Assembly (NCBI RefSeq): GCF_003054195.1
Contig: NZ_QBKP01000003.1
Span: 124,001-188,000, forward strand
DNA: 64,000 bases
Direction: 5' to 3'
Origin: Gemmobacter caeni
GTDB lineage: Bacteria > Pseudomonadota > Alphaproteobacteria > Rhodobacterales > Rhodobacteraceae
The notes beneath the pieces were generated by a model that was given only the letters and a program-made list of their open reading frames with translations, did not search any database and was not told the DNA's origin. Made by a program: the position numbers and the translations under genes. Shown here piece after piece: positions 1 to 64,000 of this stretch; positions within the stretch are counted from its first letter, which is position 1; each line of letters opens with the position of its first letter.

Positions 1-302
1 TGCCCGACAGCGACCCGCAGAAAGCGGTCGTGACCGCCTATCGCGACGGGTTCGAGAAGAAGACCGGCACCCCGGTTTCGACCTTCGGCGGCCACGCTTA
101 TGATGCCTTCATGATCCTGAAAGGCGCGCTGGAAAAGGCGGGGGGCGAGCCTGCCGCGATCCGTGATGCCATCGAAGGCACCACCGGCTATGTCGGCACC
201 GGCGGTATCGTGAACATGACGGCAGAAGACCACCTTGGTCTCGACCTGACCGCGTTCAAGATGCTGGAAATCAAGAACGGCGACTGGACCATCGTGGAGT
301 GA
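1..302 (+). CDS. ABC transporter substrate-binding protein, C-terminal part (5' truncated by window edge)
   Basis: The reading frame is open from base 3 and ends with TGA at 300-302, so only about the last 100 residues are present. The visible part contains the pattern of a type I periplasmic binding fold (Peripla_BP_6/Leu-Ile-Val-binding): an exposed helix, then GGHAYDAF and a closing segment ending in KNGDWTIVE. The gene lies directly upstream of a complete livHMGF set on the same strand, so it should be the binding protein of that importer. Ligand specificity cannot be read from this fragment. The neighbouring acyl-CoA genes leave open an organic acid or amino acid rather than strictly leucine/isoleucine/valine. 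Confidence 0.85.
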   Translation, partial: PDSDPQKAVVTAYRDGFEKKTGTPVSTFGGHAYDAFMILKGALEKAGGEPAAIRDAIEGTTGYVGTGGIVNMTAEDHLGLDLTAFKMLEIKNGDWTIVE

Positions 303-343
303 TCCAGCGTCGGGCATCCCTCGACTGACTTTCATTGACGGGA

Positions 344-366
344 CGGGGCGGTCTTTGGCCGCCCCG
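344..366 (+). terminator. Hairpin between binding-protein gene and livH (attenuator-like)
   Basis: An 8-bp perfect stem (CGGGGCGG at 344-351, CCGCCCCG at 359-366) closes a 7-nt loop in the 93-bp gap after the binding-protein gene. There is no T-run behind it. Such hairpins after ABC binding-protein genes usually stabilise the upstream message or lower expression of the permease genes. That role is inferred here. Confidence 0.55.
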
Positions 367-395
367 CGATCCCTGCCAGCCGGAGAGCCTCCTGC

Positions 396-1268
396 ATGTC
401 GGAACTATTGCAATTCCTCTTTTCCGGGGTGACGGTCGGCGCGGTCTATGCGCTTGTCGCGCTGGGCTTCACGATCATCTACAACGCCTCGGATGTGGTG
501 AACTTCGCCCAGGGCGAGTTTGTCATGCTGGGTGGCATGGCCACGGTTTTCGCCCATGCCGCGGGGCTGCCGCTGCCGCTGGCGGCGCTGGTCGCCATCG
601 TCGGCACCGCTGCCGTGGGGGTGGCGCTGAACCGGCTGGCGATCGAGCCCGCGCGCGGCGCGCCGGTCGTGTCGCTGATCATCATCACCATCGGCGCCTC
701 GATCTTCATTCGCGGTGCGGCGCAACTGGTATTTGATAAGCAAATCCATACTTTCCCGGCCTTTTCGGGGGACGATCCGATCCGCATTCTGGGCGCGACG
801 ATCCTGCCGCAAAGCCTGTGGGTCATCGCGGGGGCGGTGCTGGTTTTCGTGGCGCTCTGGCTGTTCTTCACCCGAACGCTCTTGGGGCGGGCAGTGCTGG
901 CGACCTCGAACAACCGGCTGGCGGCGCAGCTTGTGGGCATCAACACCAATTTCGTGATGACGCTTTCCTTTGCGCTGTCGGCGGGCATCGGGGCCCTGGC
1001 AGGTGTTCTGGTGACGCCGATCACGCTGACCTCGTATGACGTCGGTCTGACGCTGGCCCTGAAGGGCTTTGCCGCCGCCATGCTGGGCGGCATGGGCAAC
1101 CCTAAGGGCGCGCTGGCGGGCGGGCTGCTGCTGGGCCTCCTGGAGGCGATGACGGCGGGCTACCTGAGTTCGCAATACAAGGATGCGGCGGCTTTCGTGG
1201 TCATCCTCGCGGTGCTGTTCCTGATGCCGCAGGGCCTGTTCGGCCGCAAATCCACGGATCGGGTGTGA
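396..1268 (+). CDS. livH: Branched-chain amino acid-type ABC transporter permease (LivH family)
   Basis: This 290-residue inner-membrane permease has about eight hydrophobic segments and is close to the usual LivH length. It contains the N-terminal GAVYALVALGFTIIYN stretch followed by NFAQGEFVMLGG, both typical of the BPD_transp_2 family, and the late GGMGNPKGALAGG motif expected of the cytoplasmic loop that contacts the ATPases. The ATG is preceded by GGAGAG at about 382-387. livM follows four bases after the stop, so the two are co-translated. It is expected to form the translocation pore with LivM. The substrate is not determined by the sequence. Confidence 0.9.
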   Translation: MSELLQFLFSGVTVGAVYALVALGFTIIYNASDVVNFAQGEFVMLGGMATVFAHAAGLPLPLAALVAIVGTAAVGVALNRLAIEPARGAPVVSLIIITIGASIFIRGAAQLVFDKQIHTFPAFSGDDPIRILGATILPQSLWVIAGAVLVFVALWLFFTRTLLGRAVLATSNNRLAAQLVGINTNFVMTLSFALSAGIGALAGVLVTPITLTSYDVGLTLALKGFAAAMLGGMGNPKGALAGGLLLGLLEAMTAGYLSSQYKDAAAFVVILAVLFLMPQGLFGRKSTDRV

Positions 1269-1272
1269 CGCC

Positions 1273-2229
1273 ATGAAACTGACCCCGAAAACCGCAACCC
1301 TTCTGGTGCTGGCCGCGCTTGTGGCGATCACTCCGTTCTTCTTCCCTTCGGGCTACTACTACCGCGTGGGCGCCCTGATCTTCGTCAATGGGCTTGCCGT
1401 GACCGGCATCGTGATCCTGACCGGCTATGCCGGACAGGTGAGCCTTGGCCACGCCGGGTTCGCCGGGATCGGCGGCTATGCCTGCGCATTGGCGCCGGTG
1501 CATCTGGGCCTGCATCCCGCGCTGGCCGTGGTGCTGGGCGCGGTGATGTCCGCCGCGCTGGCCTGGCTGGTCGGGCGCCCGATCCTGCGGCTGAAAGGCT
1601 ATTACCTGGGTGTTGCCTCGCTGGGTATGGGCATCCTGATTTCCATGGTGCTGAACAACGAACGCTGGCTGACGCGCGGCCCTGACGGGATCGACGTGCC
1701 CGACCTCGGCCTGCGCGGCGTGCTGAAGGACTGGGGCCTGAACCTGTCGAACGGCGAGTTCTGGTATTTCTTCAGCGGCATCGTGATGATCCTCGGCGCA
1801 TGGGCCGCGCTGAACCTGCATCAAAGCCCGACCGGCCGCGCCCTGCGTGCGCTGCACGGGTCAGAAATCGCCGCCCGGACCGTGGGCGTGGATGTCAGCC
1901 GCCTGAAGCTCCAGGCCTTCGTGATCTCGGCGGTCTATGCCTCCGTTTCCGGCTCGCTGCTGGCCCTACAAAACAAGTTCATCACCCCCGATGTCGCGGG
2001 CTTCATGCACTCGATCGAGATGGTGACCATGGCGGTTCTGGGCGGCGCGGGTTCGGTGCTGGGCGCGATCTTCGGCGCGGGCATCCTGACGCTGCTGCCG
2101 CAGGTTCTGACCGTCTTCGCCGAATACGAACAGATGGTGCTGGGGCTGGTGATGATGCTGGTGATGATCTTCCTGCGGGAGGGGCTTCTGCCTTCGATCC
2201 TGCGCAAGCTGCGGGGGACCGGGGAATGA
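1273..2229 (+). CDS. livM: Branched-chain amino acid-type ABC transporter permease (LivM family)
   Basis: The protein has 318 residues and many hydrophobic segments. The conserved block TGYAGQVSLGHAGFAGIGG near residue 50-70 is the LivM signature, and GGAGSVLGAIFGAG near residue 255-270 corresponds to the ATPase-coupling loop. It is the second membrane subunit of the importer. Its TGA overlaps the ATG of livG (ATGA at 2226-2229), which indicates translational coupling. The length is normal for the family and no defects are visible. Confidence 0.9.
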   Translation: MKLTPKTATLLVLAALVAITPFFFPSGYYYRVGALIFVNGLAVTGIVILTGYAGQVSLGHAGFAGIGGYACALAPVHLGLHPALAVVLGAVMSAALAWLVGRPILRLKGYYLGVASLGMGILISMVLNNERWLTRGPDGIDVPDLGLRGVLKDWGLNLSNGEFWYFFSGIVMILGAWAALNLHQSPTGRALRALHGSEIAARTVGVDVSRLKLQAFVISAVYASVSGSLLALQNKFITPDVAGFMHSIEMVTMAVLGGAGSVLGAIFGAGILTLLPQVLTVFAEYEQMVLGLVMMLVMIFLREGLLPSILRKLRGTGE

Positions 2230-3002
2230 GCCTTCTTGACATCAAGGGTCTTGGCATCACCTTCGGTGGCCTGCGCGCGGTGAACGAGGTCAGCTTTTCG
2301 GTCAATCCCGGTGAGATCGTCTCGGTCATCGGGCCGAACGGTGCGGGGAAGACCACGCTGTTCAACATGATTTCGGGCGTCTATCTGCCCGGCGCGGGAC
2401 AGGTGGTGCTGAACGGCGAGGATGTGACGGGCATGCGCCCCGATCTTCTGGCCCGGCGCGGCATGAGTCGGACCTTCCAGAACCTGCAAATCTTTCAAAG
2501 CATGACGGTGCTGGAAAATGCGATTTCCGGCTATCACCTGCAGGAACGCGGGCCGGTGCTGGCCGATCTTCTGGGCCTGCCTTCGTCGCGGCGGCGCTCT
2601 AAGGCAGCCGAGGAAGGCGCGCGGGCGCTGCTGGCGCGGGTGGGGCTCGAACGCGCTGCCGAACGCGAGGCGGGGAACCTGTCTTACGGCGCGCTGAAAC
2701 GGCTGGAGATTGCGCGCGCGCTGGCGCTGAACCCCAAGGTTCTGTTGCTGGACGAACCCGCCGCAGGCTGCAATGCCGTGGAAACCGAGGAGATCGACCA
2801 CCTGATCGCGGAGGTCGCCAAATCCGGCGTGGCGATCCTGCTGGTGGAGCATGACATGAAGATGGTCATGCGGATTTCCAGTCACATCGTGGTGCTGGAC
2901 CATGGCGAGAAGATCGCCGAGGGCGACCCGGCCACGGTCAGCCGCGACCCGGCGGTGATCGCGGCCTATCTGGGAACGGAGGCCGAGAATGCTGACGGTT
3001 GA
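2226..3002 (+). CDS. livG: Branched-chain amino acid-type ABC transporter ATP-binding protein (LivG family)
   Basis: The start is the ATG at 2226 that overlaps the livM stop; upstream in-frame sequence belongs to livM in another frame. The 258-residue product has Walker A GPNGAGKTT near residue 35-43, an ABC signature of the divergent LSYG type (LSYGALKRLEIARAL), Walker B KVLLLDEP and the switch histidine in LLVEHDM. LSYG in place of LSGG is common in LivG proteins. It pairs with LivF to energise import. The LivF start lies 14 bases inside its 3' end. Confidence 0.92.
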   Translation: MSLLDIKGLGITFGGLRAVNEVSFSVNPGEIVSVIGPNGAGKTTLFNMISGVYLPGAGQVVLNGEDVTGMRPDLLARRGMSRTFQNLQIFQSMTVLENAISGYHLQERGPVLADLLGLPSSRRRSKAAEEGARALLARVGLERAAEREAGNLSYGALKRLEIARALALNPKVLLLDEPAAGCNAVETEEIDHLIAEVAKSGVAILLVEHDMKMVMRISSHIVVLDHGEKIAEGDPATVSRDPAVIAAYLGTEAENADG

Positions 3003-3690
3003 GGGGCTGCGCTCGCGTTACGGGCGCATCGAGGTGCTGCATGGCATCGACCTGCATGTGGACAGCGGCGAGATCGTCACCGTGGTCGGCGCCAATGGCG
3101 CGGGCAAGACGACGCTTCTGCGCTGCCTGTCGGGCGTGCAGCCGGTCACGGGCGGCAGCATCACCTTTCGCGGTGAGGCGCTGACCCCGGTTCCGGCCTA
3201 CAAGCGGCTGCGGCGCGGTCTCGCGCAATCGCCCGAGGGGCGGCAGATCTTCACCAACCTGACGGTGGAGGAAAACCTGCGGCTTGGCGCCTTCCTGTTC
3301 TCGGATGACCGGGTGGAAAAGGACATGGAAGATGCCTTCCAGATGTTCCCGATCCTGAAGGAAAAGCGCAATCTGGCGGCGGGCGGCCTGTCGGGCGGCC
3401 AGCAGCAGATGCTTGCCATGGCGCGGGCGCTGATGGGGCGGCCGTCCTGCCTGCTGCTGGATGAACCCTCGATGGGTCTGGCGCCCATTGTCGTGCAGCA
3501 GATCTTTGACGTGGTGAAGGGTCTGAAGGCGCTGAACGTCACTGTCCTGCTGGTCGAACAGAATGCCTTCGGTGCCTTGAAGATTGCGGATCGTGGCTAT
3601 GTGATGGAAACAGGGCATATCACCATGAGCGGGACGGCGGCCGAGCTGATCGCCGATCCGCGCATCCGCGAAGCCTATCTGGGGATCTGA
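2989..3690 (+). CDS. livF: Branched-chain amino acid-type ABC transporter ATP-binding protein (LivF family)
   Basis: This 233-residue ATPase has Walker A GANGAGKTT, the canonical signature LSGGQQQMLAMARAL, Walker B CLLLDEPSMGLAP and LLVEQNAFGAL in the switch region, all standard for LivF. The start overlaps livG by 14 bases. The next gene, an acyl-CoA enzyme, begins one base after the stop. The transporter and that enzyme are therefore almost certainly co-transcribed, which suggests the imported compound is degraded through a CoA thioester. Confidence 0.92.
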   Translation: MLTVEGLRSRYGRIEVLHGIDLHVDSGEIVTVVGANGAGKTTLLRCLSGVQPVTGGSITFRGEALTPVPAYKRLRRGLAQSPEGRQIFTNLTVEENLRLGAFLFSDDRVEKDMEDAFQMFPILKEKRNLAAGGLSGGQQQMLAMARALMGRPSCLLLDEPSMGLAPIVVQQIFDVVKGLKALNVTVLLVEQNAFGALKIADRGYVMETGHITMSGTAAELIADPRIREAYLGI

Positions 3691-3691
3691 G

Positions 3692-5635
3692 ATGAGCGTT
3701 GTAAGCATCGAACGCGAGGGCGAAATCGCCGTCGTCACCGTGGACAATCCGCCGGTCAACGCGCTGGGTCAGGCGCTGCGGCAGGGGCTGTGGGATGCGG
3801 TGGCCACGCTGGACGCCGACCCGGATGTGCGGGCGGTGGTGCTGATCTGCGCAGGCCGCACCTTCATCGCCGGGGCCGATGTGCGCGAATTTGGCAAGCC
3901 GCCGGTGGAGCCGCATCTGCCCGATCTGGTGAACCGGATCGAGGGCGCGGTGAAGCCCTGGGTCGCCGCCATTCATGGCAGCGCGCTGGGCGGCGGGTTC
4001 GAGGTGGCGCTGGGCTGTCGCTTCCGCGTGGTACTGGACAGCGCCTCGGTCGGTCTGCCCGAAGTGGTGCTGGGGATCGTGCCGGGCGCCTCGGGCACGG
4101 TGCGCACGCCGCGTGTGGCCGGCGCTGCGGCGGCGGTGGATCTTGTGACCACCGGCAAGCCGGTGAAGGCCGCGAAGGCGCAGGCCATGGGTCTGGTCGA
4201 TGCGGTGCTGTCCGGCGATCTGCGCGAAGGCGCCATCGCCTTCGCACGAGCCGCGCTGGAGGCCCCGCTGCCGCTGCCCGCCTCGGAACGTCCTGTCACC
4301 GATCCGGGGGCGGCGTTCTGGGCCGAACAGCAGGCGGCGGTTGCCAGGCGGGCGAAGGGCGAGGCCGCCCCGCTGCGCGCGCTGGCTTGTGTGCAGAAGG
4401 CGGTTCAGGCGCCCTTTGCCGAAGCGCTGGCCTTTGAACGCGCGACCTTCCTTGACCTGCGCGGCTCTGATCAGGCCGCCGCGCTGCGCCATGTGTTCTT
4501 CGCCGAACGTGCCGCCCCGCGCCCGGCGCATCTGGGCGAGGCTAAACCCTTGCCCCTGCGCAATGCCGGGGTGATCGGCGGTGGGACCATGGGGGCGGGT
4601 ATCGCCGCAGCACTGCGCGATGCGGGACTTCCGGTCGTGCTGATCGAGCGCGATGCCGAGGCGCTGGCGCGCGGGCTTGCCAACCTGCAAACCATCTTCG
4701 ACGGCGGGGTCAAACGCGGCAAGCTGACGCCCGAACAGGCGGCGGCGCGTATGGCAGGCGTCACCGGCGCCACCGATTACGCTGCGCTTGCCGACACCGA
4801 TCTGGTGATCGAGGCGGTATTCGAGGAGATCGGCGTGAAACGCGCGGTCTTTGCCGACCTTGCCCGCCATTGCCGGTCCGATGCGGTGCTGGCGACCAAT
4901 ACCTCCTACCTCGATCCGCGCGCGATTGCCGAAGGGCTTGCGAACCCCGGTCGCTTCATCGGGCTGCATTTCTTCAGCCCGGCCAATGTGATGAAACTGC
5001 TGGAAATCGTGCCGACACCCGAGACCGCGCCGGAAACGCTGGCCACCGGCTTTGCGCTGGCGCGGGCGCTGGGCAAGATTCCGGTGCAGGCGGGCATCTG
5101 CGAGGGCTTTATCGGCAACCGCATCCTCAAACGCTATCGCGCTGCCGCCGAGGCGCTGGTGCGGCAAGGCGTGGCGATTGCCGAGGTTGACGCCGCCATG
5201 CGCGGCTTCGGTTTTGCCATGGGGCCTTTCGAGGCGCAGGATCTGGGCGGGCTCGACATTGCCTTCCTGCAACGCGAGGGCGCGCGGGCGGCAGGGCAGG
5301 ACGTGCCGGAAACGCTGGGCGACCTGCTGGTGCGCGCGGGTCGCAAGGGGCAGAAAACCGGCGGTGGCTGGTATGATTATGCGCCGGGCGACCGCAAGCC
5401 GCAGGCATCGGCCAGGGTGGCCGAGGTGCTGGCGGCTGCCATCACCGCCGGACCGGCGCTGGATCGTGCGGCCATTGCCGAACGGCTTGTCGGTGAGATG
5501 GCCGCCGAGGGGGAGGCGATCCTTGCGGAGGGTATCGCGCTCAGCCCGTCCGACATCGACCTTGTGGAAATCCATGGCTACGGCTTCCCGCGCTGGCGTG
5601 GCGGGCCGATGCATTACACCGCCCGCAAGGGCTGA
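3692..5635 (+). CDS. Fused enoyl-CoA hydratase / 3-hydroxyacyl-CoA dehydrogenase
   Basis: The 647-residue protein has an N-terminal crotonase domain (about 1-185) with both expected acidic residues, in GGGFEVAL and GLPEVVLGIVPG. A Rossmann domain begins near residue 288 with GVIGGGTMGAGIA. The dehydrogenase catalytic histidine is in GLHFFSPANVMKL, and a duplicated 3HCDH C-terminal region ends with the WRGGP block. It hydrates a trans-2-enoyl-CoA and oxidises the 3-hydroxyacyl-CoA with NAD+. It is shorter than FadB/FadJ (about 715). Being one base from livF, it belongs to the transporter operon. It could also take crotonyl-CoA from the nearby glutaryl-CoA dehydrogenase to acetoacetyl-CoA, which is an inference from position. 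Confidence 0.88.
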   Translation: MSVVSIEREGEIAVVTVDNPPVNALGQALRQGLWDAVATLDADPDVRAVVLICAGRTFIAGADVREFGKPPVEPHLPDLVNRIEGAVKPWVAAIHGSALGGGFEVALGCRFRVVLDSASVGLPEVVLGIVPGASGTVRTPRVAGAAAAVDLVTTGKPVKAAKAQAMGLVDAVLSGDLREGAIAFARAALEAPLPLPASERPVTDPGAAFWAEQQAAVARRAKGEAAPLRALACVQKAVQAPFAEALAFERATFLDLRGSDQAAALRHVFFAERAAPRPAHLGEAKPLPLRNAGVIGGGTMGAGIAAALRDAGLPVVLIERDAEALARGLANLQTIFDGGVKRGKLTPEQAAARMAGVTGATDYAALADTDLVIEAVFEEIGVKRAVFADLARHCRSDAVLATNTSYLDPRAIAEGLANPGRFIGLHFFSPANVMKLLEIVPTPETAPETLATGFALARALGKIPVQAGICEGFIGNRILKRYRAAAEALVRQGVAIAEVDAAMRGFGFAMGPFEAQDLGGLDIAFLQREGARAAGQDVPETLGDLLVRAGRKGQKTGGGWYDYAPGDRKPQASARVAEVLAAAITAGPALDRAAIAERLVGEMAAEGEAILAEGIALSPSDIDLVEIHGYGFPRWRGGPMHYTARKG

Positions 5636-5642
5636 TGAACCT

Positions 5643-8513
5643 TCAGGGGCGGGGCGCTGCATCCCCATGCAGCGCCTCGTGCAGCCGCAGCCCGAGGTCG
5701 CGGCGCCGGTAGGGCTTCGACAGGAGCCTTGCGCCGGAAACGAGACTGCCGCGCCGCAGGATCGCATTTTCCGAATAGCCCGAGGTGAACAGGATCTTCA
5801 GCCCCGGAAAATCGGCCAGCACACGTTCGGCCAGCACCAGCCCGTTCATCTCACCCGGCATCACCACATCGGTGAACAGCAGGCTCACATCCCCGGCAGC
5901 GCGGATCGCCTCCAGCGCAGCGGCGCCATCCGCGACAGCGGTGACGCGATAGCCAAGGCTTTCGACCAGCCGCGCCACATGCGGGCGAAGCGCGGGATCA
6001 TCCTCGGCCACGACCACATGCTGACCGGCCCCCATGGGAATGGCCTCTGCCGGGTCTGCGAGCGAGCCGACATGGGCCTCTGATCCCTGGCGACTGCGCG
6101 GCAGATACAGCCGGACGGTGGTGCCCTGTCCCGCCTCACTGTAAAGCGTGACATGGCCGCCCGACTGACTGACGAAACCATGCACCATCGACAGACCAAG
6201 CCCGGAGCCGCGCCCGACGGGCTTGGTGGTAAAGAAGGGGTCGAAAGCCCGCGCCGCGACGTCCGGCAGCATGCCTGTGCCGGAATCGGTGATCGACAGC
6301 CGCAGAAACTCGCCCGTCCGCGCGTCGGGATTGGCGGCGGCATAGCTGCTGTCCACCACGCAGTTTTCGGCCTCGATGACGAGATCGCCACCGTCGGGCA
6401 TCGCATCGCCGGCATTGACAGCAAGGTTCAGAAGCGCAGTCTGCAATTGCGTCGGATCTGCCTCGACCGGCCAGAGGTCATCGGGTGTGACGACCGAAAG
6501 CCGGATATAGGCGGGCAGGGTACGGGTCAGCATGCAGCGCAATTCGGTCAGAACGCTGGCGCTGGCCAGTGCGCGCGGGGCAAGCGGCTGACGGCGGGCA
6601 AAGGCCAGCAGGCTGCGCACCAGTTCTGCGCCGCGTTCGGCGGCTTGCACGACCTGCGCTGCCGGGGCCTGCGTTTCGGCATCCTCAGCCGTATCCGCCA
6701 GCAGTTCGGCATTGGCCAGAATGACCGACAGCAGGTTGTTGAAATCATGCGCCACCCCGCCGGTCAGCTTGCCCAGGGCCTCCAGCCGCTGCGCCTGTTG
6801 CAGCTTGGCGGCAAGCTCCACCTCATCGGTGATATCCTCGATTGCCCCCACGATACGAAAGGCCTCGCCCTCGTCATCGCGCAGGGCCAGCGCACGGTCG
6901 CGGACATGGGCATAGCTGCAGTCCGAGCGGCGCAGCCTGTATTCGGCGCGCCAGTCCTCGCGCCGTCCGGCGATGAAAGTGCGGAACTGGCGCAGAACCT
7001 GCGGCGCATCCTCGGGATGCAGCGACTGTGTCCAGATACCGGGCGACGGCTGCTCGCCTTCCCATTCGGCGCCGAAGATCGCCACCGCGCCTTCGCTGTA
7101 AAGTACGGTGCCCGCGCGCAGGTCAATTTCATACACGACATCGGAGGCCAGCCGCAGCACCGCGCGCAGGCGTTCCCCCTCTTCGCGCAGGCGCGTGACA
7201 TCGACGATGGAGCCTATCAGCCGGTGCAACCGGCCATCCGGGCGGCGCTGGGCCAGTGCGCGGTCGATAACATGCGCCACCGATCCGTCACCCCGGATCA
7301 CCCGGTAGGCATATTCCCAGCGGTCATCCCCGCGCGTGATCGCCGTATCGCGCAGATGCAGGATACGGGGCAGGTCGTCAGGGTGGATCGCCGCGCGCCA
7401 GCTGCCCGGACCGGATGCCGGGGCAAACGGGTCCAGCCCGAAGGTGCGGCTGTAGCTTTCGCTGCGCCAGGTGCGGCCGGTCTCCGGCTCCCAGGAATAG
7501 ATCACATCCTGCGAAGCCTCGGCCGCGAGGCGAAAGCGTTCCTGCCCCTCGCGCAGCGCAGTCATGTCGACCATCGAGCCGACGCTGCGCAGTGCGCGAC
7601 CGTCGGCATCGCGCAGGAACCGTGCGCGGTCGACGACCCAGACATAGCTGCCGTCGGCGCGGGAAAAGCGGTATTCCTCGGTCCAGTGGTCATCGGCTCC
7701 TGTTCGGGCCGCTTCAAAGCGTTCGCGCAGGCGTGGCGCATCCTCGGGGTGCACGCGCGACAGCCACCAGTCTGTCTTTTCGACGCCGGGCACATCGGCA
7801 TGGCCGTATTGCCGGAACAGCGCGTCACTCCACCAGATCTTGTCTTCGACAAGATCGTGGATGAACAACACATCGGTTGAGGCCGAGGTGGCAAGCTGAA
7901 ACCGGGCCTCGGCCTCGTGGACGGCGCTGACGTCGATCATCGTGCCGATCATGCGGCGGGCCTGCCCGGCCTCGTCGCGCAACAGGAAACCCCGGTCGAT
8001 CACATGGGCTGCCGTGCCATCGGCGCGCAGAAAACGATAGGCCTCCTCCCATGTCTCCAGATCGGGGGGGACGGGCGACAGGACGGCGGCGGCGATGCGC
8101 GGGCGATCCTCGGGGTGGATGCGGCCCAGCCAGTTCTGCACCGTGCCGGGGAATTGGGTGGTATCATAGCCCATCGCCTTCGTGGCATGGGCAAACCAGT
8201 CCAGACGGCCGCTTGTCATGTCCCAGTCGAACATCACATGCCCGGCGGCACGCAAGGCAATGCCCGCGCGGTTCTCATGCCCGCATTGCGCGACAAGGAT
8301 TGAGCGGCGCCTGTCGTTCAGCTGTAAGGGCAAGGTCCAGCAGGTGATGGCAAGCCGCCTGTTCACCGCCCCGATCACCTCTGCCGCTGTGGCGGGGGTG
8401 AAGCCGGGGAACATGTCTTCGGCGGCGGCATTGGGGATGATGGGCCCATCTGTCGTTTCTGGCAACAGCCAGGCCGGAGCTTCGAGTGCCGCCAGATATG
8501 CCAATGCGTCCAT
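5643..8513 (-). CDS. Hybrid sensor histidine kinase with four tandem PAS domains and a receiver
   Basis: I chose the ATG at 8513 (956 residues); a TTG at 8531 would add six residues. After about 90 N-terminal residues come four PAS_3/PAC units of about 125 residues each, every one carrying an HPED or HPDD motif and a PAC strand like RADGTAAHVIDR. Next is a HisKA domain with phospho-acceptor histidine in GGVAHDFNN, a HATPase domain (DSGTGMLPD, then GRGSGLGLSMVHGF) and a C-terminal receiver with the aspartate in LLFTDVVMPG. No transmembrane segment or signal peptide is evident, so it is probably cytosolic. It has no adjacent response regulator. It is convergent with the acyl-CoA gene. Signal and output are unknown. 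Confidence 0.88.
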   Translation of the reverse strand: MDALAYLAALEAPAWLLPETTDGPIIPNAAAEDMFPGFTPATAAEVIGAVNRRLAITCWTLPLQLNDRRRSILVAQCGHENRAGIALRAAGHVMFDWDMTSGRLDWFAHATKAMGYDTTQFPGTVQNWLGRIHPEDRPRIAAAVLSPVPPDLETWEEAYRFLRADGTAAHVIDRGFLLRDEAGQARRMIGTMIDVSAVHEAEARFQLATSASTDVLFIHDLVEDKIWWSDALFRQYGHADVPGVEKTDWWLSRVHPEDAPRLRERFEAARTGADDHWTEEYRFSRADGSYVWVVDRARFLRDADGRALRSVGSMVDMTALREGQERFRLAAEASQDVIYSWEPETGRTWRSESYSRTFGLDPFAPASGPGSWRAAIHPDDLPRILHLRDTAITRGDDRWEYAYRVIRGDGSVAHVIDRALAQRRPDGRLHRLIGSIVDVTRLREEGERLRAVLRLASDVVYEIDLRAGTVLYSEGAVAIFGAEWEGEQPSPGIWTQSLHPEDAPQVLRQFRTFIAGRREDWRAEYRLRRSDCSYAHVRDRALALRDDEGEAFRIVGAIEDITDEVELAAKLQQAQRLEALGKLTGGVAHDFNNLLSVILANAELLADTAEDAETQAPAAQVVQAAERGAELVRSLLAFARRQPLAPRALASASVLTELRCMLTRTLPAYIRLSVVTPDDLWPVEADPTQLQTALLNLAVNAGDAMPDGGDLVIEAENCVVDSSYAAANPDARTGEFLRLSITDSGTGMLPDVAARAFDPFFTTKPVGRGSGLGLSMVHGFVSQSGGHVTLYSEAGQGTTVRLYLPRSRQGSEAHVGSLADPAEAIPMGAGQHVVVAEDDPALRPHVARLVESLGYRVTAVADGAAALEAIRAAGDVSLLFTDVVMPGEMNGLVLAERVLADFPGLKILFTSGYSENAILRRGSLVSGARLLSKPYRRRDLGLRLHEALHGDAAPRP

Positions 8514-8603
8514 GAAGATCGCCCCATTCAACCAGGGCGAGTATCTGCCGATTGTCGTTGAAAGGAAATCCGGTCCGGCAAGGATCTGGCATCCGTGGCG
8601 CGT

Positions 8604-9521
8604 TCACCACGCCAGAAGCTCTTCTGCCGCGCGGCCCGAAACCTCCTGGATCAGCCAGTCGCGGAACGCGACCAGAGGGGGGTAGTTTTCGCCGATGCCG
8701 GGCCAGACGAGGTAGTAGCTGCCGACGCTGGGCACCGGCCCGCCCCAGGCCTCGACCAGACGGCCATCGGCCAGTTCCGCCTTGGCCAGAAATTCGGGCA
8801 GCAGGGCCACGCCCATGCCGTAGATGGCCGATTGAATCATCGGTGCGAACTGATCGAACAGCATCCCCAGCGGGATCGAGGCGGATACGCCGTGGAACGA
8901 GAACCAGCTGGCCCAAGCATTCGGCCGGGTTTCCAGCTGCAAAAGCGGCAGGCCGATCAGGTCGCGCGGGCTGTCGATGGGGTGGCTGGCCAGAAAGCCC
9001 GGCGCGGCGCAGGCGATCATCCTTTCGTCGAAGAGTTTCGCAAAGCCAGCCTCGGGCCAGGTGCGATCCCCGAAATGGATGGCGGCGTCAAAGCCTTCTT
9101 CCGCGAAATCGAAGGGCCGCAGCCGGGTGCCAAGGTTGATCGTCACCCCCGGATGTGCCGCCAGAAAGCGCGGCAGCCGCGGCGCCAGCCAGCGCGTACC
9201 GAAGGTCGGCAGGATCGACAGCGCCAGCGTGCCGCCCCCGGTGGTGGATCGCACCCGCATCGAGGCGCGGCTGATCAGGTCCATCGCCTTTGCCACGTCG
9301 CGCGCATAGGCCAGCGCATTTTCGGTGGGCACCAGCCGCCGCCCCTCACGCCGGAACAGTTGTACGCCAAGCTGTGCTTCAAGGTTCTGCACAAGGCGGC
9401 TTACCGCGCCCTGCGTCAGGGCAAGGTCATGGGCGGCGGCAAGGGTCGATCCGGTGCGGATGACGGATTCGAAGGCCATCAGCAGCGAGATCGAGGGCAA
9501 AAGGCGGCGAGGAGTGGCCAT
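8604..9521 (-). CDS. LysR-family transcriptional regulator (GcvA/GcdR-like)
   Basis: The start was placed at the ATG at 9521 (305 residues), because the ten residues of the longer frame precede the conserved helix-turn-helix. The DNA-binding domain spans about residues 5-65 (LTQGAVSRLVQNLEAQLGVQLFRR in shortened form: AVSRLVQNLE, VQLFRR). The rest is a LysR substrate domain of the GcvA type. It is divergent from glutaryl-CoA dehydrogenase with 100 bp between start codons. That arrangement matches GcdR-type activators of glutarate/lysine catabolism, so control of the downstream operon is the likeliest role. The inducer is not visible from sequence. Confidence 0.85.
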   Translation of the reverse strand: MATPRRLLPSISLLMAFESVIRTGSTLAAAHDLALTQGAVSRLVQNLEAQLGVQLFRREGRRLVPTENALAYARDVAKAMDLISRASMRVRSTTGGGTLALSILPTFGTRWLAPRLPRFLAAHPGVTINLGTRLRPFDFAEEGFDAAIHFGDRTWPEAGFAKLFDERMIACAAPGFLASHPIDSPRDLIGLPLLQLETRPNAWASWFSFHGVSASIPLGMLFDQFAPMIQSAIYGMGVALLPEFLAKAELADGRLVEAWGGPVPSVGSYYLVWPGIGENYPPLVAFRDWLIQEVSGRAAEELLAW

Positions 9522-9522
9522 G

Positions 9523-9562
9523 TATGCTTTCCATGCATAGGATAACGTCAATCTATCGTTAT
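9523..9562. promoter_or_regulatory. Two inverted repeats in the LysR/gcdH divergent promoter
   Basis: TATGC-N7-GCATA lies at 9523-9539 and contains a T-N11-A arrangement (T9525, A9537), the usual LysR-type motif. A second dyad, ATAACG-N9-CGTTAT, lies at 9542-9562. Both sit directly in front of the regulator start and 60-100 bp before gcdH, the expected place for autoregulation plus activation. Protein binding is inferred. Confidence 0.5.
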
Positions 9563-9621
9563 TCTGTCGGTGAACAATCCCTTATAGACATACCCAATCG
9601 CTTCACCCGAAAGGCAAAGAC

Positions 9622-10830
9622 ATGGCCCTGAAACCGAAAGACGCCCCCGACCTCGGCCGCTTCGACTGGGAAGATGCTTTCCGTCTGGAAGACCAGCTGA
9701 CCGAGGACGAGCGCATGCTGCGCGATGCAGCCCGCGCCTATGCGCAGGACAAGCTGCAATCCCGTGTGATCAAGGCCTTCGCCGATGAAGAGACCGATCC
9801 GGCCATCTTCCGCGAGATGGGCGAAATGGGCCTTCTGGGCGTGACCGTGCCGGAGGAATACGGCGGGCTTGGCGCCTCCTATGTCTCGTACGGGCTGGTG
9901 GCCCGCGAGGTGGAGCGCGTCGATTCGGGCTACCGTTCGATGATGTCGGTGCAGTCGTCGCTGGTGATGTATCCGATCTACGCTTACGGCTCGGAAGAGC
10001 AGCGCATGAAATACCTGCCGAAGCTCGCCTCGGGCGAATATATCGGCTGCTTCGGCCTGACCGAGCCCGATGCCGGTTCCGACCCGGCCGGGATGAAGAC
10101 CGTCGCCCGCAAGACCGCCAATGGCTATGTCCTGAACGGCGCGAAGATGTGGATTTCCAACGCACCCATAGCCGATGTCTTTGTCGTCTGGGCGAAATCC
10201 GAGGCGCATGGCGGCAAGATCCGGGGTTTCGTGCTTGAGAAAGGCATGAAAGGTCTCTCGGCACCGAAGATTGGTGGAAAGCTCTCCCTCCGCGCTTCGG
10301 TGACCGGCGAGATCGTGATGAAGGATGTCGAGGTCGGCGAAGATGCGCTGCTGCCGGGCGTCGAGGGGCTGAAAGGGCCGTTCGGCTGTCTGAACCGCGC
10401 CCGCTATGGCATCTCGTGGGGCGTGCTGGGCGCGGCCGAGTTCTGCCTGTCGGCGGCCCGCCAATATGGCCTGGACCGCAAGCAGTTCAACAAGCCCATT
10501 GCCGGAACGCAGCTTTACCAGCTGAAGCTTGCGAACATGCTGACCGAGATCAGCCTTGGCCTGCAAGCCTCGCTGCGCGTCGGCCGTCTGCTGGACGAGG
10601 CCAATGCTGCGCCCGAGATGATTTCCATCGTCAAGCGCAACAACTGCGGCAAGGCACTGGATATCGCCCGCTGGGCCCGCGACATGCACGGCGGCAACGG
10701 CATCCAGCAGGAATTCCAGGTCATCCGCCATATGGTGAACCTGGAAACGGTGAACACCTACGAAGGCACCCATGACGTGCATGCCCTGATCCTGGGCCGC
10801 GCTGTCACCGGCCTGCAAGCATTCTTCTGA
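9622..10830 (+). CDS. gcdH: Glutaryl-CoA dehydrogenase
   Basis: This 402-residue acyl-CoA dehydrogenase oxidatively decarboxylates glutaryl-CoA to crotonyl-CoA, passing electrons to ETF. The C-terminal motif [16 protein letters not shown] is the glutaryl-CoA dehydrogenase form of the catalytic loop, with the base at about Glu381. The FAD-binding blocks [14 protein letters not shown] and [16 protein letters not shown] are present, the length is typical, and the C terminus after LGRAVTG is short as in this family. It is divergent from the LysR gene and starts the lysine-type catabolic cluster. A strong hairpin lies just after the stop, so the next gene may be expressed partly separately. Confidence 0.93.
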
Positions 10831-10839
10831 GACGACGTC

Positions 10840-10870
10840 GGGGCGCGCGCCGATCCGCGGCGCGCGCCCC
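10840..10870 (+). terminator. Strong hairpin after gcdH
   Basis: A perfect 12-bp stem of alternating G/C (10840-10851 with 10859-10870) and a 7-nt loop begins ten bases after the gcdH stop. The following sequence is GGCCAATTAT, without a U-tract. It could be a partial terminator or an mRNA-stabilising end, as the next gene starts 28 bp further on. Confidence 0.6.
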
Positions 10871-10897
10871 GGCCAATTATCAACAACAGGGGCCGGC

Positions 10898-13081
10898 ATG
10901 GATCGCGCCGATATCGTTCACGACAATTTCCTGCGCCGCATCGCGTCGCGGGACTTTCCGCATGGCCGCGCTCCTTCGGGGGCGCTTTCGGCGTTTCAGG
11001 CGGTGGAGATTTACCGCGCCGCCTGTCTCAGCCGTGCGCTGGACCGACAAAGCCGGGTGATGCAGCGGGCCGGGCAGGGGTTCTATACCATCGGCTCGTC
11101 CGGGCATGAGGGGCTGGCGGCGGTGGCTGCCGCGCTGCGCCCGACCGACATGGCCTTCCTGCATTACCGCGACGCGGCCTTCCAGATCGGCCGAAGCGCG
11201 CAGGTGCCGGGGCAAAGCATTGCCTGGGACATGCTGCTGTCCTTCGCGGCCTCGTCGGAAGACCCGATTTCCGGCGGGCGGCACAAGGTGCTGGGGTCGA
11301 AGGCGCTGAGCATTCCGCCGCAGACCTCCACCATCGCCTCGCATCTGCCGAAGGCCGTGGGCGCGGCTTATGCGGTCGGCGCCGCGCGGCGCCACCGGCC
11401 CGAACATGCCGAACTGCCCGACGATGCCATCGTCTATTGCAGCTTTGGTGATGCCTCGGCCAACCATTCCACCGCGCAGGGTGCCTTCAACACCGCGCAA
11501 TGGACCTCGTATCAGTCGATCCCGCTGCCGCTGCTGTTCTGCTGCGAGGACAATGGCATCGGTATTTCCACCAAGACGCCGAAAGGCTGGATCGGGGCGA
11601 GCTTCCAGAACCGTCCGGGGCTGAAGTATTTCGCCTGTGACGGGCTGGACATCTTTGACACTTTCGCCACCGCGCAGGAGGCGGCGCATTATGTGCGGAC
11701 CCGGCGCAAGCCCGCCTTCCTGCATATCCGCACCATCCGGCTTTACGGCCACGCCGGTGCCGACATGCCCACGACCTACATGCCGCGCGAGGAGGTGGAG
11801 GCCGAAGAGGCGCAGGACCCGCTGCTGCATATGGTACGCGGGCTGGACCAGATGGGCGCGATGACGGCCGAGGCTGCCTTGCAGGTCTATACCGACACCA
11901 ATGCCCGTGTGGCCCGCATCGCCGCCGAGGCCGTGACGCGCCCGCGTCTGCATGATGCGGCGGGTGTCATGGCTTCGCTGATCCCGCCGAAGCGCAATTG
12001 CGCGCCGACCAACGGGCCCTCGTCCGAGGCGCGTGCGGCGGCTTTCGGCAGCGACATGAAGCAGATGGCCGAGCCGCAGATCATGTCGCGCCTCATCAAC
12101 TGGGCGCTGACCGACCTGATGCTGGCCCACCGCGAAATCGTGATGATGGGCGAGGATGTCGGTCGCAAGGGTGGCGTCTATGGCGTGACGCAGAAGTTGC
12201 AGGCCCGCTTCGGGCCGGACCGCATGATCGACACGCTGCTGGATGAACAAAGCATTCTGGGCCTTGCCATCGGCATGGCACAGAACGGCTTCATCCCGAT
12301 GCCGGAAATCCAGTTCCTCGCCTATCTGCATAATGCCGAGGATCAGTTGCGCGGCGAGGCGGCGACGCTGCCCTTCTTCTCCAACGGGCAATATACCAAT
12401 CCGATGGTGCTGCGCATCGCGGGGCTGGGCTACCAGAAGGGCTTCGGCGGGCATTTCCACAACGACAACTCCTTTGCCGTGCTGCGCGACATTCCGGGGC
12501 TGATCCTTGCCTGTCCGTCGAACGGGGCCGATGCTGCGCGGATGCTGCGCGAATGCGTGCGGCTGGCGCGCGAGGAGCAGCGGCTGGTGGTGTTTCTGGA
12601 GCCCATCGCGCTTTACCCGATGCGCGACCTGCATGGCGACAAGGATGGCGGCTGGATGTGCCACTATCCCGACCCGTCCGAGATCATCCCCTTCGGGCAG
12701 GTGGGCACACATGGCGCGGGCGAGGATCTGGCCATCGTCACCTTCGGGAACGGGGTTTACCTTTCCCGTCAGGCCGAACCCGTGCTGGCGGCGGCGGGTA
12801 TCAAAACCCGGATCGTGGATACGCGCTGGCTGTCACCGCTGCCGAAAGAGGCGCTGACGGAGGCCGTGAAGGGCGCGAAACGCATCCTGATCGTCGATGA
12901 AACCCGCCATACCGGCGGCTTTGCCGAAGCCCTGATGGCGCATTTCCACGAGGCTTGCCCCGGCACGCCGCTGTCGCGTCTGACCGCCGAGGACAGTTTC
13001 ATCGCCACCGGCCCGGCCTATGCGGCCACCATGCCCTCCACCGCGCAGATCGTCGCGGCCGCGCAGGAGATGATGAAATGA
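10898..13081 (+). CDS. Fused alpha/beta E1 component of a 2-oxoacid dehydrogenase (candidate 2-oxoadipate dehydrogenase E1)
   Basis: The 727-residue protein joins both E1 subunits of a branched-chain-type 2-oxoacid dehydrogenase. The alpha half (about 1-385) has SSGHEGL, and the thiamine diphosphate motif begins with FGDAS near residue 183 and ends with CEDNG near 216-220. The beta half starts around residue 390 (IVMMGEDVG, then LLDEQSILGLAIGMA). It should decarboxylate a 2-oxoacid. No lipoyl-bearing E2 or E3 gene is nearby. The setting between gcdH and aminoadipate-semialdehyde genes suggests 2-oxoadipate as substrate, by inference only. Its TGA overlaps the ATG of the FabD-like gene, so the two are translationally coupled. 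An alternative is a BCKDH-type enzyme with wider substrates. Confidence 0.82.
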   Translation: MDRADIVHDNFLRRIASRDFPHGRAPSGALSAFQAVEIYRAACLSRALDRQSRVMQRAGQGFYTIGSSGHEGLAAVAAALRPTDMAFLHYRDAAFQIGRSAQVPGQSIAWDMLLSFAASSEDPISGGRHKVLGSKALSIPPQTSTIASHLPKAVGAAYAVGAARRHRPEHAELPDDAIVYCSFGDASANHSTAQGAFNTAQWTSYQSIPLPLLFCCEDNGIGISTKTPKGWIGASFQNRPGLKYFACDGLDIFDTFATAQEAAHYVRTRRKPAFLHIRTIRLYGHAGADMPTTYMPREEVEAEEAQDPLLHMVRGLDQMGAMTAEAALQVYTDTNARVARIAAEAVTRPRLHDAAGVMASLIPPKRNCAPTNGPSSEARAAAFGSDMKQMAEPQIMSRLINWALTDLMLAHREIVMMGEDVGRKGGVYGVTQKLQARFGPDRMIDTLLDEQSILGLAIGMAQNGFIPMPEIQFLAYLHNAEDQLRGEAATLPFFSNGQYTNPMVLRIAGLGYQKGFGGHFHNDNSFAVLRDIPGLILACPSNGADAARMLRECVRLAREEQRLVVFLEPIALYPMRDLHGDKDGGWMCHYPDPSEIIPFGQVGTHGAGEDLAIVTFGNGVYLSRQAEPVLAAAGIKTRIVDTRWLSPLPKEALTEAVKGAKRILIVDETRHTGGFAEALMAHFHEACPGTPLSRLTAEDSFIATGPAYAATMPSTAQIVAAAQEMMK

Positions 13082-14109
13082 AAACCGCGGTCGTGATCTG
13101 CCCCGGACGGGGCACCTATACCAAGACTGAACTGGGCGTGCTGGGCCGGCATTTCCACGACAAGGCGCTGCTGGCGAATTTCGACGCCCGCCGCGCCGCG
13201 CTGGGACAGGAAACCCTGTCGGCGCTGGATGGCGCGGCCAGCTATTCGGTGGCGAAACACACGCGGGGCGACAATGGCTCTGCGCTGATCTATGCCGCGA
13301 CGCTGGCCGATTTTCGCGCGATTGAAGGCGTGGAGGTGGTCGCCGTCACCGGCAATTCGATGGGCTGGTATTCGGCGCTGGCCTGCGGCGGCGCGCTGAC
13401 GCCGGAAGGCGGGTTCGAGGTGGTCAACACCATGGGCACGCTGATGCAGGAACGGCTGATCGGCGGCCAGATCATCTATCCCTTCATGGGCGAGGACTGG
13501 CTGCCCGACCCGACCCGCAAGGCCGAGATCATGGCCGTCGTCGCAGATATCGGCGCCCGGCCCGATCATGTGCTGGGCCTGTCGATCGATCTTGGCGGCA
13601 TGTTGGTTCTGGCTGGCAACGAGGCGGGGCTGAAGGCGTTCGAAGCTGCCGTACCGCCGGTACAGGGCCGCTTTCCGATGCGGCTCGCCAATCACGCGGG
13701 CTTCCACACCGCCATGCAGGTCCCGGTGGCCGAGGCGGGGCGCGCCCGTCTGGCGCCGGGCCTGTTCGCACAACCGAAGATCCCGATGATCGACGGGCGC
13801 GGTCATATCTGGTGGCCCGGCGCCTGCGATCTGCATGCGCTTTGGGATTATACGCTGGGGCATCAGGTGGTGGAGCCTTACGACTTCACCCGCGCCATCG
13901 CCCACGCGGCGCGCGAATTCGCGCCCGACCTCTTCATCGTCACCGGCCCCGGCACCACATTGGGCGGGGCGGTGGCGCAATCGCTCATCCTCGCGGACTG
14001 GCGCGGGATGCGCAGCAAATCCGATTTCCAATCGCGGCAATCCGCCGATCCCCTTCTGGTTTCGATGGGGATGGAGGATCAACGCCGTCAGGTCACCAAG
14101 GGAGACTGA
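13078..14109 (+). CDS. FabD-like acyltransferase lacking the malonyl-binding arginine
   Basis: The ATG at 13078 overlaps the E1 stop (ATGA), giving 343 residues. The nucleophile elbow is TGNSMGWYSAL (Ser94), matching the FabD GHSLGEYSAL block, and His210 in FHTAM aligns with the catalytic histidine. The FabD block RGKFMQE reads MGTLMQE, so the arginine that holds the malonyl carboxylate is a methionine (119). The N-terminal GQGSQ motif is GRGTY. It therefore belongs to the malonyltransferase fold but is unlikely to use malonyl-CoA. Translational coupling to the E1 fusion suggests the two act together, perhaps on the acyl group that E1 produces. That is a hypothesis, not a known function. Confidence 0.75.
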   Translation: MKTAVVICPGRGTYTKTELGVLGRHFHDKALLANFDARRAALGQETLSALDGAASYSVAKHTRGDNGSALIYAATLADFRAIEGVEVVAVTGNSMGWYSALACGGALTPEGGFEVVNTMGTLMQERLIGGQIIYPFMGEDWLPDPTRKAEIMAVVADIGARPDHVLGLSIDLGGMLVLAGNEAGLKAFEAAVPPVQGRFPMRLANHAGFHTAMQVPVAEAGRARLAPGLFAQPKIPMIDGRGHIWWPGACDLHALWDYTLGHQVVEPYDFTRAIAHAAREFAPDLFIVTGPGTTLGGAVAQSLILADWRGMRSKSDFQSRQSADPLLVSMGMEDQRRQVTKGD

Positions 14110-14110
14110 T

Positions 14111-15610
14111 ATGACCCATGCCGAAATCCTGAAGGCCAATGGCCTGAGCCAAGCCGAACTGACCGGCGGCACGCTGGCCGTGCGTTCGCCCATCGACGGC
14201 GAGGTGGTGGCTCATGTCCACGAGACCGACGCGGGTGACATGCCCGCGATCATTGCCAAATCGCAGGAAGCCTTCCGTGCCTGGCGCACCGTTCCGGCCC
14301 CGCGCCGCGGCGAACTCGTCCGCCTGCTGGGCGAAGAACTGCGCGCCAGCAAAGAGGCGCTGGGCGCGCTGGTGACGCTGGAGGCGGGCAAGATCACCTC
14401 CGAGGGTCTGGGCGAAGTGCAGGAGATGATCGACATCTGCGATTTCGCCGTCGGCCTGTCGCGGCAGATCTACGGTCTGACCATCGCGTCGGAACGTCCC
14501 TCGCACCGGATGATGGAAACCTGGCACCCGATGGGGCCGTGCGGCATCATCTCGGCCTTCAACTTCCCCGTGGCCGTGTGGTCCTGGAACGCGGCGCTGG
14601 CGCTGGTCTGCGGCGACCCGGTGATCTGGAAACCGTCCGAGAAAACCCCGCTGACCGCCATGGCCAGCATGAAGATCATGGAACGCGCGCTGGCCCGCTT
14701 TGGCGATGCACCCGAGGGGCTGGTGCAACTGGTGATCGGCGGTCCGGCCATCGGCGAGGCGCTGGTCGCGTCGAAAGACGTGCCGATCCTGTCAGCCACC
14801 GGCTCGACCCGGATGGGCGGCATCGTTGGCCCGAAGGTCGCCGCGCGCTGGGGCCGCCCGATTCTGGAGCTTGGCGGCAACAATGCGATGATCGTCGCGC
14901 CTTCAGCGGATCTGGATATGGCGGTGCGCGCCATCGCCTTTTCGGCGGTTGGCACGGCCGGTCAGCGCTGCACCACGCTGCGCCGCCTGATCGCACATAA
15001 CTCGGTCCGTGCCGAACTGGTTGAGCGTCTGACCAAGGCCTATGCCAGCCTGCCCATCGGCGACCCGCGCCGCGCGACCACGCTGATCGGCCCGCTGGTC
15101 GATCATGCCAGCCGCGACCGGATGCTGGCGCAGATCGAGAAGGCCCGCGCCGAGGGTGGCACCGTCCATGGCGGCCAGACCGTGACCGAGGACGTGCCGC
15201 AGGGCGGCGCCTACGTCACCCCCGCCTTGATCGAGATGCCGCAGCAGACCGACACGGTGCGCGAGGAAACCTTCGCCCCGATCCTCTATGTCATGGGCTA
15301 TGACACGCTGGACGAGGCGCTGGCGATCCAGAACGACGTGCCGCAGGGCCTGTCGTCCTGCATCTTCACGCTGAACATGCGCGAGGCGGAAACCTTCCTG
15401 TCGGCCGCCGGGTCGGATTGCGGCATCGCCAATGTCAATATCGGCCCTTCGGGCGCCGAAATCGGCGGTGCCTTTGGCGGCGAGAAGGAAACCGGCGGCG
15501 GGCGCGAAAGTGGCTCGGACGCCTGGAAGGGCTATATGCGGCGCCAGACCAATACCATCAACTACGGTGCCACCCTGCCGCTGGCGCAGGGCGTGAAGTT
15601 CGACTTCTGA
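14111..15610 (+). CDS. amaB: L-aminoadipate-6-semialdehyde dehydrogenase (ALDH7 family)
   Basis: The start is the ATG at 14111, one base after the upstream stop and preceded by GGGAGA; the longer frame upstream is the FabD-like gene in another phase. The 499 residues show the aldehyde dehydrogenase asparagine in FNFPVAVWSWN, the general base in ELGGNNAM (Glu253) and the nucleophile in AGQRCTTLRR (Cys287). The GQRCTT and ELGGNN forms are those of ALDH7/antiquitin. The enzyme oxidises aminoadipate semialdehyde (or its cyclic form, piperideine-6-carboxylate) to 2-aminoadipate using NAD(P)+. It sits next to saccharopine dehydrogenase, which would make its substrate. Confidence 0.9.
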   Translation: MTHAEILKANGLSQAELTGGTLAVRSPIDGEVVAHVHETDAGDMPAIIAKSQEAFRAWRTVPAPRRGELVRLLGEELRASKEALGALVTLEAGKITSEGLGEVQEMIDICDFAVGLSRQIYGLTIASERPSHRMMETWHPMGPCGIISAFNFPVAVWSWNAALALVCGDPVIWKPSEKTPLTAMASMKIMERALARFGDAPEGLVQLVIGGPAIGEALVASKDVPILSATGSTRMGGIVGPKVAARWGRPILELGGNNAMIVAPSADLDMAVRAIAFSAVGTAGQRCTTLRRLIAHNSVRAELVERLTKAYASLPIGDPRRATTLIGPLVDHASRDRMLAQIEKARAEGGTVHGGQTVTEDVPQGGAYVTPALIEMPQQTDTVREETFAPILYVMGYDTLDEALAIQNDVPQGLSSCIFTLNMREAETFLSAAGSDCGIANVNIGPSGAEIGGAFGGEKETGGGRESGSDAWKGYMRRQTNTINYGATLPLAQGVKFDF

Positions 15611-15616
15611 TCACAT

Positions 15617-15647
15617 CGGGCGGGCTGTCATTTCGACGGTCCGCCCG
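15617..15647 (+). terminator. Weak hairpin after amaB
   Basis: CGGGCGG (15617-15623) pairs with CCGCCCG (15641-15647) across a 17-nt loop, seven bases after the amaB stop and without a T-run. The remaining part of the 156-bp gap to the next gene shows no gene. It holds a GGAGCAGGAATGAGGGA purine-rich stretch that serves as ribosome-binding region. Confidence 0.3.
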
Positions 15648-15766
15648 GCATTCTGCCGAAGAAACGCTTCACTTCGGGCGCTATGCCGGGCGCATTCGGC
15701 ACTCCCCTCGGTCATTCTGCCAGATATGCGCCTCCGCAAAGGCGGAGCAGGAATGAGGGAAATACA

Positions 15767-16846
15767 ATGTCTTTCAACAAGATCGCGGTACTGGGGCTTG
15801 GCAAGGTCGGCCATCTGGCGGCCGAGCTGCTGGTGGAAAGCGGCTTCACCGTCACCGGCATCGACGCCCGCGACACGAAGGCGGGCTTTGCGACGAAAAC
15901 CGTCGACCTGTCGGATACCGCTGCGCTGAAAGCCGCACTGGAAGGGCAGGAGGCGGTGCTGTCCTGCCTGCCTTACCACCTGAACATTGGCGTCTCGACC
16001 GTCGCACACGGCCTGGGCCTGCATTACTTCGACCTGACCGAAGACGTGCCGACGACGAAACACATCCGCGAACTCGCCAAGACCTCGAAGGGTCTGATGG
16101 CGCCGCAATGTGGCCTTGCGCCGGGCTTCGTCGGGATCGTGGCCGCCGATCTGGCGAACCAGTTCGACAGCGTGCGCTCCATCAAGCTGCGCGTCGGCGC
16201 GCTGCCGCAGAACCCGACGGGCCTGCTGGGCTATGCCTTCAACTGGTCGCCCGAAGGCGTGGTAAATGAATACCTCAATGACTGCGAGGTGATCGAGGAA
16301 GGCGTGCTGAAAACCGTCTCGGCGATGGAATGGACGGAAGCCATCTATATCGACGGGATGCAGCTTGAAGCCTTCACCACCTCGGGCGGCCTTGGCACCA
16401 TGTGCGAGACCTATCTCGGCAAGATCGAGAACCTTGATTACAAAACCATGCGCTATCCCGGCCATGTGCAGTTGATGAACTTTTTCTTCCATGAACTGCT
16501 GATGCGCGAGAACCGGGCCGAGGCGGGCCGCATCCTGACCAATGCGAAACCGCCGGTGGACGAGGATGTGGTCTATGTTCACGTCGCGGCCGAGGGTCGG
16601 GTGGATGGCCAGATGCGGCGCAAGGAATTCGTGCGCAGCTACTACCCGGTCGAGATCGGCGGCAAGTCCCGCACCGCGATCGCCTGGACCACCTCGGCCT
16701 CGGTGGTGGCGGTGATCGAGATGGTGCGCGGCGGCGCCCTGCCGCAACAAGGCTTCCTGAAGCAGGAGGACATCCCGCTGAAGCCCTATCTGGACACCCG
16801 GACCGGCCATTACTACCAGATCGGCCACCGCGCCCGTCACGCCTGA
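15767..16846 (+). CDS. Saccharopine dehydrogenase family protein (L-glutamate-forming type)
   Basis: The start is the ATG at 15767 (359 residues), just before the Rossmann motif VLGLGKVGHLAAELL; residues before it in the longer frame are not conserved-looking. The fold is the saccharopine dehydrogenase NAD(P)-binding domain (to about 125) followed by the C-terminal domain (GLAPGFVGIVAADLA and TSGGLGTMCETY). It should cleave saccharopine to glutamate and aminoadipate semialdehyde, feeding the upstream dehydrogenase. In some marine Rhodobacterales this activity is fused to lysine-ketoglutarate reductase. Here only the dehydrogenase half is present and no reductase is visible nearby. It could also act on a related opine-like substrate. 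Confidence 0.8.
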   Translation: MSFNKIAVLGLGKVGHLAAELLVESGFTVTGIDARDTKAGFATKTVDLSDTAALKAALEGQEAVLSCLPYHLNIGVSTVAHGLGLHYFDLTEDVPTTKHIRELAKTSKGLMAPQCGLAPGFVGIVAADLANQFDSVRSIKLRVGALPQNPTGLLGYAFNWSPEGVVNEYLNDCEVIEEGVLKTVSAMEWTEAIYIDGMQLEAFTTSGGLGTMCETYLGKIENLDYKTMRYPGHVQLMNFFFHELLMRENRAEAGRILTNAKPPVDEDVVYVHVAAEGRVDGQMRRKEFVRSYYPVEIGGKSRTAIAWTTSASVVAVIEMVRGGALPQQGFLKQEDIPLKPYLDTRTGHYYQIGHRARHA

Positions 16847-16863
16847 AACGCCGGTCAGGCGGA

Positions 16864-16975
16864 GCGCGGCCCTGCGGGGCCGCGCAAACCTTTTCATCTT
16901 CCGGCTGCGCCGGGGTGCCTCCGGCGGGAGTATTTTTGCAAGAAGCAAAGGGCCTTGCTTCTTGTCCAAATACTC
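16864..16975. repeat. Composite palindromic intergenic element (terminator hairpin + mini-hairpin + GAGTATTT stem)
   Basis: Three structures follow each other in the gap before coaBC. First is a 9-bp stem, GCGCGGCCC/GGGCCGCGC (16864-16885), then AAACCTTTT, which fits a rho-independent terminator. Next comes CCGGC-TGC-GCCGG (16901-16913). The last is a long stem with GAGTATTT (16928-16935), three unpaired bases, CAAGAAGCAA, a 6-nt loop, TTGCTTCTTG, three unpaired bases and AAATACTC (16968-16975). The final stem recurs at 25927-25992 with the same arms, and the same layout with other bases is at 32620-32681. Confidence 0.8.
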
Positions 16976-17073
16976 ATGCGACATTGCCGTTCTGATTTCG
17001 GCCGGGCAGAGGCGCCCGGTTGAGTTTCTGGGTTTTGCCCCCTACACCTTCGGTAACGGGTTGGAGAGGCGCG

Positions 17074-18273
17074 ATGCTGGCAGGAAAACGTATTCTTCTG
17101 ATCGTCGGCGGCGGAATCGCGGCTTACAAGGCGCTGGATCTGATCCGGCGGCTGCGCGAGCGGGGTGCCAGCGTGCGGGCAGTGATGACGGCGGCGGCGC
17201 AGGAATTCGTGACGCCCTTGTCCGTGGGGGCGCTGACAGCGGATCATGTATTCACCGATCTGTTTGACCGGCAGGACGAACAGGATGTAGGGCATATCCG
17301 GCTGGCGCGTGAGGCCGATCTGGTGGTGGTGGCGCCCGCGACCGCCGATCTGATGGCGAAACTTGCCAACGGTCATGCCAATGATCTGGCGTCTGCCGTC
17401 TTGCTGGCGACGGACAGGCCGGTGCTGCTGGCGCCCGCGATGAACCCGCGCATGTGGGCGCATCCGGCGACACGGCGCAATCGGGTGGTTCTGGCCGGGG
17501 ACGGGGTCTTGTTCATCGGGCCGAACCGGGGCGAGATGGCCGAGGCGGGCGAAGCGGGCGAGGGGCGTATGGCCGAACCCTTGGAGATTGTTGCGGCAGT
17601 CGAGACCGCGCTGGGCGGTGGGCCGTTGGCGGGGCGGCATGTGCTGGTCACTTCGGGGCCGACGCATGAGCCGATTGATCCGGTGCGCTATATCGCCAAC
17701 CGCTCCTCCGGGGCGCAGGGCACGGCCTTGGCGGTGGCGTTGCGAGATCTGGGGGCGGAGGTGACCTTTGTCACCGGCCCGGCAAGTGTGCCGCCACCTG
17801 CGGGGGTGCGGGTTGTACGGGTGGAAACCGCGCGCGAGATGCTGGCGGCGGTGGAGGCGGCGCTGCCGGCTGAGGCCGCGATCTTTGCGGCGGCGGTGGC
17901 GGACTGGCGCGTGGCCAATGCCGGGGTGCAGAAGATGAAGAAGGATGGCTCAGGCCGGGCGCCTGCGCTGGAATTCGCGGAAAATCCCGACATTCTGGCA
18001 ACGGTGTCCCGGCTTGCCGAGGGGCGGCCCAGGCTGGTCGTGGGCTTCGCGGCCGAGACGGAAACCGTGGTGGAGCATGCGACGGCCAAGCGGGCGCGCA
18101 AGGGCTGCGACTGGATCGTGGCCAATGATGTCAGCCCGTCGACCGGCATCATGGGCGGGGCGGAGAATGCAGTGGTCCTGATCACCGGCAAGGGTGCGGA
18201 GGTCTGGCCACGCATGGGTAAGGACGCCGTGGCGCGCCGGCTTGCCGCGCGGATCGCGGCGGCGCTGGGCTGA
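17074..18273 (+). CDS. coaBC: Bifunctional phosphopantothenoylcysteine decarboxylase / phosphopantothenate-cysteine ligase
   Basis: The ATG at 17074 follows GGAGAGG and gives 399 residues; an upstream in-frame start would add 18 residues without conservation. The N-terminal flavoprotein domain (GKRILLIVGGGIAAYKAL, VVVAPATADLMAKLANG, APAMNPRMW) is the decarboxylase. The ligase domain begins near residue 190 (HVLVTSGPTHEPIDPVRYI) and continues through AAVADWRV and KMKKDG. The two make 4'-phosphopantetheine from phosphopantothenate and cysteine on the way to CoA. The stop codon directly abuts that of the convergent gene (TGATCA), leaving no intergenic base. Confidence 0.93.
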   Translation: MLAGKRILLIVGGGIAAYKALDLIRRLRERGASVRAVMTAAAQEFVTPLSVGALTADHVFTDLFDRQDEQDVGHIRLAREADLVVVAPATADLMAKLANGHANDLASAVLLATDRPVLLAPAMNPRMWAHPATRRNRVVLAGDGVLFIGPNRGEMAEAGEAGEGRMAEPLEIVAAVETALGGGPLAGRHVLVTSGPTHEPIDPVRYIANRSSGAQGTALAVALRDLGAEVTFVTGPASVPPPAGVRVVRVETAREMLAAVEAALPAEAAIFAAAVADWRVANAGVQKMKKDGSGRAPALEFAENPDILATVSRLAEGRPRLVVGFAAETETVVEHATAKRARKGCDWIVANDVSPSTGIMGGAENAVVLITGKGAEVWPRMGKDAVARRLAARIAAALG

Positions 18274-19077
18274 TCACTCCACCGGGCAGCCGGTAACTTC
18301 GAGCGCTTCGGTGGCAGACAGCACGGTAAGGCGCAGCTTTGCCGGGTCGAAGCTCAGTGGTGTGCCGCGCGGCGGTTCCATTTCCGCAACAGCGACCAGT
18401 TCGTTGCCCTCCCGACGCACCTCGGTATCCGAGACCCAGAGGCTGCCGCCCGGTTCCATCACCACGGTTTCCGGAGATGTGGCCGCAGGAAGGTGTAACC
18501 GGGCGGTCACCCGAAGGCCGTCCCCGGTGGGGGTAAATTCACAATGCAGCGCCGTCAGCCCGGCCTCGGTGGCGGGGCGGGGTTGTGCGGCCAGCGCGGC
18601 GGTGATCAACCCATCGGGCGCCCCCGGACCTGTCAGGTCGGCGCCGAGTTCCAGTGTGGCGGGCATGCAGATGTCATTGCAGACCCCGAGCTCCATATCC
18701 GCGCGCAGGGACACTGGCCTGCTCGGGTCGGCGGGGGTGATCTCGACCGGCAGCACGACTTCATCGCGGTAGCCGATGGTCTGCATCCCGAGAAAATCGA
18801 ACACTTCGGGGCGCGGCCAATGCACCTTGACCGATCCCAGATTGCTGGAACCCGCCCAGTCAAACACCGGCGGCACTCCGGCATCGCCGGGGCTGCGCCA
18901 ATAGGTCTTCCAGTGCGGCGCAAGGCGCAGATGCAGGGCCGCGAAATGGCGTCCGTCCGCCTCGCGCCAGCCGGGGCGCAGCTCGGCTTGCAGGATGTCG
19001 GCCTGGGTCGGCACCTCGGCCAGGGCTGGCAGGGCGGTCAGGGCGAGCAGGGGGGCGAGGAACGGGCGCATCATCAT
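18274..19077 (-). CDS. Secreted protein with DsbD N-terminal-like (thiol:disulfide interchange) domain
   Basis: The start at 19077 (267 residues) gives a clear signal peptide, MMMRPFLAPLLALTALPALA, cut near AEVPTQ. The mature part has the pattern of the periplasmic alpha domain of DsbD, including a redox-type cysteine pair in GVCNDICMPA. A further cysteine is at the C terminus (VTGCPVE). Unlike DsbD there is no transmembrane or thioredoxin part, so it is a free-standing periplasmic protein. Such proteins are annotated as DsbD-domain proteins. A role in delivering reductant to envelope proteins is plausible but unproven. Confidence 0.75.
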   Translation of the reverse strand: MMMRPFLAPLLALTALPALAEVPTQADILQAELRPGWREADGRHFAALHLRLAPHWKTYWRSPGDAGVPPVFDWAGSSNLGSVKVHWPRPEVFDFLGMQTIGYRDEVVLPVEITPADPSRPVSLRADMELGVCNDICMPATLELGADLTGPGAPDGLITAALAAQPRPATEAGLTALHCEFTPTGDGLRVTARLHLPAATSPETVVMEPGGSLWVSDTEVRREGNELVAVAEMEPPRGTPLSFDPAKLRLTVLSATEALEVTGCPVE

Positions 19078-19247
19078 GGCGCCAAGATAGGCATCGGGGG
19101 CGGAATGCGAAATCACATTCCGGCGACAGTGGCGTGTGCGTGTCCTGCATGCCGCAGGGGCGCGTGCCGGCTGGCGCCGATGTCGGGAACCGGGGGCTTG
19201 AGGCCCGCCGGGCTTCGCGCCATATGATAGGGCGAAGGGAGATCGTC

Positions 19248-19802
19248 ATGGACCTCGCCGGAGCCTTGCTCATCTCGATGCCCGCCATGGGCGATCCGCG
19301 CTTTGAGAAAAGCGTCATCCTGATCTGTGCCCACAGTGACGAGGGCGCGATGGGCCTTATTGTCAACAAACCCTCGCAAGAGCTCGATTTCGCAGGGCTT
19401 CTGGAGCATCTGGAAATCCCTGCAGCGCCAGAGGGGCGTGATATTCGTGTGCATTTCGGCGGGCCGGTGGAAATGGGACGCGGCTTCGTGCTGCATTCCG
19501 CGGATTACCGGGCGGTTGGCGGCACGATGCAGGTGGCGGGCGGTTATGCGATGACCGCGACACTGGACATCCTTCAGGAACTGGCGCAGGGCGGCGGGCC
19601 GCGCGATGCGTTGCTGGCCCTGGGCTATGCGGGCTGGGGGCCCGGGCAGCTTGAGGCTGAAATCGCGCGCAATGACTGGCTGACCACCGAACCGCCGCCA
19701 GGCCTGATCTTCGCGGCCGATGACGGTGGCAAGTGGTCGGCGGCGCTGAAAGCGATGGGAATCGATCCGCTGGTGTTGTCGCCCTCTGCCGGGCGCGCCT
19801 GA
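19248..19802 (+). CDS. YqgE/AlgH family protein
   Basis: The ATG at 19248 is preceded by GAAGGGAG and yields 184 residues, the normal length for this family. The conserved patterns LLISMPAMGDPRFEKSVI near the N terminus, GAMGLIVNKP, then VHFGGPVE and the late GYAGWGPGQLEAEI are diagnostic for UPF0301 (YqgE/AlgH). The protein has no established biochemical activity. The AlgH name comes from alginate regulation in Pseudomonas and does not predict its job here. It is divergent from the DsbD-like gene and convergent with pyrD. Confidence 0.9.
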   Translation: MDLAGALLISMPAMGDPRFEKSVILICAHSDEGAMGLIVNKPSQELDFAGLLEHLEIPAAPEGRDIRVHFGGPVEMGRGFVLHSADYRAVGGTMQVAGGYAMTATLDILQELAQGGGPRDALLALGYAGWGPGQLEAEIARNDWLTTEPPPGLIFAADDGGKWSAALKAMGIDPLVLSPSAGRA

Positions 19803-19813
19803 TCGCCGGGCGA

Positions 19814-19841
19814 CGCAAATTTCTTCTTGAAGAAATTTGCG
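19814..19841. terminator. Bidirectional terminator hairpin between yqgE and pyrD (CGCAAATTT family)
   Basis: CGCAAATTTCTTC (19814-19826) pairs perfectly with GAAGAAATTTGCG (19829-19841), giving a 13-bp stem in the 41-bp gap between two convergent stops. A/T at the stem base provides U-runs on either strand. Near-identical arms occur at 42107-42131. Confidence 0.75.
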
Positions 19842-19843
19842 GC

Positions 19844-20905
19844 TCAGAGCCAGCGGTCGCGCCCGGTGCCGACCGCGCCGGCAAGGGTGGTGAAGCCTTC
19901 TCTGGCCGCGATGGCATCCATTCCGCGCGCGATGCGGGCAGCAAGCGAGATGCCCTCGTACACCATGGCGGTATAGACCTGCACCGCCGTGGCCCCGGCG
20001 CGGATTTTCTCCCACGCCTGTTCCGGGCTGGAGATACCGCCCACGCCGATCAGGGGCAGGCGGCCCTCGGTCAGCGCCGAGAGGCGGGCAAGAACGCGGG
20101 TCGATTTCTCGAACAGGGGGGCACCGGACAGGCCACCCGCCTGATCGCGATGGGGCGAGGCCAGCCCGTCGCGCGACAGGGTGGTATTGGTGGCGATGAT
20201 GCCGCTGATCCCTGATTCCAGCGCGACACCGGCGACGTCTTCCAGTTCGCCCTCTGACAGATCGGGGGCGATCTTCAGGAAAACCGGCACCGGGCGGGCC
20301 AGACCGGCGCGCACCTCCATCACCCCGGCCAGCAGTGCGGCCAGCGCAGCGCGGCCCTGCAGGTCCCGCAGCTTTTCGGTGTTGGGCGAGCTTACGTTGA
20401 CGGTGGCAAAGTCGATATGAGGGCCGCAGGTGGCCAGAACCACGCCGAAATCGGCGGCGCGGTCGGCCGAATCCTTGTTGGCGCCAAGGTTCAGCCCCAC
20501 CGGAACCGGTCCCTTCGGGCGAAGAGCCAAACGCGCCGAGATGGCGCAGGCGCCTTCGTTGTTGAACCCGAAGCGGTTGATCGCGGCGCGGTCCTCGCTC
20601 AGCCGGAACAGGCGCGGTTTCGGGTTGCCGGGCTGCGGGCGCGGTGTGGCGGCGCCCACTTCCAGAAAGCCGAAGCCGGACCGCATCAGCGGGTCCAGCG
20701 CGACGGCATTCTTGTCGAACCCGGCGGCAAGCCCGACCGGGTTGGGCAGAGCCATCCCGGCCAGATCGGTCGCCAGACGCGGCGAGGTTACGACGCCTGG
20801 CAATGGAACAAGCCCGCTGCGCAGCGCGGTCAGCGACAGGCCATGGGCACGCTCGGGGTCACAGCGATGCAGGGCGGCGAGGCCCAGGGTTTCGATCAGG
20901 CTCAA
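19844..20905 (-). CDS. pyrD: Dihydroorotate dehydrogenase (quinone), class 2
   Basis: I place the start at TTG 20905, because the reading [23 protein letters not shown] is the membrane-associating N terminus of class 2 enzymes and the codon overlaps the DUF952 stop (TTGA on the minus strand). This gives 353 residues, normal for the family. The catalytic serine is in [18 protein letters not shown] contacts include GLAAGFDKN and the C-terminal [20 protein letters not shown]. It oxidises dihydroorotate to orotate with quinone in pyrimidine synthesis. It is the second gene of a two-gene unit with DUF952. The TTG start and coupling suggest expression depends on translation of the upstream gene. 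Confidence 0.93.
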
Positions 20906-21240
20906 ATCACGCCCTCGGGGAAGATATGGCCGGAAATGCCCAACGGCAGGGATTTGTCCCACACCACATCGGCAAGGCGGAGAGGTCGGTAAAGATGCGG
21001 GAACAGCGCGCCACCGCGCGAGGCTTCCCATTTCAGGTCGGGGCCGAGGCCGTCGCCCTTGACGGCGACCAGTACGAGATCGCTTTCCGACGCGAACCAT
21101 TTGGCGGCGGTTTCGACCACCTGACCGGCGGTCGAGAAATGGATGAACCCGTCCGCCAGATCGACGGGGGCGCCCGCAGTCTGGCCCGCGGCGCGGAAGG
21201 CATCCCATTCGGGGCGGCGGAAGATCTTGTAGATCAGCAT
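20902..21240 (-). CDS. DUF952 family protein
   Basis: The ATG at 21240 ([15 protein letters not shown]) gives 112 residues; the frame extends five residues upstream but lacks conserved sequence. The motifs DGFIHFS and FPHLYRPL are characteristic of DUF952, a small domain related to glutathione-S-transferase-like or ADP-ribosyl-type folds with no assigned reaction. It overlaps the TTG start of pyrD by four bases. The gene pair is commonly seen in alphaproteobacteria, but the reason is unknown. Confidence 0.85.
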
Positions 21241-21249
21241 GTGGCCTGA

Positions 21250-21262
21250 TTGCACCGTGCAA
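21250..21262. promoter_or_regulatory. Palindrome in the DUF952-pyrD / 5'-nucleotidase divergent region
   Basis: TTGCAC-C-GTGCAA (21250-21262) is a perfect 6-bp dyad ten bases upstream of the DUF952 start. It may be an operator or part of the leader. No regulator can be assigned. The remaining 149 bp up to the nucleotidase start hold no gene. Confidence 0.35.
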
Positions 21263-21411
21263 GGCTTTTGGTCAATGCCTGCCGGGCTTGCGCGGAAAAT
21301 TGCTGGTGGTCACGCTGTCGTGATCTTCCTGCGGCAAGGCAGGGCAGAAGGCTTTGACACGCGTCCGCCCACCGCGCAGTCTGGACCGATCAACCTGAGA
21401 GGGAGCTTTGG

Positions 21412-22995
21412 ATGTTCGCACGATTTTATCTTGGCGCAGCGACACTTGCGCTGGGTACAGGCGCCGCGCAGGCCGATTACACGCTGCATATCCTGCACAT
21501 CAATGATTTCCACAGCCGGATCGAGGCCGTCAACAAATACGACAGCACCTGTAGTGCCGAGGAAGCCGCCGAAAATGCCTGTTTCGGTGGCGTTGCGCGG
21601 ATCAAGACCAAGGTGAACGAACTGCGCGACGGGATTCGCGCCGCCGGAGGCAATGTCATCGTGCTGGACGCGGGGGACCAGTCGCAGGGCAGCCTGATGT
21701 TCACCACCTACAAGGGCGATGCCGAGGCCGATTTCATGAAAGAGATCGGATTCGACGCCATGGCGCTGGGCAACCATGAATTCGACAACGGCCCCGAGGG
21801 CGTCGTGCCGTTTCTGGAGCGGGCGGGCGTGCCGGTGATTTCCGGCAATCTGGATTTCAGCCAGAACAATCTGCTTTCGGGCCGGGTGCAGAAGCATCTG
21901 GTTCTGGAAGTTGGGGGCGAGAAGATCGGTATCGTTTCGGCGCTGGCGACCGATACGCCCGAAACCGCCTCGCCGGGGCCGACCGTGATCTTCAGGGATG
22001 ACATCGACAGTCTGAAGGGCGACGTGGCCGAACTGGAGGCGCAGGGCGTCACCAAGATCATCGCGCTGACCCATGTGGGTTACAAGCGCGATCAGGAAAT
22101 CGCGGCCGGGGTGCCCGGTCTTGACGCGGTGGTGGGCGGGCATTCCCATACGCTCCTGTCCAACACCGATGAAAAGGCGGCGGGGCCCTATCCGACCATG
22201 GTCGGCGCGGTGCCGGTGGTCACGGCCTATGCCTATTCGAAATACCTCGGCCATCTGGAACTGACCTTCGACGATGCCGGTGTGCTGAAAGAGGCAAAGG
22301 GCGAACCTGTGCTGCTCGATGCCTCGGTCGTGCCGGATGCGGCGGTCGAGGCCAGGGTGAAGGAACTCGCCGGGCCAATCGAAGAGCTGAAGGGCAAGGT
22401 AGTGGCCGAAACCGCCGAAGCCATCGACGGCTCGCGCGATTCCTGCCGGGCGGTTGAATGCCAGATGGGCAATCTGGTGGCCGAGGCCATGCTGGACCGT
22501 GTGAAGGATCAGGGCGCGCAGATCGCCATTGCCAATGGCGGGGGGCTGCGGGCAGGGATCGACGCCGGCCCCGTGACCATGGGCGAGGTTCTCACGGTGC
22601 TGCCGTTCCAGAACACGCTGTCTACCTTCACCGTCGATGGTGCGACGATTGTCGCCGCGCTGGAAAACGGGGTGAGCCAGATCGAGGAAGGCGCAGGCCG
22701 CTTCGCGCAGGTGGCCGGGCTGAAATACACCTTTGATCCGGCGCAACCCGCAGGCAGCCGCGTCTCGGGCGTGCTGGTGAAGGAGGGCGACGCCTGGGCA
22801 CTCATCGACCCGGCCAAAGACTATCTGGCAGTGACGAACAACTATGTCCGTGGCGGTGGTGACGGCTACAAGATGTTCATTGACGCCAAGAACCCCTATG
22901 ATTTCGGGCCGGATCTGGCGGATGTGACGGCAGATTATCTGGCGAAGAATGCACCCTACACGCCCTTTACCGATGGGCGCATCACCCGCAAGTAA
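21412..22995 (+). CDS. Periplasmic 5'-nucleotidase / 2',3'-cyclic phosphodiesterase family protein
   Basis: The 527-residue protein begins with a signal peptide (MFARFYLGAATLALGTGAAQA). A calcineurin-like metallophosphatase domain follows, with metal motifs HINDFH, DAGDQSQGS, ALGNHEFDNG, THVGY and GGHSHT in order. A 5'-nucleotidase C-terminal domain has NGGGLRAGIDAG and YVRGGGDGY. It releases phosphate and nucleosides from nucleotides in the periplasm. GAGAGGGAG precedes the ATG. It is divergent from pyrD and followed by a 9-bp hairpin, so it is probably monocistronic. The exact substrate (UshA-like, or other phosphoesters) cannot be fixed from the sequence. Confidence 0.9.
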   Translation: MFARFYLGAATLALGTGAAQADYTLHILHINDFHSRIEAVNKYDSTCSAEEAAENACFGGVARIKTKVNELRDGIRAAGGNVIVLDAGDQSQGSLMFTTYKGDAEADFMKEIGFDAMALGNHEFDNGPEGVVPFLERAGVPVISGNLDFSQNNLLSGRVQKHLVLEVGGEKIGIVSALATDTPETASPGPTVIFRDDIDSLKGDVAELEAQGVTKIIALTHVGYKRDQEIAAGVPGLDAVVGGHSHTLLSNTDEKAAGPYPTMVGAVPVVTAYAYSKYLGHLELTFDDAGVLKEAKGEPVLLDASVVPDAAVEARVKELAGPIEELKGKVVAETAEAIDGSRDSCRAVECQMGNLVAEAMLDRVKDQGAQIAIANGGGLRAGIDAGPVTMGEVLTVLPFQNTLSTFTVDGATIVAALENGVSQIEEGAGRFAQVAGLKYTFDPAQPAGSRVSGVLVKEGDAWALIDPAKDYLAVTNNYVRGGGDGYKMFIDAKNPYDFGPDLADVTADYLAKNAPYTPFTDGRITRK

Positions 22996-23018
22996 GGCGG
23001 CTTTCATCTTTGCCTGAT

Positions 23019-23045
23019 CACGCGGCCTCTGCCCGGGGCCGCGTG
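23019..23045 (+). terminator. Terminator hairpin after the 5'-nucleotidase gene
   Basis: CACGCGGCC (23019-23027) pairs with GGCCGCGTG (23037-23045) over a 9-nt loop, followed by TGTCCTTT. It is 24 bases after the stop. Confidence 0.65.
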
Positions 23046-23072
23046 TGTCCTTTGAGGGGCGCCGAATGGCGC

Positions 23073-23086
23073 TTGAATTTGATCAA
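23073..23086 (+). promoter_or_regulatory. FNR/CRP-like dyad upstream of the aminotransferase gene
   Basis: TTGAA-TTTG-ATCAA differs by one base from the FNR consensus TTGAT-N4-ATCAA and contains the 10-bp perfect palindrome TTTGATCAAA (23078-23087). It lies 39 bp before the start codon. Control by an FnrL-type regulator is possible but unproven. Confidence 0.35.
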
Positions 23087-23124
23087 ATCATGCCGCATAA
23101 CCCCGTCATTCTGGAGGATGGACC

Positions 23125-24492
23125 ATGACGGATTCCGTGCGGATCGCTGGGGTTGAGGTGACGCGGCTGCGGGCCATGGCCGCGCGCGAGGCGAAACGCT
23201 ACGCTGCGGCCCGGCCGAAAACCCGCGCGGCGCTGGACGCCGGGGCGGGAGCCTATCTGGGCGATGTGCCGATGCACTGGATGCGGGACTGGCCGATGCC
23301 CTTTCCGATGCTGGTGAAACGGGCCGAGGGCGCACGGCTGACCGACGTTGACGGCTTCCGCATTGACGATTTCTGTCTGGGCGATACCGGCTCGATGTTC
23401 GGCCATTCCCCGGCGCCGGTGGCAAGGGCCATCCGCCGTCAGGCCCGGCGCGGGCTGACCTATATGCTGCCGACCGAAACCGCGCTGGAGGCGGGCGCGC
23501 TGCTGAACCGCCGCTTCGGCCCCTATCGCTGGCAGATCGCCACCACAGCCACCGATGCCAACCGCTTTGCCCTGCGCGTGGCGCGGGCGGTGACGGGGCG
23601 GCCGAAGGTGCTGGTGTTCAACGGCTGCTACCATGGCACCGTGGACGACACGATGATCGAGCTGCGCGACGGTCATACACACGCCCGGCAGGGGCTGGTC
23701 GGGCAGGTCGAGGATCTGTCTCTGGTCGCCGAAGCGGTAGAGTTCAATGATCTTTCCGCCGTGGAGGCCGCGCTGGCCAAGGGCGATATCGCCGCCATCC
23801 TGACCGAGCCGGTAATGACCAATTCCTGCATGGTGCTGCCGCAGGCGGGGTTCCATGACGGGCTGCGCACGCTCAGCCGCCGCTATGGCGCCCTGTTGAT
23901 CATTGACGAGACGCATACGATTTCCTCGGGCCTTGGCGGTTACAGCCGGGTGCATTCGCTGTCGCCCGACATCTTCGTGGCCGGAAAATGCGTGGCGGGC
24001 GGGATGCCCACCGCCGTCTGGGGGATGACGGACGAGGTGGCCGCGCGCTTCGCAGAATATGACGCGCACCGCCCCTCCGGCCATTCCGGTATGGGCACCA
24101 CGCTTTCGGCCAACCCGATGCAATTCGCCTGCCTCAAGGCCAATCTGGCCGAGGTTATGACGCCCGAGGCTTATGCTCATATGGAAAAGGGCGCCGAACG
24201 CCTTTCGGCCGGTCTGCGCCGCGTGATCGAGGCGCACAGAGCCCCCTGGCATGTGGTTCGCGTTGGTGCGCGAGTGGAGTTCATTTGCGCCCCCGGTCCG
24301 CTGACGAACGGCGCCGAAGCCGCGACTGCCCATCAGCCCGAACTGGAAGCGGCCATCCACACCGCGCTGCTGAATCGCGGCAGCCTGATCGCCCCCTTCC
24401 ACAACATGATGCTGGTCAGCCCGGTCACCCGAAAACGCCAGATCGACCGCCTGATTGCCGCCTTCGACGAAATCCTCACCGAATTGTTCTGA
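23125..24492 (+). CDS. Class III aminotransferase (glutamate-1-semialdehyde aminomutase-like fold)
   Basis: This 455-residue PLP enzyme has the PLP-phosphate region GDTGSMFGH, the aspartate that contacts the pyridine nitrogen in LLIIDETHTISSG, and the Schiff-base lysine in FVAGKCVAGGMPTAVWG. That lysine block resembles the hemL/aminomutase branch more than the omega-amino acid transaminases. It is followed after three bases by a glutamine-synthetase-like gene, so the two enzymes likely act on one amine or amino acid. The substrate is not determined. Biosynthetic HemL seems unlikely because of that partner. Confidence 0.82.
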   Translation: MTDSVRIAGVEVTRLRAMAAREAKRYAAARPKTRAALDAGAGAYLGDVPMHWMRDWPMPFPMLVKRAEGARLTDVDGFRIDDFCLGDTGSMFGHSPAPVARAIRRQARRGLTYMLPTETALEAGALLNRRFGPYRWQIATTATDANRFALRVARAVTGRPKVLVFNGCYHGTVDDTMIELRDGHTHARQGLVGQVEDLSLVAEAVEFNDLSAVEAALAKGDIAAILTEPVMTNSCMVLPQAGFHDGLRTLSRRYGALLIIDETHTISSGLGGYSRVHSLSPDIFVAGKCVAGGMPTAVWGMTDEVAARFAEYDAHRPSGHSGMGTTLSANPMQFACLKANLAEVMTPEAYAHMEKGAERLSAGLRRVIEAHRAPWHVVRVGARVEFICAPGPLTNGAEAATAHQPELEAAIHTALLNRGSLIAPFHNMMLVSPVTRKRQIDRLIAAFDEILTELF

Positions 24493-24495
24493 GAC

Positions 24496-25890
24496 ATGAC
24501 CGATACTCACAGCCCCTCCGGCTCGACGCTTGCCGAGGCCGAAGCCTTTCTTGCCGCCCACCCCGAGATTGAAGCCTTCGACATCGTGCTGCACGACGCT
24601 AATGGCATCGGACGCGGCAAGATCATCCGGCGCCACGAATTGCTGTCCTTCTTTAAGGGCGGGCGGCATCTGCCGATCTCGATCCTCGGCCTCGACATCT
24701 GTGGCGAGGATGTGCACGAAACCGGGCTGATCTGGGATCAGGGCGATGGCGACCTGCGGGCCTGGCCGATCCCCGGCACGCTGAAGCCCCTGCACAACAC
24801 CACGCCGCCGCGTGGCGAGGTCTTCATGTCGATGTATGATCTCGACGGCAACAAGATGACCTCGGACCCGCGCCACGCCCTGCAACGGCAGGTCGACGCG
24901 CTGGCAGCCGAAGGATTGCACCCGGCGGGCGCTTTCGAGCTGGAGTTCTTCCTGCTGGCCAATGACCGCGACGCCAATGGCAAGATGGTCCCGGCGCGCG
25001 ACGTGCTGGATGGCCGTCCGTCTTCCAGGACCGAGGTCTATTCGGTCGATCACCTGCACGGGATGCTGCCGCTGTTTTCCGACATCTACGCAGCGGCGGG
25101 GAAGGCGGGGATCACGGCAGAAACCCTGATTTCCGAATATGCCCCCGGCCAGTATGAACTGACGCTGCATTACCGCGAGGATGTGATGCAGGCAGCGGAT
25201 GATCTGATGCGCCTGAAACGCATCGTCCGGGCGCAGGCGCGGGCACATGGCGTGACCGCCTGCTTCATGGCCAAGCCCAACGAGGATTATGCAGGCTCCG
25301 GCATGCATTTCCATGTCTCGATGCAGGATGGCGAAGGCCGCAACGTCTTTGTCGAGGCGGTCGAAGGCCAGTGGTCCGATACTATCCTGCACGCGTTGGG
25401 AGGACTGCGGGCGACCATGGGCGAAAGCATGCTGGTCTTTGCCCCGCACGCAAACAGCTGGCGCCGTTTTGCCGCGCAAAGCTATGCGCCGGTCAGCCCG
25501 ACATGGGGGGTGAACAATCGCTCCGTCGCGTTGCGCATCCCGGCTGGTGACATCCGCGCCCGCCGGATCGAACACCGCCCCGCCGGGGTGGACGCCAACC
25601 CCTATCTGGTCGCCGCCACCGTGCTGGCCGGCATCCGCAAGGGGCTGGCCGAAAAGCTCGACCCCGGCGCGGAAACCACCGGCAACGGCTATGAGGGCGG
25701 GCAGGACGCGCCGCCGATCCCGGTGGACTGGCGTTCTGCAATCGAGGTGGCAAAGGGCTCGGCCTTCCTGAAACAGGCACTGGGCGAGGACATGCACCGC
25801 ACCTTCACCGCGATCAAGGCAGCCGAATATGCCCGCGTTGCGCGCACGGTGTCAGAGGTGGATTTCGACCTTTACCTGCATACGGTCTGA
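24496..25890 (+). CDS. Glutamine synthetase family ligase (gamma-glutamylpolyamine synthetase-like)
   Basis: The 464-residue protein has the glutamine synthetase beta-grasp and catalytic domains: FELEFFLL (metal), SEYAPGQYELTL, then GSGMHFHVSM (ammonia/ATP site) and NRSVALRIP. It lacks the adenylylation region of housekeeping GlnA and begins with a DIVLHDANGIGRGKI block typical of the PuuA-like group. These enzymes glutamylate amines such as putrescine or ethanolamine. Its coupling to the class III aminotransferase supports a catabolic route for an amine. It is the last gene before a palindromic element. Confidence 0.82.
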   Translation: MTDTHSPSGSTLAEAEAFLAAHPEIEAFDIVLHDANGIGRGKIIRRHELLSFFKGGRHLPISILGLDICGEDVHETGLIWDQGDGDLRAWPIPGTLKPLHNTTPPRGEVFMSMYDLDGNKMTSDPRHALQRQVDALAAEGLHPAGAFELEFFLLANDRDANGKMVPARDVLDGRPSSRTEVYSVDHLHGMLPLFSDIYAAAGKAGITAETLISEYAPGQYELTLHYREDVMQAADDLMRLKRIVRAQARAHGVTACFMAKPNEDYAGSGMHFHVSMQDGEGRNVFVEAVEGQWSDTILHALGGLRATMGESMLVFAPHANSWRRFAAQSYAPVSPTWGVNNRSVALRIPAGDIRARRIEHRPAGVDANPYLVAATVLAGIRKGLAEKLDPGAETTGNGYEGGQDAPPIPVDWRSAIEVAKGSAFLKQALGEDMHRTFTAIKAAEYARVARTVSEVDFDLYLHTV

Positions 25891-25923
25891 CCGCCGTCGC
25901 CGCGCCGGGTGGCGCTGTCGGAT

Positions 25924-25995
25924 TTTGAGTATTTGGGCAAGAAGCAAGGGACAGGGCGTGCGCCTTGCCGTTTGCTTCTTGTCAAAATACTCAAA
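25924..25995. repeat. Palindromic intergenic element, second copy of the GAGTATTT stem
   Basis: Between two convergent genes, TTTGAGTATTT (25924-25934), GGG, CAAGAAGCAA (25938-25947), a 24-nt loop, TTGCTTCTTG (25972-25981), TCA and AAATACTCAAA (25985-25995) form a long stem with a 3x3 internal loop. The arms match 16928-16975 exactly, but the loop is longer and contains its own G/C-rich pairing. It probably terminates transcription from both sides. Confidence 0.8.
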
Positions 25996-26021
25996 TTACC
26001 CGGCCGGGGCGCCCCGCGTGG

Positions 26022-26927
26022 TCAGCGGGCAAAGGCGCCTTCCGGCAGCCGCAGGATCAGGTTCGGGTCGGGGCAGATGTCCTGCCAGACGTCCCACAGG
26101 CTTTCGTGTCCGACGCCGAAGAAGTTGCCATCGGTCTGTTCCAGCATGTCGGTCATGATCTGGAAATGCAGATGCGGCGCCCAGCCGCCGTTTTCGGGCC
26201 AGTCGCCCAGATGGGCGATGATCTGACCGGCGGCGACGGTCTGGCCGGGTTCGCAGAGGCCGGGCAGGCTGGCGCCGAGGTGGCCGTATAGTGTGAAGAA
26301 CCGTGTCTCAGCCGCCTCGTGTTCCAGAATCAGCGTGTGGCCGTAGTCCAGCGGGTCGGCGTTGTAGGTGACTGACAGAACACGGGCGGGCAGGGGCGCG
26401 TGGACCGGCGTGCCGGCCGGTGCAAAGACGTCGATCCCCATATGGATCATCCGCCGTTCGGCGCTGGCGGCATCGGCGAATTGCGCGGCGGTATAGACGC
26501 TGCGTTTCTCGCCATAAGGGCCGAGGCCATAATCGGCGCCTGTTGCCTCGAACCAGCGGTCGAAGGCGGTGTCGGAATAGGCGGGCATGTCGGGCATCTG
26601 GCCGCCGGTCAGCAGGGCGATATGTCGGCTGGTGGCGATTTCCGGCTGGAAGACGGGCGCCACTTCGGCCTGTGCCAGCCAGTCGCGTATGGCGGCGGCA
26701 TTGCGTGTGGCGGGCAGGCCCGCGCCCGCGCGCAGCACGGCACGGAGAAGCCCCTGATCGACGGAGGCCAGCCGTGCCGCCTCGGGCGCGTCGCCCAGGG
26801 CGGCCAGCAGCGCGGGCAGCAGCACCTCGACCTCAGCCGGGGGCAGGCCGGTTCCGGCGCGGCGCAGGGCGGCGTAAAGGTCGTCCTGCCCGGTCAGGCT
26901 GGCGGCGATGCGGTCGATGTCTGCCAT
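26022..26927 (-). CDS. M23-family metallopeptidase-domain protein without a signal peptide
   Basis: The 301-residue protein has an N-terminal helical part (about 1-95) and a LytM/M23 domain from about 155. The zinc ligands are visible as His162 and Asp166 in IHMGIDVF, and His252/His254 in PHLHFQ, with YGHL at 214-217. The N terminus (MADIDRIAASLTGQ) is neither a signal peptide nor a membrane anchor. This is odd for a peptidoglycan endopeptidase. M23 domains also occur in multidomain proteins with class III aminotransferases and APH-type kinases, and here such an aminotransferase lies convergently 1.5 kb away. The gene ends a run after recR with a 9-base gap. Function is uncertain. Confidence 0.75.
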   Translation of the reverse strand: MADIDRIAASLTGQDDLYAALRRAGTGLPPAEVEVLLPALLAALGDAPEAARLASVDQGLLRAVLRAGAGLPATRNAAAIRDWLAQAEVAPVFQPEIATSRHIALLTGGQMPDMPAYSDTAFDRWFEATGADYGLGPYGEKRSVYTAAQFADAASAERRMIHMGIDVFAPAGTPVHAPLPARVLSVTYNADPLDYGHTLILEHEAAETRFFTLYGHLGASLPGLCEPGQTVAAGQIIAHLGDWPENGGWAPHLHFQIMTDMLEQTDGNFFGVGHESLWDVWQDICPDPNLILRLPEGAFAR

Positions 26928-26936
26928 GCGGGGCCT

Positions 26937-27533
26937 CTAAACCTGTCTGCGGGCGCGCAGGGCCGCGCCGATCGTACCATCATCGAGATAGTCAAGCTCG
27001 CCGCCCACCGGCACGCCCTGCGCCAGCGAGGTAATGCGCACGCCTGTCGGCTCCAGCGCGTCGGCAATGTAATGCGCGGTGGTCTGGCCATCGACGGTGG
27101 CATTGAGCGCAAGGATTACCTCGGCCGTTGCCTCGTCCCGCACGCGGGCCACCAGTGCGGGGATGCGCAATTCGTCGGGGCCCGTGCCATCCAGCGCGGA
27201 CAGCGTACCACCCAGAACGTGATAGCGGCCGCGAAACACCCCTGCGCGTTCCATCGCCCAGAGGTCGGCCACATCGGCCACCACACAGATCTCGCCGGTC
27301 TGGCGTTTCGGGTCGGCGCAGATCGGGCAGAGGTCGGAAGTGCCGATATTGCCGCAGGTGGCGCAGTCGCGCGCGGTCAGCGCGACATGGGCCATGGCCT
27401 GTGCCAGGGGCGCCATCAGCGGTCCGCGCTTCTTCAGAAGCGTCAGCACCGCGCGCCGGGCCGAACGGGGCCCAAGCCCCGGCAGCCGGGCCATCAGCCC
27501 GATCAGATCCTCGATGTCCGAGGGGGCGGTCAT
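26937..27533 (-). CDS. recR: Recombination mediator protein RecR
   Basis: This 198-residue protein has the RecR order: helix-hairpin-helix start ([14 protein letters not shown]), zinc finger with [16 protein letters not shown], and a Toprim domain including [14 protein letters not shown] and GTLSALDG. It acts with RecO and RecF in loading RecA on gapped DNA. The ATG overlaps the ybaB stop by one base (TGATG on the minus strand). This makes dnaX-ybaB-recR a coupled replication/repair operon, a widely conserved arrangement. Confidence 0.95.
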
Positions 27534-27877
27534 CAGAACGGCAGTTTGAAATCGGGCGGCAGGCCCAGCCCTTCGGTCATCTTCGCCATTTCCTGCTGGC
27601 CGCGCTGTGCCGCCCTGGCCTGCGCGTCCTTGATCGCGGCGACGATCAGATCCTCCACCACTTCCTTTTCGGAGGGCACGAGGATGGCCGGGTCGATGTC
27701 CAGCCCGGTGATGTCGCCCCTGGCGGTGCAGCGCGCCTTGACCAGCCCGGCCCCGGCCTCGCCGATGACCACGCTGTTGGCGAGCGTTTCCTGCATCTCG
27801 GCCATTTTGGCCTGCATGTCCTGCGCGGCTTTCATCATCTTGGCCATGTCGCCAAGCCCGCCCAAACCTTTCAGCAT
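27533..27877 (-). CDS. YbaB/EbfC family nucleoid-associated protein
   Basis: The start at 27877 ([15 protein letters not shown]) gives 114 residues, the usual length; the open frame extends upstream into the dnaX 3' end without conservation. The methionine-rich first helix and the block [14 protein letters not shown] match YbaB/EbfC, small dimeric DNA-binding proteins. It sits between dnaX and recR as in most bacteria. It is separated from dnaX by about 50 bp and overlaps recR by one base. Confidence 0.92.
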
Positions 27878-27927
27878 CGCATCCTCATTGTTCTGCCTGT
27901 GGAAGATAGGGCGCCGCCGGGGCGGGC

Positions 27928-29688
27928 TCAATCCTCTTCGAAGGGGTCCCATTCATCCTCGACCTCGGGCAGGGCCTGAACGGCGGCTTCCTGCGCCATG
28001 GCTTCGGGCGTGCGGATTTCCGTGATCTTCGCGCCGGGGAAGTTCGCCAGCACCGCCTGCACGAGCGGGTTTTGCAGGGCTTCCGCTTCTGCCGCGCGGC
28101 GGTCCGCGTCGCGGGTTTCCGCTACGGTTGCCGCCCCGCCGGTGGAGACGACCGAGACACCCCAGCGCGCGCCGGTCCAGCCTTGCAGCCGCTGCGACAG
28201 CGTGGCGGCAAGATCGGAAGGCGCGTCAGCCGTCGGTTCGAACTCGATCCGGCCAGGGGCGTATTTCGCCAGCCGCACATGGCGTTCAACCGCGAGAAGC
28301 AGCGTCATGTCGCGCTTGTCGCGGATCAGGTCCAGTACATGATCGAAAGTGGCGTAGACGGTCAGCCGGTCCTCGGCCACCGCCAGCGCGGCACCGCCCT
28401 GCATGGTCGCTCCCATGGCAGGGCCGCGGGCGGGCGCCATCATGCGGGCGGGGGCATGAACCATGCCACCACCCCCACCCCCGCCAGCCGGGGCGCCGCC
28501 GCCTGGCCCCGGTGCGGGCGGCGGGCCGGATTGCAGGCGACGGATCAGCGCCTCGGGGTCGGGAAGATCGGCCACATGGGTCAGCCGGATCACCGCCATT
28601 TCGGCCGCCATCATGGCATTGGGGGCCAACCCCACCTCTTCAATGGCTTTCAGCAGCATCTGCCACATCCGCGACAGCACCCGCATCGGCAGGCGCTGGC
28701 TCATGTCAAGGCCACGGGCGCGTTCGTCAGGGGGAACGGTCGGATCATCCGCCGCCTCGGGCGTGATCTTGATGACTGAAATCCAGTGCGTGATCTCGGC
28801 CAGATCGCGCAGCACCGCCATCGGATCGGCACCATCGGAGTATTGCGCCGACAGTTCGGCCAGTGCGGCGGGGGCATCGCCCCGCATCACCATGTCGAAG
28901 AGATCGAGCGTGCGGCCCCGGTCGGCCAGCCCGAGCATGGCGCGCACCTGATCGGCGGTGGTTTCCCCGGCGCCGTGGGCAATGGCCTGATCCATCAGGC
29001 TCATCGCGTCGCGGACGGACCCTTCGGCGGCGCGGGTAATCAGCGCCAGCGCATCGGGGGCGAGCTTCGCACCTTCCTTTTCCGCCACCTTCGCCAGATG
29101 CGCCATCATCACCTCGGGTTCGATCCGCTTCAGATCGAACCGCTGGCAGCGGCTGAGCACGGTCACCGGCACCTTGCGGATTTCGGTGGTGGCGAAGATG
29201 AATTTCACATGCGGCGGCGGCTCTTCCAGCGTCTTGAGCAGCGCGTTGAAGGCGCTGTTCGACAGCATGTGAACTTCGTCGATGATGTAGATTTTATAGC
29301 GGGCCGAGGCGGCGCGGTAGTGGACGCTTTCGATGATTTCGCGGATGTCGCCCACCCCGGTGCGCGATGCGGCGTCCATCTCCATCACGTCGACGTGGCG
29401 GCCTTCGGCAATGGCACGGCACTGGTCGCAGATCCCGCAGGGTTCGATCGTCGGGCCACCCTGACCGTCGGGGCCGATGCAGTTCAGCCCCTTCGCGATG
29501 ATGCGGGCAGTCGTGGTCTTGCCGACACCGCGCACCCCGGTCATCACGAAGGCATGGGCGATGCGATCCGCCGCGAAGGCGTTCTTCAGCGTGCGCACCA
29601 TCGCCTCTTGCCCGATCAGATCGGCGAAAGTGGCGGGGCGGTATTTGCGGGCCAGAACCTGATAGCCCTGCGCTGCGGTTTCGGACAT
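27928..29688 (-). CDS. dnaX: DNA polymerase III subunit gamma/tau
   Basis: The 586-residue clamp-loader ATPase has Walker A GVRGVGKTT (near 50), a four-cysteine zinc module beginning with CIGPDG and ending CGICDQC, Walker B IYIIDEVHML and the sensor motif ATTEIRKVPVTVLSRCQRFDL. A glycine/proline-rich linker around 390-410 separates the clamp-loader part from a tau-type C-terminal domain. I see no A-rich slippery heptamer of the E. coli type, so a frameshifted gamma form is not predicted. It is the first gene of the dnaX-ybaB-recR unit. Confidence 0.95.
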   Translation of the reverse strand: MSETAAQGYQVLARKYRPATFADLIGQEAMVRTLKNAFAADRIAHAFVMTGVRGVGKTTTARIIAKGLNCIGPDGQGGPTIEPCGICDQCRAIAEGRHVDVMEMDAASRTGVGDIREIIESVHYRAASARYKIYIIDEVHMLSNSAFNALLKTLEEPPPHVKFIFATTEIRKVPVTVLSRCQRFDLKRIEPEVMMAHLAKVAEKEGAKLAPDALALITRAAEGSVRDAMSLMDQAIAHGAGETTADQVRAMLGLADRGRTLDLFDMVMRGDAPAALAELSAQYSDGADPMAVLRDLAEITHWISVIKITPEAADDPTVPPDERARGLDMSQRLPMRVLSRMWQMLLKAIEEVGLAPNAMMAAEMAVIRLTHVADLPDPEALIRRLQSGPPPAPGPGGGAPAGGGGGGGMVHAPARMMAPARGPAMGATMQGGAALAVAEDRLTVYATFDHVLDLIRDKRDMTLLLAVERHVRLAKYAPGRIEFEPTADAPSDLAATLSQRLQGWTGARWGVSVVSTGGAATVAETRDADRRAAEAEALQNPLVQAVLANFPGAKITEIRTPEAMAQEAAVQALPEVEDEWDPFEED

Positions 29689-29753
29689 GGCATTCCCTTC
29701 GTCTGTCCGGCCAACCTAAGGGCTCGGGCCGCCGCCGTCCATGGCCTGCGCGG

Positions 29754-30422
29754 TCAATGCCAGTCCCAGTTCACCCTCGGTCGCGTCAGGTTGCGGGTCC
29801 GGGCCTTCAGGGCGCGGGTGCGGGCCGCGAGTGCGCGCACCACCCGTTCATGCGATTCGATGAAGACCTGATCCACGCGCGCGAAATCCGGGCATTGCAG
29901 CAGCGCCTCGATCAGCGGCACTTCCGCCCCCTCGATGTCGATTTTCAGCACCGCAACCTCGCGGTTCAGACCGGCGAGGAAATCGGGAAAGCCGATCATC
30001 TCCACCTCATGCGGGCGACCGGGGTCCATCTTGTGCTTGTCGGAAAAGATGGAGGAGGAACTGGTGCGCCGGTCAGGCGCGGCGTCGAAATCCGTGCGGC
30101 GATAAAGGTTGATCCTTCCATCCGCCACACCGGCCGCAGCAGGGATCAGCCGCACATTCGGGCGGGTTCCGACCCGCGCCTGCAACAGTGAGAAGGCATG
30201 CGGATCAGGTTCGAAGGCGATGACATCCGCCCCGGTTTCGGCCAGCCGTTCCGTGTAGACCCCGACATTTGCGCCAAGATCAATCGCCAGTGTACCGGGC
30301 CCAAGCCGGGACAGGGCAGTTTCGAAAGCCTCGAAGGCTGCGCGCCGGGCCCGGGCCTTGCGTCCGGTCAGGCGGGACAGAAGGTAATCGGCTTCGGTAT
30401 GAAGGGTGTGGAAAAGCTGCAT
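29754..30422 (-). CDS. FkbM family SAM-dependent methyltransferase
   Basis: The 222-residue protein has the SAM motif I AIDLGANVGVYTERLAE near residue 46, the acidic motif II VIAFEPDP and LKIDIEGAEVPLI, which is diagnostic for the FkbM family. Members methylate oxygen atoms of sugars, polyketides or other small molecules. There is no glycan cluster here, so the substrate is unknown. It lies 65 bp upstream of dnaX on the same strand and may be expressed with it. The C-terminal 30 residues are very basic (Arg/Lys-rich). Confidence 0.85.
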   Translation of the reverse strand: MQLFHTLHTEADYLLSRLTGRKARARRAAFEAFETALSRLGPGTLAIDLGANVGVYTERLAETGADVIAFEPDPHAFSLLQARVGTRPNVRLIPAAAGVADGRINLYRRTDFDAAPDRRTSSSSIFSDKHKMDPGRPHEVEMIGFPDFLAGLNREVAVLKIDIEGAEVPLIEALLQCPDFARVDQVFIESHERVVRALAARTRALKARTRNLTRPRVNWDWH

Positions 30423-30597
30423 GAGGGTCCATCAGTGGCACGCTGCAAAGGTGATTATTCGTGCGGGCCATTTCCAGCCCCCTCTCGGGTGAAAGTTTGG
30501 AAATTCGGCAGCACATCGCGGGCCGGTGCCAGGGTGGCCATGCTGCCACTTGCATTCGCCCGGACACGGGCGCAGCATGACGCAACAGGAGGTTCCC

Positions 30598-30924
30598 ATG
30601 ATCGAGATTAGCCCGGCCAAGGTGGTGCATGTGATCTATCAGTCCCGTGAGGGCGATATGGGCGACCGCGAGTTGCACGCCTTCATCCGCGCGCTGAACG
30701 AGGATGAGCAGGCGCATCTTGTGGCGATCGCCTGGGTCGGGCGTGGGGTCTACGAGGCTGGCGATTACGCCGAGGCGCTGGCCACAGCCTACCGCGAACG
30801 CGCGGTGCCCACGGACAAGTATCTGATGGGCATGCCGCATTTGGCGGAAAACCTTGAGGCGGGGCTGGAGGCCATGGGCATCGACGTCAGCGCGGAAGAG
30901 GAAGCCTTCCTGCGCGACCACTGA
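30598..30924 (+). CDS. DUF3775 family protein
   Basis: The ATG at 30598 follows a perfect AGGAGG (30587-30592) and gives 108 residues. The sequence is acidic and mostly helical, with conserved-looking ELHAFIRALNEDEQAHLVAIAWVGRG in shortened form (LNEDEQAHLVA, WVGRG) and LMGMPHLAENLEAGLEA. It matches the DUF3775 pattern, whose function is unknown. It stands alone, divergent from the FkbM gene. The excellent ribosome-binding site suggests good translation. Confidence 0.75.
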   Translation: MIEISPAKVVHVIYQSREGDMGDRELHAFIRALNEDEQAHLVAIAWVGRGVYEAGDYAEALATAYRERAVPTDKYLMGMPHLAENLEAGLEAMGIDVSAEEEAFLRDH

Positions 30925-31343
30925 CCGGGCAGGGGTCATGTGCCATTGAAAGGTGTCGCAAGCAGAACTGGCATGCCTGAAATTCAATATTTTGCCGCCT
31001 GACGCCCGGATCGACAAAGGGTCCAGGTTCGCCGTTTAAGGCTTCCTTGTTTTCGGGGGCTTCTGACGCCATATTTCACTTAACTACCGATACAAATGAA
31101 ACCACACCTGATGGCGAGGCCGAAAAGTCTGGGCGTGTCGATGCTGGATTGAGCCCCAGCTCTCGCGACGGAGCCGGGGCTGCGCTTGGTCGGGCGCTGT
31201 TCCCAACCCGCTTGCGTATGCGTGTGAAGAGAATCGCCTCATTCATCTTCATCACAAGAACTTCTCTATGCCATGCCGCACCAGTCAGGCCGGGGGCCAG
31301 TGCTGCCGTTGACAGTCGCGTGGCGCGGGTGCAGAGGTCAGGG
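30925..31343. other. 419-bp gap without a convincing gene
   Basis: No reading frame here resembles a protein, although the frame of the next gene stays open upstream. Visible items are an A/T-richer patch at about 31070-31105, a hairpin AGCCCCAGCTC/GAGCCGGGGCT (31152-31181, one mismatch, 8-nt loop), and a perfect TTGACA at 31309-31314 without a good -10 partner. It may hold a promoter, a leader or a small RNA. None of these is established. Confidence 0.4.
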
Positions 31344-32567
31344 ATGGAACGCTTTACCGGCAGCTTCACCCAGCAGGAACCGATCCCTGACGCCGCCATC
31401 GCCGCTGCGCTGCGGGTGATGCAGTCGGGCCGCCTGCACCGCTATAACACCGCCCCGGACGAGATCGCCGAGGCCGCCCTGCTGGAGGAGGAATTCGCCG
31501 CCGCCACCGGCGCGCGCTATTGCCTCGCCGTCGCTTCGGGCGGCTACGCGCTGGCAACCGCTTTGCGGGCCATGGGGGTGCAACCCGGTGACAGAGTGCT
31601 GACCAATGCCTTCACGCTCGCCCCGGTGCCGGGGGCTATCGCCTCGGTGGGTGCGGTGCCGGTTTTCGTGGGCGTCACGGAGGGGCTGGTGATCGACCTC
31701 GACGATCTTGCGGCCAAGGCCGAGGGTGTCCGGGTGCTGATGCTCAGCCATATGCGTGGCCATATCTGCGACATGGGGGCGCTGATGCGCCTGTGCGACG
31801 CGCGCGGCATCACCGTGATCGAGGATTGCGCACATACGATGGGCGCGACGTGGGACGGGCGGCTGACCGGGCGCTGGGGAGCGATGGGCTGCTTCTCGAC
31901 CCAGACCTACAAGCACATGAATTCGGGCGAGGGCGGGCTGATCATCTCTGACGACCCGGCGCTGATGGCACGGACGGTGCTGCTGTCCGGCAGCTACATG
32001 CTTTACAATCGCCACCGCGCCGCGCCACCAGCCGAGGCCTTTGCCGACCTGCGGCTGACGACGCCCAACATCTCGGGCCGGATGGACAATCTGCGCGCGG
32101 CGATCCTGCGGCCGCAACTGGCCGATCTGCCGCGCCAGTGCGCGCGCTGGAACGAGCGCTACCGGGCGGTCGAGGCGGGGTTGGCCGAAACGCCCGGCCT
32201 GACCCGGATTCAGCGCCCTGCGGCGGAGGGTTTTGTCGCCTCCTCCTTCCAGTTCCTGCTACTCGACTGGACGCCGGAGGCGATCCGCGCCGTGATCGCC
32301 CGCTGTGGCGCGCGGGGGGTGGAACTGAAGTGGTTTGGCGCCCCTGAACCCGTCGCGTTCACCAGCCGCTATGACAGCTGGACCTACGCACCCAGCGCCC
32401 CGATGCCCGCGACCGACCGCATCCTGCACGGGATCATCGACATGCGCCTGCCGCTGACCTTCAGCCTTGAGGATTGCGCCCAGATCGCGCGTATCATCCG
32501 GGCGGAAGTTTCGGCGGTGTTCCAGGGCGACACCAGCGCCCCTGACCTGACACCCCGCGCAGATTGA
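31344..32567 (+). CDS. DegT/DnrJ/EryC1/StrS family PLP-dependent aminotransferase
   Basis: The start is set at ATG 31344 (407 residues), where sequence becomes family-like (MERFTGSFTQQEPI); about 100 upstream in-frame residues are low-complexity and unlikely. The conserved items are the early GARYCLAVASGGYAL, the aspartate in VIEDCAHTMGATW, and the Schiff-base lysine in FSTQTYKHMNSGEGGLI. Such enzymes transaminate keto sugars or related ketones. No sugar-nucleotide genes are adjacent, so the product is unknown. The composite hairpin element that follows ends this transcription unit. Confidence 0.82.
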   Translation: MERFTGSFTQQEPIPDAAIAAALRVMQSGRLHRYNTAPDEIAEAALLEEEFAAATGARYCLAVASGGYALATALRAMGVQPGDRVLTNAFTLAPVPGAIASVGAVPVFVGVTEGLVIDLDDLAAKAEGVRVLMLSHMRGHICDMGALMRLCDARGITVIEDCAHTMGATWDGRLTGRWGAMGCFSTQTYKHMNSGEGGLIISDDPALMARTVLLSGSYMLYNRHRAAPPAEAFADLRLTTPNISGRMDNLRAAILRPQLADLPRQCARWNERYRAVEAGLAETPGLTRIQRPAAEGFVASSFQFLLLDWTPEAIRAVIARCGARGVELKWFGAPEPVAFTSRYDSWTYAPSAPMPATDRILHGIIDMRLPLTFSLEDCAQIARIIRAEVSAVFQGDTSAPDLTPRAD

Positions 32568-32576
32568 TCGGTCGCC

Positions 32577-32729
32577 GGGGGCTTTGCGCCCCCACGGCTC
32601 CTTCGGAACCTCCCCCGCAGGATATTTTCGGACAGAAAATAGGGGCGGAGCGTTCCAGGCATTTTCTGTCGGGAAATATCCTCAGGGGTGAATTGAGCCG
32701 CAGGCTCAAGAGGGGGCAGACAGCCCCCT
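32577..32729. repeat. Large symmetrical multi-hairpin intergenic element
   Basis: Five hairpins are arranged almost mirror-symmetrically. GGGGGC-N5-GCCCCC is at 32577-32593. A mini-hairpin around a 3-nt loop, with one mismatch, is at 32596-32610. The central stem is GGATATTT-N3-GACAGAAAAT, a 20-nt loop, and ATTTTCTGTC-N3-AAATATCC (32620-32681). TTGAGCC-GCA-GGCTCAA follows at 32693-32709, and AGGGGGC-AGACA-GCCCCCT at 32711-32729. It fills the gap between the aminotransferase and convergent creA. Its right half recurs at 38567-38619. Confidence 0.82.
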
Positions 32730-32732
32730 GCC

Positions 32733-33194
32733 TCAGGGCAGCGGGACTACCGACAGGGACATCTTGCCGGACCCCTGCGTCACCTCGCTGGCATGGGCGA
32801 GGTAGATCAGGGCATTGTTCTTCGCGTCGTAGATCCGGGTCAGTTTCAGCGATTTGAAGATCAGCGACCGTCCTTCGCTGAACACCGCCTCGCCATCGCG
32901 GCCCTTGTCGATGTCGCCCAGGGTGATCGGGCCGGTCCGGGTACAGTCGACGGCCGAATAGCTGGGGTCTTCGAACCAGTTGCCCTGGCTCAGCCGGTCG
33001 ATCAGCGAGCGGTCGAAATAGGCCAGATGGCAGGTGACGCCCTGCACTTTCGGATCGGGGATCGCCTCGACGATGATGTCATTGCCGACCCAGTCGACTC
33101 CGACCTTCCCGACCACATCGGCAGTTGCGGGCAGGGTGGTGAGGGACAGGGTGGCGAGAGACAGGAGGGCGGTGACGGTGGTGGGCAGGCGCAT
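32733..33194 (-). CDS. creA: CreA family periplasmic protein
   Basis: The start at ATG 33194 is preceded on its strand by AAAAGGAGCC and gives 153 residues with a signal peptide (MRLPTTVTALLSLATLSLTTLPATA). The mature sequence VGKVGVDWVGNDIIVEAIPDPKVQG in shortened form (VDWVGNDI, IPDPKVQGVTCHL) and the C-terminal LIYLAHASEVTQGSGKMSLS are typical of CreA, a conserved envelope protein of unknown function. The E. coli name reflects its operon position, not a known reaction. It is divergent from ivd. Confidence 0.88.
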   Translation of the reverse strand: MRLPTTVTALLSLATLSLTTLPATADVVGKVGVDWVGNDIIVEAIPDPKVQGVTCHLAYFDRSLIDRLSQGNWFEDPSYSAVDCTRTGPITLGDIDKGRDGEAVFSEGRSLIFKSLKLTRIYDAKNNALIYLAHASEVTQGSGKMSLSVVPLP

Positions 33195-33305
33195 GGGGGG
33201 CTCCTTTTCCTGACGGTCAGAATTTGGGGGGCTGTGGAATAACCCGCAAGGGTGACGCGGCGTTCCGAAGGAAATGCTTGACGCGACTCGGAAACCGGCC
33301 TTAAT

Positions 33306-33319
33306 TGAACATGTGTTCA
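33306..33319. promoter_or_regulatory. Candidate operator upstream of isovaleryl-CoA dehydrogenase
   Basis: TGAACA-TG-TGTTCA (33306-33319) is a perfect 6-bp dyad 17 bp before the ivd ATG and inside the 142-bp region divergent from creA. Its position suggests repression by a TetR- or similar-type regulator of leucine degradation. No regulator gene lies nearby. Confidence 0.45.
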
Positions 33320-33336
33320 TTTCTTGGGAGGGAACC

Positions 33337-34497
33337 ATGTTCACATCGCCGATGCGCTTTGATCTGGGCGAGGATATCGCCGCGCTGCGGGACATGGTGC
33401 ATCGCTGGGCGCAGGAGCGGGTGAAGCCGATCGCCGCGCAGGTGGACCGAGACAATGTGTTCCCGGCCGAGCTTTGGCGCGAGATGGGGGAACTGGGTCT
33501 GCTGGGCATCACCGTGTCCGAGGAATATGGCGGTTCCGGCATGGGTTATCTGGCACATGTGATCGCAACCGAGGAAATTGCCCGTGCTTCGGCCTCGGTC
33601 AGCCTGTCTTATGGTGCGCATTCCAATCTGTGCGTCAACCAGATGAAGCTGAACGGCTCGCCCGAGCAGAAGGCGAAATACCTGCCGGGCCTCGTGTCCG
33701 GTGAAAAGGTTGGCGCGCTGGCGATGAGCGAGCCAGGTGCCGGGTCGGATGTGGTGTCGATGAAGCTGCGGGCGGAAAAGCGGAATGGCTATTACGTCCT
33801 GAACGGCAGCAAATACTGGATCACCAATGGCCCCGACGCCGATACGCTGATCGTTTACGCCAAGACCGATCCCGAGGCGGGGCCGAAGGGCATCACCGCC
33901 TTCATCATCGAGCGCGGTTTCAAGGGGTTCTCGACCTCTGTTCATTTCGACAAGCTGGGGATGCGCGGGTCGAACACCGGCGAGCTGATCTTCGACAATT
34001 GCGAGGTGCCGTTCGAGAATGTTCTGGGGCAGGAGGGCAAGGGCGTGCGCGTCCTCATGTCCGGCCTCGATTTCGAGCGCGTGGTGCTGTCGGGCATCGG
34101 AACTGGCATCATGGCGGCCTGTCTGGACGAGGTGCTTCCCTATGCAAAGGAACGCCATCAGTTCGGCCAGCCCATCGGGAATTTCCAGCTCATGCAGGCC
34201 AAGATCGCCGATATGTATGTCGCGATGAACTCGGCCCGCGCCTATGTCTACGAGGCGGGCCGCGCCTGTGATCGGGGCGAGATCACCCGTGCCGATGCAG
34301 CGGGCTGCGTGCTTTATGCCAGCGAACAGGCCATGGTGCAGGCGCATCAGGCGGTGCAGGCGCTGGGCGGGGCTGGCTTTCTGAATGACAGTGTGGTCAG
34401 CCGGTTGTTCCGCGATGCCAAGCTGATGGAGATTGGTGCGGGCACCTCGGAAATCCGGCGCATGCTGATCGGCCGCGAGCTGATGGCGCAGGGATGA
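33337..34497 (+). CDS. ivd: Isovaleryl-CoA dehydrogenase
   Basis: The ATG at 33337 follows GGGAGGG (386 residues, typical). The protein is an acyl-CoA dehydrogenase with [14 protein letters not shown] and [16 protein letters not shown] for FAD binding. The catalytic base is placed as in isovaleryl-CoA dehydrogenases: Glu247 in [11 protein letters not shown]. The residue used by most other acyl-CoA dehydrogenases is alanine in [11 protein letters not shown]. It converts isovaleryl-CoA to 3-methylcrotonyl-CoA, passing electrons to ETF. It begins the leucine-degradation set but is separated from the carboxylase genes by the convergent ompW. Confidence 0.93.
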
Positions 34498-34528
34498 CCA
34501 GTTCAGGGGAAACTGGTGCTATGGAAAA

Positions 34529-34553
34529 GGGGCGCGGGCAGAACCCGCACCCC
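34529..34553 (-). terminator. Terminator between ivd and ompW
   Basis: GGGGCGCGGG (34529-34538) pairs with CCCGCACCCC (34544-34553) with one mismatch and a 5-nt loop. Read on the minus strand the stem is followed by TTTT, so it fits an ompW terminator. It can also end the ivd message. Confidence 0.65.
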
Positions 34554-34580
34554 TCCGCACCTTTCCGTCCCGTAAAGGGA

Positions 34581-35174
34581 TCAGAACTTCATGATGTAGG
34601 AAATACCGGCCACCACCGGGTCGATATTGACCTTGCCGATCTTGGTGCCGTTCAGCTTCACATCGGCATCAATGTCGATATAGCGCAGGTCCATCCGCAG
34701 CGCGGCCTTGTCGTTCAGCGCGTAATCCATGCCGACATGGGCGGCGAGGCCGAAGCTGTCGTCGATCTTCAGGTCACCGAGGGGCGAGCTTTCCTCGAAG
34801 AAGGTCGTGTAGTTCAGGCCAAGGCCCGCGAAGGGCGTGATCGGGCCGCTGGTCGGGATGTGCCAGTTCACCGTGATGGTGGGCGGAAGGTGTTTGGTAT
34901 TGCCCGCATAGGCCCCACCCACGTTCACCTTGTGCTTGAAGGGCAGGGCGCCCAGCAGTTCGATGCCGATATTGTCGCGGACGAAATATTCGAAGGTGAT
35001 GGTCGGGCGCGCGTTGTCCCCGACATCGGCGGGGGCCCCGGCCAGCGTGCCGTTGTTGCTTTTCGGCGCGACATAGCCGATCCCGAGGCCGAGCGTCATG
35101 TCGCCCGCCGATTGGGCAAGGGCGGGGGCCGTCAGCGCGGCGGTGGCCAGAAGGGCATAGGCAAGCGTTTTCAT
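34581..35174 (-). CDS. ompW: OmpW family outer membrane protein
   Basis: The start at ATG 35174 gives 197 residues with signal peptide MKTLAYALLATAALTAPALA and mature start QSAGDM. The barrel pattern includes LGLGIGYVAP, ITFEYFVRDNIGIELLG, PFAGLGLNYTTFF and a terminal aromatic residue (IMKF), as required for outer-membrane assembly. OmpW barrels have eight strands and pass small hydrophobic compounds. An FNR-like box lies 59 bp upstream of the start, in line with oxygen control of ompW in other bacteria. It interrupts the liu genes on the opposite strand. Confidence 0.9.
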   Translation of the reverse strand: MKTLAYALLATAALTAPALAQSAGDMTLGLGIGYVAPKSNNGTLAGAPADVGDNARPTITFEYFVRDNIGIELLGALPFKHKVNVGGAYAGNTKHLPPTITVNWHIPTSGPITPFAGLGLNYTTFFEESSPLGDLKIDDSFGLAAHVGMDYALNDKAALRMDLRYIDIDADVKLNGTKIGKVNIDPVVAGISYIMKF

Positions 35175-35232
35175 CGCAGGTCTCACAGGTTGTTTACCGG
35201 GCGAACCTGCACCTTCGGGGGCGCCGGAAACC

Positions 35233-35246
35233 TTGACGTGGATCAA
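35233..35246 (-). promoter_or_regulatory. FNR-like box in the ompW upstream region
   Basis: TTGAC-GTGG-ATCAA differs from the FNR/FnrL consensus TTGAT-N4-ATCAA by one base. It is 59-72 bp upstream of the ompW start codon and about 143 bp upstream of the divergent mccB start, so it could serve either gene. The ompW side is favoured. Confidence 0.55.
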
Positions 35247-35388
35247 TTTCGCAAAGGTTCAGGGTGCGACATTTTTTCATGCAAGTCACTGAAATATATG
35301 GGTTCAAGATGAATCTTGCATATCGCTTTGCCCAAGCCGCGCATACCGCTGCCCCTTCTGTCCAGAACCACCAGCAGGACTGACCGAC

Positions 35389-36993
35389 ATGAAACTGACC
35401 TCGCGCATCCTTACCGGCTCCGACGGCTTCAGGGCCAATCGTGCCGCGCATCTGGGCATGCTCGAAACCGTGGCGCGGGCGGCGGCCCTTGCGGCGGCGG
35501 GCGGCGGCGACAAGGCGATGGCGCGGCATGTGGCCCGCGGCAAGATGGCGCCGCGCGACCGCGTGGCGGGCTTGCTCGACCCCGGATCACCGTTTCTGGA
35601 GGTGGGCGCCACCGCCGCGCATGGGCTTTATGACGGCGCGGCGCCCTGCGCGGGGGTCATCGCCGGCATCGGCCGGGTGCATGGGCAAGAGGTGATGGTC
35701 GTCTGCAACGATGCCACCGTGAAGGGCGGCACTTATTACCCGATGACGGTCAAGAAGCATCTGCGCGCGCAGGAGATTGCCGAGGAATGCGCGCTGCCTT
35801 GCGTCTATCTGGTCGATAGCGGCGGTGCCAACCTGCCCAATCAGGACGAGGTTTTCCCTGACCGCGACCATTTCGGGCGCATCTTTTACAATCAGGCGCG
35901 GATGAGCGCGAAGGGTATTCCGCAAATTGCGGTGGTGATGGGTTCCTGCACCGCAGGCGGCGCCTATGTCCCCGCGATGTCGGATGTGACGATCATCGTG
36001 AAGGAACAGGGCACGATCTTCCTCGCCGGTCCGCCGCTGGTGAAGGCCGCGACGGGCGAGGTGGTCAGCGCCGAGGATCTGGGCGGCGGCGATGTGCATA
36101 CGCGGCTGTCGGGGGTGGCGGATTATCTGGCCGAGGATGATGCCCATGCTCTCGCGCTGGCCCGTCGTGCCGTCAGCCACCTGAACCGCGCGAAACCCGC
36201 CACGGTGCAATGGCAGTCGGTCGAGGCTCCGGCCTATGACCCCGAGGAAATTCTTGGCGTGGTGCCGGGCGATCTGCGCACGCCCTATGACATCCGGGAG
36301 GTTATCGCCCGGGTGGTGGACGGCTCGCGCTTCGATGAATTCAAGCCGCGTTTCGGCGAAACCATCGTTACCGGCTTTGCGCATGTGATGGGCTGCCCTG
36401 TCGGTATCGTCGCCAATAACGGCGTGCTGTTTTCCGAGGCGGCGCAGAAGGCCGCACATTTCGTGGAGCTGTGCAGCCAGCGGAATATCCCGCTGGTCTT
36501 CCTGCAAAACATCACGGGCTTCATGGTCGGCCGGAAGTATGAGAACGAGGGCATTGCCCGCCACGGTGCCAAGATGGTGACGGCGGTCGCCACCACCAAT
36601 GTGCCCAAGATCACCATGCTGGTGGGCGGTTCGTTCGGGGCCGGGAACTACGGCATGGCAGGCCGCGCCTATCAGCCGCGTTTCCTCTGGACCTGGCCGA
36701 ACTCGCGCATCTCGGTTATGGGCGGCGAACAGGCGGCGGGTGTGCTGGCCACCGTGAAGCGCGACGGGATCGAACGCGCAGGCGGCGCCTGGACGGCCGA
36801 GGAAGAAGCCGAGTTCAAGCGCCCCACCATCGAGATGTTCGACCGGCAGAGTCACCCGCTTTATGCCTCGGCCCGGCTGTGGGACGATGGGATCATCGAC
36901 CCGCGTCGCACCCGCGAGGTACTGTTCCTCTCGCTTTCCGCCGCGCTGAACGCGCCGGTGGAACCCACGCGCTTCGGCGTGTTCCGGATGTGA
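35389..36993 (+). CDS. mccB: Methylcrotonyl-CoA carboxylase carboxyltransferase (beta) subunit
   Basis: The 534 residues match the acyl-CoA carboxyltransferase fold in two crotonase-like halves. The N-terminal half includes [23 protein letters not shown] and [24 protein letters not shown] in shortened form ([20 protein letters not shown]); the C-terminal half has [19 protein letters not shown]. The [11 protein letters not shown] and [10 protein letters not shown] patterns are those of methylcrotonyl- rather than propionyl-CoA carboxylases. It transfers carboxyl from biotin to 3-methylcrotonyl-CoA in leucine breakdown. The biotin-bearing subunit is two genes downstream of the next gene. Confidence 0.93.
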
Positions 36994-37094
36994 TGGCGAT
37001 GCGGGCGCTCCCCCCTGGCCGGACCGGCGGTGCGGCGCTTGCCCCGCGCCGCCGGGTCGCGCATCACAGGGCAAAGCCCCTGCAAAGTGATCCG

Positions 37095-37610
37095 ATGCGC
37101 CTCAATCCCGAACTTGCCGCCTATATCTTCGTCACGCTGCTGGTCTTGTGGTCCGCCGCGCATCGCTATGCGCCGGTCGCTGCGCGGTCCAGCGAGGCGC
37201 AGAAGCCGGTGACGCGCGAGGCGCCGGGCGGTCTCGTCGGCTGCAAGACAGGCTATGTCTATGACGGCGATACGGTCGAGCTGATCTGCGGCAACAGGCG
37301 CGACCGGGCCCGGCTTGCGGGCTATGATGCGCCGGAAACGCACGAACCCGGCTGTGCCGCCGAGGCTACGCTGGGCGCCCGAGCAACCGACCGGCTGCGC
37401 GGGCTGCTGCGCGCCGCGACCCCTGCGATGACCGATCTTGGCACCGATAAATACGGCCGCCGCCTGATCCGCCTGCGGCTTCCGGGGGGGGAGGATATCG
37501 CTGATCGCATGATCGCCGAGGGGCTGGCTGTTGCTTATGACGATGCGCAGCGCATCGACTGGTGCGCCCGGATTGCCGCAAGCGGAGGTGCCAAATGGCT
37601 GAGACCCTGA
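37095..37610 (+). CDS. Membrane-anchored staphylococcal-nuclease-like protein
   Basis: From ATG 37095 the product has 171 residues; an alternative ATG at 36993 overlapping the mccB stop (TGATG) would add 34 residues. An N-terminal hydrophobic segment (AAYIFVTLLVLWS) is followed by the SNase domain: VYDGDTVEL, then RLAGYDAPETHEPGC containing the catalytic arginine and glutamate, and KYGRRLIRL with the second arginine. It should be an extracytoplasmic thermonuclease-type phosphodiesterase. It has no evident part in leucine catabolism although it lies inside that operon. It overlaps the next gene by 16 bases. Confidence 0.8.
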   Translation: MRLNPELAAYIFVTLLVLWSAAHRYAPVAARSSEAQKPVTREAPGGLVGCKTGYVYDGDTVELICGNRRDRARLAGYDAPETHEPGCAAEATLGARATDRLRGLLRAATPAMTDLGTDKYGRRLIRLRLPGGEDIADRMIAEGLAVAYDDAQRIDWCARIAASGGAKWLRP

Positions 37611-38653
37611 TCGACACCCGCTTCACCCGCGCCTTTGCCCTGCGCCACCCCGTCGCTCTGGCCCCGATGGCGGGCACCACGGGCGGGCGGCTTGCTGCTG
37701 CCGTGGCGGAGGCCGGGGGGTTGGGTCTCCTGGGGGGCGGCTATGGCGACGCGGACTGGATCGCCCGCGAATGGGCGCTGGCCAAAGGCGCCCCCATCGG
37801 CATCGGCTTCATCACCTGGCGGTTGACGCCCGCGCTGCTGGCCGAATGCCTTGACCGCGGCCCGCGCGCGGTCATGCTGTCCTTCGGTGATCCTGCGCCC
37901 TTCGCCGCTGCGATTCATGCGGCAGGTGTGCCGCTGATCTGCCAGTGCCAGACGCTCGATCATGCCCGCGCTGCGCTGGATGCCGGGGCCAGCACGGTCG
38001 TTGCACAGGGCGCTGAGGCGGGTGGCCATGGCCAGTCGCGTGGCACCTTTACGCTGGTGCCGGAACTCGCCGACCTCATCGCTGCACGCGCGCCCGGGAC
38101 ACTGCTGCTGGCCGCAGGTGGTATCGCTGACGGGCGCGGCCTTGCCGCCAGCCTGATGCTCGGGGCCGATGGCGCCCTGATCGGCAGCCGCTTCTGGGCC
38201 GCGACCGAGGCGCTGGTGCCGCCGGGCTTTCATGCCGCCGCAATCGCAGCCGACGGCGATGCCACCCTGCGCACCCGCACGGTGGATGCGGTGCGCGGCT
38301 TCGACTGGCCCGCGCCTTTCGACATCCGCGTCCTGCGCTCCTCCTTCACCGACAGGTGGCATGCCGATCCGCAAGCCCTGCGCGCGCCCGGCGCCGCCAA
38401 TGCCCGCGCCGACTGGGCCGCAGCCCAGGCCGAAGGCGATGCCTCCAACGGCTCCCCGGTTGCGGGCGAGGCCGTGGGGCTGATCCATGACATTGCCCCC
38501 GCCGCCGATATCCTCGCCCGTCTCACGGCCGAGGCGGCGCAGCGCCTCTGCTCTTCATCTGTTCACAAATATCCTCCGGGGGAGGGGCCAGAGGCCCCGC
38601 GGGGGGCAGACAGCCCCCCGTCCACCCCCGATCACCCCGCGCCGGAGGTCTGA
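37595..38653 (+). CDS. Nitronate monooxygenase family protein with a repeat-derived C-terminal tail
   Basis: The ATG at 37595 gives 352 residues. A TIM-barrel FMN fold is indicated by PVALAPMAGTTGGRLAAAV, QGAEAGGHGQSRG (with the family histidine), LLAAGGIADGRG and GADGALIGSRFWA, matching nitronate monooxygenase/2-nitropropane dioxygenase. The substrate in this operon is unknown. About the last 30 residues (after AEAAQRLCSS, rich in Pro/Gly/Asp) are encoded by a half-copy of the intergenic hairpin element, so the original stop was probably upstream. The stop lies one base before mccA. Confidence 0.82.
   Translation: MAETLIDTRFTRAFALRHPVALAPMAGTTGGRLAAAVAEAGGLGLLGGGYGDADWIAREWALAKGAPIGIGFITWRLTPALLAECLDRGPRAVMLSFGDPAPFAAAIHAAGVPLICQCQTLDHARAALDAGASTVVAQGAEAGGHGQSRGTFTLVPELADLIAARAPGTLLLAAGGIADGRGLAASLMLGADGALIGSRFWAATEALVPPGFHAAAIAADGDATLRTRTVDAVRGFDWPAPFDIRVLRSSFTDRWHADPQALRAPGAANARADWAAAQAEGDASNGSPVAGEAVGLIHDIAPAADILARLTAEAAQRLCSSSVHKYPPGEGPEAPRGADSPPSTPDHPAPEV
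38567..38619 (+). repeat. Half-copy of the multi-hairpin element inside the 3' end of the nitronate monooxygenase gene
   Basis: AAATATCC (38567-38574), a mini-hairpin GGGGCC-AGA-GGCCCC (38584-38598) and GGGGGGC-AGACA-GCCCCCC (38601-38619) repeat the right half of 32577-32729 in order and spacing. The left half is missing. The unit is translated as the end of the upstream protein and stops just ahead of mccA, so it could modulate mccA expression. Confidence 0.75.
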
Positions 38654-38654
38654 C

Positions 38655-40565
38655 ATGTTCCAGAAAATCCTGATCGCCAATCGCGGCGAGATTGCCTGCC
38701 GCATCATCGCCACCGCCCGGCGCATGGGCCTCGCCACCGTGGCGGTTTATTCCGAGGCCGACGCCCATGCCCGCCATGTCGCGCTGGCGGACGAATCCGT
38801 GGCCATTGGCGGCCCGGCCCCGCGTGACAGCTATCTGCGCGGCGATGCGATCATCGCTGCCGCACAGGCGACTGGCGCACAGGCCATCCATCCCGGTTAC
38901 GGCTTCCTGTCGGAAAACCCCGATTTTGTAGATGCGGTGGAGGCTGCGGGCCTTACTTTCATCGGTCCTTCCGCGAAAGCCATCCGCGCCATGGGCCTGA
39001 AGGATGCAGCGAAGCGCCTGATGTCCGGGGCCGGTGTGCCGGTGGTGCCGGGTTATCATGGCGCTGATCAGCAGGCGGACCACCTCGCCGCCGAGGCTGC
39101 GCGCATCGGCTGGCCGGTGCTGATCAAGGCCGTGGCGGGTGGTGGTGGCAAGGGCATGCGCAAGGTGACCCGTGCCGAAGATTTCGCGGCCGCGCTGGAC
39201 AGTGCGAAGGGCGAGGCCGCCACCGCCTTCGGCAATGATGCCGTGCTGATCGAGAAATATGTCGAAAAGCCCCGCCATATCGAGGTTCAGGTGTTCGGGG
39301 ACGGAAGTGATGCGGTGCATCTGTTCGAACGCGACTGCTCCTTGCAGCGCCGCCATCAGAAGGTGATCGAGGAAGCCCCGGCCCCCGGAATGCCCGCCGA
39401 AATGCGCGCGGCCATGGGTGAGGCCGCCGTGCGCGCCGCGCGTGCCATTGGCTACAAGGGCGCGGGCACCATCGAATTCATTGTCGATGCCTCCGATGGC
39501 CTGCGCGCAGACCGCTTCTGGTTCATGGAGATGAATACCCGCCTTCAGGTCGAACATCCGGTGACCGAGGCGATCACCGGCGTCGATCTGGTGGAATGGC
39601 AGATCCGCGTGGCGGCGGGTGAGGCGCTGCCGCTGCGGCAGGATCAGCTTGCTATCCATGGTCATGCCTTCGAGGCCCGGCTTTACGCCGAGGATGTGCC
39701 CGCGGGCTTCCTGCCCGCCACCGGCACACTGGCCCATCTCGCCTTCCCCGAGGGCGCGCGTGCCGATACCGGCGTGCGGACGGGCGATACGATCAGCCCG
39801 TGGTATGACCCGATGATCGCCAAGGTGATCGTGCATGGCCCGACCCGCGAAGTTGCCTTGCAACAACTGTCCCGCGCCCTGGCGGAAACGCAGGTCGCGG
39901 GCACGGTGACGAACCTTGGTTTCCTTGGCGCGCTGGCCCGGCATCCGGGTTTTGCGGCGGGGGATGTCGACACAGGGCTGATCGAGCGGGATCTGGACGC
40001 GCTGGTCTCCGACCCCGCGCCTTCGGCAGGCGTGCGTGCGGCGGCGCTCCTGGCCAGTGCCGGACTGACCGCACGCCCTGCGCTGGGCTTTACACTCTGG
40101 GCGCCGCTGGCGCGGCGTCTGGCGGTGCGGCAAGGGCATGAGGTCACCGAAGGGTTGCTGACCCTCGACGCCGAAGGCCCGCGCATCACGGTCGAGGGGG
40201 AATGTCTCGTCCCGCCCGCGCTGCCGGTGGTGCAGGCGGGCGGCCTGATCCATGTCTTCGACAAAGGCGCCTGCCACAGCTTTGCCCCGGTCGATCCGCT
40301 GGCGCGTGAGGCCAGTGGCGGCGCGGCAGGGAATGCCACGCTGTCGCCGATGCCCGGTCTGGTAAAGGCGGTCTTCGTGGCCCCCGGACAGGCCGTCGCT
40401 GCGGGCGACCGGCTGGCCATTCTGGAAGCGATGAAGATGGAACACACGCTGACCGCCGCCCGCGATGGCGTGGTGGCCGAAGTGCTGGTCACCCCCGGCA
40501 CCCAGGTCGAGGCGGGGGCGGCGCTGATCCTGCTGGAGGCCGAAACCGCCGAGGTGGCGGCATGA
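38655..40565 (+). CDS. mccA: Methylcrotonyl-CoA carboxylase biotin-carrying (alpha) subunit
   Basis: The start is the ATG at 38655 (636 residues); upstream in-frame sequence belongs to the previous gene. Biotin carboxylase motifs appear in order: FQKILIANRGEIACRI, the glycine-rich ATP loop KAVAGGGGKGMRKV, EKYVEKPRHIEVQV and EMNTRLQVEHPVTE. The C terminus has the biotinyl-lysine site AILEAMKMEHTL near residue 598. It carboxylates its own biotin with bicarbonate and ATP. It needs BirA, which is encoded in this window. It overlaps the GST start by four bases (ATGA). Confidence 0.93.
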   Translation: MFQKILIANRGEIACRIIATARRMGLATVAVYSEADAHARHVALADESVAIGGPAPRDSYLRGDAIIAAAQATGAQAIHPGYGFLSENPDFVDAVEAAGLTFIGPSAKAIRAMGLKDAAKRLMSGAGVPVVPGYHGADQQADHLAAEAARIGWPVLIKAVAGGGGKGMRKVTRAEDFAAALDSAKGEAATAFGNDAVLIEKYVEKPRHIEVQVFGDGSDAVHLFERDCSLQRRHQKVIEEAPAPGMPAEMRAAMGEAAVRAARAIGYKGAGTIEFIVDASDGLRADRFWFMEMNTRLQVEHPVTEAITGVDLVEWQIRVAAGEALPLRQDQLAIHGHAFEARLYAEDVPAGFLPATGTLAHLAFPEGARADTGVRTGDTISPWYDPMIAKVIVHGPTREVALQQLSRALAETQVAGTVTNLGFLGALARHPGFAAGDVDTGLIERDLDALVSDPAPSAGVRAAALLASAGLTARPALGFTLWAPLARRLAVRQGHEVTEGLLTLDAEGPRITVEGECLVPPALPVVQAGGLIHVFDKGACHSFAPVDPLAREASGGAAGNATLSPMPGLVKAVFVAPGQAVAAGDRLAILEAMKMEHTLTAARDGVVAEVLVTPGTQVEAGAALILLEAETAEVAA

Positions 40566-41221
40566 TCCGGCTGCATCACTGTCCCGGCTCGCGGTCGATG
40601 CGTGTCCTGTGGGCGCTGGAGGAGCTTGGCCTTGACTACGATCTGGTGAGCTACCGGCTCGACGACGGCTCCACCCGCCGCCCGGAACTTATGGCGCTGT
40701 CACCCGCAGGGCGCGTGCCCGCGCTGGAGATTGACGGGCAGGCGATCTTCGAAAGCGGTGCCATCATCGAATACCTGTGCGAACGCTTTCCCGAGGCAGG
40801 CCTTGGTGTGGCCCCCGGCACGGCAGAGCGCGCGCGCTTTCTGGAATGGGTGCATTTCGCCGAAACGCAGGCCAATATCCTGCAATCGCTGAACATCCAG
40901 CATATCTTCCTGCGCCCGGCTTCGGCCCGTTCCCCTGCCATGATGCAGCTGGAAACCCGGCGTCTGGTCAAGACCATGCAGGCGCAGGAGGCGGCGCTGG
41001 CGGGGCGCGACTGGCTGCTGGACAAGGGCTTCACCGGTGCCGATCTGATGATGGCCTTCAACGTCACCGCCTGTTTCCGCTTCGTCAGGCCCGACGGCTT
41101 TGCCAATCTTGCCGCCTATGCCGCGCGGATCGCAAAACGTCCGGCCTATGCCCGCGCGCTGGAACGGTCGGGGGAGGATGTCCTTTATACCCGCGACTTC
41201 TATGAACTCCCCGAGGGCTGA
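40562..41221 (+). CDS. Glutathione S-transferase family protein
   Basis: The 219-residue protein has a thioredoxin-fold N-terminal domain with HHCPGSRSMRVLWALEEL and the glutathione-binding LSPAGRVPALEIDGQAIFES in shortened form (GRVPALEID, IFESGAIIEYL). A helical C-terminal domain carries DKGFTGADLMMAFNV. The catalytic residue is probably the serine in PGSRSMR. It is translationally coupled to mccA and stands before HMG-CoA lyase, so it is a regular member of this operon. Its substrate is not known. Confidence 0.85.
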   Translation: MIRLHHCPGSRSMRVLWALEELGLDYDLVSYRLDDGSTRRPELMALSPAGRVPALEIDGQAIFESGAIIEYLCERFPEAGLGVAPGTAERARFLEWVHFAETQANILQSLNIQHIFLRPASARSPAMMQLETRRLVKTMQAQEAALAGRDWLLDKGFTGADLMMAFNVTACFRFVRPDGFANLAAYAARIAKRPAYARALERSGEDVLYTRDFYELPEG

Positions 41222-41225
41222 ACCG

Positions 41226-42095
41226 ATGTCAAGCGACCGCGCCGAAATCTTCGAAATGGGCCCGCGTGACGGGTTGCAGAATGAAAAGCGCCTGATCCCG
41301 GCGGCAGACAAGATCCGGCTGGTGGACATGCTGTCGCGCGCAGGCTTCCGCCGGATCGAGGTAACCAGTTTCGTCAGCCCGAAATGGGTGCCGCAGATGG
41401 CCGATGCCGCCGATGTGCTGGCGGGGATCTCCCGTGCGCCGGGCGTCAGCTACGCCGCACTGACGCCGAACCTGAAAGGATACGAGGCCGCCCGCGCCGC
41501 CCGCGCCAGCGAGGTGGCAATCTTTGCCTCGGCCTCGGAGGGGTTCTCCAGGGCCAATCTCAACTGCACCATCGCCGAAAGCCTTGATCGCTTCGCGCCT
41601 GTGGCCGAAGCGGCGCGCACCGATGGCATCCCGCTGCGCGGCTATGTCTCGGTTGTCACCGATTGCCCCTTCGACGGACCGACCCCGCCCGCTCAGGTGG
41701 CCAAGGTCGCTGCCGCTTTGCGCGACATGGGATGCTATGAAATCAGCCTCGGCGACACGATCGGTCATGGCACGCCCGACACCATCCGCGCCATGCTGGA
41801 GGCTGTGCTGGTGGAACTGCCCGCCGAAAGGCTCGCCGGGCATTACCACGACACTCAGGGCAGGGCGCTGGAGAATATCGAGGCTTCGCTGGCGCTGGGC
41901 CTGCGCGTGTTCGACGCAGCGGTCGGGGGCCTGGGCGGTTGCCCCTACGCGCCGGGTGCGGCGGGCAATGTCGCGACCGAGGCGGTGGCGGCGCGTCTGG
42001 AAACGCTGGGTTTCGACACCGGGCTTGACCCGGTGGTGCTGGACGAAGCCGCCGGATTTGCGCGCAGCCTGCGGGGCCAGGCGCAAATCTTTTGA
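41226..42095 (+). CDS. Hydroxymethylglutaryl-CoA lyase
   Basis: The ATG at 41226 gives 289 residues. The DRE-TIM barrel starts with EMGPRDGLQNEKR (catalytic Arg/Asp). It includes SLGDTIGHGTPD, the metal-binding HYHDTQGRALENI and the cysteine loop GGLGGCPYAPGAAGN. It splits HMG-CoA to acetyl-CoA and acetoacetate, the last step of leucine degradation. The gene begins four bases after the GST stop. Its stop codon lies inside the first hairpin of a double palindrome. Confidence 0.93.
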   Translation: MSSDRAEIFEMGPRDGLQNEKRLIPAADKIRLVDMLSRAGFRRIEVTSFVSPKWVPQMADAADVLAGISRAPGVSYAALTPNLKGYEAARAARASEVAIFASASEGFSRANLNCTIAESLDRFAPVAEAARTDGIPLRGYVSVVTDCPFDGPTPPAQVAKVAAALRDMGCYEISLGDTIGHGTPDTIRAMLEAVLVELPAERLAGHYHDTQGRALENIEASLALGLRVFDAAVGGLGGCPYAPGAAGNVATEAVAARLETLGFDTGLDPVVLDEAAGFARSLRGQAQIF

Positions 42096-42132
42096 CCAAA
42101 AGATTTGCAAATTTCTTTGCAAGAAATTTGCG
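42082..42132. repeat. Tandem double hairpin spanning the HMG-CoA lyase stop codon
   Basis: GCAAATCTTTT/AAAAGATTTGC (42083-42108, loop GACC) is followed directly by GCAAATTTCTT/AAGAAATTTGC (42107-42131, loop TGC), the two sharing two bases. CG flanks the whole as CGCAAAT...ATTTGCG. The lyase TGA is at 42093-42095, within the first hairpin. The second hairpin matches 19814-19841. The next start is 18 bp downstream. Confidence 0.78.
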
Positions 42133-42148
42133 GCACGGAGGGACGGAT

Positions 42149-42937
42149 ATGTTCGAGACCATCACCATCGCACAGGATACGCGCGGCGTCGCGCGGCTGG
42201 TGCTGAACCGGCCAGAGAAGCACAATACGCTGTCGGCGACCATGATTGCCGAACTGACCGAGGCGGCGGCGCGGCTGGGCGGGGACGCTTCGGTGCGGGC
42301 CGTGGTTCTGGCCGCGGAAGGGGCCAGCTTCTGTGCCGGGGGCGATCTGTCCTGGATGCGGGCACAGATCGACGGCGGGCCCGTGATGCGGCGCGAGGGC
42401 GCGCTGGCGCTGGCGCGGATGCTGAACGCGCTCGATACCCTGCCGAAGCCTCTGATCGGGCGGGTGCAGGGGCAGGCCTTCGGGGGCGGTATCGGCATGA
42501 TGTCGGTCTGTGATCTGTGCATCGGGGTCGGCGGCGCACGCTTCGGGTTGACGGAAACGAAGCTTGGTCTGATCCCGGCGACGATCTCGCCCTACGTCGT
42601 GGCGCGGATCGGCGCGGCGGCGGCGCGGCGGCATTTCATGGCGGCGCGGCTGTTCGACAGTGCCGAGGCGCATCGCATCGGTCTGTTGCATGCCGTGGTT
42701 TCCCCGGACGAACTGGATGCGGCGGTAGAGGCCGAGGTGGCGCCGATCCTCGCCTGTGCGCCCGGTGCGGTGGCGGATGCCAAGGCGCTGGTGGCGCGGC
42801 TTGGGCCGCAGGTAGATGAGGCGCTTATTTCCGACACGGCTGATCTGCTGATCCGCCGCTGGGAAAGCCCGGAGGCCGCTGAGGGCATCGCCGCCTTCTT
42901 CGGAAAACGCCCGCCCGCCTGGGCGAGTCGCGGCTAG
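42149..42937 (+). CDS. Enoyl-CoA hydratase family protein, probable methylglutaconyl-CoA hydratase
   Basis: The ATG at 42149 follows GGAGGGACGG and gives 262 residues. The crotonase pattern is clear: LVLNRPEKHNTLSATM, the oxyanion-forming ASFCAGGDLSWM and GQAFGGGIGMMSVCDLCIG, then FGLTETKLGLIPATISPYV. The position in the liu operon and the LIPATISPYV block, common in methylglutaconyl-CoA hydratases, point to hydration of 3-methylglutaconyl-CoA to HMG-CoA. It is the last gene before a 246-bp gap leading to nuoA. Confidence 0.88.
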   Translation: MFETITIAQDTRGVARLVLNRPEKHNTLSATMIAELTEAAARLGGDASVRAVVLAAEGASFCAGGDLSWMRAQIDGGPVMRREGALALARMLNALDTLPKPLIGRVQGQAFGGGIGMMSVCDLCIGVGGARFGLTETKLGLIPATISPYVVARIGAAAARRHFMAARLFDSAEAHRIGLLHAVVSPDELDAAVEAEVAPILACAPGAVADAKALVARLGPQVDEALISDTADLLIRRWESPEAAEGIAAFFGKRPPAWASRG

Positions 42938-42954
42938 TCCGAGAGATTCCGTTG

Positions 42955-42978
42955 GGAAAGCCTTTGACCGGGCTTTCC
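42955..42978 (+). terminator. Hairpin after the liu operon
   Basis: GGAAAGCC (42955-42962) and GGCTTTCC (42971-42978) form an 8-bp stem with an 8-nt loop, 18 bases after the last liu stop. No U-tract follows. Confidence 0.55.
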
Positions 42979-43023
42979 GCGAGGGCATTTCCCCGCGCGA
43001 TGCCGCGCTGCGGAATAATCGCG

Positions 43024-43039
43024 GTATGCGGTGGCATAC
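43024..43039. promoter_or_regulatory. Inverted repeat upstream of the nuo operon
   Basis: GTATGC-GGTG-GCATAC (43024-43039) lies about 145 bp before the nuoA GTG, in the only sizeable gap available for the nuo promoter. A TTGACC at 43088-43093 could be a -35 element, but no strong -10 is visible. Regulator unknown. Confidence 0.35.
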
Positions 43040-43183
43040 AATCAATGAAATCACGCTCCGGCCTCAGGTTTTTCGTTCCGCCTTTGGTTGACCGCGCGTG
43101 AGGGCAGGAGTAAACGGGTCGCAGCAACGATCCGCGCGCGCCGGGCGTCCTGTGCCCCATGCCGCCAGCCGAAGGAGCCACTC

Positions 43184-43549
43184 GTGGACGGACTTCTCCG
43201 AGAATACCTTCCCATTATCATCTTTCTGGTTCTTGCCGTCGGTCTTGGCCTCGTGCTGATCCTCGCCGCCGTGATCCTTGCGGTCAGGAACCCCGACCCC
43301 GAAAAAGTGTCGGCCTATGAATGCGGTTTCAACGCCTTCGACGACGCCCGGATGAAGTTCGACGTGCGGTTCTATCTCGTGTCGATCCTGTTCATCATCT
43401 TCGATCTTGAAGTGGCCTTCCTCTTCCCCTGGGCGGTTGCCTTCGGGGACATGAGCATGGTGGGCTTCTGGTCGATGATGGTCTTCCTGGGCGTTCTGAC
43501 CGTCGGCTTTGCCTATGAATGGAAGAAGGGGGCCTTGGAATGGGCGTGA
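43184..43549 (+). CDS. nuoA: NADH-quinone oxidoreductase subunit A
   Basis: The GTG at 43184, preceded by GAAGGAG, gives the expected 121 residues beginning [14 protein letters not shown]; the longer frame adds 32 unlikely residues. Three transmembrane helices are visible, with the conserved loop [21 protein letters not shown] in shortened form (YECGFN, KFDVRFY) containing the cysteine that changes exposure during the active/deactive transition. It is a membrane subunit near the quinone site. nuoB starts ten bases inside its 3' end. Confidence 0.94.
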
Positions 43550-44073
43550 GCACCAGCGCGAACCATGCGGCGAACGACCGCGATGCCGGCATGGTCGCGA
43601 TGAACCGCGACTTGCAGGACAAGGGCTTTCTGCTCACCACCACCGAGGACATCATCAACTGGGCGCGCACCGGCTCGCTGCACTGGATGACCTTTGGTCT
43701 GGCCTGCTGCGCGGTCGAGATGATGCACACCGCCATGCCGCGCTATGACGTGGAACGTTATGGTTTCGCCCCGCGTGCCTCGCCGCGCCAGTCCGATGTG
43801 ATGATCGTTGCGGGCACGCTGACCAACAAGATGGCACCGGCGCTGCGCAAGGTCTATGACCAGATGCCCGAACCGCGCTATGTGATCTCGATGGGCAGCT
43901 GTGCCAATGGCGGTGGCTACTATCATTACAGCTATTCGGTGGTGCGCGGCTGCGACCGTGTGGTTCCGGTGGACATCTACGTTCCCGGTTGCCCGCCCAC
44001 GGCAGAGGCGCTGATGTATGGCATCCTTGCCCTGCAACGGAAAATCCGCCGCACCGGCACGCTGGTCCGCTGA
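43540..44073 (+). CDS. nuoB: NADH-quinone oxidoreductase subunit B
   Basis: I use the ATG at 43540 (177 residues), which overlaps nuoA by ten bases. Ligands of the terminal 4Fe-4S cluster N2 are the tandem cysteines in [10 protein letters not shown], the cysteine in MGSCANGGG and the one in [11 protein letters not shown]. The subunit sits in the connecting module, next to the quinone pocket formed with NuoD. An N-terminal extension of about 20 polar residues ([14 protein letters not shown]) precedes the conserved core. Confidence 0.95.
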
Positions 44074-44083
44074 GGAGGGGAAG

Positions 44084-44683
44084 ATGTCCGAAGCTCTGAC
44101 GCAACTGGGCGAGCATATCCAGCTGAAGCGCCCGCAGGCCGTTGTCGGTGTCTCCATCGCCTTCGACGAATTGACGGTCGAGGTGACGGCGGCGCAGCTT
44201 GTCGCCTTTATCGACTTCCTGAAGACCGACAGTGCCTGCCGCTTTTCCACTCTGGTGGACATTACAGCGGTCGATCATCCCGAACGCCCGGCGCGTTTCG
44301 ACGTGGTCTATCACTTCCTGTCGATGTACCAGAACCAGCGCATCCGCGTGAAAGCGGCGGTGCGCGAAGACGAGATGGTGCCGTCCATCGTGTCGGTCCA
44401 CCCTTCCGCCAACTGGTTTGAACGCGAAGTGTTCGACATGTTCGGCATCCTGTTCTCGGGTCACCCGGATCTGCGCCGCATCCTGACCGATTACGGCTTC
44501 CGCGGTCATCCGCTGCGCAAGGATTTCCCGACCACCGGCTATACCGAGGTCCGCTATGACGAGGCGCAGAAGCGCGTGGTCTACGAGCCGGTGAAGCTGG
44601 TGCAGGAATATCGCCAGTTCGATTTCCTGAGCCCGTGGGAGGGCGCGCAATATGTGCTGCCCGGCGACGAGAAAAAGGCCTGA
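44084..44683 (+). CDS. nuoC: NADH-quinone oxidoreductase subunit C
   Basis: The ATG at 44084 follows GAGGAGGGG and gives 199 residues. The 30-kDa subunit pattern ends with the highly conserved stretch [19 protein letters not shown] and [12 protein letters not shown]. It belongs to the hydrophilic arm beside NuoD and has no cofactor. It is a separate gene here, not fused to nuoD as in E. coli. Confidence 0.94.
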
Positions 44684-44738
44684 GCGCGTCAGGGGTGCGG
44701 CTGTGCCTGCGCCCCTCGTGTCGATATGAGGTGAGACG

Positions 44739-45953
44739 ATGGACGGACAATTCGACGACGCGCTGACGGGCGAACAGAAGATCCGCAACTTCAACATCAA
44801 CTTCGGCCCGCAGCACCCCGCGGCGCACGGCGTGTTGCGCCTGGTGCTGGAGCTGGACGGCGAGATCGTGGAACGCTGCGACCCGCATATCGGCCTGCTG
44901 CACCGTGGCACCGAAAAGCTGATGGAAAGCCGGACCTATCTGCAAAACCTGCCCTATCTTGACCGGCTGGACTATGTCGCGCCGATGAACCAGGAACATG
45001 CCTGGTGCATGGCCATCGAAAAGCTGACCGGCACCGTGGTGCCGCGTCGCGCCTCGCTGATCCGCGTGCTTTATTCGGAAATCGGCCGCATCCTGAACCA
45101 CCTGCTGAACGTCACCACGCAGGCGATGGACGTGGGGGCGCTGACCCCGCCGCTCTGGGGCTTTGAAGAGCGCGAGAAGCTGATGGTGTTCTACGAACGC
45201 GCCTGCGGCGCGCGTCTGCACGCCGCCTATTTCCGCCCCGGTGGTGTCCATCAGGATCTGCCGCCCGCGCTGATCGACGATATCGAAGCCTGGACCGAGA
45301 CTTTCCCGAAGGTTCTGGATGATATCGACGGTCTGCTGACCGAGAACCGTATCTTCAAGCAGCGAAATGCCGATATCGGCGTGGTGAGCGAGGAAGATAT
45401 TCTGAACTGGGGTTATTCCGGCGTCATGGTGCGCGGCTCGGGCCTTGCCTGGGATCTGCGGCGCGCGCAGCCCTATGAGTGCTATGACGAATTCGACTTC
45501 CTGATCCCGGTCGGCAAAAACGGCGATTGCTATGACCGCTATCTCTGCCGGATGGCAGAGATGCGCGAAAGCGTGAAGATCATGCGTCAGGCCATCGCCA
45601 AGCTGCGCGAACCGGCAGCGAAGACCGACGTTCTGGCGCGCGGCAAGCTGACCCCGCCGAAGCGTGGTGACATGAAGACCTCGATGGAAAGCCTGATCCA
45701 TCACTTCAAGCTCTACACCGAAGGTTTCCACGTCCCGGCGGGCGAGGTCTATGCCGCTGTCGAAGCGCCAAAGGGCGAATTCGGTGTGTATCTGGTGGCC
45801 GATGGCACCAACAAGCCTTACCGCGCCAAGCTGCGCGCGCCGGGCTATCCGCACCTGCAATCCATGGACTACATCGCCAAGGGCCATCAGCTTGCCGATG
45901 TGGCCGCCATCATCGGCACGATGGATGTCGTGTTCGGGGAGATCGACCGCTAA
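44739..45953 (+). CDS. nuoD: NADH-quinone oxidoreductase subunit D
   Basis: The 404-residue 49-kDa subunit shows [33 protein letters not shown] and [11 protein letters not shown] near the N terminus, which line the quinone cavity. The C terminus is GEIDR, as in most homologues. Its TAA overlaps the nuoE ATG (TAATG). A 55-bp gap precedes it. Length and motifs are normal. Confidence 0.95.
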
Positions 45954-47062
45954 TGCTCCGCCGTCTGCATAAAGAACAGCCTGCTTCCTTTGCTTTCACG
46001 CCCGCCAACATGGAATGGGCGCAGGGGCAGATTTCCAAATATCCCGAGGGTCGTCAGGCCAGCGCCATCATCCCGCTGCTGTTCCGCGCGCAGGAACAGG
46101 AGGGCTGGCTGACCCGCGCGGCCATCGAATATGTGGCCGACCTGCTGGGCATGGCGCATATCCGGGCGCTGGAAGTGGCGACCTTCTACTTCATGTTCCA
46201 GCTTCAACCCGTTGGCACTGTTGCGAATATTCAGATTTGCGGCACGACGTCCTGCATGATCTGCGGCGCGGAAGAACTGATCGCGGTCTGCAAGGAACTG
46301 ATCGCCCCGACGCCGCACACGCTGTCGGCGGATGGCAAGTTCTCGTGGGAAGAGGTCGAATGCCTCGGGGCTTGTGCCAATGCGCCGATGGCGCAGATCG
46401 GCAAGGACTATTACGAGGATCTGAGCGCCGAGAAGCTGCGCGAGATGATCGCCCGCTTCTCGAAGGGTGAGGTGCCGGTGCCGGGTTCGCAAACCGGGCG
46501 CTATTCGTCGGAACCGGCGACCGGGCTGACCTCGCTGAAGGAATATGACAGCGGTCGCACGCAGTATAACGCCTCGGTGGATCGTGCAGTGAAAGTCGGC
46601 GATACGGTGAAGCGGATCGACGGCACCGAAGTTCCGATCCTGACACCCTGGCGTCAGAAGCCTGCGGCGGAAGCCCCGGCTGTGACCGAGGAAGCCCCGG
46701 CGCCCGCCGCGCGTGGCATCGACCAGGCCACTGCCGAAGTGCTGACCGCCAAGCCTGAAACGGCTGCCGCCCCGGAAGGTACGCAGCCGAAGGGTCTGAC
46801 GGCGGCGCGCGATGGCCAGGCTGACGATCTGAAAAAGATCGAGGGTATCGGACCGGCGCTGGAAAAGCTGTGCCATGAGCTTGGCATCTTCCACTTTGAC
46901 CAGATCGCCCAATGGGGCGAAGCCGAAATCGCGTGGATGGACAGCAATCTGAAGGGCTTCCGTGGGCGTGTGACCCGCGACAAATGGGTCAATCAGGCGA
47001 AGATCATCGTGACCGAGGGGATGGACGCCTTCCTCGAACGCGCCAAGACCAACGATTACTGA
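45953..47062 (+). CDS. nuoE: NADH-quinone oxidoreductase subunit E with long C-terminal extension
   Basis: The first 190 residues or so are the 24-kDa thioredoxin-like subunit, with 2Fe-2S (N1a) cysteines in [10 protein letters not shown] and [10 protein letters not shown]. The chain goes on to 369 residues, against roughly 165-240 for most NuoE. The linker is Ala/Pro/Glu-rich (about 220-280). It is followed by a small helical module, [20 protein letters not shown] in shortened form ([27 protein letters not shown]), resembling a helix-hairpin-helix. Such a tail is known in this bacterial order but has no defined role. Confidence 0.93.
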
Positions 47063-47072
47063 GGAGCTGGCG

Positions 47073-47309
47073 ATGACGACCCCCACCCCCGAACAGAAGC
47101 GGCTGGCGCGTGACTCGCGTCTGGTTGCCTTCGTGATCGCGGGGACCATGCTGTTGTGGATGGGGGCGCAATGGGTTGGCGGGCAGGTGGGGCTGGAAGC
47201 CCGCTATGCCTTCCTGTTCGACCTCGCCGCACTGGCCGCGTTCTTCTGGGCGCTGGTCGTCACTTACCAGATCTGGCGGCGGCACAAAGCCGTCAACCGG
47301 GGAAATTGA
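47073..47309 (+). CDS. DUF5337 family small membrane protein in the nuo operon
   Basis: This 78-residue protein follows nuoE by ten bases, with GAGGAGCTGGCG before its ATG. Two hydrophobic helices (LVAFVIAGTMLLWMGAQW and AFLFDLAALAAFFWALVV) connect through a short loop, and the ends are basic. It fits DUF5337, known from nuo operons of this group. It is not one of the 14 core subunits. An accessory or assembly role for complex I is a guess from location. Confidence 0.78.
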   Translation: MTTPTPEQKRLARDSRLVAFVIAGTMLLWMGAQWVGGQVGLEARYAFLFDLAALAAFFWALVVTYQIWRRHKAVNRGN

Positions 47310-47318
47310 GGGCACAAG

Positions 47319-48614
47319 ATGCTGAAGGATCAGGACCGGATCTTCACCAACCTCTACGGGATGCACGACCGCAGCCTGAAAGGGGCCATGGCGCGCGGCC
47401 ACTGGGACAAGACCGCCGATCTGCTGGCGCTTGGCCGTGACGGCATCATCCAGATCATGAAGGACTCCGGTCTGCGTGGCCGGGGGGGCGCGGGTTTCCC
47501 GACCGGCATGAAATGGTCCTTCATGCCGAAGCAATCCGATGGCCGCCCGTCCTATCTGGTGGTGAACGCCGACGAATCCGAACCCGCGACCTGCAAGGAC
47601 CGCGAGATCATGCGCCACGATCCGCATACGCTGATCGAGGGCTGTCTTGTCGCCGGTTTCGCCATGGGTGCGGTGGCGGCCTATATCTACATCCGGGGCG
47701 AATACATCCGCGAGAAAGAGGCGCTGCAAGCCGCCATCGACGAATGCTATGACGCGGGTCTGATCGGCAAGAACGCCTGCAAGTCGGGCTATGATTTCGA
47801 TGTCTACCTGCATCACGGGGCGGGCGCCTATATCTGCGGCGAGGAAACCGCGCTGCTGGAAAGCCTTGAAGGCAAGAAGGGCATGCCCCGGATGAAGCCG
47901 CCGTTCCCGGCGGGGTCCGGCCTTTATGGCTGCCCGACCACGGTGAACAACGTCGAATCCATCGCCGTCGCGCCGACCATCCTGCGCCGTGGGGCCGCCT
48001 GGTTTGCCAGCTTCGGCCGCCCGAACAATGCGGGCGTGAAGCTGTTTGCCATGTCGGGCCATGTGAACACGCCCTGCGTGATCGAAGAAACCATGTCGAT
48101 CCCGATGCGCGAACTGATCGAGAAGCATGGCGGTGGTGTTCGCGGCGGCTGGAAGAACCTGAAGGCTGTCATCCCCGGCGGGGCTTCCTGCCCGGTGATC
48201 CCGGCCGACAAATGCGAAGACGCGATCATGGATTACGACGGGATGCGCGCGCTGCAATCGTCGTTCGGCACCGCCTGCATGATCGTGATGGATCAGCAGA
48301 CCGACATCGTGAAGGCGATCTGGCGGCTGGCGAAGTTCTTCAAGCATGAAAGCTGCGGCCAGTGCACGCCCTGCCGCGAAGGCACCGGCTGGATGATGCG
48401 GGTGATGGACCGTCTGGTGCGCGGCGAGGCCGAGGTCGAGGAAATCGACATGCTGCTGAGCGTGACCAAGCAGGTGGAGGGCCACACGATCTGTGCGCTT
48501 GGCGATGCGGCGGCCTGGCCGATCCAGGGCCTGATCCGGCATTACCGCGAGGAAATCGAGGACCGCATCAAGGCCAAGAAGACCGGCCGCATGGGCGCGA
48601 TGGCGGCGGAGTGA
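47319..48614 (+). CDS. nuoF: NADH-quinone oxidoreductase subunit F
   Basis: The 431-residue 51-kDa flavoprotein has the NADH-binding glycine-rich loop [13 protein letters not shown], the FMN region [16 protein letters not shown] and [19 protein letters not shown] in shortened form ([12 protein letters not shown]). The N3 4Fe-4S cysteines are in [12 protein letters not shown], and one more is in HTICALGD. It oxidises NADH at the tip of the peripheral arm. Length is typical. It begins nine bases after the DUF5337 gene. Confidence 0.95.
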
Positions 48615-48619
48615 GCCTG

Positions 48620-49015
48620 ATGAACCGCGTATTCCCCCATTACATTGCGATGACGGCAGGGCTGCTTGCGGCCTGTCCCGCCATGGCGGAGCAATGGCTG
48701 GTGGATTGCGGCGGCCGTCAGGTCGACCTCGGGCGGCTTGAGCTTGATGCAAAAGGGGCCGGGCCGAAGGGTGTCATCACCCTGTCGGAGCATGACGCAG
48801 CCAACCGCAGTTTTGTCATGCATGTGCGCCCGAAGGATCTGTGGTCTGAAAAGCAGGCGGCACCTTCCGCCACCTTGGCGGCTGACCTGACGATTTGCCC
48901 GTATCTGAATGGACGCGCTATGCCGGTCAAGGCGCTGGCGCATACCGACGAGGAATGGGTCTTCCTTGGGACGTGCCAAGGGGATGCCGGTTTCTGGAAG
49001 GGGCTGTGCGGATGA
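48620..49015 (+). CDS. Small secreted protein of unknown function (nuoF-nuoG insert 1)
   Basis: The ATG at 48620 is five bases after the nuoF stop. The 131-residue product has a signal peptide ending near CPAMAEQW. The mature part of about 108 residues has four cysteines (VDCGG, LTICPY, GTCQGD and GLCG at the end), enough for two disulfides in the periplasm. I do not recognise a family. It overlaps the next gene by four bases (ATGA), so all three inserts between nuoF and nuoG form a coupled series. Confidence 0.7.
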   Translation: MNRVFPHYIAMTAGLLAACPAMAEQWLVDCGGRQVDLGRLELDAKGAGPKGVITLSEHDAANRSFVMHVRPKDLWSEKQAAPSATLAADLTICPYLNGRAMPVKALAHTDEEWVFLGTCQGDAGFWKGLCG

Positions 49016-49365
49016 ACCTGACCCCCATCCTCCTTTCGGGCATGGCAGCGGGCCTTTCGGCCTGCGTCGCTGCGCCCGCGCCGCAGGGGGCCTCCGTGAA
49101 GGGGGGCACCTATGCGGTGATGCAGGAGGGGGCGGAATATCAGGCGCAGATCGGCGCGGGCCGGGCAGGCAAGACGCTGACGCGCGCAGGCGCGCAGCCG
49201 GTTTCGGGTGCGACGGTGCGCGTGGCGCCCTTCGCCATGGACCAAGGCAAGCGCGCCAAGGACGTGGCAGCGCAGGCCTGCACGCAGGCCGGCGGGCGCT
49301 TCCAGCCGCAGGCTGTGGGCGGTTATACCGCTGGCGCATGGGAATTCGAGGGGGGCTGCGCATGA
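49012..49365 (+). CDS. Small putative lipoprotein of unknown function (nuoF-nuoG insert 2)
   Basis: The 117-residue product starts at the ATG overlapping the previous stop. The N terminus MNLTPILLSGMAAGLSAC has a lipobox (GLSAC), so it is probably anchored in a membrane through Cys18. The rest is glycine/alanine-rich with two C-terminal cysteines (AAQACTQAGG and EGGCA). No known domain is recognised. It overlaps the next gene by four bases. Confidence 0.65.
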   Translation: MNLTPILLSGMAAGLSACVAAPAPQGASVKGGTYAVMQEGAEYQAQIGAGRAGKTLTRAGAQPVSGATVRVAPFAMDQGKRAKDVAAQACTQAGGRFQPQAVGGYTAGAWEFEGGCA

Positions 49366-49751
49366 GCTTTCAGCATGCCCTGATGCACCTTTATCCGCCG
49401 GTGGTTGCTTTTGCCTTTCTGGTGATAAACCCGGCTCTGACATTCCTGCTTCTGCGCCGTGCCGGTGTTCGTGGTGCGCTACTCGGCTTGGCTCTCGTTT
49501 CGCCGGTGTCGATGGTGTTGGGTGGTTTGGTCTTCCCGTTGATGATGGAAACCATAGTCCATCACGCCATGAACGATGATCTGTGGCCCCCCCTCTGGGT
49601 GCTTTTCAAAGTGGTCCCCCCCGGCAGCTTCGTCGCGGTCCAGATCGCGCGAAGTATCTTTCTGCTTCTTGGCTGCATCGCACCGCTTGCCATACTGGCC
49701 ATGCTGAAATGGCCTGTTCTCAATAACTCCCGTGATCAAGTGGAGATCTGA
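49362..49751 (+). CDS. Small membrane protein of unknown function (nuoF-nuoG insert 3)
   Basis: The ATG at 49362 overlaps the previous stop and gives 129 residues. Three hydrophobic segments are visible ([54 protein letters not shown]). The loop between the second and third has EDLWPP-like polar residues ([13 protein letters not shown]). The G+C content looks lower than in nuo genes next to it, which hints at later acquisition. Its stop is one base before the nuoG start. Confidence 0.65.
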
Positions 49752-49752
49752 C

Positions 49753-51765
49753 GTGAGCAACCTCAAGAAAATCATCATCGACGGTATCGAGGTCGAGGTT
49801 GACGCCGCGATGACGATCATTCAGGCGGCCGAGGTCGCGGGGATCGAGATTCCGCGCTTCTGCTACCACGAGCGTCTGTCCATCGCGGGCAACTGCCGGA
49901 TGTGTCTGGTCGAGGTTGTCGGCGGCCCGCCGAAGCCGGCTGCCTCCTGCGCCATGCAGGTGCGCGACCTGCGCCCCGGCCCGAATGGCGAGCCGCCGGT
50001 GGTCAAGACCAACTCGCCCATGGTGAAGAAGGCCCGCGAGGGGGTGATGGAGTTCCTGCTCATCAACCATCCGCTCGACTGCCCGATCTGCGATCAGGGC
50101 GGCGAATGCGACCTGCAAGATCAGGCCATGGCCTATGGTGTGGATTTCAGCCGCTACCGCGAGCCGAAACGTGCCTCCGAGAACCTGAACCTTGGCCCGC
50201 TGGTCAAGACCGAGATGACGCGCTGCATCTCCTGCACGCGCTGCGTCCGCTTCACCACTGAAGTCGCGGGCATCACCCAGATGGGCCAGACCGGCCGGGG
50301 CGAGGACAGCGAGATCACCAGCTATCTGAATGAAACGCTGGCCTCCAACCTTCAGGGCAATATCATCGACCTTTGCCCGGTCGGCGCGCTGACCTCGAAA
50401 CCCTATGCCTTCACCGCCCGTCCGTGGGAACTGACCAAGACCGAAAGCATCGACGTGATGGATGCGCTGGGGTCGAATATCCGCGTCGATACCAAGGGGC
50501 GCGAAGTGATGCGCATCATCCCGCGCAACCATGACGGCGTGAACGAGGAATGGCTGGCTGACAAGAGCCGCTTCATCTGGGACGGCCTGCGCCGCCAGCG
50601 GCTTGATACGCCCTACATCCGTGAGAACGGCCGCCTGCGGAAGGCAAGCTGGGGCGAGGCGCTGGCCGCTGCCGCTGCTGCCATGAAGGGCCGCAAGGTG
50701 ACCGGCATCGTGGGTGATCTGGTGCCGGTCGAGGCTGCTTACAGCCTGAAAACGCTCGTGGAATCGCTGGGCGGCGCGGTTGAATGCCGCACCGATGGCG
50801 CGAAACTTCCGGCAGGCAACCGCGCGGCTTATGTCGGCACTGCCGCCATCGAGGATATCGACGCGGCGCAAACGATCCTGCTGATCGGCACCGACCCGCG
50901 CAACGAGGCGCCTGTTCTGAACGCCCGGATCCGCAAGGCCTGGGCGCGGGGTGCCGATGTGGCGCTGATCGGCCGCGCGGTCGATCTGACCTATGATTAC
51001 GCGCATCTCGGCACCGACCGGAACGCGCTGACCGCGCTGGTGGGCAAGGCTGCGGCCTCGGACAAGCCCGCGCTGGTGATCGTGGGGCAGGGCGCGCTGA
51101 TTGAGGCCGATGGCGCCGCCGTTCTGGCCGAGGCGCAGGCCTATTGCGCCACCACCGGCGCGAAGCTGCTGGTCCTGCATACCGCCGCTGCCCGCGTGGG
51201 CGCGATGGATGTGGGCTGCACCACCGAGGGCGGGCTGAAAGGCGCGACCGAAGGGGCCGAGGTGATCTATAACCTTGGCGCCGATGAGGTGGAGATCGAG
51301 GCCGGTGCCTTCGTGATCTATCAGGGCAGCCATGGGGATCGCGGGGCGCATCGCGCCGACATCATCCTGCCGGGCGCCGCCTATACGGAAGAAAACGGTC
51401 TGTTCGTGAACACCGAAGGCCGCCCGCAACTGGCGATGCGCGCCGGGTTTGCGCCGGGCGATGCCAAGGAAAACTGGGCGATCCTGCGGGCGCTGTCGGC
51501 CGAGATCGGCTCGACCTTGGGTTGGGACAGCTTGGCCGAGCTGCGCTCGCGCATCGTGGCGGCGCATCCGCATCTGGGCCGTATCGACGAACTGGCCAGC
51601 AACGAAGGCGTGGCGCTGCCGCGTGCGGCGCTGGGGAATGCGCCCTTCGGTCTGGTGGTGAAGGATTACTACCTGACCAACCCGATCGCCCGTGCATCGA
51701 GCCTGATGGGCGAGTTGCAGGCGATGGCTGCCGCGCGCACCGACGCGCCGCTGGCGGCGGAGTAA
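49753..51765 (+). CDS. nuoG: NADH-quinone oxidoreductase subunit G
   Basis: I choose the GTG at 49753, with GGAG eight bases upstream, over another GTG at 49732 that would overlap the previous gene. The product has 670 residues. The ferredoxin-like start carries N1b cysteines in [17 protein letters not shown]. Next come the N5-type motif in [17 protein letters not shown] and the N4 cysteines in [11 protein letters not shown] molybdopterin-oxidoreductase-like domain without cofactor follows. It forms most of the electron wire of the peripheral arm. Confidence 0.94.
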
Positions 51766-51769
51766 CCGG

Positions 51770-52168
51770 ATGCGCGCCGCCGCCTCCCTGCTTGGCCTGA
51801 CGACCGCCGCGGCGGTGCTTTCGGGCTGCGCAGGGGACAGCGCCGACGCGCCGCCGCCTTCGGCCCGGTATGAGCGGATCGAGACGATCCTGCTTGACGG
51901 GGATCTGGTCAATTTCCGTGTCGCCATGACCGGCGCACGGAATGATGGGGATGTCGAGGCCTATGCGCGCTGCGCGGCGGCCCAATATGCGCTGATCCGG
52001 GGTTTCGGGTTCGCGCGGCATGTGCGCACCACGGTGGCACAGGATGGAAACAACTGGCGCGGCGATGCGGTCTATGTGATCTCGGCCGCGCTGCCCCGCG
52101 GGTTGCGGACGATCGACGCCGAGGTAACGGTGCGCGATTGCGGCGCGCAGGGGATACCGACGGTATGA
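51770..52168 (+). CDS. Small putative lipoprotein between nuoG and nuoH
   Basis: The 132-residue product begins four bases after nuoG. The N terminus MRAAASLLGLTTAAAVLSGC has a lipobox (LSGC) followed by a short Asp/Pro linker. The mature part (RYERIETILLDGDLVNFRV, YARCAAAQYALIRGFGF) is a compact alpha/beta domain with two cysteines. No family is recognised. Rhodobacter-type nuo operons are known to contain unidentified frames at such places. Confidence 0.68.
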   Translation: MRAAASLLGLTTAAAVLSGCAGDSADAPPPSARYERIETILLDGDLVNFRVAMTGARNDGDVEAYARCAAAQYALIRGFGFARHVRTTVAQDGNNWRGDAVYVISAALPRGLRTIDAEVTVRDCGAQGIPTV

Positions 52169-52198
52169 AAAAGACTTGGGCTGAGGGACCAGAGGCAA

Positions 52199-53236
52199 AT
52201 GGCTGAATTTCTGCAAACAGGTCTGGGGACGGCGCTGCTGATCGCGGCGCAATGTCTTCTGGTCATCGCCTTCGTGATGATCTCCTTGTTGTTCCTCGTC
52301 TATGGCGACCGCAAGATCTGGGCGGCCGTCCAGATGCGGCGGGGCCCGAACGTGGTGGGCGCCTTTGGCCTGCTGCAATCGGTGGCCGACGCCCTGAAAT
52401 ATGTGGTGAAAGAGGTCGTGGTGCCCGCGGGTGCCGACCGTCCGGTGTTCTTCCTTGCGCCGATGCTGTCCTTCGTTCTGGCGATGATCGCCTGGGCGGT
52501 GGTGCCGTTCTCGGATGGCTGGGTGCTGTCGGACATCAACGTGGCCATCCTTTATGTCTTCGCCATTTCCTCGCTGGAGGTTTATGGCGTGATCATGGGC
52601 GGCTGGGCCTCGAACTCCAAATACCCGTTCCTCGGCTCGCTGCGGTCGGCCGCGCAGATGATTTCCTACGAAGTGTCGCTGGGTCTGATCATCATCGGCA
52701 TCATCATCTCGACCGGCTCGATGAACTTCGGTGACATCGTGCGGGCGCAGGATACCGGCTGGGGCCTGTTCGGCTGGTACTGGCTGCCGCATCTGCCGAT
52801 GGTGGCGCTGTTCTTCATCTCGGCGCTGGCCGAAACCAACCGCCCGCCCTTCGATCTGCCCGAAGCGGAATCCGAACTGGTGGCCGGCTATCAGGTGGAA
52901 TATTCGGCAACGCCGTTCCTTCTGTTCATGGCGGGCGAATATATCGCCATCTTCCTGATGTGCGCGCTGATTTCGCTGCTGTTCTTCGGCGGCTGGCTGT
53001 CGCCCATTCCGGGCCTGCCGGATGGCGCGCTGTGGATGGTCGCCAAGATGGCCTTCTTCTTCTTCATGTTCGCCATGGTGAAGGCGATTGTGCCGCGCTA
53101 CCGCTATGACCAGCTGATGCGGATTGGCTGGAAAGTCTTCCTGCCGCTGTCGCTCGCCTGGGTGGTGATCGTGGCATTCCTTGCAAAATACGAAGTTCTG
53201 GGCGGCCTCTGGGCACGCTGGACCATCGGGGGCTGA
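52199..53236 (+). CDS. nuoH: NADH-quinone oxidoreductase subunit H
   Basis: The 345-residue membrane subunit has eight hydrophobic helices. Conserved cytoplasmic loops are seen in [30 protein letters not shown] and the acidic quinone-pocket loop [19 protein letters not shown] in shortened form ([14 protein letters not shown]). It connects the peripheral arm to the proton-pumping arm. Normal length; it is followed by nuoI after one base. Confidence 0.95.
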
Positions 53237-53237
53237 G

Positions 53238-53741
53238 ATGGGCGAAACGCGCGCAATCGACTTCAACCGGGCAGCGAAATATTTCCTGCTGGTGGATTTC
53301 ATCAAGGGCTTCGGTCTGGGCCTGCGGTATTTCTTCGCGCCGAAATCGACGCTGAACTACCCGCATGAAAAGGGGCCGCTGTCGCCGCGCTTCCGGGGCG
53401 AACACGCGCTGCGCCGCTATCCGAACGGCGAGGAACGCTGCATCGCCTGCAAGCTGTGCGAGGCGATTTGCCCCGCGCAAGCCATCACCATCGACGCGGA
53501 ACCACGCGAAGATGGCAGCCGCCGCACCACGCGCTATGACATCGACATGACGAAATGCATCTACTGCGGCTTCTGTCAGGAAGCCTGCCCGGTGGATGCC
53601 ATCGTCGAGGGGCCGAATTTCGAATTCTCGACCGAGACCCGCGAGGAGCTTTACTACGACAAGGCAAAGCTTCTGGACAACGGCGCCCGCTGGGAGGCCG
53701 AGATTGCCCGCAATCTTGAAATCGACGCGCCCTATCGGTAA
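53238..53741 (+). CDS. nuoI: NADH-quinone oxidoreductase subunit I
   Basis: The ATG at 53238 gives 167 residues. Two ferredoxin motifs, [14 protein letters not shown] and [14 protein letters not shown], bind the N6a and N6b 4Fe-4S clusters. An amphipathic N terminus ([19 protein letters not shown]) rests on the membrane. It passes electrons to NuoB. Motifs and length are normal. Confidence 0.95.
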
Positions 53742-53746
53742 TCCCC

Positions 53747-54157
53747 ATGAACGATGATTTCACCAAACTTTTCAAGACGATGATGGAGCAGGGGCAGGAG
53801 ATGGTCCGTGCCTTCAACCCGTCCTTGGAAAACATGTCGGTGAAAGGGTTCGAAAATTACATCCCCACCATGACCAAGGACATGATGGAGATGTGGTTCG
53901 GCCGCACGTTCAACCGCGAGGGGCTGGATGCCAAGACCCGGCTTCTGGTCACCATCGCCGCGCTGACCGTTCTGGGTGCCCATGCGGAGGCGCAGCTGAA
54001 GCTGGCGATCCGGCATGCGCTTGAGGCGGGCGCGACCAAACGCGAGATCGCGGAAGTGATCTGGCAGATGAGCATGTTCGGCGGGCTGCCCGCCATGCAG
54101 AAGGCGCTTGAGATGGCTCAGGCGGTTTTTGCGGAAACCGAGGAGAAGAACGCATGA
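53747..54157 (+). CDS. Carboxymuconolactone decarboxylase (CMD/AhpD) family protein in the nuo operon
   Basis: The 136-residue, all-helical protein starts five bases after nuoI and overlaps nuoJ by four bases. The block [21 protein letters not shown] in shortened form ([29 protein letters not shown]) is typical of CMD domains. There is no cysteine at all, so the AhpD-type CxxC redox centre is missing. It cannot be a peroxidase partner of that kind. Tight coupling within the operon suggests a link to complex I, which is unproven. Confidence 0.78.
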
Positions 54158-54768
54158 GCGTTGCGGATATTGCCTTCTATTGCTTCGCCGTGGTGACGGT
54201 GGCGGCGGGCCTCATGGTCACCGTATCGCGCAACCCCGTGCATTCGGTTCTGTGGCTGATCCTGACCTTCCTGTCGTCGGCGGGGCTGTTCGTCCTGCTG
54301 GGGGCGGAGTTTGTGGCGATGCTGCTGATCATCGTTTATGTCGGCGCGGTGGCAGTGCTGTTCCTCTTCGTCGTGATGATGCTGGACGTCGATTTCGCGG
54401 AACTGAAGGGCGAGATGGCACGCACCATGCCGCTGGCGCTTCTGATCGGGGTGATCATCATCCTGCAATTCGGCATGGCCTATGCTGCCTGGACACAGGC
54501 CGAAGGCGCGCTGGGTCTGCGTCAGGCGGTGGCCCCGGCCATCGAGGATGTGCAGAACACCAAGGCCCTGGGTCTGCTGATCTACGACAAATACATCTAC
54601 CTCTTCCAGGCCTCGGGCCTCGTGCTGCTGGTCGCCATGATCGGCGCCATCACCCTGACGCTGCGCCACCGCAAGGACGTGAAGCGCCAGAACGTGCTGC
54701 ACCAGATGTGGCGCGACCCGGCCAAGGCGATGGAACTGAAGGACGTGAAGCCGGGGCAGGGGCTCTGA
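54154..54768 (+). CDS. nuoJ: NADH-quinone oxidoreductase subunit J
   Basis: The 204-residue protein has five hydrophobic segments, including [21 protein letters not shown] and the conserved third helix [21 protein letters not shown] in shortened form ([19 protein letters not shown]), which contains the pi-bulge tyrosine/glycine region. A basic C-terminal tail ([16 protein letters not shown]) extends into the cytoplasm. It is overlapped by the CMD-like gene and separated from nuoK by 89 bp. Confidence 0.94.
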
Positions 54769-54857
54769 CAATTCAGAGGGGCGCACAATGATGCGCCCTG
54801 ATCGCGGGTCTGTCCCGCAAGCGGAACAATTACGGGCACACACCCGGAGGGACGAGA

Positions 54858-55163
54858 ATGGTAGGACTTGAACATTACCTGACGGTGGCGGCGGCGCTGT
54901 TCGTCATTGGCATCTTCGGCATCTTCCTCAACCGGAAGAATGTCATCGTCATCCTGATGTCGATCGAACTGATGCTTCTGTCGGTTAACATCAACCTCGT
55001 CGCCTTTTCCAGCTTCCTGGGCGATCTGGTGGGGCAGGTCTTCACCATGTTCGTGCTGACCGTCGCCGCCGCCGAGGCGGCCATCGGCCTTGCGATCCTG
55101 GTGAGCTTCTTCCGCACGCGCGGCACCATCGACGTCGAAGACGCCAACGTGATGAAAGGCTGA
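54858..55163 (+). CDS. nuoK: NADH-quinone oxidoreductase subunit K
   Basis: The 101-residue protein has three transmembrane helices with the two conserved membrane glutamates, in [14 protein letters not shown] and [13 protein letters not shown]. These are part of the proton path (MrpC-like subunit). GGAGGGACGAG precedes the ATG. Length is typical. Confidence 0.95.
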
Positions 55164-55167
55164 ACGA

Positions 55168-57312
55168 ATGGCCACGATCATTCTCCTCGCGCCCCTTGTC
55201 GGGGCCCTGATCTGCGGCTTCGGCTGGCGATTCATCGGTGAAACGGCCGGTCAGGTCATCACCACCTCGCTGGTGTTCCTTGCGGCACTGCTGTCCTGGA
55301 TCATCTTCCTTGGTTTCGACGGCGAGACGCAGCGCATCGTGCTGATGCGCTGGATCGAAAGCGGTTCGCTGGCAACGGAATGGGCGATCCGGCTTGACCG
55401 GCTGACCGCCATCATGCTGGTCGTGGTGAACTCGGTTTCTGCGCTCGTCCACCTCTATTCCTTCGGCTACATGGCGCATGACGACAACTGGAAGGAGGGC
55501 GAGCATTACAAGGCGCGCTTCTTCGCCTATCTTTCGTTCTTCACCTTCGCCATGCTGACGCTGGTGACATCGGACAACCTGGTCCAGATGTTCTTCGGCT
55601 GGGAAGGCGTGGGCGTGGCCTCCTACCTGCTGATCGGCTTCTACTACCGCAAGCCTTCGGCCAATGCGGCGGCGATGAAGGCTTTCATCGTGAACCGCGT
55701 CGGCGACTTCGGCTTCGCGCTGGGGATCATGGCGCTGTTCTTCCTGACCGACTCGATCCGTTTCGACGACGTGTTCGCAGCGGGGCCGCAACTGGCGCAG
55801 ACCAATCTGACTTTCCTCTGGACCGAATGGAACGCGGCCAACCTGATCGGCGTGCTGCTGTTCATCGGTGCCATGGGTAAATCGGCGCAGCTCGGCCTGC
55901 ACACCTGGCTGCCCGACGCGATGGAAGGCCCGACCCCGGTGTCGGCGCTGATCCACGCCGCGACCATGGTGACGGCGGGGGTGTTCCTCGTCTGCCGGAT
56001 GTCGCCGATCTATGAATATGCGCCCCAGGCGCTGGCCTTCATCACCGTTCTGGGGGCGACCACCGCTTTCGTCGCGGCGACCATCGGTCTGGTGCAGAAC
56101 GACATCAAGCGCGTCATCGCCTATTCCACCATGTCGCAGCTTGGCTACATGTTCGTGGCTGCGGGCGTGGGCGTCTATTCGGTGGCGATGTTCCATCTGT
56201 TTACGCATGCCTTCTTCAAAGCCATGCTGTTCCTCGGTGCCGGTTCGGTGATCCACGCGACCCACCATGAGCAGGACATGCGCAACTACGGTGGCCTGCG
56301 CAAGAAGATCCCGCTCACCTTCTGGGCCATGATGATCGGCACGCTGGCCATCACCGGCGTCGGCATCCCGCTGACCCATATCGGCTTCGCGGGCTTCCTG
56401 TCGAAAGACGCGGTGATCGAAAGCGCCTGGGTCGGCAGCCAGTATGCCTTCTGGATGCTGGTCGTCGCGGCCTGCTTCACCTCGTTCTATTCGTGGCGGC
56501 TGATGTTCCTGACCTTCTACGGCGAAAGCCGGGCGCATGGTCACGGGCATGGCCACGGCCATGATGACCATCACCACGAGCCGCATGAAAGCCCTGTTGT
56601 CATGCTGATCCCGCTGGGCGTTCTGGCGCTGGGGGCGGCCTTCTCGGGGATGCTGTGGTACAACAGCTTCTTCGGGGATGAGGCGAAGATGCGGTCGTGG
56701 TTCGGCATGGAACCGGCCATGGAGCATGTGGCCGCCGACACCGGGCATGCCACTACGGAAGGTGAGGGCGACCAGGCTGCCGCGACCGGGGCGACGGAAG
56801 GCCATGCGGCCCCGGCTGCCGGAGAGCAGGCAACCGAAGGTCATGCCGTGGCGAGCGCCCCGAAAGGTGCGATCTTCCTTGGCGCCGAAAACCATGTCAT
56901 CCACGCGGCGCATGAGGCGCCGAACTGGGTGAAGGTTTCGCCCTTCATCGCCATGCTGCTTGGCTTCTTCGTCGCCTGGATTTTCTACATCCGTCGGCCC
57001 GATCTGCCGCGGCGTCTGGCGACGGCGCAGCGCCCGCTTTACGAATTCCTGCTGAACAAGTGGTATTTCGATGAGCTTTACGCCGCGATCTTCGTGGCGC
57101 CCGCCCGCTGGCTTGGCAACTTCCTGTGGAAGAAGGGTGACGGCGCGGTGATTGACGGCACGATCAATGGCGTGGCCATGGGCTTCATCCCGATGCTCAC
57201 CCGCGTCGTGAACCGGATGCAATCCGGCTATATCTTCCACTACGCATTCGCCATGGTGCTGGGCATCGCTGCCCTGATCACCTGGATGTCGCTCTCGGGG
57301 GGCGCGCACTAA
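55168..57312 (+). CDS. nuoL: NADH-quinone oxidoreductase subunit L with His-rich and Ala/Glu-rich loop
   Basis: The 714-residue antiporter-like subunit carries [19 protein letters not shown], the key lysine region [18 protein letters not shown] and the C-terminal lateral helix region. It is about 100 residues longer than E. coli NuoL. The excess is a histidine-rich stretch around residue 455-475 ([17 protein letters not shown]) and a low-complexity Ala/Gly/Glu/His segment around 515-575. Both lie in loops between late helices and are probably exposed. It pumps protons at the far end of the membrane arm. nuoM starts on its last base. Confidence 0.94.
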
Positions 57313-58853
57313 TGGAAAACGTCCTTTCCATCATCACCTTCATTCCGGCTGTAGCGGCTGCCATTCTGGCGCTGTTCCTGCGCGGGAATGATGCCGCCGC
57401 GCAGCGCAACGCCAAATGGGTGGCGCTGGTCGCGACGACCGCCACTTTCCTCGTGTCGCTGACCATCCTGTCGGGCTTCGACCCGGCCAATACTGGCATG
57501 CAGTTCGTCGAGGAATACGACTGGATCCTCGGCCTGAAATACAAGATGGGCGTCGACGGCATCTCGGTGCTGTTCGTCATGCTGACGACCTTCCTCATGC
57601 CGCTGACCATCGCGGCCTGCTGGACGGTGGAACATCGCACCAAGGAATACATGATTGCCTTCCTGCTGCTGGAAACGCTGATGCTCGGCGTGTTCTGCGC
57701 ACTGGATCTGGTGCTGTTCTACCTGTTCTTCGAGGCGGGCCTGATCCCGATGTTCCTGATCATCGGCATCTGGGGCGGCAAGGACCGCATCTATGCGGCG
57801 TTCAAATTCTTCCTCTATACCTTCCTCGGCTCGGTGCTGATGCTGGTGGCGATGGTGGCGATGTATGTCGACGCAGGGACCACCGACATGGTGCAACTGC
57901 TGAACCACACTTTCGCCTCGGACACGCTGAACATCGCGGGCATTCACGTCGTGGGCGGCATGCAGACGCTGCTGTTCCTCGCCTTCTTCGCCAGCTTCGC
58001 GGTGAAGATGCCGATGTGGCCGGTGCACACCTGGCTGCCCGACGCCCACGTTCAGGCGCCGACTGCCGGTTCCGTGGTTCTGGCGGCGATCCTGCTGAAG
58101 ATGGGCGGTTACGGCTTCCTGCGCTTCTCGCTGCCGATGTTCCCCGTGGGCGCTGACGTGATGTCGGGCCTTGTGCTGTGGATGTCGGCCATCGCCATCG
58201 TCTACACCTCGCTGGTGGCGCTGGCGCAAAGCGACATGAAGAAGCTGATCGCCTATTCCTCGGTCGCACATATGGGCTATGTCACCATGGGCATCTTCGC
58301 GGCCAATCAGCAGGGGATCGACGGCGCCATCTTCCAGATGCTGAGCCACGGCTTCATCTCGGGCGCGCTGTTTCTTTGTGTCGGCGTGATCTATGACCGC
58401 ATGCATACCCGCGAGATCGACGCCTATGGCGGCCTTGTGATCCGCATGCCCGCCTATGCGCTGATCTTCATGTTCTTCACCATGGCCAATGTGGGTCTTC
58501 CCGGCACCAGCGGGTTCATCGGCGAGTTCCTGACGCTCATGGGCATCTTCCAGGTCAATACCTGGGTGGCCGTGGTCGCCACCTCGGGCGTGATCTTCTC
58601 GGCGGCCTATGCGCTTTACCTCTACCGTCGGGTCGTGTTCGGCGACCTGATCAAAGAGGCGCTGAAGTCGATCACCGACATGAATGGCCGCGAGCGCGCG
58701 ATCTTCGCGCCGCTGGTGGTGATGACCCTTCTCCTCGGCGTCTATCCGTCGCTGGTGACCGATATCATCGGTCCTTCGGTCGAGACGCTGGTTTCCGACT
58801 ACCATGCTGCCCTGCCTGCGTCTGCCGACGTGGCGGAAGCGGCTTCGCACTGA
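57312..58853 (+). CDS. nuoM: NADH-quinone oxidoreductase subunit M
   Basis: This 513-residue antiporter-like subunit has the conserved [18 protein letters not shown], the [20 protein letters not shown] block in shortened form ([13 protein letters not shown]) and [15 protein letters not shown]. Key glutamate and lysines of the proton channel are in place. Length is normal. Ten bases separate it from nuoN. Confidence 0.95.
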
Positions 58854-58863
58854 GGGCCCGCCC

Positions 58864-60300
58864 ATGACCGGCACCGATTTCAACATCCTCCTGCCCGAGG
58901 TCGCACTTTCGATCTACGCCATGGCGGCGCTTCTGTTCGGGGTCTACACCACCAAGGACAAGGCTGCGGGCCTGATCACCTGGGTGACGGCGGGGGTTTT
59001 CCTCGTACTTGCCTTCTGGATCGGCACCAACGGCGAGGGCGCGCGCACTGCCTTCGGCGGCATGTTCAACGACGATCCCTTTGCCCGCTATGCGAAAATC
59101 ACCATCCTGCTGTCGGCCGCCGCCGTTCTGGTGACGAGCTTCGACTACATGAGCCGTCGCGATCTCGCGCGGTTTGAATATCCGATCCTCGTTTCCCTGT
59201 CGGTCGTCGGCATGATGATGATGGTTTCGGCGGGCGACCTGATGGCGCTGTATCTGGGGCTGGAGCTTCAGTCGCTGGCGCTTTACGTCATCGCGGCCCT
59301 GCGCCGTGACAGTGCCAAATCCACCGAGGCGGGCCTGAAATACTTCGTCCTTGGCGCGCTGAGCTCGGGCCTGCTGCTGTACGGCGCCTCGCTGACCTAT
59401 GGCTTTGCCGGCACCACGCTGTTCTCGGGCATCCTTTCGACGCTGGGTGGCGAGATCCCGCTGGGCCTTCTGTTCGGTCTGGTGTTCATGCTGTCGGGTC
59501 TGGCCTTCAAGGTTTCCGCGGCGCCCTTCCACATGTGGACGCCGGACGTTTATGAAGGCGCGCCGACCCCGGTGACGGCCTTCTTTGCAACCGCGCCGAA
59601 GGTTGCCGCCATGGCGCTGCTGGCCCGTCTTGCCTATGATGCCTTCGGTGCCATTCCGGGCGACTGGCAGCAGGTCATCGCGGTGATGTCGCTCTTGTCG
59701 ATGTTCGTCGGTGCCATCGCGGCCATTGGCCAGCGCGACCTGAAGCGCCTGATGGCCTATTCGTCGATCGCGCATATGGGCTATGCGCTGCTTGGCCTCG
59801 CGGCGGGCACGGCGGCCGGGGTGCAGGCCATGCTGATCTACATGGCGATCTACGTCACCATGAACATCGGCACCTTCGCCTTCATCCTGTCGCTGGAGCG
59901 TGACGGCAAGCCGGTGACCGATATCGCGGCGCTGAACATGTTCGTGAAGCGTGAACCCATGAAAGCCTATGCCGTGCTTGCGCTGATGTTCAGCCTTGCG
60001 GGTGTGCCGCCCTTCGTCGGCTTCTTCGCGAAGTTTGCGGTGTGGCAGGCGGCGCTTTCGGCGGGGCTGACCTGGCTTGTGGTGGCCAGCGCCGTGGCTT
60101 CGGCCATCGGGGCCTTCTATTACCTGCGCATCGTCTACTTCATGTTCTTCGGGAAGGACGGCGAAACCGTTGAAAGCCGGATGAGCGCGCCGCAGTGGAT
60201 CGCTTTCGTGGCGGCGGCGCTGATCATGCTGGTCGGGGCGGTCAACCTGTTCGGGATCGACCCTGCGGCGGCCGTGGCGGCCGAAGCCCTTGTCCGGTAA
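58864..60300 (+). CDS. nuoN: NADH-quinone oxidoreductase subunit N
   Basis: The ATG at 58864 gives 478 residues. The antiporter-like membrane subunit shows [18 protein letters not shown], the [19 protein letters not shown] block in shortened form ([14 protein letters not shown]) and [17 protein letters not shown]. It completes the membrane arm, so all 14 subunits are present in order A-N. The BirA gene begins inside its last 11 bases. Confidence 0.95.
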
Positions 60301-61054
60301 CGCGGACCCGGTCTGGCCCGAGGGCGTGGCGCGCCATGCCCTCGATACGGTCGACAGCACCAATGCTTATGCGCTTTCCCTCGTGCCGGGCCTGACAGGT
60401 CCGGCATGGGTCATTGCGGGAGAGCAGACAGCGGGACGCGGGCGGCGCGGGCGGCCCTGGTCCAGCCCGCGCGGCAATTTCTACGGCAGTCTGGTGATGC
60501 GCCCCGAGGGGCGGCCCGAAACGGCGGCGCTGCGCAGCTTCATCGCGGCGCTGGCGCTGTATGACGCCTGTGCAGGGCTGACCGATCTGCCCGGTGCCTT
60601 CGCGCTGAAATGGCCCAATGACGTGCTGCTGAATGGCGGCAAGCTGGCGGGTATCCTGCTGGAAAGCGGCGGGGCAGGCGGGCGTGTCAGTCATCTGATC
60701 ATCGGCATCGGCGTCAACCTGATCGGCGCTCCGCCGGTTGAGGCGGTGGAACCCGGTGCCGTGACGCCGGTCAACCTGCTGGCGGAGACCGGCCTGCGCA
60801 TCACACCCGAACGGTTTCTGACCCATCTGGCTGCGGCCTTCGCGCTGTGGGAAACCCGCTTTCAGGCCGAGGGCTTCGCGCCCATCCGCGCCGCGTGGCT
60901 TGACCGGGCAGCGCGGCGCGGCGAGCGCATCCGTGCGCGCACCGGCACGACCGAACGGCACGGGATTTTCGAGACAATCGACGACAGCGGTGCGCTGGTC
61001 CTGAACATCGACGGACGGCGGGAGGCGATCCCCGCCGCCGAGGTCTTTTTCTGA
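60290..61054 (+). CDS. birA: Biotin-[acetyl-CoA-carboxylase] ligase (class I, no DNA-binding domain)
   Basis: The likely start is TTG 60290, overlapping nuoN, giving 254 residues; a GTG at 60326 is an alternative. The catalytic motifs are [10 protein letters not shown], the biotinyl-AMP loop [12 protein letters not shown] and [20 protein letters not shown] in shortened form (KWPNDVLL). There is no N-terminal helix-turn-helix, so it is only an enzyme and not a biotin repressor. Substrates include the MccA subunit encoded at 38655. It is frequently found between nuoN and coaX in alphaproteobacteria. Confidence 0.9.
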
Positions 61055-61066
61055 AAGGCACCAGCC

Positions 61067-61846
61067 ATGCTTCTGGCCATCGACTGCGGCAATACCAATA
61101 CGGTGTTCTCGATCTGGGACGGGCGCGAGTTCATCGCCACCTGGCGCATCGCCACCGATCATAAGCGCACGGCGGATGAATACTTCGTCTGGCTGTCTTC
61201 GCTGATGATGCTGACGAAGACCGAGGCGCAGATTGACGAGGCCATCATCTCATCCACCGTGCCTCGCGTGGTGTTCAACCTGCGCGTGCTGTGCAACCGT
61301 TATTTCGATTGCCGCCCTCTGGTGGTGGGCAAGCCGGAATGCGCGCTGCCGGTGGCGCCGCGCGTCGATCAGGGCACCACGGTGGGGCCGGACCGGCTGG
61401 TGAATACCGTGGCAGGCTTTGACCGTCATGGCGGTAACCTGATCGTGGTGGATTTCGGCACCGCCACCACTTTCGACGTGGTGGATACCGATGGCGCCTA
61501 TATCGGCGGGGTCATCGCGCCGGGTGTGAACCTGAGCCTTGAGGCCCTGCATATGGCCGCCGCCGCCCTGCCGCATGTGGATGTCACCAAACCGGCAACG
61601 GCCATCGGCACGAATACTGTGGCCTGCATGCAGTCGGGCGTGTATTGGGGGTATATCGGTCTGGCCGAAGGCATCGTCCGGCAGATCCGCGCCGAACGTG
61701 ACCGGCCGATGAAAGTGATTGCCACGGGGGGGCTTGCACCTCTCTTTCAGCAGGGCACCGACCTGTTCGATTCGGTGGAGGACGATCTGACCATGCATGG
61801 GCTCGTTCTCATCCACCGCCATAACAAGGAACTGGAAACCGCATGA
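61067..61846 (+). CDS. coaX: Type III pantothenate kinase
   Basis: The 259-residue protein has the ASKHA ATP-binding loop AIDCGNTNTVFSIWDG, the GPDRLVNTVA block and the VVDFGTATTFDVVD motif diagnostic for CoaX. It uses potassium-dependent ATP phosphorylation of pantothenate, the first step of CoA synthesis, and is not feedback-inhibited by CoA. It begins 12 bases after birA and overlaps RNase J by four bases. Confidence 0.94.
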   Translation: MLLAIDCGNTNTVFSIWDGREFIATWRIATDHKRTADEYFVWLSSLMMLTKTEAQIDEAIISSTVPRVVFNLRVLCNRYFDCRPLVVGKPECALPVAPRVDQGTTVGPDRLVNTVAGFDRHGGNLIVVDFGTATTFDVVDTDGAYIGGVIAPGVNLSLEALHMAAAALPHVDVTKPATAIGTNTVACMQSGVYWGYIGLAEGIVRQIRAERDRPMKVIATGGLAPLFQQGTDLFDSVEDDLTMHGLVLIHRHNKELETA

Positions 61847-63522
61847 GCGTGAAGAACCGCCTGATCTATCTGCCCCTCGGCGGTGCCGGCGAAATCGGGA
61901 TGAACTGCTATGTCTACGGCTATGGGCCGGAAGGGCGTGAGCGGCTGATCGTCGTCGATCTGGGCGTGACCTTCCCGGACATGGACACCACACCGGGCGT
62001 CGATCTGATCATGCCCGATATCGCCTGGCTGGAGGCGCGTGCCGACCGGATCGAGGCGATCTTTATCACCCATGCGCATGAGGATCACATCGGCGCGCTG
62101 GGGCATCTTTGGCCCAAGCTGAAGAAGCGGGTCTATGCCCGGCGCTTCACTGCTGCAATCGGTCGCCTGAAGTTCGAGGAACAGGGCCATCCTCTGGATG
62201 TGATCCATACGGTCGAGCCGCGCCCCGCGGTGGTCGAGGCCGGGCCGTTCCGCGTGCAGTTCGTGCCGATCGCCCATTCGATCCCCGAAAGCTCGGCGCT
62301 GGTGATCGACACGCCCGCTGGGCGGCTGGTGCATTCGGGCGACTTCAAGCTGGACCCGACCCCCATCGTTGGCGAGGGCTGGAACGAAGCCGCGTTCCGC
62401 GCCATTGCCGACGAAGTACCGGTGAAGGCGCTGATGTGCGATTCCACCAACATCTTCTCGCCTGCGCCGGGCCGGTCGGAGGCGACGCTGGCCGATCCGA
62501 TCCATGGCCTGATTGCCAATGCGGGTGGCATGGTTGTGGCGACGACCTTCGCGTCGAACGTCGCGCGGCTGAAAACGCTGGCTGAGGCCGGGCGGGCAGC
62601 GGGCCGGTCTGTCTGTCTGCTGGGCCGCGCGATGCAACGCATGGTCAAGGTGGCACAGGAAACCGGCGTGCTGACCGATTTCCCGACCATCATCCCGTCG
62701 GAACAGGCCACGGAAGTCTCGCGCCAGAACCTCATGCTGATCGTCACCGGCAGTCAGGGCGAGCGGCGTGCGGCGACGGCGCAGCTGTCGCGCGGCAAGT
62801 ATCTGGGGCTGGAGCTGAAAGAGGGCGACATGTTCCTCTTTTCGTCCAAAACCATTCCGGGGAACGAACGTGATGTGCTGCGCATCATGAACAGCTTCTC
62901 GGAAATGGGCGTCGATGTGGTGGATGATACGGGCGGGCGCTACCACGTTTCGGGCCATGCCAACCGCCCGGATCTGGAAAAGATGCATGAAGTCCTGCAT
63001 CCGCAGATGCTGGTGCCGATGCATGGGGAACACCGCCACCTGCGCGAGCATGTGAAACTGGCGGAGGCGCGCGGTAGCGCAGGTGAGATTGCCACCAATG
63101 GCATGATGCTGGATCTCAGCGGTGATGCCCCCGAGGTCGCGGAATATATCGAGACCGGGCGGCTTTATCTGGATGGATCGGTGCTGATCGGTGCGATGGA
63201 TGGTGTGGTGCGCAACCGCATCCGCATGGCGCTGAACGGGCATGCCATGGTCAACGTCATCCTGGATGAACAGAACGAGCCGCTGGGCGAGGCCTGGGTG
63301 GAACTGATGGGCCTGCCGGAAACCGGCAAGCGCGGGCAGCCGTTGGCCGAGGCGATGGAGGCGGAGCTGACGCAGTTCCTTGAAACCGCGCCACCCAAGA
63401 TCATGCGCGACGATGAAAAGACCGAAGAGGCGATCCGTCGGATCGTGCGTCAGGTCGCGGTCGAGGAGATCGGCAAGAAGCCCGAGGTCACCGTTGTGGT
63501 CAGCCGCCTGTCAGAGGAATGA
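61843..63522 (+). CDS. rnj: Ribonuclease J
   Basis: The 559-residue metallo-beta-lactamase/beta-CASP nuclease has the HAHEDHIGAL zinc motif, VHSGDFKLDPTP and MCDSTNIFSP. The beta-CASP part includes ASNVARLKTLAEAG, and the late HVSGHANRPDLEKM closes the active site. It performs 5'-3' exonucleolytic and endonucleolytic RNA decay and rRNA maturation. Its coupling to coaX is conserved in Rhodobacterales and relatives. A strong terminator follows. Confidence 0.94.
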   Translation: MSVKNRLIYLPLGGAGEIGMNCYVYGYGPEGRERLIVVDLGVTFPDMDTTPGVDLIMPDIAWLEARADRIEAIFITHAHEDHIGALGHLWPKLKKRVYARRFTAAIGRLKFEEQGHPLDVIHTVEPRPAVVEAGPFRVQFVPIAHSIPESSALVIDTPAGRLVHSGDFKLDPTPIVGEGWNEAAFRAIADEVPVKALMCDSTNIFSPAPGRSEATLADPIHGLIANAGGMVVATTFASNVARLKTLAEAGRAAGRSVCLLGRAMQRMVKVAQETGVLTDFPTIIPSEQATEVSRQNLMLIVTGSQGERRAATAQLSRGKYLGLELKEGDMFLFSSKTIPGNERDVLRIMNSFSEMGVDVVDDTGGRYHVSGHANRPDLEKMHEVLHPQMLVPMHGEHRHLREHVKLAEARGSAGEIATNGMMLDLSGDAPEVAEYIETGRLYLDGSVLIGAMDGVVRNRIRMALNGHAMVNVILDEQNEPLGEAWVELMGLPETGKRGQPLAEAMEAELTQFLETAPPKIMRDDEKTEEAIRRIVRQVAVEEIGKKPEVTVVVSRLSEE

Positions 63523-63546
63523 CAGGCGCTGCCAGACCGGAAATGA

Positions 63547-63572
63547 AAAGGGGCGCCGCGCGGCGCCCCTTT
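63547..63572. terminator. Bidirectional terminator between rnj and the convergent helicase gene
   Basis: AAAGGGGCGCCG (63547-63558) and CGGCGCCCCTTT (63561-63572) make a perfect 12-bp stem with A/T ends and a minimal loop, giving U-runs on both strands. It sits between two convergent stop codons. Confidence 0.85.
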
Positions 63573-63573
63573 C

Positions 63574-64000
63574 TTATTCTGCGGTGGCGTCTTCCACCTG
63601 CGGCTCTGCCGTCTCGTCTGCGGGGCGTTCCTTCAGCTTGAAGCTGCGCATCAGGAAGTCCGGCACATGATCGCCCATACCGACAACACGGTCGTCGCGG
63701 TCATTGCGGCGGCGGTCGTCGCGACGGTCCTCACGGTGGTGATGGTGATGATGCCCGGTGCCATGGGTATGGACCTGCGCCGGGGCAGGGGCGGGCGCCG
63801 GGCTTGCGGGCTTGCGGTCTTCCACCACCTCGGGTTCGCGCGGCGATGCCTCACGCGGAGTGGCCTCGCGCTGCGGCTTCGGCCCCTTGCCCTTCGGGCC
63901 ACGGTCGTCGCGGCGCCGGTCATCCTTGCGGCGGTCATCCCGCTCGCGCGGTTCGGGCAGGGTAAAGCCCTCGGGCAGGCTGCCGCGCGGGATTTCCTGC
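63574..64000 (-). CDS. C-terminal tail of a probable DEAD-box RNA helicase (5' part beyond the window)
   Basis: The minus-strand frame is open from the window edge (base 63999) to the stop at 63574, about 141 residues. It enters with QEIPRGSLPEGFTLPEPR, which resembles the end of the helicase core of RhlE-type proteins (a KQEIP-like closing followed by a tail). The rest is low-complexity and charged: repeated Arg/Asp pairs (DDRRKDDRRRDDRG), proline/alanine runs, six histidines near HGTGHHHHHHRED, and an acidic end. Such tails bind RNA. The identification rests on the first 18 residues and is therefore provisional. Convergence with RNase J suits a shared RNA-decay role. Confidence 0.55.
   Translation of the reverse strand, partial: QEIPRGSLPEGFTLPEPRERDDRRKDDRRRDDRGPKGKGPKPQREATPREASPREPEVVEDRKPASPAPAPAPAQVHTHGTGHHHHHHREDRRDDRRRNDRDDRVVGMGDHVPDFLMRSFKLKERPADETAEPQVEDATAE

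Follow-up and report, generated by a model that had tools for sequence, protein, structure and literature searches.

A conserved gene pair of a fused 2-oxoacid dehydrogenase E1 and a FabD-fold acyltransferase in a predicted lysine degradation operon of Gemmobacter caeni

What is an acyltransferase of the FabD fold doing beside the E1 of a 2-oxoacid dehydrogenase? The question is raised by a locus in the 64,000-nucleotide stretch of Gemmobacter caeni DNA analysed here (the window), in which the gene of an E1 with fused alpha and beta parts runs into the gene of a FabD-fold protein, called AT below. A sequence-only reading had proposed that AT, having lost the malonyl-binding arginine of FabD, accepts the acyl group made by E1, probably glutaryl, and takes part of the role of E2. 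What stands of it is a real, conserved and translationally coupled pair, the loss of the arginine and the glutaryl context, while the necessity of AT as a substitute for E2 does not.

The operon and its fused E1

The operon has the order gcdH-E1-AT-P6C dehydrogenase-lysine dehydrogenase, and together with the regulator gene beside it comprises the following features.

8604..9551, minus strand: LysR-type regulator, GcvA-like, divergent from the operon (Pfam LysR_substrate and HTH_1; NF008352 below cut-off)
9622..10830, plus strand: glutaryl-CoA dehydrogenase, gcdH (acyl-CoA dehydrogenase domains; structure matches)
10898..13081, plus strand: fused alpha/beta E1, predicted 2-oxoadipate dehydrogenase E1 (727-aa open reading frame, Pfam domains, conserved catalytic residues)
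13078..14109, plus strand: AT, acyltransferase of the FabD fold lacking the malonyl-binding Arg (overlapping E1 by 4 nt; pLDDT, Foldseek, alignment)
14111..15610, plus strand: L-piperideine-6-carboxylate (P6C) dehydrogenase, the "amaB" of the sequence-only reading (NF050084, 811.6 bits, cut-off 730)
15683..16846, plus strand: saccharopine-dehydrogenase-fold protein, predicted lysine 6-dehydrogenase (Pfam Sacchrp_dh_NADP/C)

The GcdH protein exceeds the cut-off of no NCBIfam model; among solved structures it matches the glutaryl-CoA dehydrogenase 1sir, which we take to be the human enzyme, with 559 bits, 3gnc with 595 bits and, best of all, 4w9u with 694 bits, an entry titled merely acyl-CoA dehydrogenase. 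For the last protein of the operon the best solved match is 3abi (62 bits), presumably a lysine dehydrogenase. Pfam and NCBIfam models found no malonate decarboxylase gene in the operon.

E1 has the domains of an alpha2beta2-type 2-oxoacid dehydrogenase, namely E1_dh (106.7 bits), Transket_pyr (77.8 bits) and Transketolase_C (66.2 bits), all above cut-off, and every NCBIfam PDH E1 model scores below its own. An OGDH-specific domain is absent by Pfam, the architecture is not the OGDH-like single chain of the DHTKD1 type, and the solved structures that it matches are PDH/BCKDH-type alpha or beta chains, a split transketolase and DXS, with no OGDH-type structure among them. Structure prediction of E1 was poor (pLDDT 67.7). 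By alignment, His285, Glu450 and His521, kept in 77/77 family members, pair with the BCKDH residues that we take to be catalytic, the alpha-His (His291), the beta-Glu and the beta-His. Domain order, ThDP-dependent E1 fold and catalytic His and Glu are thus shared with the BCKDH and PDH E1 enzymes (1dtw, 1um9), from which the present protein differs in the fusion of alpha and beta, in the lack of an adjacent E2 gene and in having His149 and Lys152 where two Gln stand in the BCKDH stretch SSPLATQIPQAVG.

The context of gcdH, P6C dehydrogenase and an aminotransferase predicts that E1 is a 2-oxoadipate dehydrogenase, and the operon content in this way supports the 2-oxoadipate and glutaryl chemistry suggested at the outset. 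The earlier remark that no E2 gene lies nearby is correct for the window, where PF00198 finds none; PF00198 matches three places elsewhere in the genome, none of them on this contig and each adjoining an E1 gene, two of these E1s matching that of the window at 30-33% and the third being of OGDH type by eye. Most likely, E1 uses housekeeping E2 and E3 as human 2-oxoadipate dehydrogenase does. The human complex performs the same predicted reaction, and as far as the accessible text of PMC8146983 goes, no cognate E2 is known for its E1a (DHTKD1), which recruits E2o and E3. The human E1a is an OGDH-type single chain, whereas here a fused alpha2beta2-type (BCKDH/PDH-like) E1 is found with a FabD-fold partner.

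An acyltransferase without the FabD specificity arginine

AT is a protein of 343 aa whose ATG at 13078 lies inside the E1 stop (ATGA); a longer open reading frame beginning with TTG at 12955 is not needed as its start. The exact 4-nt overlap of the two genes recurs in 73/78 loci. E1 was found at most 200 nt upstream of AT in 78/80 fetched loci, the exceptions being a contig start and a scaffold gap, and what looked like a natural E1-AT fusion in one locus is in fact a scaffold gap.

The AT model is of high confidence (pLDDT 94.5), and among the 50 matches listed by Foldseek, mostly FabD-type enzymes and acyltransferase domains, the TM score by query length is 0.65-0.77. A Pfam search at E 0.01 gives no match for AT, which has neither a lipoyl nor a 2-oxoacid_dh catalytic domain. 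Residues were paired by alignment to E. coli FabD (1mla), in which FabD Ser92 corresponds to AT Ser94, His201 to His210, Arg117 to Met119 (RGKFMQE to MGTLMQE) and Gln11 to Arg11 (GQGSQ to GRGTY). The codons concerned, all on the plus strand, are these.

13108..13110, plus strand: Arg11 (Gln11 in FabD), invariant in 114/114 sequences
13357..13359, plus strand: Ser94, predicted nucleophile, 114/114, pairing with FabD Ser92
13432..13434, plus strand: Met119 at the place of FabD Arg117, Met in 113/114
13705..13707, plus strand: His210, catalytic His, 114/114
13864..13866, plus strand: Gln263, in the FabD Gln250 stretch (the FabD number is presumed), 114/114

With FabD, AT shares the fold (TM about 0.7), the catalytic Ser and His and the Gln; it differs in Arg117, in Gln11 and in the motif GHSLGE, which reads GNSMGW. 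Five residues, Arg11, Ser94, Gly120, His210 and Gln263, never vary among 114 distinct AT sequences reaching down to about 51% identity with that of the window; at position 119 there are 113 Met and one Thr, but no Arg. The retention of Ser94 and His210 and the loss of the malonyl arginine noted in the sequence-only reading hold in all 114 sequences, as does the change of Gln11 to Arg11 within GQGSQ. As Arg11 is invariant and Arg63 nearly so (111/114), the loss of Arg117 is not by itself enough to exclude a dicarboxylic acyl group.

AT scores 35.1 bits against the FabD model TIGR00128 (cut-off 260.9) and 37.7 bits against TIGR03131 (cut-off 297.9), the model of MdcH, the epsilon subunit of malonate decarboxylase. 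MdcH is an acyltransferase of the same fold that acts as the partner of another enzyme complex. The genome has a FabD of its own (323.9 bits) with the motifs GQGAQ, GHSLGE, RIRGQAMQE and PFHC, which makes AT a paralogue. The AT family comprises at least 582 confirmed stretches in one scan and is labelled ACP S-malonyltransferase in the three plasmid records found, a public name that is probably wrong.

Distribution of the pair and covariation in E1

AT is present in 49/246 genomes of the window's family and E1 in 77/246. All 49 AT genomes are among the 77, with AT within 200 nt of E1 by coordinates, and no AT without E1 was seen in the 246. With absence called at E 1e-20, 28/77 E1-bearing genomes are without AT. 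The proposed joint conservation is accordingly one-sided: AT always comes with E1 (49/49), but E1 often occurs without AT, so that AT depends on E1 and not vice versa. This shows that AT is not obligatory and that any step it performs is dispensable. E2-type genes average 2.6 in genomes with and without AT alike, with at least one in each of the 77, which together with the 28 genomes speaks against AT being needed in place of E2. No clear difference was seen in extra E2 or extra GcvH, and no gene directly downstream of E1 is common to more than 3/28 loci lacking AT. Candidate AT remnants there came to three weak matches, the best placed of which is a normal E1 C-terminus.

The distances of E1 and AT correlate (r 0.88 over 79 loci, 0/999 permutations as high), and in 32 loci the correlations were 0.95 for E1-AT, 0.83 for E1-gcdH and 0.82 for AT-gcdH. 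P6C dehydrogenase is found in 32/49 genomes with AT vs 5/28 without (raw counts, p 1e-4), a link that is no longer clear once kinship is corrected for (5.2 to 1.6 pairs, median p 0.29). Loci of Erythrobacteraceae and Maricaulis have the pair with no lysine genes next to it, a Shewanella plasmid carries the order acyl-CoA dehydrogenase-E1-AT, and in Ruegeria the order is aminotransferase-gcdH-E1-AT. In an evenly drawn sample of the class the pair is rare (AT in 4/387 genomes, E1 in 5/387), and the statistics therefore rest on one family.

Going beyond the sequence-only reading, a new finding is that residues of E1 covary with the presence of AT.

11003..11005, plus strand: E1 Val36, covarying with AT presence (contrast tests)
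11225..11227, plus strand: E1 Trp110, covarying with AT presence (Trp in 47/48 rows with AT that have a letter, 8/28 without AT)
11906..11920, plus strand: E1 Arg337-Ile341, of which Arg337, Arg340 and Ile341 covary with AT (contrast tests)

Trp110 and Arg340, the top two of 306 variable E1 positions, change with AT gain or loss in a mean of 8.0 and 8.6 out of 10 independent contrasts, averaged over 200 pairings, with none against, giving sign-test p values of 0.008 and 0.004 per position, uncorrected for the 306. They lead again when the tree is built from the beta half alone (5.5 and 5.3 of 6 contrasts), and on a mixture-model tree all five positions tested (36, 110, 337, 340, 341) retain signal. 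In 32 further hand-chosen E1s with AT, each of the two residues is present in 31. There are exceptions, as 11/28 E1s without AT retain Trp110 or Arg340 and 7 rows with AT miss one of them. With Thr, Gly and gaps set aside, position 36 is hydrophobic in 47/47 rows with AT and polar or charged in 11/26 without, and position 341 is hydrophobic in 48/49 and polar or charged in 10/26, as expected of a lost interface. A helix-face test of E1 324-345 was not significant (p 0.19); among 11 helices, 32-57 gave p 0.002. The covariation suggests that AT probably works on E1 and predicts a docking patch on the E1 alpha half, although it could instead reflect a changed E2 or oligomer contact.

A possible role for AT

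Our tentative preference is for AT as a serine transacylase in an accessory role, which would dock on E1 and help glutaryl transfer from lipoyl to CoA. Lysine 6-dehydrogenase and P6C dehydrogenase would convert lysine to 2-aminoadipate and a transaminase would yield 2-oxoadipate, which the fused E1 would decarboxylate, glutarylating a lipoyl domain that it borrows from one of the housekeeping complexes, most likely that of the 2-oxoglutarate dehydrogenase E2 with the common E3. The substrate, docking and direction of transfer that we infer for AT would then be these: made in step with E1, it would dock on the alpha half around Trp110, Arg337-Ile341 and Val36; its Ser94 would accept glutaryl from the lipoyl thioester and hand it to CoA in a ping-pong manner, aiding the catalytic core of the borrowed E2 or standing in for it in part; and GcdH would turn glutaryl-CoA into crotonyl-CoA. 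According to the accessible part of PMC5986005, the rate-limiting step of the E. coli 2-oxoglutarate complex is the transfer of the acyl group to CoA in E2o, so that a helper at this step would be useful. Against the transacylase model, AT has no lipoyl domain, and its binding of CoA is a prediction. The literature searched yielded no activity for any member of the E1 or AT families. In the accessible text of PMC4334477, lysdh and aasadh of Ruegeria pomeroyi (SPO0234, SPO0235) have function-based annotation, and the 2-oxoadipate step and the E1-AT pair are not named.

A bolder version, which we hold to be possible but somewhat doubtful, makes AT a bacterial glutaryl-transferase ("E2a") on a FabD fold, in which the E1-docked serine ping-pong transacylase and not an E2 core would deliver the acyl group to CoA, only the lipoyl domain and E3 being borrowed.

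Three other roles find less favour. The intact Ser-His-Gln set, and a protein that is dispensable yet linked to E1, would also fit quality control by AT as an E1-docked hydrolase or proofreader, clearing wrong or stalled acyl-lipoyl or acyl-CoA as the acid; we consider this unlikely, as FabD-fold enzymes are mainly transferases and the release of glutarate would waste product next to a dedicated gcdH. Slightly less credible is that AT serves E1 as a structural or regulatory partner in which former enzyme activity has lost its importance, E1 and the housekeeping E2 and E3 doing all the chemistry. Its dispensability and the covarying E1 positions, which point to binding, agree with such a partner, but a mere scaffold would not need Ser, His and Gln to be invariant across all 114 ATs. 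The least credible of the three is a transfer of glutaryl to an acyl carrier protein that would tie lysine degradation to the synthesis of lipids or biotin, despite the FabD fold and the ACP-type family names. Alpha-proteobacterial BioZ does use glutaryl-CoA, but takes it directly, according to the accessible part of PMC7645780. Moreover, bioB does not track AT, being above cut-off in just 14/49 genomes with AT and 5/28 without and absent from the window's own genome, and the incomplete gene tables of the two annotated plasmid loci list no ACP gene next to the pair. Finally, that AT replaces E2 wholly, with the acyl group passing to it directly from the cofactor of E1 and no lipoyl domain involved, is very improbable in spite of the window having no E2 gene, as an acyl group on ThDP requires an oxidant, which lipoyl provides, all 77 E1 genomes have an E2-type gene, gcdH still lies directly upstream of E1 in 13/28 genomes without AT, and His285, Glu450, His521, His149 and Lys152 are identical in E1s with and without AT.

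For the step from 2-oxoadipate to glutaryl-CoA, no description of a bacterial enzyme pair was found in the literature searched, and no dedicated E2 is known in humans as far as the accessible text of PMC8146983 goes. AT is a discrete acyltransferase family that is named as a malonyltransferase though it lacks the FabD specificity residue. The residues named in E1 and AT make the idea of docking and transfer directly testable, and if AT does dock on E1 and move an acyl group, the E1-E2-E3 plan would gain a fourth, unrelated part.

A predicted lysine operon of Gemmobacter caeni

The fused E1 and acyltransferase (AT) genes lie in a run of forward-strand genes beside a divergent regulator:

8604-9551, reverse strand: LysR gene, divergent from the operon
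9622-10830, forward strand: gcdH, predicted glutaryl-CoA dehydrogenase, matching the solved glutaryl-CoA dehydrogenases 1sir (559 bits) and 3gnc (595 bits)
10898-13081, forward strand: fused alpha/beta 2-oxoacid dehydrogenase E1, assigned by its domains
13078-14109, forward strand: AT, with a FabD fold
14111-15610, forward strand: L-piperideine-6-carboxylate (P6C) dehydrogenase, above the cut-off of its NCBIfam model
15683-16846, forward strand: saccharopine-dehydrogenase-fold protein, assigned by its domains

The top solved match of the gcdH product is 4w9u (694 bits), named there only as an acyl-CoA dehydrogenase, and no NCBIfam model scored above its cut-off for this protein. The operon is read as a route from lysine to crotonyl-CoA in which no classical complex serves the conversion of 2-oxoadipate into glutaryl-CoA and E1 fits at this step. 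An aminotransferase is absent among the named genes of the operon; the matching run of Ruegeria sp. AD91A opens with a PLP aminotransferase, which would supply the 2-oxoadipate. Upstream of the operon (1800-5635) lie an ABC ATPase of the branched-chain amino-acid type and an enoyl-CoA hydratase fused to a 3-hydroxyacyl-CoA dehydrogenase, and the window may hold the route from lysine uptake to acetoacetyl-CoA. Between this beta-oxidation gene and the operon comes a hybrid histidine kinase (5643-8531, reverse strand), which carries four PAS_3 stretches as well as a receiver domain. The carboxyl-transferase and biotin-carboxylase subunits at 35389-40565 are probably an acyl-CoA (propionyl-CoA) carboxylase.

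No description of the E1-AT pair was found among the papers listed in literature searches, as judged from titles and the starts of abstracts, a scope outside which an earlier study of amino acids in Phaeobacter (cited in PMC5653290) and a 2013 ISME J study of bacterial lysine catabolism fall. Passages of a lysine labelling study in Phaeobacter inhibens leave the enzyme for 2-oxoadipate unnamed (PMC5653290), and the literature covered also includes passages of PMC7645780, PMC9007349 and PMC4334477.

Conservation of the pair and the AT family

The coupling of E1 and AT claimed by the sequence-only reading was confirmed. Among 80 loci fetched by a search with AT, which lean to close kin because they are the best 80 of at least 582 confirmed stretches (one of them from Gemmobacter lutimaris, close to the window's genome, locus L001, AT identity 97%), E1 lies at most 200 nt upstream of AT in 78, while the other two fall at a contig start and at a scaffold gap, and the genes overlap by exactly 4 nt in 73 of these 78. 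E1 comes straight after gcdH in 34 of the 80 loci, with six more contigs ending shortly before or inside E1, and P6C dehydrogenase directly follows AT in 45. An even draw of 246 genomes from the window's family (thresholds E 1e-60 for E1 and E 1e-20 for AT) held E1 in 77 and AT in 49; in all 49 the coordinates place AT no more than 200 nt from E1, and AT without E1 was not found among the 246. E1 distances correlate strongly with AT distances, and adjacent E1 and AT genes also occur beyond the family, in genomes G012, G731, G779 and G787. The pair is real and conserved, and its public annotation is probably wrong. The gammaproteobacterial plasmid pPN3F2_1 of Shewanella aestuarii (L173, NZ_CP050314) carries the order acyl-CoA dehydrogenase-E1-AT as a cassette flanked by a nitrate reductase operon on one side and a transposase on the other, and horizontal transfer of this unit is likely.

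By sequence, profile and predicted structure (pLDDT 94.5), AT is a FabD-fold protein. Among the 50 Foldseek matches listed for the model, FabD entries come first and TM by query length is 0.65-0.77, while the sequence falls short of the models both for FabD, malonyl-CoA:ACP transacylase (35 bits, cut-off 260.9), and for MdcH, the malonate decarboxylase epsilon subunit (38 bits, cut-off 297.9). AT is regarded as a separate family because its profile, run on 199 genomes drawn from the phylum, gave at least 346.9 bits to AT members and at most 54 bits to other matches. Ser94, His210, Gln263, Arg11, Asn93, Trp97 and Phe209 do not vary in 114 distinct members. The loss of the FabD arginine, seen at first in the window's AT, was borne out across the family, with Met at the Arg117 position in 113 of the 114. 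As Arg11 (the FabD Gln11 position) is invariant and Arg63 is present in 111 of the 114, the loss of Arg117, given the roles of these residues in FabD, speaks against malonyl but is compatible with a longer acyl group of the dicarboxylic type.

E1 without AT and covarying positions

The sequence-only reading, in which AT may take over part of the role of E2, is partly supported: the pair is borne out, but a need for AT is not, since 28 of the 77 E1 genomes of the family lack it at E 1e-20. AT is accessory, not essential for E1. In 13 of these 28, E1 still comes straight after gcdH, one locus (L142) reads gcdH-E1-P6C dehydrogenase with nothing intervening, and no replacement gene directly downstream of E1 is common to more than three of the 28 loci. 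At least one E2-type gene is present in all 77 genomes, and exactly two in 27/49 with AT and 15/28 without. The simplest reading is that E1 would use E2 and E3 of a housekeeping complex, as the human 2-oxoadipate dehydrogenase E1 (DHTKD1) does according to passages of PMC8146983.

The presence of AT requires 16-18 changes on E1 trees, at least 9-10 of them forced by well-supported branches, so that AT was repeatedly gained or lost while the E1 next to it remained stable. In the AT-less loci L093 (G131, where the block includes histidinol dehydrogenase), L137 and L143, E1 is immediately followed by a sugar-ABC-transporter block, and in Ruegeria sp. AD91A (L172) such a block, with hisD, follows AT after two further genes; these loci possibly represent one site that either has or lacks AT. 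Locus L148 (G597) holds a very divergent E1 (end branch 1.13) that has no AT but is still behind gcdH.

This repeated gain and loss permits a test for AT-linked E1 positions, in which 49 genomes with AT were compared with 28 without at 306 variable positions. Of 58 positions presumed to lie in the active site, at the cofactor or next to these, most are nearly or fully alike in both groups, and position 188 is variable in both. Trp110 and Arg340 follow AT best among the 306: averaged over 200 pairings, Trp110 goes with AT in 8.0 and Arg340 in 8.6 of 10 independent contrasts on supported branches, and neither goes against it in any. The background has a mean of 0.74 and sd 1.81, and the positions ranked next are Arg337, Arg269, 341 and Val36. 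Their median sign-test p values (0.008 and 0.004) are uncorrected for 306 positions, the rank among these being the control. Both remain the top two on a tree from the beta half only, the signal of the five tested positions (36, 110, 337, 340 and 341) is kept on a mixture-model tree, and a plain divergence measure places 107, 341, 340, 110, 337 and 36 highest. Without AT, Trp110 is replaced by Arg in 17 of the 28 rows, and positions 36 and 341 are often polar or charged instead of hydrophobic. Beyond the draw, 31 of 32 AT-bearing E1s hand-picked from the fetched loci have Trp110, and 31 of 32 have Arg340. Exceptions are 11 of the 28 AT-less rows, which retain one or both residues, and seven AT-bearing rows that lack one of them.

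All five positions fall in the E1 alpha half, within helices 32-57, 108-117 and 324-345 as predicted by a poor E1 model, and from these sequence patterns an AT docking surface is predicted there. This is a prediction and not proof, because the positions were picked by a scan over all positions, the model is poor for distances, and a changed contact with E2 or within the oligomer would give the same signal.

Possible role of AT

P6C dehydrogenase is commoner in genomes with AT (32/49) than in those without (5/28; Fisher p 1e-4), but this link is not clear after correction for kinship (median p 0.29). Speaking against a simple role in lysine degradation, E1 and AT have no lysine genes beside them in Maricaulis (L060, after aconitase B) or in Erythrobacteraceae (L045, L066, L071 and L072, where a TonB receptor or an FMO-like gene is close by). 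A biotin or ACP role is without support, with bioB over its cut-off in 14/49 genomes with AT, in 5/28 without, and not in the window genome.

As a serine transacylase docked on a glutaryl-making E1, AT would most plausibly act on glutaryl groups. Chemistry would permit their passage from the lipoyl thioester to a Ser ester on AT and on to the CoA thioester. Passages of PMC5986005 describe acyl transfer to CoA within E2o, the E2 of the E. coli 2-oxoglutarate complex, as rate-limiting, and an additional transferase at that point could therefore pay where lysine flux is high.
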